Assembly: GCF_000401215.1 (NCBI RefSeq) | Contig: NZ_ASRV01000016.1 | Location: 1 to 33,126 of the forward strand | Direction of reading: 5' to 3' | Length of the DNA: 33,126 nucleotides | Source of the DNA: Clostridium sartagoforme AAU1 | GTDB taxonomy: Bacteria; Bacillota; Clostridia; Clostridiales; Clostridiaceae | In this document: one piece after another, positions 1 through 33,126 of the stretch | How the letters are laid out: the number at the start of each line of letters is the position of its first letter | How positions within the stretch are numbered: position 1 is the stretch's first letter | Notes under the pieces: generated by a model | What the model was told of the DNA's origin: nothing | Database searches by the model: none | Seen by the model: the letters and a program-made list of their open reading frames with translations, nothing else | Translations under genes and position numbers: made by a program

Positions 1-31
1 GTTTTTCATTCTACATTTTACATTCTTCATT

Positions 32-1530
<1,499 letters not shown>

Positions 1531-1586
1531 TCATTTTTAAAGTAATATGAAATATTTTATTCTTTTAAATTTCTATTTTTATGTAC

Positions 1587-1627
1587 AAAAAAAGACATAC
1601 TAATCTTCTAAGTGAAGTTAATATGCC
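1587..1627 (-). terminator. Riboswitch expression-platform terminator
   Basis: A hairpin of about 14 bp with one bulged base (arms roughly 1594-1608 and 1614-1627) is followed on the minus strand by seven T residues at 1587-1593. It lies between the guanine aptamer and guaB, where the family puts its regulatory terminator. A second AT hairpin (about 1630-1656) sits between aptamer and terminator and may take part in the switch. Confidence 0.8.
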
Positions 1628-1666
1628 TAAAAATCTATATAACAAATATAGATTTAGTATATCAAA

Positions 1667-1735
1667 ATCACTCATAGTCGGAAATTTAAGGTTTCCGGTA
1701 GATACTCTCTGCCATATTCAGAGGATATACGAGTA
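1667..1735 (-). promoter_or_regulatory. Purine riboswitch aptamer, guanine type
   Basis: On the minus strand the segment matches the purine riboswitch. A P1 helix (ACTCGTAT pairing with the TATGAGT side) encloses a P2 arm (CCTCTGAATATGGCAGAG), the J2/3 sequence TATCTACC, a P3 arm (GGAAACCTTAAATTTCC) and the closing segment GACTATGAG. The base at the ligand-specifying position, in CCGACTATG, is C, which pairs with guanine; adenine riboswitches have T there. With the terminator between it and guaB, guanine binding is expected to cause termination. Confidence 0.93.
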
Positions 1736-1766
1736 AACTTTCTGTTCTTTTTCTAAATTTATAGAT

Positions 1767-1795
1767 ATTATATATCTCTACTATGTTATTGTCAA
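1767..1795 (-). promoter_or_regulatory. Consensus sigma-A promoter of guaB
   Basis: On the minus strand TTGACA (1790-1795) and TATAAT (1767-1772) are separated by exactly 17 bases. Both hexamers match the consensus perfectly. The start would fall about 25 bases before the riboswitch aptamer. Confidence 0.88.
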
Positions 1796-1884
1796 CAAGT
1801 TTGCAATTTACATTTCAATTATTTTATTTGTTGGATATTATATTATCATATTCTTCTTAAAATATTAATTAAAATATAAATGTT

Positions 1885-1910
1885 AAAAAAGGATCACATC
1901 TAGCGACCCT
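1885..1910 (-). terminator. Intrinsic terminator ending the pilus cluster
   Basis: On the minus strand AGGGTCGC pairs with GTGATCCT (8 bp with two G-U pairs, 5-base loop), followed by a run of T residues (A's at 1885-1890 on the plus strand). It lies 26 bases after the stop of the VWA gene, which makes that gene the last of the pilus cluster. Confidence 0.72.
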
Positions 1911-1935
1911 CTTAAAACTTATTTATATATAACTT

Positions 1936-4640
1936 TTAGAATAAATCTGGTAAGCTTGGACTTCCATCTGTTGTATTCGGAGTAACTGTAATAACATCCT
2001 TTGAAATATTACTAAACTTAATTTCATTTTTTAATACTTGTGCACTTCCAAGTCCTTCTTTAACTCTTCCTTGATATACAACTAATATATCTGTATCTGA
2101 TAGTTGATTATTTTCTTTAACATTATTAATAGTAATTTTAAATTTATTACCTACATTACTTTCTATAGTCCTTGCTATTTCTATTAATGTATTATCGCCT
2201 GAAGAGTCCTTTAAAACCTTGTATACTTTAATGTTGTTAGTATTAACAGTATTAAAATTACTATCTATATTTAGGTCAAAAGTAATACTACTTCCCCCTA
2301 TAGTAAATTCAGCTCCAAAGGTTGCTGTTGATCCTTGAGCTATTTCAATAGCTTTATTATCATTCTCTTGAATGTTAACATCTTTATCTATAATTCCATT
2401 GTATAGTCCATGAATAAGATTTTTCACTTCTTCTTTTACTGTAAATGTTGGCGTTAACACATTTACACTTACATTATTGTTAATTATGCTTTTATATATC
2501 ATTTTATTATCTGATGTTGTTCCAAAATTATAGATTCCTGGCTTAAGATTATTAGCTTTTAATTTAATTTCTATTGTCTTCTCAGCTGCACTATAATTAT
2601 TATTTTCATTTAAACTATATACTATAGTTGGAACTTCTATTATTCCTATATTTTCTTTACCACTCTCTTTAGATCTAACAATTCCAGAGACAGGTTCAAA
2701 GTTATTCCCTATATTTAGATTTATAGTTGGTTTAAATTCATAAGGCTTGGCTGCTGAATAAGATACTAACTTATCTCTCACTAAATCCATCATATTATTA
2801 TTTACTCCATTTTGAGTTGTATTATTGTAAAATATAGTAGTATCATCTTCTCCTAAATCAGTATGAATTTTATATAAATTGCTGTCTTTATTCTGATCTT
2901 CTAAATTTAAAGTAACTATATTATAATTAGCTGATTTAATATTATTAATAAGTTGTTCATACTCACTTTTATTATTATTCTTATGATAATTTACATCTTT
3001 ATTAGATATTATTATTAAATTTTTACTTGCATCAGCTCTTGAATTTTTACTTAACTCAGTGTGAGCTTTCTCTAAGCCTTCATATATCGCCTTAGAATTA
3101 GATGCAGTATAATTTCCATTTTCTAGAACACTTATTTTAGATTGAATTGCCCCGTGATAATCTGTTGCATTAAGAAAATCTTTCAAAGAAAAAATAGTGC
3201 TTTCTCCCTTATTATTAAATAAAATTAATGAATATCTTACTTTATCATTATTCGGGAATTTACTAATTAGTTTATTCCATATTGCATTTTTTATATCTGT
3301 AAAAGTATTAGAATCTTTAAATCCATATTCTGAAACAATTACTATATCCATTTTTCCACTATTCTCTGAATTATTGTATACAAAATCCTCTGGAATTATT
3401 TTATACGTAAGAGTTATTTCTTCATCTTTTTTAATCTCTTGTATATATTCACCAAGCTTGGCTGTAATAATAGGTAATTCATTTGATATTATATCTACCT
3501 TTACATCTACATTTGAGTTTACAGTCAGCTTTTCATTTTCAAATAGAAAATTAATATCTATACTATCCAATATAGATTGCGAGGTCCCAACTTGGGTTCC
3601 CTTTACTATAAAACTAAAACTTACAGGTTCTGCATGATATCTAACTTTTCCTGTTATTTTATCTTCAGATGTCTTATTATAAATTATATTTCCAACTTTA
3701 ACTTCATTTCCCCTATATTGAGATTAAATGATTGATTAAGATCTATATTTAAAGAAACTTCTTTAAGTTCATAACTATTCTTTATATCATCAGCTATTTC
3801 ATTAAATATTTCTGTTATTGATCCATCACTTTTTGAAAAAAATCCATTTTTCTCATTTATATCAGTATTCTCTGATATATTTCTCATAGATTGATGTATT
3901 TGTTTTAGATATTTTGTTCCATTATTATCTAACCCATATCCAATTGAATAAGCATTATATTGTTTAGCAGCTATATGATCCTTTGCAAAATTCTTTGTGT
4001 AATTCATTGTAGTACTATTAGTTGAACTACCGCTTCCATATCTAGTTGGGGTACTATCATCCAATTTATCATACTTAGAATAATATGTTGGATTTCCATC
4101 AGTCATTAAAACTATAGTCTTATTAACACTTTCACTATCATTATTTAATAAGTATGCAGCTTTCCTTAATCCTTCTCTTGTATTTGTACCACCATTAGCA
4201 CTTAATTTATTTATGGTAGTAATTAGAGATGAATCATTGGCAGCTATTAAATTTGATACTATAGTAGCATCTGATGCATATTTTATTATACCTATTTTTA
4301 AGTTAGGAACATCTTTCATTTTCTCAACAAAAGATTTTGCTGCCTCTTTTAAATTCTTAATTTTATTTCCACTCATACTTCCAGAAGTATCTAATACTAA
4401 AACTATCTCTTTTGCTTGTGCTATTGTTTCAAAATCTTCAGGTACTAGTTTTCCTGATACTAATATATCTTCCCCAACCTTTACAGGATTTGGTGTAGCC
4501 TTTAAATCAGTAATTGTAAAACTAGGTTTTGAAGCTATATTATTTGCTTTTGCATTTAAACTTTTAAGGGATATTAAAGATACTATAACAAATAAGAGTG
4601 TTATAATACTTATTATCTTAACCTTCCTTTTTCTAATCAT
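1936..4640 (-). pseudogene. Secreted von Willebrand factor A protein, frameshifted
   Basis: This is one gene read in two frames. The first part (4640 to the stop at 3684) has a Sec-type signal peptide ending near Ala-Lys-Ala, a beta-sandwich stretch, and a VWA domain with an intact MIDAS: DTSGSM at about residue 88, a later Thr in GGTNTREG, and TDG near residue 181. At a G4 tract (plus strand 3710-3713) the frame changes. One extra G would give Asn-Ile-Gly-Gly-Asn-Glu-Val and continue without a stop to 1936, about 901 residues in all. The second part holds another VWA-like domain with a degraded MIDAS, then beta-rich domains. There is no LPXTG, membrane anchor or prepilin motif. The ORF beginning at 3570 uses an internal TTG and is not a separate gene. 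As last gene of the pilus cluster it may be a tip adhesin. A true inactivation, a phase-variable tract or a sequencing error are all possible. Confidence 0.82.
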
Positions 4641-4654
4641 TTTATCCCCTCACC

Positions 4655-5251
4655 TTAACTCTTATTTCTAAACTTAACTATTACACTTAAAGGAATAGTA
4701 ACATCTGAATATCCTTTTTCCTTATTTAAAACTAAAGAAATTTCTAGGCCTGTAGTTTCATTAAAATTACCATTGGGATTCATTCTATAATCTAATGGCC
4801 TAACCTTAAATTCTGTAACATTTTTTGATAAATCCCTTGGAAGTCTTAAAGTTGTATCTGAAATTACTGTGCCAAACTCATTTACCTTATTTAAGGTTAA
4901 TGTTTTATTTTCACCATTATATACAAATGAAAAATATTCTACTCCTATTTTAAATGTTACTTCAGTTACATCTAACTTCCCATCTTCAGGTAAACCTTCA
5001 TAATTATATTTATTAGAATCTGTTATTTGGATATTATTTATTTCACTTATACCTTCAGCTTGTGTACCATATAGTAATAACTCTTGTTGAATTCCTTCTG
5101 CTTCTAATTGAAGGTCAGAATTAATTTCTATTCTAGACAAGGTTTTACTATTGCTTAAGAAGAAGGTGTAGATTACCCCAAGAACTATAACTGTTAAGCT
5201 TAATGTAATTATAAGTTCTAATAAGGTAAAACCCTTTCTCTTATTTTTCAT
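4655..5251 (-). CDS. Minor prepilin, PilW/GspJ-like
   Basis: A type IV prepilin of 198 residues. The short basic leader ends in KRKG, followed by FTLLELIITLSL with the conserved Glu at +5 and a long hydrophobic helix, so PilD should cut after Gly. The soluble part (residues about 40-198) is beta-rich and resembles PilW/GspJ-type minor pilins in position and size; I give no firm family name. The start chosen is the ATG at 5251, preceded by AGAGGTGG. The longer frame to 5311 would add an unlikely 20-residue extension overlapping the previous gene. It sits between the PilX-like and VWA genes, 14 bases before the latter, and is probably co-transcribed with them. It is likely part of the pilus-initiating tip complex. 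Confidence 0.82.
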   Translation of the reverse strand: MKNKRKGFTLLELIITLSLTVIVLGVIYTFFLSNSKTLSRIEINSDLQLEAEGIQQELLLYGTQAEGISEINNIQITDSNKYNYEGLPEDGKLDVTEVTFKIGVEYFSFVYNGENKTLTLNKVNEFGTVISDTTLRLPRDLSKNVTEFKVRPLDYRMNPNGNFNETTGLEISLVLNKEKGYSDVTIPLSVIVKFRNKS

Positions 5252-5264
5252 AATTCCACCTCTT

Positions 5265-7307
5265 CTATTTAAGAATTTTCCACAATGATTTTTTAAGGAA
5301 CTTATCAACACTATATATCTCTGAAGCTGAAGTAACTTTTATTTCTTCTCTATTAGCTTTTGATTTTACAAATACATCCTTTAATAACTCATTATTTAAA
5401 GCTAAAATACTTCTTACAACCTGTGGATCATAAGTTATAGTTTTATTTCCTTCACCTTTTAAAATTATATCTCCTGTGGTAATTATATTTCCCATGAAAT
5501 TAAACTCACCATCTATAGTTATATCTCCATTAGTTATAATTAGACCCTTCTTTATAATTTGTCCATTATATTTGTTCTCCTTTATTTCAATACTGGAATT
5601 ATTTGTTAATATAACCGCTCCATTTTCATTTATTATATTAGTATCTTTAATTTTATCAAAGGCAATTTGATTTCTAACAGTTCTCTCTACTTCTTGTCCA
5701 TCATATAAATTTTCATATCCTGTATCATCACCCATTGCAAATACATTTCTTGCAAATTCATTTCTTGTATTAATTATTTCTTTTTTATCATCAACACTAA
5801 AAATAGTAGCTCCTTGTACCTTATTATTCTTAATGGTTGCACCTGCAGATTTAACCTCTCCTTTAAGCTGCACCCCACCATCATTAAATGAATATTTACC
5901 TTCTGTTTTTGAATCATTATAATATTCTGCAAAATATTCAGCCTTCTTACTAGCATTACTTTCTCCATCTTTACTTTCTAACAATTGTAATGGCGAATAG
6001 TATCTTAAAGTAACATTAGTTTTTCCATCCAAAATATCATCAACGTCAGTATAAGCTAAATAATTTCCCTTTACAGCTACTGATTCTCCTGTTTGATATT
6101 TCTTACCATCATCACCTATTGTATTTAAATAAGCAACTCCCATAATATAAGAAAGTCCTTCTACTTTTAGCGTAGAATTACTATTTAGGCTATTTACAAT
6201 AATACTACTGGAATTTAAAGCTTGTTTAGCTGTTTCTATTTCTGTTGTCTTTTCATTAATTCCATAAAAATTATTTTTGATTAATACATTGCTATTTTGT
6301 GCATTTAAAGCTAAATCATTATTTACAATAACATTATTTTCAAAGGTTACATTATTTGATTTTGAAGCATCTGAATTTATAGATTTTCCTACATAAATAT
6401 TTTTAGCAAATACATCTCCAGTTATTGTGCTTTGTGCATTATTATTTAAATGATAGGTATTTGCTGTGTATATATCTCCATTAATATTAAAGCTTGTATT
6501 ATCTAATTTTATGCCCCCTATATATTTATCAAAAGCATACTCTGGGTTTTCCCCTAAATTATTATTTCCCTGTATCCATATGTCTCCACTAATATTTGTA
6601 TTTCCACCTGTAACATTCATATTTCCGTCTGCCGTTATGGCTTTACCATCAAAAACTGGAGATATATTTATTGAAGTTATTTCTGAATTGTACTCTGGAG
6701 CAGATACTATATATTCAGTAGAAATAACTTTTTCATTTTTTAATTGTCCTTCAATATTTTGGAAGGTTGATTTTACTCCTAGTATTATATTATTACTATC
6801 CCTATCATAATCAGATTTTAGTATTTCAATATTAAAACTTTTTATATTTTCTAATTTTGCTAAGTTAATTGTATCATTATCCTGAATTGATCCTATAACT
6901 GCTTTAGATAATATTAAGTATTCTAAAATCTTATCTACTGTTTTAACTGTTCCATCTAAATCTTTAATATTCTGTGGTGCTGATAAATATTTATAAAACC
7001 TTTCTTTAAAAACTTTATTTAAGTTTTCCTTGCTTCTATCTTTATCTTCTAATTTAGTAAATTCCTTTTTAACTTCTTTATCTGCGTATTTTATGGCTTC
7101 TTGTGAGGTTTTAATTATTATATTTTCAACTACGTCTAATCCTGAATCTGCCTCATAAAGATTTTGAAGCTTTTTACTTTGATTAATTCTCATTTTATAA
7201 TCATTTGCTGTAACTGCTAATATTGTTGTTCCTGTTGTAAAGATAATTGCCATTACTACAATTACAATTACAAAGGTGGAACCCTTTTTCTTTCTCCTTG
7301 CCTTCAC
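5265..7307 (-). CDS. Very large PilX/GspK-like minor prepilin
   Basis: A 680-residue prepilin-like protein. Its leader RRKKKG is followed by STFVIVIVVMAIIF, so PilD could cut after Gly. The mature chain has Ile rather than Glu at position 5, as in GspK/PilX tip pseudopilins. Residues 45-200 are helical and charged. Residues about 215-450 and 560-640 show short repeated beta strands rich in Asn, Gly and Ile (such as INGDIYTANTYHL and ITGDVFAKNIYVG), as in bactofilin or beta-helix folds. The usual PilX is about 150-200 residues, so this one carries a large extra ectodomain. The start is GTG at 7307 with a GGGGTG site before it. It lies 20 bases after pilV and 13 bases before the pilW-like gene. 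Confidence 0.8.
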   Translation of the reverse strand: MKARRKKKGSTFVIVIVVMAIIFTTGTTILAVTANDYKMRINQSKKLQNLYEADSGLDVVENIIIKTSQEAIKYADKEVKKEFTKLEDKDRSKENLNKVFKERFYKYLSAPQNIKDLDGTVKTVDKILEYLILSKAVIGSIQDNDTINLAKLENIKSFNIEILKSDYDRDSNNIILGVKSTFQNIEGQLKNEKVISTEYIVSAPEYNSEITSINISPVFDGKAITADGNMNVTGGNTNISGDIWIQGNNNLGENPEYAFDKYIGGIKLDNTSFNINGDIYTANTYHLNNNAQSTITGDVFAKNIYVGKSINSDASKSNNVTFENNVIVNNDLALNAQNSNVLIKNNFYGINEKTTEIETAKQALNSSSIIVNSLNSNSTLKVEGLSYIMGVAYLNTIGDDGKKYQTGESVAVKGNYLAYTDVDDILDGKTNVTLRYYSPLQLLESKDGESNASKKAEYFAEYYNDSKTEGKYSFNDGGVQLKGEVKSAGATIKNNKVQGATIFSVDDKKEIINTRNEFARNVFAMGDDTGYENLYDGQEVERTVRNQIAFDKIKDTNIINENGAVILTNNSSIEIKENKYNGQIIKKGLIITNGDITIDGEFNFMGNIITTGDIILKGEGNKTITYDPQVVRSILALNNELLKDVFVKSKANREEIKVTSASEIYSVDKFLKKSLWKILK

Positions 7308-7327
7308 CTATTATCACCCCTATAAGC

Positions 7328-8227
7328 CTATTTTATATTCACATTATTACTTGAAGAACCTTGAAATAAAGTATTATTTTTAGAATCCTTGACTGTAACC
7401 TTATAGTTATACATATCTGCTATTGGATTTTCTTGTACTTCATCCTCTTCATATAAAATTACATCACCTTTACTAGATAATAATTTTAGCTTACCTATAG
7501 AATTTTTTCCTTTAATTAAACGTATTTCCACTGATTCATCTAAGTTATTTTTCACTTCTATATTAGTAGTTTTTTCATAATTACTATTTAGATTTAAAAC
7601 AATCTTATTTTTTACTGGAGCTAACTTTATTGCACTAATTATTGGGGTTTTATCATCCTTATTAAATACACTTAGTTCTAAATTACTAGAGTTTTTCTTT
7701 AATTCAATTGTTAAATCTCTAGTAACTGGAATTCCATTTAAATTTGGTTCTAATAATATACTATCTATAGTACCAACATTAAAAAACTTAAGACTAAAAT
7801 CTGAGTCACTATTTTTGTCTAGATTATTAGTATTACTATATTGAAAGCTAATATCTTTTTCTAATTCAACATCAACTCTGTAGCTATCCTCATTTTTTCC
7901 TGCAGATTCAGAAGTTCCACCATATATAGTTCTATTAAAACTACCTAAAAATTTCCCTTCTGAATTTTGTGTTATTTTATCTCCATCTAAAAGTTCAAAA
8001 TCCTTATGGCTTTCATCAAGCTTAATTTCATCATATGCCTTTAATTCTTCTAAAACCTTTTGTCCTATGTAGCTTGCTTTTTGCATATCTTCAGCATCTA
8101 TATTATTTTTTAAACTAGACATTACTAGAGAAGATAAAGGAATTATTAGTATAGCTAAAAGGGTAACACTAATTATTACCTCAATTAATGTCATCCCTTT
8201 TTTTGCTTTAAGTTTATTATTTTTCAT
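7328..8227 (-). CDS. Minor prepilin, PilV/GspI-like
   Basis: A prepilin of 299 residues. The leader ends in KAKKG, followed by MTLIEVIISVTLLAILIIPL with Glu at +5, a canonical class III signal for PilD. The remainder is beta-rich and longer than most PilV/GspI proteins; the region after about residue 140 has no family I recognise. I prefer the ATG at 8227, which has AAGTAGGTG six bases upstream, over the in-frame GTG at 8236. The ribosome binding site overlaps the stop of pilO, which points to one transcript. With the following PilX-like and PilW-like proteins it makes the three-part minor pilin set that primes pilus assembly in other systems. Confidence 0.83.
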   Translation of the reverse strand: MKNNKLKAKKGMTLIEVIISVTLLAILIIPLSSLVMSSLKNNIDAEDMQKASYIGQKVLEELKAYDEIKLDESHKDFELLDGDKITQNSEGKFLGSFNRTIYGGTSESAGKNEDSYRVDVELEKDISFQYSNTNNLDKNSDSDFSLKFFNVGTIDSILLEPNLNGIPVTRDLTIELKKNSSNLELSVFNKDDKTPIISAIKLAPVKNKIVLNLNSNYEKTTNIEVKNNLDESVEIRLIKGKNSIGKLKLLSSKGDVILYEEDEVQENPIADMYNYKVTVKDSKNNTLFQGSSSNNVNIK

Positions 8228-8236
8228 TATTGACAC

Positions 8237-9487
8237 CTACTTTTTAGTTACATTTACAGTATAACCTTCACTTGTTACTGTAACTCTAGGATTTGAAGTA
8301 TCATCATCTTTAACTATTATCTCAACATTTTTCTCTGTATTATTTATTACCTTTAACTTTATACCTGAATTATCAGAAGTTCCTGATCTTTTTTCGCTTA
8401 ATATTTCGAAAACTATGTCTTTTGATTTTGAAGTAAATTCCTTCCCTTGTGATGAACTATCTTTAGGATAATATGATGATGATGTTTTATATTTATAATA
8501 TATTTTTCCATCTATCTCATCAAAGGCTATTTCTACTTCTTCTATTTTATCCTTGTCTGAATAAATATAACTTTCTCTTGAGTCATCCTTAGCTTTCCCT
8601 ATTGTTACTGTAGGCAATTCTGATGTAGATGATCTAATCATCATTACAAAGTCATTAACATCTTTTTCATTGCTTTGCTCTTCTATTGTGGATGCATAAG
8701 CTCCACTTGCTACTCCATTACTAAATAGAACTTCCTTTCCATATACATTATTTAATGTCCATATTAAATATTCCATATCTTCATCAGATAATTTAGGAAC
8801 TGCATGGAATTCTAAGTTCATAACTCCAGATAACTCTTCTTGAGATTTTGATGATATTGATATATTAGTGATTACTACTTTTCTCTCATAATTTTGTACT
8901 GAAGCAATAAAACTTTTTAATGCTTCATAATTTCCAGAGAAATTTATTGCAACTTTAAGCTGTTCTGATGTTGCATTATTTTCTGAAGTACCACTTTGAG
9001 ATTGTTGTTCCCCACCATTTGCGGTTGTTTCATTATTACTATTTGAATTATCAGAAGTACTAGCTCCTCCATTATATTCATCTACTAAAGCCTTTAATGA
9101 GCTTTCTGTTTTTTGTATTTCTGGTGATACCATTTTTTCTACTAATGCTACTTCTATAGGGCTAAAAGCAATATTCCCTTTAAGTCCACTATCAGTTAAT
9201 AGCTTGTCTATTTCTATTATAATCTTTTCTTGCATTATAGTTGGATATAACCTTTTAGATTTATCTAATACAGTTGCTTTTAATATCTTTAAGTTTTCTT
9301 CCTTAGAATCTAAATTAGCTATAGCAGCCATTACTTCATTATATCTTTGCTCAACTTGATTTTTTTCTGCTTTTTTATTATTTAACTTTTCAACTTGCTT
9401 AACATAAATAAATTGATAATAAACAAAACATATTAATACAGCTAACAGAATTCCTATTAAATACTTTTCTCTCTTACTCACATTCAT
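8237..9487 (-). CDS. pilO: Pilus alignment complex protein PilO-like
   Basis: A bitopic membrane protein: a short basic N terminus, one transmembrane helix at about residues 9-27 (YLIGILLAVLICFVYYQFIYV), a coiled coil at about 30-70, then ferredoxin-like PilO modules. A Ser/Asn/Gly/Gln-rich linker at about residues 140-170 splits the ectodomain, and the protein is about twice the usual PilO size of about 200 residues. The ATG at 9487 follows the pilN stop directly (TAA-T-ATG), suggesting translational coupling. An in-frame ATG at 9499 has no properly spaced ribosome binding site. By family knowledge PilM, PilN and PilO form a ring linking the inner platform to the cell wall. Gene order and topology support the call more than sequence detail. 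Confidence 0.82.
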   Translation of the reverse strand: MNVSKREKYLIGILLAVLICFVYYQFIYVKQVEKLNNKKAEKNQVEQRYNEVMAAIANLDSKEENLKILKATVLDKSKRLYPTIMQEKIIIEIDKLLTDSGLKGNIAFSPIEVALVEKMVSPEIQKTESSLKALVDEYNGGASTSDNSNSNNETTANGGEQQSQSGTSENNATSEQLKVAINFSGNYEALKSFIASVQNYERKVVITNISISSKSQEELSGVMNLEFHAVPKLSDEDMEYLIWTLNNVYGKEVLFSNGVASGAYASTIEEQSNEKDVNDFVMMIRSSTSELPTVTIGKAKDDSRESYIYSDKDKIEEVEIAFDEIDGKIYYKYKTSSSYYPKDSSSQGKEFTSKSKDIVFEILSEKRSGTSDNSGIKLKVINNTEKNVEIIVKDDDTSNPRVTVTSEGYTVNVTKK

Positions 9488-9488
9488 A

Positions 9489-10037
9489 TTATTCAACATC
9501 CTTTAATACACATTTTATATCAAAGGTATATTGCTCATCCCCTGATATTCCACCAATATATACATCTTGTATAATATTTAATTTCTTTAAGTTATGCTCT
9601 ATTTCTCCTATTGCAACTCTACTTGTTGAAACAGCTTGAATAGAAATTTCTGTATTTGTTATGTTTATGCTATTAAAAGTTACTTCTGTTGGCAAGCTTG
9701 AGCTTAATTTATCTAATAAATCTGTTGTTACTACTTCCCTTGTATTTAAAGCACCAACTATTTTACTAAGCTCTGTATCATATTTTGTTAATATATCATC
9801 CTTTTTGCTTATATCATCCCATTTAGCAATTTTTTCTTTTATATCTTCTTGCTCTAGCTTTTCATTATAATTTTTTATCTTATTATTAAGTAATAGTATA
9901 TTTGTACTATTCCAAGCTAATGTACCAACTATAACTACAGATAAAAATCCTGCCATGGAGTAAACATAAATATTTTTATTTTTTTGTTCTTTTTTCTGAC
10001 CTTGATAAGGTGAGAAAAAGTTCATATCTCTTATCAT
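9489..10037 (-). CDS. pilN: Pilus alignment complex protein PilN
   Basis: A 182-residue bitopic protein with a cytoplasmic N terminus carrying RDMNFFSPY, comparable to the PilN segment that docks onto PilM. One transmembrane helix follows at about residues 27-50 (YSMAGFLSVVIVGTLAW), then a coiled coil, then a beta-alpha-beta fold. Length matches PilN of other species. The ATG at 10037 follows GGAGGAG, which overlaps the pilM stop codon. It lies between pilM and pilO, the standard order. Confidence 0.88.
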   Translation of the reverse strand: MIRDMNFFSPYQGQKKEQKNKNIYVYSMAGFLSVVIVGTLAWNSTNILLLNNKIKNYNEKLEQEDIKEKIAKWDDISKKDDILTKYDTELSKIVGALNTREVVTTDLLDKLSSSLPTEVTFNSINITNTEISIQAVSTSRVAIGEIEHNLKKLNIIQDVYIGGISGDEQYTFDIKCVLKDVE

Positions 10038-10049
10038 AAATGTCTCCTC

Positions 10050-11252
10050 CTATAATCTTATAATAGCACTTATAGCATTTAGATACTGACCAAGGTTTTC
10101 ATTAATTAAATCCTTAGATGTAAAATCTATATTAGGAATATCTTCTATTTTATCTACAGAAATATTTATTTTATTTTTAACATATATGTCTATATGCTTT
10201 AAATTAGAAGTTCCTCCATAAATATAAATCTTATTTATTGTTGTATTTGATTTATTGCTGTAGAATTGAAGTATTCTTTCCAATTCCTCTAATATATCAT
10301 CAACAGATTTTCTTATAGTTAAGTTTAAAACATCTTCTTCGTTATCTTTCAATAAATCTCCATCTTTTATCTTTAAAGATTCTGTTGATTTTATTGACAT
10401 ATTTAAACTTTGGCTTAAGGCATAATCTATATTATCCCCACCTGATTTTATCATCCTTGTAAAATCTAATTTGCCGTTTTTAAATATTGCCACATTAATA
10501 GAGGTAGCTCCCATATCAACAAAAGCAACAGTACCCCCTATGGTTTGTCCATTCTTTGATGTATATTGTGAATAGTTAGCTAATTTATTTATTGAATTAT
10601 AAGTTACATCTAAAGCATATGGATTTAATTCTAAAGCATTTATTACGTTGTAATAGGTATTAGCCATTCTTTCTGGAAATGAAGTTACATTAATTTTTAA
10701 CTTTGCTCCTGTATCATCAACAATTTCATCTAAAACTATAAATTGAATTATATAATCATCTAAATTTATAGGTAAATATTGTTGTATTTCATATCTTATA
10801 ACAGTTTCCATTTCCTCTTCTTGAACTATAGGTATTAAAATATCCCTATTTATTATTGAAGATGAATTAGTTGTAAAAATAACATCCTTGGCTCTTATAC
10901 TATTTTCCTTTATTAAAAAGCTTAATACGTCTATAATAGCTTGAGCATTTATTATTTTTCCATCAGTAATGCAACCTTCTGGTGTCGGTATTTGAACAAC
11001 CTTATTTAAGCTTAGCTTGTCTTTTTGATACTTACCTTCAGCAACCTTTATAAAATTAGTTCCTAAATCTATAGATATAACAGACCTAGATTTTTCTTTA
11101 AGCCTACCCTTTTTTTCAACCTTATTTACTTCATAAGAAGAGTTTATATCCTCAGACTTATCTTTTTTAAAAAGTTTTCCTATGTCTTTTATATCCATAG
11201 AACCTATGTCCTTTAGTTTTGAAAAATCAAACTTTTTATTTTGTTGTGACAT
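10050..11252 (-). CDS. pilM: Actin-like pilus assembly ATPase PilM
   Basis: A cytoplasmic actin/FtsA-like nucleotide-binding protein of 400 residues. Signatures are the phosphate-1 motif SIDLGTNFIKVAE at about residue 55, a second phosphate motif VAFVDMGATSINVAIF at about 245, and the adenosine motif IYIYGGTSNL near residue 345. An acidic and basic leader of about 45 residues (FSKLKDIGSMDIKDIGKLFKKDK) precedes the fold and is not typical of short PilM. The ATG at 11252 has a GGGGGG site seven bases upstream. The longer frame to 11396 would translate intergenic repeat DNA (an artificial MHCALRIMHY segment) and is rejected. PilM binds the PilN N terminus. Confidence 0.92.
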   Translation of the reverse strand: MSQQNKKFDFSKLKDIGSMDIKDIGKLFKKDKSEDINSSYEVNKVEKKGRLKEKSRSVISIDLGTNFIKVAEGKYQKDKLSLNKVVQIPTPEGCITDGKIINAQAIIDVLSFLIKENSIRAKDVIFTTNSSSIINRDILIPIVQEEEMETVIRYEIQQYLPINLDDYIIQFIVLDEIVDDTGAKLKINVTSFPERMANTYYNVINALELNPYALDVTYNSINKLANYSQYTSKNGQTIGGTVAFVDMGATSINVAIFKNGKLDFTRMIKSGGDNIDYALSQSLNMSIKSTESLKIKDGDLLKDNEEDVLNLTIRKSVDDILEELERILQFYSNKSNTTINKIYIYGGTSNLKHIDIYVKNKINISVDKIEDIPNIDFTSKDLINENLGQYLNAISAIIRL

Positions 11253-11495
11253 GGCTTTCCCCCCTGACTTATAATGCATAATGCGTAATGCACAATGCAT
11301 AATTAATGTAAAAACTCCTAGGGAGTTTTGAAAATTAAATAATCTCTTATATAAAATACATAAGAAAATAATGAGGTTTCTCTTTTGCTTACGCAAAATC
11401 GAAATGAAAAAATGAAAAAATGAAATAATTAAAGAATAAATTCATTTGGAATTTATAAATCTTAATAATTTAATTATGCTAAAATCTCTTTATTT
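11253..11495 (-). repeat. Repeat-filled pilA-pilM gap
   Basis: The gap holds no gene. It contains tandem GCATAATGC-like words at 11271-11303, a hairpin with arms 11311-11318 and 11322-11329 (AAAACTCC/GGAGTTTT), a TTTTGC-TTAC-GCAAAA hairpin at 11383-11398, direct repeats of the type ATGAAAAA at 11403-11432, and a hairpin at 11478-11499 (GCTAAAAT/ATTTTAGC). On the minus strand the 11311-11329 hairpin is followed by TTTTTAC and may end transcripts arriving from pilA. Confidence 0.6.
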
Positions 11496-11524
11496 TAGCA
11501 AAATGCAGATATTCTCTGCATTTT
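11496..11524 (-). terminator. Probable pilA terminator
   Basis: A perfect 10-bp stem (arms 11500-11509 and 11515-11524, AAAATGCAGA/TCTGCATTTT) lies 20 bases after the pilA stop and ends in TTTT on the minus strand. A partial stop here would give more pilin than PilM-PilX transcript, which fits the need for excess major pilin. Confidence 0.6.
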
Positions 11525-11544
11525 ACTATATAAATTTTTATTTT

Positions 11545-11982
11545 TTAATTCTCTGCGTATGTTCCTTCTGCAGGTTGTGGATAAACCTGAGCAGGAGTAG
11601 TGTCTTCATTTACTGATATTGTTACATTACCTTTATCATCAACGTCTACTAAAAAATTATTTCCTTTTGCAGCAGATGCCTTTGCTGTAGGTACGGTTTG
11701 CAAATAATTTGAAACAACAGTTCCTGGATCAGTGGCAGTAGTAGTACTAACAACCTCAAACTCATCACCATTATCAATTTTCCCTTCTCCTATCAAAGCT
11801 ACTACTGCACTTTGAATATTTTTAGCATTAGCAATATCTGATTTAATATTAGCATTTTCTCTAACTTCTCCAAATTTCGGTAAAGCAATTGCTGCTAGTA
11901 TAGCTATAATTGCTATAACTATAATAAGTTCAATAAGGGTAAAACCTTTCTTTTTCTTTTTGTTGTTAGTGTTTTTGATCAT
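11545..11982 (-). CDS. pilA: Major type IV prepilin PilA
   Basis: A 145-residue prepilin. The basic leader ends in KKKKKG, followed by FTLIELIIVIAIIAILAAIALPKF with Glu at +5, a textbook class III signal sequence and N-terminal assembly helix. The C-terminal part (residues about 60-145) is a small, acidic, Thr/Ala/Pro-rich domain without cysteines, as in clostridial pilins. The ATG at 11982 follows AAGGAGG. It is the only canonical short pilin in the cluster and stands alone between repeat-filled gaps, with its own probable terminator, which supports the role of major subunit. It is expected to be cut and perhaps N-methylated by PilD; the methyltransferase activity was not checked. Confidence 0.9.
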   Translation of the reverse strand: MIKNTNNKKKKKGFTLIELIIVIAIIAILAAIALPKFGEVRENANIKSDIANAKNIQSAVVALIGEGKIDNGDEFEVVSTTTATDPGTVVSNYLQTVPTAKASAAKGNNFLVDVDDKGNVTISVNEDTTPAQVYPQPAEGTYAEN

Positions 11983-12039
11983 AATAAATCCTCCTTGAAT
12001 TTTTTTATTTTATTTTTATATTAATTTTTTTAAATATAA

Positions 12040-12298
12040 ACGTTATTCAGTTCACAGTGCACAGTTCTCAATTCACAGTTTTGATCAGTTCACAGCTTTA
12101 TTCAGTGCACAGTTGTCAGTGCACAGTTGTCAGTGCACAATTCACAGTTTTACTCAGCTTTTAAATTTATAATTTAAAAGCCTTGTTATCTGTTATCTGA
12201 CACCTGTTACCTGCCACCTATTCCCTGTTATCTATAAAATAACTAACTGTGCACTGTGCACTGTGCGCTGTGAACTAAAAGAGTGCTTTGCACTTTTT
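12040..12298. repeat. Nested palindromic repeat between pilC and pilA
   Basis: This fills most of the 314-bp gap. Forward words of the type TTCACAGTGCACAG run from about 12048 to 12147. A hairpin GCTTTTAAATT/AATTTAAAAGC follows at about 12158-12181, then TGTTATCTGACACCTGTTACC-like words at about 12184-12233. Reversed words (ACTGTGCACTGTGAAC type) lie at 12242-12276. A hairpin of the form AGTGC-TTT-GCACT at about 12281-12295 abuts the pilC stop. No gene is present in this gap. Confidence 0.85.
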
Positions 12299-13499
12299 AC
12301 ATCTGAGTGTACATATCAAACATCGGTAGCATTATTGAAATAACAATCCCTCCAATAACTACCCCCATAACTACTATTAGTAATGGTTCTATTAATGAAG
12401 TTGTTGTTTGAATAGCTTGTTCAACCTCATCATCATAGAAGTCTGCTGTTTTGTTTAGGATATCATCTAGTGAGCCGGATTCTTCTCCTATTTTTATCAT
12501 TGAAGATAGCATCTTAGGGAAAATATCATTTTCTCTTATAGGAGTACTCAATCCATCTCCTCTTACAACTCTTTCTCTTATTCTTAAAATTGCATCTTCT
12601 GCCACTTTATTTTCTAATACTCCTGCAACAGTTGGCAGTGCTTGCACTAAAGATACTCCTGATGCTAATAAGGTAGATAAAGTTCTTGTAAATCTAGATA
12701 CTATTATTTTTTTATTTAAATTTCCTATAATAGGAAGTTTTAACTTTAAATTGCTTATAGTTACTACTCCATTTGAACTTTTTTTGTAAATATTAAAAAT
12801 TATTACCATGATTACTATTGTTAGTATTATGATAATTAAGTTATTGCTTAGAAATTTACTTGTGCCAAGCATAAATCTTGTTATCAAAGGAAGGGTTATA
12901 CCTTCACCTTCAAACATTTCCACAAAGGTTGGCATTACAAAAGTCATTATAAACATAACTGCCACCACTGCAACTATACTAAGGATAGCTGGATATGTCA
13001 TTGCTGACTTAACTTTATTGTTAATTTTATTTTCTTTTTCAAAATGTACAGACATTCTAAGCATCATTTCATCAATATTTCCACTGACTTCCCCAGACTC
13101 TACCATACTTATTAACAGTTGAGGAAAATGTTTACTGTGCTTAGCCATTGATTCTGATAAAAGCTCACCTTTTTTAACATCATCTTCAATGGTTGATAAA
13201 ATCTCTCTTAGTTTTTTATTTGGTATTTCCTTTGATAAGATATTTATACAATTAGTAATTGATACCCCTGCATCTAGCATTGTATAAAACTGCCTACAAA
13301 ACATTGCCAAATCCTTTGTTGTTATTTTTTCAAAGAGCTTAAATTCTATTGGCTTACTTTCAACTATTTCTTCTATTTTTAAAGGATAGTATCCACTTGA
13401 AGTTATCATATTTATTACATCATCTTTTGAACTACCTTCGAATTTTCCTTCTATTTTAGTTCCATCATTTTTCATAGCTCTATATTTATAATTTTTCAT
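12297..13499 (-). CDS. pilC: Pilus platform membrane protein PilC
   Basis: An inner-membrane platform protein of the GspF/PilC family, 400 residues, full length. It starts with YKYRAMKNDGTKIEGKFEG, the typical N-terminal signature, and has two homologous T2SSF domains (about residues 65-190 and 270-395), each with a conserved GE.SG motif (MVESGEVSGNIDEML-like and MIKIGEESGSLDDIL). Transmembrane helices lie at about 168-190, 218-240 and 373-395. It should couple ATP hydrolysis by PilB to extraction of pilins from the membrane. The ATG at 13499 follows GGGGTG and lies 16 bases after pilB. Confidence 0.95.
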   Translation of the reverse strand: MKNYKYRAMKNDGTKIEGKFEGSSKDDVINMITSSGYYPLKIEEIVESKPIEFKLFEKITTKDLAMFCRQFYTMLDAGVSITNCINILSKEIPNKKLREILSTIEDDVKKGELLSESMAKHSKHFPQLLISMVESGEVSGNIDEMMLRMSVHFEKENKINNKVKSAMTYPAILSIVAVVAVMFIMTFVMPTFVEMFEGEGITLPLITRFMLGTSKFLSNNLIIIILTIVIMVIIFNIYKKSSNGVVTISNLKLKLPIIGNLNKKIIVSRFTRTLSTLLASGVSLVQALPTVAGVLENKVAEDAILRIRERVVRGDGLSTPIRENDIFPKMLSSMIKIGEESGSLDDILNKTADFYDDEVEQAIQTTTSLIEPLLIVVMGVVIGGIVISIMLPMFDMYTQM

Positions 13500-13515
13500 A
13501 ACTTCTTATCACCCC

Positions 13516-15207
13516 TTATATATCCCTTAATAATGTTATAGTTGCAAGTTCTTGTATAGTTGTGGTTCCATTTAGAACTAACTTTTTACACTCCTCTGCA
13601 AGTGTTGTCATTCCATGCTTTATGGATATATCCATTAAAACATTAGAATCTCTTGTTTTATTAATTGCATCTCTATGCTCTCTTGTTATTTCCATTATTT
13701 CATATACACCTATTCGCCCATTATATCCAGTATTATTACAATGTCCACAACCTTTACCATGATATAATTTTAGAACTTCCTTACTATCAACATTAAATAT
13801 TGATTTTTCATAATCAGATGCTATGTATTCTTCTTTGCAATTATTACATATTTTTTTTACTAATCTTTGAGCTATGATTCCTGAAATTGAAGTAGCAACT
13901 AAATACGGCTCAACTCCCATATCAACTAATCTAGTCATTGAAGATGGTGCATCATTAGTATGTAATGTACTTAGTACTAGATGCCCTGTTATAGCAGCCT
14001 TTATAGCTATTTGCGCAGTTTCTTCATCTCTTATTTCTCCAATCATAACTATATCTGGATCTTGTCTTAATATACTTCTAAGTCCACTTGCAAAGGTTAA
14101 CCCAGCCTTTGTATTTACATTAACTTGATTAATTCCATTTAATGTGTATTCAACAGGATCTTCTATTGTTACTATATTTACATTATTAGAATTAAGTTCA
14201 CTTAATATAGTATAAAGTGTTGTTGATTTACCACTTCCTGTAGGTCCTGTTACTAATACTATTCCATGAGGACTAGAAATTATATTATTTAATTTTCTAA
14301 GATTTTCTTTGCTTAGTCCAAGTCTCTCTTTTCCAACTTTATAACTGTCTCTATTTAAAATTCTAATAACTACTTTTTCACCATTTACAATTGGAAGTAC
14401 AGATACTCTAAGATCTACATCAGTATTTCCAACCCTTGTTATTATTCTTCCATCCTGTGGTACTCTTTTTTCTGCTATATTTAAGTTTGCTAATATCTTT
14501 ATTCTTGTTATTAATGGAGCTAAACTTTCTATTCCTAATGTATTGACAGTAGTAAGCTCACCATCAATTCTATATCTTATCCTAATTTCCTTTTCATATG
14601 GTTCTATATGTATATCCGATGCTCTCATTTCAACTGAATTTCTAAATAAGTATTCTATCATTTTAACAACTGGAGCATTTTTTACGTCATCAATTTCTTC
14701 TACATCTAACGCTATATTTTTTGCTTCTAAAGTTTCCTTTAAAAGTTCTTCTGCTGCTTTATTAACTTCTTCACTGCTATAGTTTATTTTAACAAATTTA
14801 TCTATATCATTTTTAGGTGCAATGAATGTCTTAACACTTAGTCCTGTAGATATAGAAATATCATCTATTGCAAATATATTTAATGGATCGCCTAATGCAA
14901 CCATTATTTTATCTTCTTCAAATCCAAATGCAATTAAATTGTATTTATTACAAAGATTTTGAGGTACTATTTTAATTGCTCTTTTATCAAAAACTATATT
15001 ATTTAAATCTATCTTTTTTATCCCTGTTTGAGCTTCTATTGCATCTATAATATCTTCCTCTGAAACAATTCCACTTTCAATTAGGACTTCTCCCAACTTT
15101 TTACCTAAAATCTTTTGAGTTTTTAATGCGCTTTGAAGTTGAAAAGGAGTTATTTTTTCTGCCATTATCAGAATGTCACCAAGTCTTTTCTTTTGAACTA
15201 TAGCCAT
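13516..15207 (-). CDS. pilB: Pilus assembly ATPase PilB
   Basis: A hexameric GspE/PilB-type extension motor, 563 residues. It has an N-terminal MshEN domain (about 1-150) with the repeated LGEVLIESGIV-type motif, which in related ATPases binds cyclic di-GMP. The Walker A motif is GPTGSGKSTT at about 325, the Asp box is IEDPVEY, the Walker B and His box region is RQDPDIVMIGEIRDEETA through GHLVLSTLHTNDA, and a four-cysteine zinc site follows (CNNC and CGHCNNTGYNGR). These make it an assembly, not a retraction, ATPase. No pilT lies in this window. The ATG at 15207 follows GGAGGGGAG. Confidence 0.96.
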   Translation of the reverse strand: MAIVQKKRLGDILIMAEKITPFQLQSALKTQKILGKKLGEVLIESGIVSEEDIIDAIEAQTGIKKIDLNNIVFDKRAIKIVPQNLCNKYNLIAFGFEEDKIMVALGDPLNIFAIDDISISTGLSVKTFIAPKNDIDKFVKINYSSEEVNKAAEELLKETLEAKNIALDVEEIDDVKNAPVVKMIEYLFRNSVEMRASDIHIEPYEKEIRIRYRIDGELTTVNTLGIESLAPLITRIKILANLNIAEKRVPQDGRIITRVGNTDVDLRVSVLPIVNGEKVVIRILNRDSYKVGKERLGLSKENLRKLNNIISSPHGIVLVTGPTGSGKSTTLYTILSELNSNNVNIVTIEDPVEYTLNGINQVNVNTKAGLTFASGLRSILRQDPDIVMIGEIRDEETAQIAIKAAITGHLVLSTLHTNDAPSSMTRLVDMGVEPYLVATSISGIIAQRLVKKICNNCKEEYIASDYEKSIFNVDSKEVLKLYHGKGCGHCNNTGYNGRIGVYEIMEITREHRDAINKTRDSNVLMDISIKHGMTTLAEECKKLVLNGTTTIQELATITLLRDI

Positions 15208-15344
15208 AAACTCCCCTCCGTAGTTTAATTTTAATTATACATAAAAAAAATATTCCTTTTTTATCCATGGTCTATCTATTCTAATATTAATATAGCTTTA
15301 TTGTTTTTTCAATCTGAATATCACTTTTAATTTAATTCACTTTA

Positions 15345-16094
15345 TTAATAAAAAAAGCTTAGATATAACGACAATATTTCTTGTCCATAAAACATACATA
15401 TAACAGCTCCTATAGCTATATATGGTCCAAAAGCTATTTCTGATTTCTTATCTTTTAATTTAAATAAAAGTATTATAATCCCAACTAGTCCTCCTAGTAT
15501 TATAGAAATAAAAAGAGTTACTAAAATTCCTTTAATCCCTAAAAAGAGTCCACAAATGCCAGCTATCTCCGCATCTCCTTGCCCCATGCCATTTGTAGCT
15601 ATAACTATTAGATAAATAATTGCATATCCTATAATTCCACCTAGTAAGTTATTTATAATATTAACTTCTCCAATATATGCTCCTACTACTATATAAATAC
15701 ATCCAATTACAGCCCCTAAAATGGTATTTGAAGTATATATATATTTACTATCTAAATCTATAAAAGAAATAACAATTAATAAAGATGATAATAAACTATA
15801 AAATATAAAATTTAAGCTTATTCCAAATTTAATAAATATCAATAAATATATTAATCCATTTAAAAGTTCTATTAACGGATATCTGCATGATATTTTTTCA
15901 CCACATTTTCTACATCTTCCCCTTAAGAATAAATAACTTAGTATCGGAACTAAGTCATGTGCTTTAAGGTTATAACCACAATTTGTGCAATGTGATGGTG
16001 GAAATGATATAGATTCTTCTTTAGGAATTCTATATATACAAACATTTAAAAAACTACCTATACATAACCCTATTATAAATACAAATATCCCCAT
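15345..16094 (-). CDS. pilD: Prepilin peptidase PilD
   Basis: A membrane aspartyl peptidase (A24A family) of 249 residues that removes prepilin leaders. The N-terminal GIFVFIIGLCIGSFLNVCIYR signature is followed by two CxxC pairs (CTNC and CRKC), the zinc-type cytoplasmic domain linked to N-methylation. The first catalytic Asp is in SFIDLDSKYIYTSN and the second in GMGQGDAEIAG (GxGD type). About eight hydrophobic helices are visible. The start is the ATG at 16094, preceded by GGAGG; an in-frame TTG at 16106 would lie inside that ribosome binding site. It should process PilA, the three minor prepilins and perhaps the product of the 16570-16995 gene. Confidence 0.95.
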   Translation of the reverse strand: MGIFVFIIGLCIGSFLNVCIYRIPKEESISFPPSHCTNCGYNLKAHDLVPILSYLFLRGRCRKCGEKISCRYPLIELLNGLIYLLIFIKFGISLNFIFYSLLSSLLIVISFIDLDSKYIYTSNTILGAVIGCIYIVVGAYIGEVNIINNLLGGIIGYAIIYLIVIATNGMGQGDAEIAGICGLFLGIKGILVTLFISIILGGLVGIIILLFKLKDKKSEIAFGPYIAIGAVICMFYGQEILSLYLSFFY

Positions 16095-16142
16095 AAATAC
16101 CTCCAATAAATTATTTAAAATCTATATTAATATAAATTCTAC

Positions 16143-16172
16143 ATTATATGCCCATTTCCTTTTAAAGTTTAA
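16143..16172 (-). promoter_or_regulatory. Candidate promoter for pilD and downstream genes
   Basis: On the minus strand TTAAAC (16167-16172) and TATAAT (16143-16148) are 18 bases apart, about 50 bases before the pilD start. The -10 is perfect, the -35 weak. Confidence 0.4.
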
Positions 16173-16477
16173 GATTTTTGTAATAAATTGGATATTGTTT
16201 CAAAAGGATTAGTTTATGTTTATTCTGTTTTTTAACCACTAAATTGTATTTATTATTCTCTAATTAAAATTCTTATATAGTTCTTAAGAACATTATATTA
16301 TATTAATTTACTTATACATAGTGGTAATATACACCTTAATAGAACCTAAAAGGAAACAATAAAAATTTAAAGAAAAAAATCTTTAAACTACGTTTGAACA
16401 AAGAGTGTTTAACACTAATTCAAATTTCACATAGCAATTATTGATATTTATTCAAGTTTTCCACACTTATTCTACCT
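16173..16477. other. Gene-free gap upstream of pilD
   Basis: No gene is seen in either strand. The most notable site is a perfect 12-bp palindrome, GTTCTTAAGAAC, at 16280-16291, inside AT-rich DNA and about 110 bases upstream of the candidate pilD promoter. It could be an operator, but nothing in the window names its protein. Confidence 0.35.
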
Positions 16478-16566
16478 TCCCTTGTTACCTGACACTTGTT
16501 ACCTAACTCAAGCTGTGAACTGTGCCTTGTGCACTGTGAACTAAAAACCTGTCCCCTGCTCCCTAA
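16478..16566. repeat. Repeat element between prepilin-like gene and pilD
   Basis: The element has TTGTTACCTGACACTTGTTACC-like words at 16482-16504, then CTGTGAACTGTGCC and GTGCACTGTGAAC words at 16512-16542, then CCTGTCCCCTGCTCCCT words at 16547-16564. It is a half-element lacking the forward-strand arm seen at 12040 and 22351. Confidence 0.8.
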
Positions 16567-16569
16567 CAT

Positions 16570-16995
16570 CTATTCCTTTTCATTAATTATTCTTAAAAAG
16601 TTTCCTTCTTTATCTATTTCAAAATCTGCTGAATCAGTTATTATTTGTTTAGCTTCTTCTATCTTTAAATATTTTATTTTTTCTATTTTTTTTGAATCAT
16701 CAATATAATTTTTTATTACACTTAAATTCTTATCGCTATTATCTTCCATTGATTTAATTGAATCTGAATCTAAGACTTCAATATTGTCTTTTACCTTTGC
16801 AATTTCTACTGCCATTATAAAATCTTGTATTATACTTTTTACTTCTGCCTTTTTTGTATCAACTGAATACTTTTTAAAGTTAGGTATTAATATAGCCATT
16901 AATGCTATTATTAATACTATTAATGTGATCATTTCAATTATAGTGAAATTATATTTTTTATATTTCTTTTTTTTCTTATTACTATACTTGGTCAT
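16570..16995 (-). CDS. Prepilin-like protein with non-canonical cleavage site
   Basis: A 141-residue protein. Its N terminus is highly basic (KKKKKYKKY), followed by NFTIIEMITLIVLIIALMAILIPNF. This resembles a prepilin helix with Glu at +5 and Pro at the usual helix position, but the residue before Phe is Asn, where prepilins have Gly (rarely Ala or Ser). The C-terminal part (about 50-141) is charged and has no family I recognise. The ATG at 16995 follows AGAGAGG. It stands first in the pilus cluster, upstream of pilD. It may be a minor pilin cut inefficiently, a pilin kept in the membrane, or a degenerate copy. Confidence 0.68.
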   Translation of the reverse strand: MTKYSNKKKKKYKKYNFTIIEMITLIVLIIALMAILIPNFKKYSVDTKKAEVKSIIQDFIMAVEIAKVKDNIEVLDSDSIKSMEDNSDKNLSVIKNYIDDSKKIEKIKYLKIEEAKQIITDSADFEIDKEGNFLRIINEKE

Positions 16996-17115
16996 GATAT
17001 TACCTCTCTAATTTATATTAATACTAACTATATTATACTAATGATTACTACGGATTACTTACTTATTTATTTAATATCTTATATTTCCCTAATAAATTAT
17101 ATCACTACAATCACA

Positions 17116-17154
17116 TAAAAAAATAGAGACTTAGTAAAATCTAAGTCTCTATTT
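17116..17154 (-). terminator. groESL terminator
   Basis: A perfect 14-bp stem (arms 17121-17134 and 17141-17154, with core AGAGACTTAG/CTAAGTCTCT) has a 6-base loop and is followed by T residues on the minus strand at 17116-17123. It ends 10 bases after the groEL stop. Confidence 0.92.
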
Positions 17155-17163
17155 CTATTAATC

Positions 17164-19100
<1,937 letters not shown>

Positions 19101-19134
19101 CTATTTATATCTATAATTTAATTACCCTTTTATA

Positions 19135-19161
19135 TTAGCACTCACCACCAATAAGTGCTAA
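19135..19161 (-). promoter_or_regulatory. CIRCE operator for HrcA
   Basis: TTAGCACTC, nine bases, then AAGTGCTAA. The consensus inverted repeat is TTAGCACTC-N9-GAGTGCTAA, so only one base differs. It overlaps the expected transcript start of groESL, where HrcA binding blocks expression until heat stress. Confidence 0.95.
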
Positions 19162-19168
19162 CAACTTT

Positions 19169-19197
19169 ATGATAATATTTTACTTTATATTTTTCAA
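19169..19197 (-). promoter_or_regulatory. groESL promoter
   Basis: On the minus strand TTGAAA (19192-19197) and TATCAT (19169-19174) are 17 bases apart, directly upstream of CIRCE. Both hexamers are close to the sigma-A consensus. Confidence 0.72.
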
Positions 19198-19322
19198 ATG
19201 TTACCTCATATATTATTACCCTATATATAATAATTATTACTCTTTTTCATTAAATATTTCCAATTTCCTCATACTTTTGTTTATTTTCTTCATTTTAAAT
19301 ATAATTCTATTTATAAATCTTA

Positions 19323-20600
19323 TTACCTTAAGTTGTAAATATTTTTATTTATACACACCCCTAGAAATATCCAAAAAATAGGTGCTACCATTATTACGCT
19401 TATATTAAAGAAAGCTTGTACTAAATACCCTGTTAAAGTTAAAAATAATACCTTAGATGAGTTATTATTAAAGTTCCTTATTAATTTATGTATCACTAAT
19501 CCAATTAATATCAAATATGATATTAAATTAAAAATACCATTGCTAACTGCATATTCTAAATATTCATTATGAGACTTGTCAATATATGCTCCATGACTTT
19601 CTAAATATCCTTGATACCTATTATGATAATCAAAATCTAGTCTATAACCTAATGTATCAGGGCCCCACCCTATAAATGGGCTATCTATGAATGCCTTCCA
19701 TGAAATTTTTAATATCTCTATTCTTCCGCTATCTTGAATTTTTGTATTTCCTTTTTCATCTACTGATATAGTATTATTTGCTCTACTAAAAATTTTTCCA
19801 CCTGAAGATATATTTATTAATAGAAATATTCCACAGAACAATATGAAAATATTACCTGCTCTTTTTATCTTTTTTATATCTTTGAAAATTAAAATAAATC
19901 CTATGATTGAATATATTATAAAAGCAAGCCATCCACTACGTGTTAATGTACAAATTAAAGCTGAAAATATTATTACTGAATATATTAAATATTTTCTTCC
20001 TCCATTAAATATATAAATAGCCATGCTTATAAATAGAAAAATACATAGGTAAGAAGAAAAAAAGTTTCTATTTCCTATTAACCCAATAGAATCTCCAACT
20101 GATATATATCCAAGCATCCAGTATTGTACAGGATCAATATTATAAAACTGTATTACTCCATATGAGGCCATAATGCAAGCAGATATTAGTATTATGTCTA
20201 ATATTTTTTTGTTTAATATTAAGTATTTAGAAGCTAGTATAAATAATATTATATAAATACAGTAAATTATAAATCCCTCACCTCTAGTGATATTTCCCAT
20301 AAAAGCTACATACTTTTCCTTTGATAATATACTTGGAATTAACATTGTTAGGAGAAACACTAATGCTATCTTATGCTCAATACTAAATTCTGTTACCTTT
20401 AGTTTTATTAACGATAACAGAGAAATTATTCCTACAATATAAAGAAAGATTAATTTTCCTACTACATATCTTGGTGATGATACATTTACAACTATAAAAG
20501 GCATAATAATTATTACAGAATATAATATTATGTTTACTAGCCTTTCTGTATCAATTTCCTTTGTGAAAATTCCTTTTATTTTTTCATATATATTTTGCAC
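19323..20600 (-). CDS. O-antigen ligase/Wzy-type polymerase
   Basis: A membrane protein of 425 residues with about ten to twelve hydrophobic helices. It has the Wzy_C-like periplasmic loop: FIGWGPDTLGYRLDF followed by SHNEYLEYAVSNGIF, including the conserved His and Glu of the O-antigen ligase superfamily. These enzymes transfer or polymerise lipid-linked glycans; some relatives attach glycans to pilins. The start appears to be GTG at 20600, after TAGGGG. It ends beyond the groESL promoter and is bordered by repeat DNA upstream. Its substrate (wall polysaccharide, teichoic-type glycan or pilin) cannot be told from sequence. No glycosyltransferase genes accompany it here. Confidence 0.8.
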   Translation of the reverse strand: MQNIYEKIKGIFTKEIDTERLVNIILYSVIIIMPFIVVNVSSPRYVVGKLIFLYIVGIISLLSLIKLKVTEFSIEHKIALVFLLTMLIPSILSKEKYVAFMGNITRGEGFIIYCIYIILFILASKYLILNKKILDIILISACIMASYGVIQFYNIDPVQYWMLGYISVGDSIGLIGNRNFFSSYLCIFLFISMAIYIFNGGRKYLIYSVIIFSALICTLTRSGWLAFIIYSIIGFILIFKDIKKIKRAGNIFILFCGIFLLINISSGGKIFSRANNTISVDEKGNTKIQDSGRIEILKISWKAFIDSPFIGWGPDTLGYRLDFDYHNRYQGYLESHGAYIDKSHNEYLEYAVSNGIFNLISYLILIGLVIHKLIRNFNNNSSKVLFLTLTGYLVQAFFNISVIMVAPIFWIFLGVCINKNIYNLR

Positions 20601-20631
20601 AATTTACCCCTACCAATAGATTAGTATAAAA

Positions 20632-20750
20632 AAATTGCGAAGCAATTTATTTAGTTCACAGTGCACAATTCACAGTTCACAATTGCTGAATTATTTCCAT
20701 AACTGTGAACTGTGCCTTGTTAACTATGTACTAGAAATTTTGCTTCGCAA
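20632..20750. repeat. Palindromic repeat bounded by GCGAAGC hairpins
   Basis: The left end is AAATTGC-GAA-GCAATTT (20632-20648). It continues with forward words AGTTCACAGTGCAC and CACAGTTCACA (20653-20684), then reversed words AACTGTGAACTGTGCC (20701-20716). The right end is TTTTGCTTCGCAAAG, containing GCTTCGC, the reverse complement of GCGAAGC, at 20742-20748. The whole can fold as one imperfect hairpin and reaches within a few bases of the hydrogenase stop. Confidence 0.85.
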
Positions 20751-20754
20751 AGCT

Positions 20755-22248
20755 CTACTGTCTTTCTAAATTTATATTTTTGTATTCACTAATTTTTTCA
20801 TTATCTATAACAGCTTTCTTAGTAGCTTGTGAATTTATCTTATTAAATACAGTCTTAGATTTAAATGGAGTCACTAAAGTACCTGCTCCATTTATACAAC
20901 CTCCATCACACATCATTCCTTCTATGAAGTTACCTGGTAGTCTTCCAATCTTAGCCATAGTCATCATCTTCTTTATTTCTATCCCTCCAGATACCTTTAC
21001 TGGATTGAAATTTACTTCTATTCCTTGGCTTCTAACGTAATTTTCTATAGCGGCTGTTAATCCTCCATGTGATCCAAAACCTCTTCCATATATTGATGCA
21101 TCATCCACAACTTCATTTTCACAAGAATCAATATCTATATCAAAAGCGCTAAATAAAGCAAGTAGTTCTTCAAATGTTATAACATAATCTACTGCATCTT
21201 TTACTGACTCTCTAACTGCTTCACTCTTTTTAGCAGTACATGGTCCAATAAAGACAACTTTCGCTTCTGGATCATTGTGTTTTATAAATCTCGCTGTTGC
21301 TATCATTGGAGATACTGTTCCTGATATATTTTTTACTTCTGATGGGAACATCTTTTCAATATAACTTAAGAATCCTGGACAACAAGAATTGGTCATGTAA
21401 TTTTGACCTTCTTCTAATCTTTCTAAAAATTCTCCACTTTCATGTACAGTTACTGCATCAGCACCACAAGCTGCTTCTACCATATCTACAAAGCCTAATT
21501 TCTTTATTGCATTTTTGATTTGTCCATATGAAACTTTTGCTCCAAATTGTCCTGTTATTGCTGGTGCTACTACTGCATACATTTTTCTCTTTCTTCCAAG
21601 TCTTTTTGCTATAGGAACAATTAGACTTTTATCAGAAATAGCTCCAAAAGGACATGCATTCATACAACTTCCACAGTTAACACATGTTTCTTCTTTTATC
21701 ATAGCTCTTCTATCTTCTATATTTATATCTAATGCACCAGTTGGACATACTCTTTTACATGGTCTCATAACTTCAGCAATAGCATCGTAAGGGCATGCTT
21801 TTTTACACATTCCACATTCTCTGCAAAGTTCTTGGTTTATATATGCTCTTCCTGCAACATAAGTTATTGCTCCAAAGTTACAAGCCTCATGACATTTATG
21901 TGCCAAACAATTTCTACATGAATCTGTAACACTATATTTATTTATAGGGCATCTATCACAAGCTGCTTCAATGACATATATTATTTGATCATCTTCTTTG
22001 ATATCAACAAATTCATCATCTATATTATCTCCATTAGCTAAATACCCTGCTGCTAGCTTAGCTCTTTCTAAAACAATGGCTCTTTCTTTATAGACACAGC
22101 ATCTATACATAGCTGTATCCCCCTTAATAATTTCATAAGGAATTTTTTCAATTGATTCTGTTGTTAGATTTCCATCCTTAGCTAGTTTAGCAACTTCTGT
22201 CAATACCTCATGCTTGAGCTTTTTTAATTGAGTTTCAAATTGGAACAT
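20755..22248 (-). CDS. Monomeric [FeFe]-hydrogenase, probable group B
   Basis: A cytosolic iron hydrogenase of 497 residues that would interconvert protons and H2, probably with ferredoxin. An N-terminal Cys-rich segment (CDRC and CRNC, CHEAC at about 93-120) precedes two ferredoxin-type [4Fe-4S] sites (CRECGMCKKACPYDA at about 142 and CVNCGSCMNACPFGA at about 188, with CKRVCPTGA between). The H-cluster motifs are L1 NSCCPGF (about 287), L2 GPCTAKKSE (about 336) and L3 EGMMCDGGCINGAG (about 440), all with the ligand cysteines. L1 and L2 differ from the group A TSCCPGW and MPCTAKK, which points to group B; phylogeny should settle this. The ATG at 22248 follows TAGGAGGA. No maturase genes (hydE, hydF, hydG) are in the window. 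Confidence 0.88.
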   Translation of the reverse strand: MFQFETQLKKLKHEVLTEVAKLAKDGNLTTESIEKIPYEIIKGDTAMYRCCVYKERAIVLERAKLAAGYLANGDNIDDEFVDIKEDDQIIYVIEAACDRCPINKYSVTDSCRNCLAHKCHEACNFGAITYVAGRAYINQELCRECGMCKKACPYDAIAEVMRPCKRVCPTGALDINIEDRRAMIKEETCVNCGSCMNACPFGAISDKSLIVPIAKRLGRKRKMYAVVAPAITGQFGAKVSYGQIKNAIKKLGFVDMVEAACGADAVTVHESGEFLERLEEGQNYMTNSCCPGFLSYIEKMFPSEVKNISGTVSPMIATARFIKHNDPEAKVVFIGPCTAKKSEAVRESVKDAVDYVITFEELLALFSAFDIDIDSCENEVVDDASIYGRGFGSHGGLTAAIENYVRSQGIEVNFNPVKVSGGIEIKKMMTMAKIGRLPGNFIEGMMCDGGCINGAGTLVTPFKSKTVFNKINSQATKKAVIDNEKISEYKNINLERQ

Positions 22249-22350
22249 ACCAAAATCCTCCTATATAAATAAATTTAACCTATTTATCCCCTATATTATT
22301 ATATCAGTTAATTTATCCCAAGTTGTTTTATTCTAAATATTCTGAAAATA

Positions 22351-22600
22351 AAAATTGCGAAGCAATTTTATTCAGTTTACAGTGTACAATTCACAGTTCA
22401 TAGTTTTTTGGATAAAGGAACAGGTATCAGAGAACAGGGAACAAGTTATAAATTTAAAATTAAGAATGAAAAAATCATTAAAGGATTTTTTCATTCTTTC
22501 ATTTATAAATTGATTTATAATTTTATATCACAACCTGTTACCTGCTACTTGTTCCCTTTTACCTATAAAATAACTGTGAATTATACCTTGTGAACTGTTC
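22351..22600. repeat. Large nested inverted-repeat element
   Basis: The most complete copy, about 250 bases. From left: AAATTGC-GAA-GCAATTT hairpin (22352-22368), A words CAGTTTACAGTGTAC and TTCACAGTTCA (22373-22400), B words GGAACAGGTATCAG and GAACAGGGAACAAG (22417-22445). The centre is a perfect 14-bp hairpin (22463-22476 with 22484-22497). Then come reversed B words CCTGTTACCTGC and CTTGTTCCC (22533-22557) and reversed A words ACTGTGAATT and TGTGAACTGT (22573-22598). It fills the gap between the kbaZ end and the hydrogenase; no gene is in it. Confidence 0.87.
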
Positions 22601-22601
22601 T

Positions 22602-23933
22602 CTATAAGGTTGTTTCACAATTAGCTTCAATGGCATATATATAGTCATCTAAATATTCACCAATTCTATCTTTTAATAATTCCTTAGCATTTGGCTTTAA
22701 TAATCCTTCTCTAACCTTTTTATATTGTTCATGCATAAATTGACTTATAACTGTTATCGGAATTTCCATTCCTTCTAAATTACTCATAAGCTTTTCTAAA
22801 GCAAAGTTAACTTCATCTTTAGGCATATAATATCTCGCTCTATCAGATAAGCTATATTTTCTTTCTATTTTTACTTTTTCTCCTGTACCTGAATAGTGAT
22901 GTACCCAATCTTTTGGATTCTTTACCATACTAAAATCTAATATTTCCATAAAATTAGATAATTCTGCATTTGAATCGTATTTTAATATTTCATTTTCAAT
23001 AAGATTTAATGAAAATATACCTTCTCTAAAGCCAAATGTTAAGGCTGGTCCAACTTTTAATATTATAAACCCATCTTCAACCATTTGTTTTAGAGCTTTA
23101 GGTGTTTAATAATCAGTTGAATGTGCTTCAAATATTAATTGTGGATAATCTTTTAATCCATTTATTAATTCTTTAGCTTCTTCTCTGTTATAATTCCACA
23201 CTTCATCACTGCTAAACTCAACACCTGGTTGTACTACAACACCTATTACATATTCCCAAGCATCTCCTACCCCATAGCTTTCAAATGCAGATTTGAATGT
23301 TTCTACTGTAGTCTTAAAACCTTCTATACTAGTAACCTTTGGGCCTTCTTCCTCTTCTTCAACTTGTGCTCCTCCTGGTATTGGAACTTCACTACCTATA
23401 ATATAAACTGGATGAAAAGCATTTTTATTTTCTTCTTTTAGCTCTAAGTATGCTTCTTCTGCAATTTTACATAGCACTGATGCTCTATCAGCTATTAATG
23501 CATCTCCAAATTTACCACTTTCAATGTCTCCTTTTAGTGGCATACTTGTATCTATATGAATTTTGGTGAATCCTGCTAAAACATATTCTCTTATTAAACT
23601 TTTAGCATTTTCCATAGCTTCACTTGGATCTATATTTTTCCAGGTTAATGGTCCTAAATGATCTCCTCCTAAAATTATTCTTTCTTTTGGAAATCCTATT
23701 CTTTCTGCTATTTTATAAATATACTCTACATAATCTTTTGGTTTCATTCCAGTGTATCCACCAAATTGGTCAACTTGATTTGCTGTTGCTTCTACTAAAA
23801 GCGGTATATTTTTATTTAAAAGCTTCTCCATACTTGCTTCTATTACATAATTATTAGAGCAACATACAGAAAATATTCCTACATTTTCACCATTTTTATA
23901 TCTATTAACGATATCCTTCATTGGATGTATCAT
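22602..23933 (-). pseudogene. kbaZ: Tagatose-bisphosphate aldolase non-catalytic subunit with in-frame stop
   Basis: GatZ/KbaZ-type protein that supports the KbaY/GatY aldolase. Residues 1-275 run from MIHPMKDIV to IFEAHSTDY, then TAA at 23106-23108, then the same frame continues TPKALKQMVEDGFIILKVGPALTF to the end at 22602. Family members continue through Gln after HSTDY, so CAA to TAA is the simplest change. Without the stop the protein would be about 443 residues, the family length. Typical marks present are GIFSVCCSNNYVIEA, LGGDHLGPLTW and GSEVPIPGGAQ. It follows kbaY with a perfect inverted repeat in the gap. The ORF starting at 23084 has no ribosome binding site and is just the distal half. 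A sequencing error or a genuine nonsense allele are both possible. Confidence 0.88.
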
Positions 23934-23998
23934 TTCTTCACCCCTTATTATTTATATATTTAAGGATTATTTATATCCCTAAAACTTCATTTATATAT

Positions 23999-24044
23999 GA
24001 AAGAAAATAATATTTTAGCATGTACTTTAATATTATTTTCTTTC
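23999..24044 (-). terminator. Perfect 16-bp inverted repeat between kbaY and kbaZ
   Basis: Arms 23999-24014 and 24029-24044 (GAAAGAAAATAATATT and its complement) are perfectly paired around a 14-base loop. On the minus strand the 3' arm is T-rich (ATTATTTTCTTTC), so it may act as a partial terminator or a processing/stabilising hairpin that lowers kbaZ relative to kbaY. It is placed inside the presumed operon. Confidence 0.5.
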
Positions 24045-24124
24045 AATTTTACTGCAATTTATATATACCAATTAACAACTAATTATACATTTACTGTATA
24101 ATTACTAATAAACGACTTATTTAA

Positions 24125-24982
<858 letters not shown>

Positions 24983-25076
24983 TTACTTCAACTCCTCTTA
25001 GCAAAATTTTTAACTTTTAAAATATATAAACATTATCTTTCCTTTTATAAACTTTAATTAAATATTTCATAGAATC

Positions 25077-26240
25077 TTATTTATTGTATTTATGAATAAC
25101 TACTCCCTTAACAACTCTGTTAACTGTTCCATCTGGTCTTGGATTATCTGGTGAAATTCCTAATCTAATTGAATTAAATAATCCAAAAATTTGTCCAAAT
25201 AACATGTAATTAAATACTGTATATACTTCTGGAATTGTTTGTCCATCTATTTCTATATATTTATCACATACATCCTTTAATTCTTCATTTTTTTCATAGC
25301 TTATTACTGCTAATTTATGATTTCCTGAGTCACTGTTTATTTCTTTTATAAGATCCATATCGTAAAGGTTAGTGTACTTATTATTAGAATTCATAAATAT
25401 AACTAAAGTTTCATCATTAATTATTGACTTTGGACCATGTCTGAAACCTAATACAGATTCACAGACACTTACTACTTTTCCGCTTGTAAGTTCTAAATTC
25501 TTCAAAGCCATTTCTTGACATAATCCTTTTAGTGCCCCTGATCCTAGGTAAACTACTCTTTCTGATTTTAATTCAGTTAATTCTTTTATATCTGCCCATT
25601 TAGTATCTAAGATTGAATTTCCTTGGTTAATAACTATATCAACATATTTTTTGTTTTCTTCTAAATTCTTAATATCAAATATTAGTAATGATGCTAATAA
25701 CATGCAACTAAAAGAACTTGTCATAGCAAAACTTTTATCATTTGAATTCTCTGGCATTAATACACAAAGATCTCTATCACTTATAGAAGCCTTTTTAGCA
25801 AGTTCTCCTTCAGAGTTACACGTAATTACCAGTTGTGATATGTCTTTTACATTATCTTTAAATAAATTAAATGCTCCAACGCTTTCTGGGCTATTTCCAG
25901 ATCTTGCGTAAGAAACTAAAATTGTTGGTACATCTTCTTCTATAAACTCTTCTGGATTTGATACTAAGTCAGTTGAAGCAATAGCTTCTACTCTTAAATT
26001 TAATTTCTTTGCTAAATACGTATAAATTGTATCTCCAACGTAGTCTGAAGTACCTGCTCCTGTCAAAACTATTCTGGTATTTTCATTTAAACTTCTGCTT
26101 AAAAAGCTTTTTATTTTTTCTTCATTTTCTTTTACTATATTGTAGGTTTCTTCCCATAGCATAGGCTGTTGTCTTATTTCTGAGACAGTATAGACTGCCC
26201 CTAAGTCTTTCATTTTTTCTTTATCCATTCCAAAAATCAT
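25077..26240 (-). CDS. agaS: AgaS-type galactosamine-6-phosphate deaminase/isomerase
   Basis: A double SIS-domain sugar isomerase of 387 residues. By family knowledge AgaS converts galactosamine 6-phosphate to tagatose 6-phosphate and ammonia. The first SIS domain (about 35-190) has IVLTGAGTSDYVGD and LVSYARSGNSPESV. The second (about 215-370) has VVYLGSGALKGLCQE and the active-site stretch ESVLGFRHGPKSI. The ATG at 26240 is chosen because GCAGGAGG stands before it; the frame could run to 26273 but without a ribosome binding site. It lies between gntR and kbaY and feeds the aldolase. No phosphotransferase transporter, deacetylase or tagatose-6-phosphate kinase gene is present in the window. 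Confidence 0.9.
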   Translation of the reverse strand: MIFGMDKEKMKDLGAVYTVSEIRQQPMLWEETYNIVKENEEKIKSFLSRSLNENTRIVLTGAGTSDYVGDTIYTYLAKKLNLRVEAIASTDLVSNPEEFIEEDVPTILVSYARSGNSPESVGAFNLFKDNVKDISQLVITCNSEGELAKKASISDRDLCVLMPENSNDKSFAMTSSFSCMLLASLLIFDIKNLEENKKYVDIVINQGNSILDTKWADIKELTELKSERVVYLGSGALKGLCQEMALKNLELTSGKVVSVCESVLGFRHGPKSIINDETLVIFMNSNNKYTNLYDMDLIKEINSDSGNHKLAVISYEKNEELKDVCDKYIEIDGQTIPEVYTVFNYMLFGQIFGLFNSIRLGISPDNPRPDGTVNRVVKGVVIHKYNK

Positions 26241-26302
26241 TTTAATACCTCCTGCATCTGTTAATGTCATCATTACCAGTACTTCTAAAAAAATTTTTTG
26301 TT

Positions 26303-27031
26303 TTAATTATTATTTAATTTTACTCTATACTTAAATTTGTCTCCTCTAGCTACACTGACAGTGTACTCTATAACAGACTCATTTTCATAGGTCAATCTTT
26401 CTATTTTTAAACTTGGTGATCCTTCTTTAATATCCAAGTAGATGCTTTCTAATTTATTAGTTAATATAGGTTGAAAAAACTCCTCTGCCGATGTTAATCT
26501 TGCATTAAACTCTTTTATTAACACATCATACATTGGCTTTTCCTCTAATTGCTCTCTTGTAATACCTTTAAATCTATTAAAAGGAAGATATGTTGTTTCA
26601 TATAGCATATGAATTCCATCTGCCATTCGTATTCTAGATATCTTATAAAGTAAATCTTCACTACTTATTTTAAATATAGAACTTATCTTGTCTCCTGCTT
26701 GAATGATTTCAAAACCAGTGACTTCTGATTTAGGTTTTTTGCCAAGCTTTTTCATTTCTTCTGTAAATGAATAAAAAGAAATTAAATCTTGATTCATTCT
26801 TCTTGGTGATACAAAAGTACCTTTTCCATGTACCTTGTATATATATCCCTCTTTTTCAAGCTCATCCATCGCCTGTCTAACAGTTGTCCTACTTACATCA
26901 TAAATTTCACAAATTTCTCTTTCTGAAAGTATTTGTTCATTTTCTTCTAAAGTATTTTCTATTATATCTATTAGAATATTCATAAGTTGTAAGTATAATG
27001 GTGTTCTAGAGGTTTTATCTACAGTAGTCAT
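26303..27031 (-). CDS. GntR/HutC-family regulator
   Basis: A one-component regulator of 242 residues: an N-terminal winged helix (about 8-75) with LSEREICEIYDVSRTTVRQAMDELE as its helix-turn-helix and HGKGTFV as the wing, then a UTRA ligand domain (about 95-235) with YETTYLPFNRF and VIEYTVSVARGDKFKYRV. UTRA domains bind phosphosugars, and here the likely effector is an amino-sugar phosphate of the same pathway. The ATG at 27031 follows GGGGGG. As first gene of the operon it probably controls its own promoter. Confidence 0.92.
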   Translation of the reverse strand: MTTVDKTSRTPLYLQLMNILIDIIENTLEENEQILSEREICEIYDVSRTTVRQAMDELEKEGYIYKVHGKGTFVSPRRMNQDLISFYSFTEEMKKLGKKPKSEVTGFEIIQAGDKISSIFKISSEDLLYKISRIRMADGIHMLYETTYLPFNRFKGITREQLEEKPMYDVLIKEFNARLTSAEEFFQPILTNKLESIYLDIKEGSPSLKIERLTYENESVIEYTVSVARGDKFKYRVKLNNN

Positions 27032-27118
27032 TAAATCCCCCCATTTTTATATTACCATATTTATATCTAAATTATATCATAATTCTTCAATAAAATAAGC
27101 ACTAAAATACATATTTTA

Positions 27119-27136
27119 TTATTTAAATTTAAATAA
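27119..27136. promoter_or_regulatory. Palindrome, candidate GntR operator
   Basis: A perfect 18-bp palindrome, TTATTTAAATTTAAATAA, lies about 20-35 bases after the predicted gntR start point and about 90 bases before its ATG. It contains only A and T, which makes chance more likely in such DNA. Confidence 0.35.
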
Positions 27137-27159
27137 GATACTCACTTTTATTCAGATTT

Positions 27160-27188
27160 ATTGTAAATGATACTATTATCTATGTCAA
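27160..27188 (-). promoter_or_regulatory. Promoter of the gntR-agaS-kbaYZ operon
   Basis: On the minus strand TTGACA (27183-27188) and TACAAT (27160-27165) are separated by 17 bases; ten or more of the twelve bases match consensus. It leaves a leader of about 120 bases before the gntR ATG. Confidence 0.78.
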
Positions 27189-27224
27189 CACTCTTATTTC
27201 TATATATGAACATATTTTTCTAGA

Positions 27225-27266
27225 AATAGTAGGTAGCTGTATCTGAAATTGATTCTACCTACTATT
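27225..27266 (-). terminator. Hairpin downstream of the LPSTG gene
   Basis: A perfect 12-bp inverted repeat (arms 27225-27236 and 27255-27266, AATAGTAGGTAG and its complement) with an 18-base loop lies 18 bases after the LPSTG gene stop. The T-run on the minus strand is short (TTTC), so it is a moderate terminator candidate separating that gene from the gntR promoter. Confidence 0.55.
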
Positions 27267-27283
27267 CCTATAAACCTTTTTAA

Positions 27284-29854
27284 TTATTTACTTTTTCTTT
27301 TTGTAACTACTACTCCAGCAATTGATATCAATGTTGCAAATATCCCTACAGCCATAGGGGAACTTCCACCAGTACTTGGTAAGTTATTATTACTACCTTT
27401 TTCACCACTTGTGTCATTATTATCATCATTGTTATTATTACCGCTATTCTCTTGTTTTACTTCTAAACCAGCTAAAGCTAAAGTTAATTCTTTCACTGCT
27501 TTATCTACTTCTTCTTGAGTAACTTCTTCTTTAGCTAAAACAGATTTACCATTAGCTAAGCTTAGATTAAATTTATTAACACTTTCTTTAGTATATTTAG
27601 ATATATCTATATTTTCAGATTTATTTATTAACTCTTGAAGTTTAGCTTTATCAGCTATTAGTCTTAAATCAAGGTAAGCTTTAACTAATTTTTCATATGC
27701 TTCACTTACTTCTTCTTCCATTGCATTTTCATTTGCTATTACATTGTTAGCTTCTTCAAATGTAGCTTGTAATGAAGTCCAAGTTGCAGGTGTGTATTTG
27801 CTTTGATCTAAAGCATTAATTATTTGAACAAGCTTTTTAAGTTCTGCCTTATCTCCCTTTTTGAACTCTAACATATGAATTACATTAACCAATCTTTTTG
27901 TAGCTTCATCTACTTGAGCTTCTGTGGCATTATCATCAGCTAAAACATCTTTAGCTTCTTTTAGTGCTGCTTCAAATTCATTAATTACTGCTGGAACAAC
28001 CTCTTCAAGCGCTCCATTTAATTTTGCATCCTCAGCATATTCTACAACTTTTCCTAAGCCTGTTTTATCAACTTTTTCAGTATCATCCTCTTTAATTACA
28101 AGATTATTAATTGCATTTTCTAATTCAGTTTTTGCATTATTTACATTTTCTTCTGTAGATTCTATATTATTTATTACAACTTTTGCATTATTTAATGCAT
28201 CATTAAATTTTACCCATGATTCTTCAGTATAATATTCTTTATCTAGCATTTCTGATATTGTTATTAAATCATTTAAGTCCTTAGATTCTAACAATGATGA
28301 ATATGCTAATTCTAATTGAGCTTTTAACATATTTAAAACTTGTGTATTAGCAACATCTAAAGAAGTAATTTTTGATGCAACTTCTTTATAGTTATTTACA
28401 GTTGCTTTTGTATAATTATTTTCATCTATTTCTTGTACTAAAGAGATAACTTCATTTATTTCTTCTTGTGTTGCTAATCTATCTTTTTGAGAAACATATA
28501 TTTCCTTTATAGCTGCAAAGTTTTGCCCGTTGAATGTAGAAATTGAAGTTAAACGAATTACACTAGCTTTAATACTATCTTCTAATTCTATTTTATCAGT
28601 TTTACCATCTATAAATTCGCCTTCTTTAACAACTTCCCATACACCGTTTACTTTAGCTTCTAATTTATATTGTTTAATAGTTCCATTTGATGATTTACCA
28701 CGTGACAATACATCTATACTATCAAATGAAATTTCTTTACTAAAATCTATTGAAATCCAATGATTTTCTGAATGTTGGTCTGTACCTATATAGTTTGTAT
28801 GCCACCAGCTGTTTTCATTTCCATCAATTGCTGATGATGCAGGACCATCTCCAGTTGAATCTAACATTTCTGAACATGCACTTGCTATCCAATCATTTCT
28901 ATCATACTCAATTACAGGTACCTCATTATATTTATCATAACGTTCCTTTACCTCATCATAGTAAATAGAACTATTTCTAAATTCTATTCCTCCTAAAATT
29001 CCTCGGAAGTTATCATCAGCAACTTCTAACTCCCCACTGTTAATTGATTGATTAACCTTTGATTTATCATATACAGAGCTTGCCAATTCTCCATCAACAT
29101 AAAGTTTAATCATTCCATTAACTTCACGTACTGCAGTAATTTGATGTAATCTTCCATCATTAATTTTACCTGCTAAAGTAGTTTTTATTGAAGTAGGAAC
29201 ATATTCTTCTGTACCAAAGGTTCCATGAGCTTTTTCAACAACAGTAGTTAATTCTTCCTTTGAACTAACATTTAAATCTTTTACTTTAAAGTTTAAATAT
29301 CCTTCCTCATCGATGGATAAATTGATATCTTCGCCTTGCTTAAACAAATTAACTCCACTTGATATTGTGTTCACTGACATACTAATTCCAAAATCAGTTA
29401 TTCCTTCAAATGTTTTATTAATATTTACTTTATAACTTTTATCCATATCAAAGAAGAATGAATCTAAATTACCATTATATTTTTTAGTTATATTTTCTCC
29501 ATCTACTAAATCTTCATTAGATTCTATAGAAACAATTTTTGAATCATTATATACTGGGATTGTTAATGTCATTGTTGATACATTGCCTACAGAATCCTTT
29601 TCCCCATTAACATTTAACACTGCATTGTTTACCAATGTAGTTTCAGTTTTAATTACAACAGTTCTATAGTCATCTAATAAATTAGTTTCTGTAACTATAT
29701 TCCCTTCAACACTATAAGCATCTTTAATATTTGATACACGTTCATTATACTTAATCGTAATTTCATTATTACCAGTTACTTTAGAAGATACAATTTGAGC
29801 TCCTTCATTATCATTTTTTCCATATTGAATAATTCTAGTTTCGTATGGCTTTAG
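27284..29854 (-). pseudogene. Truncated LPSTG-anchored carbohydrate-binding protein
   Basis: The reading frame is open from the insertion-element edge (29854) to the stop at 27284, about 856 residues, with no true start: the 5' part of the gene is gone. Domains in order: a fragment starting LKPYETRIIQYG and a beta-sandwich; a laminin-G/concanavalin-like domain (with GRLHQITAVREVNGMIKLYV); an F5/8 type C (CBM32-like) sugar-binding domain (SAIDGNENSWWHT to IKEIYVSQ); four or five FIVAR-type helical repeats of about 65-75 residues; an Asn/Asp linker; and the sortase signal LPSTG with a hydrophobic helix and KRKSK tail. This layout is that of clostridial surface glycosidases, so the lost part was probably a catalytic domain. 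Its enzyme class cannot be read from what remains. Confidence 0.85.
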
Positions 29855-29861
29855 TCATGTA

Positions 29862-29880
29862 CCACCAGCTTAGCTGGTGG
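29862..29880. repeat. IS200-type right-end hairpin
   Basis: CCACCAGC, TTA, GCTGGTGG, a perfect stem near the transposase 3' side, as in the imperfect palindromes that Y1 transposases recognise in single-stranded DNA. Confidence 0.75.
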
Positions 29881-29962
29881 CTTGATTAAGCCCTATAAGG
29901 GCATGATACTGGCGGCACTACTCGTGCTCTGAATAACTGCCAATCGCAAAACAATTTCAGCT

Positions 29963-29985
29963 ACCACCCTCATTGGGTGGTTTTT
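29963..29985 (+). terminator. Plus-strand terminator inside the IS200 element
   Basis: ACCACCC (29963-29969) pairs with GGGTGGT (29975-29981) and is followed by TTTTT. It faces the plus strand and would stop transcription entering antisense to tnpA from the LPSTG side. Confidence 0.7.
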
Positions 29986-30353
29986 CTATTTGCTACCTTT
30001 TACTGGCGATCCCGTGAACGGGTCAATATATTCCTTCATACTAATTTGCTCTGCTATTTGATCTTCTTGTATTTGATTCTGAATATATTTTGTTATTGCA
30101 GTTTTATTTCTGCCTACCGTATCAACATAATATCCTCTACACCAAAAGTGTCTATTTCCATACTTATATTTTAAATTAGCAAATCTATCAAAAATCATTA
30201 AACTACTTTTTCCTTTTAGTATTCCCATAAATTTTGATACACTCATTTTCGGTGGAATAGTCACTAACATATGTATGGTGTTAGTATAAAGTAGTGGACA
30301 CATTAAGTCGAACTAAGTAAAATTATATTTAGTTAAGAAAGGATGTGTCCATT

Positions 30354-30626
30354 ATGGGAAGTGGCAAAAGATATGATCAAGAGTATAAAAATATGATAGT
30401 AGATTTATTTAAATCAGGGATGAGTTTACCAGAGATAAGTAGCGAATATGGCATTGCAAAATCAACAATTAACAGCTGGATCAAAGATGTAAAAGAAATT
30501 AAGGTAGATGAAAATGAAGTTATGACATTAAAAGAAGTTAAAGCTTTAAAAAAGGAGATGGCAAGGATTAAAGAGGAAAATGAAATATTAAAAAAAGCTA
30601 TGGCCATATTTGCAACAAGAAATTAA
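30354..30626 (+). CDS. IS3-family transposase OrfA
   Basis: A 90-residue DNA-binding subunit. It has a helix-turn-helix (KNMIVDLFKSGMSLPEISSEYGIAKSTINSWI in two turns) and a C-terminal leucine-zipper-like coiled coil (MTLKEVKALKKEMARIKEENEIL). The ATG at 30354 lies about ten bases after AAAGGA; an in-frame GTG at 30345 would leave almost no spacing. The A7 tract near its end suggests frameshifting into OrfB. Confidence 0.9.
   Translation: MGSGKRYDQEYKNMIVDLFKSGMSLPEISSEYGIAKSTINSWIKDVKEIKVDENEVMTLKEVKALKKEMARIKEENEILKKAMAIFATRN
30590..30596 (+). promoter_or_regulatory. Programmed -1 frameshift site
   Basis: The tract is A-AAA-AAA in the OrfA frame, followed by G. A -1 slip gives an uninterrupted frame from OrfA through 30680 into OrfB, making the OrfAB transposase typical of IS3-family elements. 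Confidence 0.75.
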
Positions 30627-30679
30627 ATCAAGTAATAGTATTTATAGATAATAATAAAAATAACCACGATATTAAGACT

Positions 30680-31501
30680 ATGTGTACCGTTCTAGGCGTA
30701 GCCAGAAGTACATATTATAAATATTTTGATAAAACTAAATCTGCAAGAGCAATAGAAAATGAGGCATTAAAAGCAGCGATTATAAGGATATATAAAGTCA
30801 ATAAAGGTATATATGGTGCTCCTAGGATTCATTATATACTTGGTACAGAAGGCTTCAATGTATCAATAAAGAGAGTTCAAAGAAAAATGACCGAACTTGG
30901 TCTTTGTGCAATAACTGTGAAAAAATATAAGCCTCATTCAAATAAAAAAGTAGCAGAAGGTTTAGAAAACGTTTTAAAAAGAGATTTTACAACTACTTCT
31001 ATTAATGAAAAATGGGTTGGAGATATCACATATATTCATACTATCAGAGATGGGTGGTGCTATTTAGCTTCAGTTCTTGATTTACATTCCAAAAAAATAA
31101 TTGGCTACGCTTTCGGTAAAAGAATGACTAATGATTTAGTTTCTAAAGCTTTAAAAAATGCTTATTACAACCAAAATCCTGATAAGAATAAGCAGTTAAT
31201 ATTTCATAGTGACTTAGGCTCTCAATACACTAGTAATGATTTAAAAGAGTTATGTAATGAATTTAATATTACACAATCATTTAGTAAAAAGGGTTGTCCA
31301 TATGACAATGCTTGTATAGAATCCTTCCATTCTTCAATAAAGAAGGAAGAAATATATAGAAATACTTACCGTACCTTCGAAGAAGCTAATATATCTATAT
31401 TTAAATATATTGAAGGCTGGTATAACAGAAAAAGGCTACATTCTTCTATTAATTACATGACTCCAGATCGATGTGAATTATTAGCAAGAAGTGCAGCATA
31501 A
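30680..31501 (+). CDS. IS3-family transposase OrfB (DDE catalytic part)
   Basis: 273 residues with the HTH_21 region (IRIYKVNKGIYGAPRI) and an rve integrase core. The DDE triad is visible: Asp in WVGDITYI, Asp in FHSDLGSQYTS, and Glu in NACIESFHSSIKKEE, with the usual spacing of 35 residues between the last two. The frame also runs upstream without a stop to the A7 slip site, so the active form is probably the OrfAB fusion. All catalytic residues are present; the copy looks intact and recent. Confidence 0.93.
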   Translation: MCTVLGVARSTYYKYFDKTKSARAIENEALKAAIIRIYKVNKGIYGAPRIHYILGTEGFNVSIKRVQRKMTELGLCAITVKKYKPHSNKKVAEGLENVLKRDFTTTSINEKWVGDITYIHTIRDGWCYLASVLDLHSKKIIGYAFGKRMTNDLVSKALKNAYYNQNPDKNKQLIFHSDLGSQYTSNDLKELCNEFNITQSFSKKGCPYDNACIESFHSSIKKEEIYRNTYRTFEEANISIFKYIEGWYNRKRLHSSINYMTPDRCELLARSAA

Positions 31502-31742
31502 AAAAGTTTGACTTTTTATGTCCAAAATATTGACATAAGACCAGTATATGATCCCGGCAAGCATTCGCTTCGATTATTTCTACTCCGTGTCTTATACATA
31601 TAGTTCTTAATATTTTACCAATTTCAGCCTTATATTTACCATATATTATTTGCCTTCTGTATTTTGGTGCAAATACTATATGATATTGACACCTCCATTT
31701 TGTATGTGATAAGCTTTCTATGTCGTTACCCATACGACACAC

Positions 31743-31797
31743 CTCCTATGATTAATTTGTTTTACGATTGTCAGTCGTTGAAATTATATCATAGGAG
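31743..31797 (-). promoter_or_regulatory. RBS-masking hairpin upstream of tnpA
   Basis: Arms CTCCTATGAT (31743-31752) and ATCATAGGAG (31788-31797) pair perfectly; AT pairs extend the stem inward and a small ACGA/TCGT stem closes it. On the minus strand the 3' arm carries the AGGAG of the tnpA ribosome binding site, so the folded RNA would hide it. Confidence 0.7.
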
Positions 31798-31811
31798 TTT
31801 TTTTCTGTGCA
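31783..31811 (-). promoter_or_regulatory. Candidate tnpA promoter
   Basis: TATAAT (31783-31788) lies 17 bases after TGCACA (31806-31811, 4 of 6 consensus bases). The start point would fall inside the masking hairpin, after its 5' arm. Confidence 0.45.
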
Positions 31812-31829
31812 GAGCTTAAGCCATTTTAT

Positions 31830-31848
31830 CCACCGGCATAGCCAGTGG
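31830..31848. repeat. IS200-type left-end hairpin
   Basis: CCACCGGC, ATA, GCCAGTGG: an 8-bp stem with one mismatch on the 5' side of tnpA, near-copy of the right-end hairpin. Confidence 0.75.
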
Positions 31849-31861
31849 TTTTCAATACAAT

Positions 31862-31900
31862 AAAAAGAGGTCTTGCTATTTACTAGCAGTCCTCTTTTTT
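31862..31900. terminator. Bidirectional terminator after the sugar kinase
   Basis: AAAAAGAGG plus TTGCTA pairs with TAGCA plus CCTCTTTTTT, with a small internal mismatch and loop TTTAC. Both strands end in T-runs. It ends the kinase transcript on the minus strand and starts about ten bases from the IS200 edge. Confidence 0.82.
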
Positions 31901-31989
31901 AGTTCACAGTTCACAGTTCACAGTGCACTGTAAACTAGAAAAAACTGTGAACTGTGCACTGTGAATTCTTAACTGAAAAAACTGTGTGT
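31901..31989. repeat. Palindromic TTCACAG repeat downstream of the kinase
   Basis: Three forward AGTTCACAG units ending in GTGCAC (31901-31929), a short ACTAGAAAAA centre, then reversed ACTGTGAACTGTGCAC and CTGTGAATT words (31943-31967), and a final ACTGTGTG (31981-31988). It lacks the B words and the GCGAAGC ends. Confidence 0.83.
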
Positions 31990-32007
31990 TAACTATATCT
32001 TATACTC

Positions 32008-32961
32008 TTATTTTAATATTTCTTTTACATTATCAGGTACAGTATTACCAGCTAAAGTATATGCTAATAAAACAGATCCATTCCAAGGATCAAGTTCAGG
32101 CTCTTGCAAGTAACACTTTAATCCAGATTCCTTTATCATTTCATTTAGTGGCTCTAAAACATGCTTACCTGCTTTAAAAACTCCACCAGTATATGAAACA
32201 ACAAATTCTTCGTTGAAATTCAGTTCCTTTGATATAGCATATATATGCTCAAATATAGCCCTTGCCGCATCTTCAAATATTTTTTTGCAAGCTAAACAGC
32301 CTGCTTCTGCTGCTAAAAAGCATATTGTTGAGAATTTAGCCAGTTCTGTTCTATTGAACTTTAATCTGTTAAATGCAATATCAACTATTTCATATTTATA
32401 TGATATGTTATATTCCTTTTCTAATATATCAACTAAAACTGTTTTTTCACTTCTTCCATCTTTTTGCCTTGTATATTCATTAATAGTTCTTAAAGCAATC
32501 CAGTAAGCACTTCCATCATCACCTATTCCTGGTCCAAAGCCACCACACCTTGCAAGCTTTCCTTCTGCATTTCTTCCATAAGCTATACTTCCTGTACCTG
32601 CCACTACATTTACTCCTGGCTTACAAGCAGTTCCTCCAGCCCATCCATTTACAGCATCATTATCAATTGAATATGGTACCTCCATAACTTCTTTTATTGC
32701 TTCATCAATTTTTACCATATCATCTAAACTTTCGCCATAGCCTGGTACTCCTGCAAAAGCATAAGCTATATCTTTTGTAGATATGTTTACTTCTTCACAT
32801 ATCTTTGAAATGTTTTCCTTAAGTTGACTTTTTATTCCTTCTACCCCAACTTGATGAATGTGTATAGTTGATCCTTCCCTTTCACATACCTTTTGTAAAC
32901 CCTCATTTACTAATAGGTATTTTGTTTTAGTGCCTCCACCATCAATTCCTAAATAATACAT
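32008..32961 (-). CDS. BadF/BadG-family amino-sugar kinase
   Basis: A 317-residue ASKHA-fold kinase of the N-acetylglucosamine kinase/BadF type. It has the phosphate-1 motif YLGIDGGGTKTKYLLVNE at the start, the phosphate-2 and sugar loop VNVVAGTGSIAYGRNAEGKLARCGGFGPGIGDDGS (about 115-150), and the adenosine motif VVSYTGGVFKAG near 265. Length matches the family. By context (agaS, kbaY, a glycan-binding surface protein) it may phosphorylate N-acetylgalactosamine, N-acetylglucosamine or a related sugar; substrate cannot be read from sequence. The ATG at 32961 has GGGGG upstream. No confident promoter was found in the last 160 bases. Confidence 0.87.
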   Translation of the reverse strand: MYYLGIDGGGTKTKYLLVNEGLQKVCEREGSTIHIHQVGVEGIKSQLKENISKICEEVNISTKDIAYAFAGVPGYGESLDDMVKIDEAIKEVMEVPYSIDNDAVNGWAGGTACKPGVNVVAGTGSIAYGRNAEGKLARCGGFGPGIGDDGSAYWIALRTINEYTRQKDGRSEKTVLVDILEKEYNISYKYEIVDIAFNRLKFNRTELAKFSTICFLAAEAGCLACKKIFEDAARAIFEHIYAISKELNFNEEFVVSYTGGVFKAGKHVLEPLNEMIKESGLKCYLQEPELDPWNGSVLLAYTLAGNTVPDNVKEILK

Positions 32962-33126
32962 TGTTTTTCCCCCTACAATATTTATATTATTTGATTAAGC
33001 ATATTAAATGTATTATTACGCCCCTTATTATCTATAATCTACATTTCTTACTTTATATTTTATATTAAAACTTATCAATTTAATTATATATTTATTATTA
33101 TTAAATTCCAATAGTTATAAAATGCG
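32962..33126. other. AT-rich leader of the kinase gene
   Basis: No gene is seen. A weak minus-strand promoter candidate, TTGATA with a TAAAGT box 17 bases on, lies around 33050-33080. The window ends here, so upstream genes are unknown. Confidence 0.3.

Follow-up and report, generated by a model that had tools for sequence, protein, structure and literature searches.

Heptamer-bracketed elements with four-helix PF05635 genes may explain the seven-letter repeats of many bacteria

Results

We analysed a window of 33,126 nt (the whole stretch read from contig NZ_ASRV01000016.1 of Clostridium sartagoforme AAU1, whose genome is called G000 here), in which five intergenic palindromic elements had been predicted to share degenerate words in the same nested order. 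All five were found at their predicted places, between protein ORFs. The words turned out to be, nearly all, tandem heptamers, namely A (TTCACAG), B (ACAGGTA), C (ATGAAAA) and D (GCATAAT), and the arrays they form are mostly inverted. The elements, together with three lone arrays, are the following:

2..31 (+): single degenerate heptamer array, TTTTACA/CATTCTA
11269..11303 (+): single array of the D word, which also lies beside a PF05635 gene (see below) in G047 (L407)
11402..11437 (+): run of the C word, TRF period 8; C words also lie beside a PF05635 gene in G025 (L397)
12040..12300 (-): nested element with A arrays 12051-12095 and 12106-12147, a hairpin at ~12156-12183, B array 12183-12234, inverted A array 12247-12274 and right tip AAAGTGCAAAGCACTTTT; abuts the stop of ORF 12297-13499(-)
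16478..16566 (-): half element of B, A and B arrays in a single orientation, lacking a hairpin; 3 bp from the stop of ORF 16570-16995(-)
20632..20752 (-): A-only palindrome, both ends being GCGAAGC tips, inner module GGAAATAATTCAGC; 2 bp from the stop of ORF 20755-22248(-)
22351..22600 (-): fullest copy, with GCGAAGC tip, A, B, C hairpin, B' and A'; 1 bp from the stop of ORF 22602-23084(-)
31899..31990 (-): A-only palindrome of 4 A words and ~3 inverted ones, lacking tips; ~17 bp from the stop of ORF 32008-32961(-)

Across the window, TRF detected period 7 or 14 at 2-31, 11271-11303, 12048-12148, 12184-12230, 12246-12276, 16513-16542, 20655-20684, 22373-22405, 31901-31928 and 31943-31975, and the longest inverted repeat is formed by 20635-20684 and 20701-20750. 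Four of the five copies are strong stem-loops, since their RNA folds deviated from 200 shuffles with z values of -10.3 (20632), -10.3 (22351), -7.1 (12040) and -4.1 (31899); the half element at 16478 (z -0.5) is not. A search of the whole window against Rfam at gathering scores returned a purine riboswitch only, and no rRNA.

Copies of these arrays are dispersed over the whole genome. A 21-mer of A, allowing up to 3 mismatches, had 106+72 matches (overlaps counted) against 0+0 for the reversed-pattern control, and a 24-mer of B had 22+42 against 2+0. In the 417 kb of G000 that we read for A/B clusters, the order A+ B+ B- A- was kept in 29 of 34 two-word clusters, far from what label shuffling produced (mean 9.3, maximum 18 in 2000 rounds). 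Exceptions were the other 5 of these 34 and one more, the half element 16478-16566, which the cluster scan registered as A only. The expectation of a single mosaic family of non-autonomous intergenic elements built of shells, with words in non-random order, is thus borne out by the shared order and the dispersed copies. The outer tips, of which 39 were tabulated, are often a palindrome around GCGAAGC. These tips belong to the elements, since free GCGAAGC palindromes are few and mostly array-adjacent: we counted 14 in 341 kb of G000 contigs, with arrays close by in 11 cases, and 2 in 371 kb of G044, one of which has arrays nearby. We had considered free palindromes as insertion targets and rejected the idea, most of those in G000 being near arrays.

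The siting predicted for the elements, between genes and in several cases touching stop codons, also extends beyond the window. None of the 57 A/B clusters lies inside a called ORF, and the distance to the stop end of the neighbouring gene is at most 20 bp in 25 of 56 cases, compared with 2 of 47 for the start end.

None of the window copies contains a PF05635 ORF, a gene type that we found elsewhere in the same genome, on contigs C6 and C17 only. The C6 gene (L236:3967-4320; E 9e-29) belongs to this four-helix '23S rRNA intervening sequence' family and is bracketed by A arrays (3711-3808) and inverted A arrays (4396-4477). Positions 12043-12134 of the window are 83% identical over 92 bp to an A arm of this element, a kind of match that tandem arrays inflate. 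The 5' flank of the second gene (C17, L416) matches a region of C19 at 82% identity over 170 bp (E 4e-36), and C19 is a contig where the family search found no PF05635 gene. Complete elements consist of an array of tandem heptamers (mostly 3-6), a PF05635 gene of ~117 amino acids and the same heptamers inverted, the inverted array sometimes starting at the stop codon of the gene itself. A Pfam search of the four-helix protein gave no domain besides PF05635 and, therefore, no catalytic one. Its PDB relatives 2rld and 2gsc are both five-chain structures. The family has many members: of 7,999 proteins scored, 7,917 reached E <= 1e-10.

The association is not particular to this genome. Period-7 arrays flank 23 of 35 PF05635 genes of the genus, 18 of 28 in a cross-phylum set covering many phyla and, on named plasmids (those of Nostoc included), 11 of 12, with counts of 0-3 for the other periods. 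Of 160 control ORFs, 15 have such arrays, and the other periods give 3-11; odds ratios range from 17 to 106, with one-sided p <1e-8. Left and right flanks also have inverted 11-mers in common at 23 of the 28 cross-phylum genes (direct, 6; mispaired flanks, mean 1.15) and at 24 of the 35 in the genus (direct, 13), control ORFs giving 29 inverted and 44 direct out of 160. Neither an array nor an inverted match was seen at 7/35 genus and 3/28 cross-phylum genes. Conversely, PF05635 is present in 45 of 50 genomes picked only for containing (TTCACAG)x3 and absent from the other 5; it occurs in 31 of 68 genus genomes, a figure that is not a matched base rate for the former, and in 0 of 14 control genomes. 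At the level of single loci, a PF05635 gene (by a profile made here) accompanies A arrays in just 4 of 118 cross-phylum loci of up to 8 kb each, and in one of these, L138, it lies ~3 kb from the arrays. B-like matches near A arrays occur in 7 of the 118 and GCGAAGC within 60 bp in 4. We rejected a single A-B element spread horizontally over phyla, the A-B-B'-A' order being found in none of the 118 listed loci.

The flanking word differs between PF05635 elements. It is the common word of the ORF-less elements of the genome in G000 and G035 (A; the G035 gene is partial, at a contig end, and matches on its left side only) and, in G025, at one gene of two (C). The PF05635 gene in G015 and in G044 carries AGTTAGG, whereas the ORF-less copies there have A, the second PF05635 genes of G000 and G025 have another word or none, and G043 has palindromic elements and no PF05635 gene.

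Orthologous gaps revealed both presence/absence and changes of word. The gap of the 20632 element holds another palindrome in G063 and, in G043, an element with matching tip palindromes that enclose C words instead of the A words found here. The 22351 gap measures 276 bp here, versus ~80 bp in G043 and G063, which have no element and, by eye, a terminator-like hairpin where this genome has the copy; it is unfit as a base-exact empty site, the terminator having been lost as well. Four pairs of G035/G044 loci were aligned (three more fell outside the alignment): in two of them the central part of the element is missing from G044, a third is almost empty and has ill-defined edges, and in the fourth the element is shared. 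The best empty site is the argC-argJ gap of G043. In the same gap, the PF05635 proteins encoded in G063, G010 and G025 group together in a clade (99/99), and their genes are bracketed by three different words in the three species, the change affecting both arms. The tree has few columns and gave p-AU 0.28 for all six argC-argJ PF05635 proteins forming one clade, a value that neither establishes nor excludes this grouping. Relatives, then, do have gaps without copies. Target duplications were not seen by eye at any of 7 complete tip-to-tip copies nor at the G043 argC-argJ gap. The suggestion that elements grow or shrink shell by shell fits the A and C words within matching tips and the missing middles in G044; growth loop by loop was not observed.

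Discussion

On balance, we favour reading the window palindromes as ORF-less derivatives of heptamer-bracketed PF05635 elements, which would be intergenic counterparts of the intervening sequences (IVSs) of 23S rRNA. Complete PF05635 elements are probably mobile. Once transcribed, the arms might form one long paired stem for RNase III to cut out of the operon transcript, as reported for rRNA IVSs, and insertion behind stop codons would be tolerated because of this excision. The PF05635 protein, as a pentamer, may bind the heptamer arms in the form of RNA or single-stranded DNA and help to spread them together with host enzymes. If new copies favoured stem-loops, so that one element landed in the loop of another, shells would accumulate. 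Finally, fold-back copying between arms could keep one word in both while that word drifts.

The arrays might instead have arisen locally as simple sequence repeats (SSRs), slippage growing the heptamers and template switching making the palindromes, with PF05635 genes tolerating or attracting them and nothing being mobile. Gene-free arrays are indeed common (114 of 118 cross-phylum loci) and a single gap can hold different words in different species. Nevertheless, we regard a local origin as unlikely, as it has to face a fixed nested order, two paired end types, near-identical composites at unrelated loci, stretches of element size missing in relatives and a tight coupling with a single gene family across many phyla. 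Functional but non-mobile hairpins, acting as terminators or mRNA stabilisers behind stop codons and copied by recombination, would agree with the stop-side siting, with the 0/57 clusters in ORFs and with a copy at 22351 that occupies the site of a terminator-like hairpin in G043/G063. They would, however, leave the period of 7, the free word, the four-helix gene and the insertions in operons unexplained, which makes this explanation very improbable.

Two readings invoke a transposase. Long terminal inverted repeats, dispersed copies and two consistent end types could suggest MITEs of a conventional enzyme (DDE or other), the tips and arms being its terminal inverted repeats and the PF05635 gene a passenger. 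Transposases, however, recognise fixed ends, whereas the words vary between elements, and the lack of visible target duplications at the complete copies and at the best empty site also speaks against MITEs, so that we consider them quite improbable. Our first lead was a REP/REPIN-like origin with mobilisation by a Y1 transposase (RAYT), prompted by a RAYT gene on C217 at ~130 bp from a 13-unit A array and by the broken Y1 gene, which we take to be of IS200 type, adjoining the 31901 copy. It was rejected: immediately outside the C217 gene lie ends of its own, GGACCCCAGGGGT; of the further RAYT loci that were retrieved for the genus (L210-L235), none has an A array by the period-7 detector, and L214 and L235 have period-7 arrays of other words; and G044 contains A arrays without this RAYT. 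There is hardly any chance that this origin is correct.

A broader scheme can be put forward tentatively, as a possibility that we would not call probable. It would comprise recombinase-free mobile elements with a pentameric four-helix protein of fixed 7-nt register and with arms of tandem heptamers, the word being free as long as both arms agree. Their insertion sites would be hairpin loops and positions behind stop codons, and they would nest in one another and give off ORF-less hairpins. They would be the common source of bacterial heptamer repeats (cyanobacterial STRRs, TAACTGA of Beggiatoaceae, GGGAATC of Xanthomonas), rRNA IVSs being members that landed in rRNA loops. Already the co-occurrence of heptamer arrays and PF05635 in many phyla provides a testable hypothesis for both, namely that the factor behind the arrays is this protein. 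If true, rRNA intervening sequences would be joined to elements in ordinary operons, and two arms changing in concert at a single site would represent an unusual kind of sequence evolution.

Comparison with known systems

In the 23S rRNA of Leptospira and Coxiella, an IVS carries a gene for the four-helix protein S23p between complementary, stem-forming ends; small tetraloops are replaced by the IVS stem-loop and its sporadic spread suggests horizontal transfer, the same account describing S23p proteins as having no known function (PMC4990558). The present elements resemble such IVSs in the complementary stem-forming ends of four of the five window copies, in the inverted arms round the gene of their complete relatives and in the PF05635/S23p ORF inside those relatives, which the window copies do not have. 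They differ in sitting behind the stop codons of ordinary genes and not in rRNA genes, and in having heptamer arms of changing word and many nested ORF-less copies, the arms of rRNA IVSs lying outside this comparison.

Cyanobacterial STRRs are a family of heptamer SSRs, and the present arrays are likewise intergenic tandem 7-nt units. For the TAACTGA heptamers of Beggiatoaceae, the source describes the mechanism of spread as not evident (PMC4679880). The GGGAATC repeats of Xanthomonas and Nostoc form convergent inverted pairs (70 and 75 in two Xanthomonas genomes), with four units preferred; the paper, which cites earlier heptamer work of 1999 and 2007, states that such repeats do not as a rule accompany mobile elements (PMC4692102). 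The present arrays, unlike heptamer SSRs as published, bracket PF05635 genes. The phrase 'four helix' is absent from both papers (PMC4679880 and PMC4692102), and no paper linking heptamer arrays with PF05635, S23p or four-helix genes was among the matches listed, judged by title and start of abstract, with preprints and most subscription journals outside the scope. The family had been thought to stand alone, with no named relative of this build; this view is not supported, since its shells are arrays of heptamers like those on either side of PF05635 genes, and heptamer repeats as such were already in print.

Like MITEs (reviewed in PMC10969869; for a minisatellite within a Porphyromonas gingivalis MITE, see PMC4596501), the elements are short, ORF-less and dispersed, with terminal inverted repeats; unlike them, they have nested heptamer shells, no target duplication by eye, no cognate transposase that was noticed and complete relatives coding for a four-helix protein. 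They share with REP/REPIN-RAYT systems (PMC3116915) the condition of small, dispersed intergenic palindromes, and depart from them in the other ends of the C217 RAYT and in the RAYT loci of the genus without A arrays. A last comparison is with diversity-generating retroelements; no reverse transcriptase was noticed beside the heptamer-bracketed genes. The Avd protein of these retroelements resembles PF05635, with homology suggested by structural alignment, and their retrohoming needs Avd (PMC10053308).

Nested palindromes built from tandem heptamers

Tandem-repeat and inverted-repeat analysis recovered all five nested elements that the original prediction had placed in the window, and its words proved to be tandem heptamers, with the sole exception of the run of word C (ATGAAAA), which was read as period 8. 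The window contains:

12040..12300, 16478..16566, 20632..20752, 22351..22600 and 31899..31990, elements of the nested palindromic family
1655-1752, minus strand, purine riboswitch aptamer (Rfam RF00167, 75 bits)
29986-31742, Y1_Tnp gene in two parts (30073-30285 and 31527-31700), presumably IS200-like
30345-30626 and 30680-31501, ORFs interrupting the Y1_Tnp gene, which we take to resemble an IS3-type pair

Counting overlapping matches, word A (TTCACAG) occurred 178 times in the genome of the window versus 0 for a reversed-pattern control, and word B (ACAGGTA) 64 times versus 2. Among periods 5-12, period 7 exceeded the others in intergenic sequence, both in contigs of this genome selected for holding arrays (6 arrays versus 0 for each other period in C8; 8 versus 1-4 in C19) and in the first parts of contigs 1-18 of a second genome, G044 (16 versus 4-6).

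Scanning 416,895 bases (the window plus loci L236-L275) for clusters with at least 28 array bases yielded 57 A/B clusters, 21 with A only, 2 with B only and 34 with both. The proposed shared nested order held in 29 of these 34, as A+ B+ B- A-. Two types of ends were found: AAATT-GCGAAGC-AATTT followed by A words, a 14-nt spacer tttttggaataaag and B words, and AAAAT-GCGAAGC-ATTTT followed by A words, ttgttttgatttta and B words. By eye, each of seven complete tip-to-tip copies had one end of each type. The arms adjoining the GCGAAGC tips vary in sequence while keeping complementarity; the oligonucleotide d(GCGAAGC) forms a DNA mini-hairpin of very high stability. In a second form, common in genome G035 and also present at window 20632, B is replaced by the inner modules GGATGAAACTAC and GGAAATAATTCAGC. 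A further palindromic type, ATATAAGTTGGYGAAGRTAAATAG..., follows B words in the genome of the window (L257, L258, L261) and stands alone in the 20632 gap of genome G063 (L347). The genome of the window also encodes a RAYT whose C-terminal half repeats NNENKDR four times in frame and which has palindromic ends of its own:

L046:1052-1066 and 1960-1973, GGACCCCAGGGGT

The elements are intergenic, as predicted: none of the 57 clusters lay mainly within an ORF (at least 90 aa, ATG start). When their proximity to stop codons was counted, as had been proposed, 25 of 56 distances to the nearest gene's stop end were at most 20 bp, versus 2 of 47 distances to a start end (Fisher p 2.6e-6). Each of the five window elements has one end close to where a minus-strand gene stops, at 0-17 bp from element ends or 1-43 bp from scripted array or tip ends.

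A four-helix protein gene between heptamer arrays

At L236:3967-4320, A and inverted A arrays bracket a gene for a protein of the four-helix family PF05635. Of the 68 genus genomes, 31 carry this family, 30 of them above cut-off. Among the listed flanks of the genus genes there are inverted heptamer arrays of many different words. Excluding one double (L422) and five loci with short flanks, a period-7 array stood on at least one side in 23/35 genus genes (two of the 35 being neighbours in G044), 18/28 cross-phylum genes (from the best 30 matches) and 11/12 plasmid genes (picked for variety from 37 records), whereas arrays of any other period numbered 0-3 per group. With shared inverted 11-mers included, these counts rose to 28/35, 25/28 and 12/12. 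Among 160 small control ORFs, taken only from the array-rich genome of the window and G044, 15 had a period-7 array, compared with 3-11 for each of the periods 5, 6 and 8-11; the flanks shared inverted 11-mers at 29 of these ORFs and direct ones at 44. The cross-phylum control consisted of the other periods and of mispaired flanks, which shared inverted 11-mers in a mean of 1.15 of 28 cross-phylum cases and 7.3 of 37 genus cases. A right array was seen at 43 loci, and at 10 of them it starts with the first nucleotide of the codon that terminates the gene itself. Words beside PF05635 genes include:

L441, GTGTTAG
L440, GAGTAGT
L430, GGGGTCA
L436, AACAAGG
L458 (Nostoc), AATTCGC

At L422 (G044:C30), two genes 738 bp apart among AGTTAGG arrays encode identical PF05635 proteins, also present in G015. 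Four-helix genes with heptamer arrays also occur between cas2 and cas1 in Nostoc and Anabaena, between hsdS and hsdR in Monoglobus, and between drmD and pglX in Planktothrix (L459, L461, L457, L462).

Probable relationship between the palindromes and PF05635 elements

Word A flanks the PF05635 gene on contig C6 of the genome of the window and a partial one at a contig end in G035 (L412), C flanks one of two such genes in G025 (L397), and D (GCATAAT) flanks that of G047 (L407); by eye, no B word was seen in the PF05635 flanks read. Window 12043-12134 is 83% identical to the C6 arm over 92 bp. The PF05635 gene on C17, whose word differs, has a flank that matches a stretch of C19 over 170 bp at 82% identity. 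Of 50 genomes chosen solely for exact (TTCACAG)x3, from at least 118 loci, 45 carry PF05635, nine of them in 11-15 copies; this is only suggestive of a tie to A arrays. The gene itself lies within only 4 of the 118 A-array loci listed. The original interpretation, an unnamed non-autonomous element growing or shrinking shell by shell, was right in part. In the most probable reading, the palindromes make up a family that derives from four-helix heptamer elements and lacks their ORF, and we regard the family link itself as quite probable.

Allowing up to 2 mismatches, dense A arrays were restricted to few of the 68 genus genomes (79 matches in that of the window, 44 in G035, 7 in G044, 1-3 in eleven others, zero in 54). 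A complete element taken from C19 had 18 matches in its own genome, a figure that includes the element itself and matches between arms; the best full-length matches were at 90% and 85% identity, and some match, mostly of pieces, occurred in 9/68 genomes. Orthologous gaps differed in content. In the gap corresponding to window 20632, matching tips enclose a C-word element in G043, and an unrelated palindrome is present in G063. The 22351 gap is ~80 bp long and element-free in both genomes. The gap at L243:4295 holds A in the genome of the window, C in G063 and GTGAAAG in G043, and that at L243:14738 holds A and B, other words and C, respectively. At L243:11252 (argC-argJ), the genome of the window has a ~70-bp A hairpin 6 bp past a stop codon and G043 has no element. 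Among four aligned G035/G044 pairs, the middle was missing in G044 in two, one was nearly empty and one shared; L253, from the genome of the window, and L339 gave no clean alignment.

PF05635 elements occupy the argC-argJ gap of G063, G010, G025 and G047, and in G018 and G030, too, the argC motif adjoins such an element. Proteins from G063, G010 and G025 fall into a single clade (99/99), and their elements carry three different words: GTGAAAG, one of AAATTAA/TTAAGAA type, and ATGAAAA, the change affecting both arms. The proteins of G018 and G030 group elsewhere and that of G047 is unplaced. Since a single clade of all six was not rejected (p-AU 0.28), repeated arrival at this gap is no more than possible. 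A Bacteroidota genome (L433) also has a PF05635 element behind argC.

Proposed mechanism and comparison with known systems

The four-helix protein may have a role in element movement, a reading that we hold tentatively. It might recognise the 7-nt register, and elements might land in loops; insertion into loops would yield concentric shells. Stems formed by the arms could make insertions within operons tolerable. Each of the PDB relatives, 2rld (E 8e-48) and 2gsc (E 0.009), consists of five chains. According to one account, the Xanthomonas S23p protein is a toroidal homopentamer, and 23S rRNA intervening sequences occupy the positions of former small tetraloops and are excised post-transcriptionally without ligation, by RNase III in several species (PMC4990558). 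PF05635 is also said to resemble Avd, which is essential in DGR retrohoming (PMC10053308).
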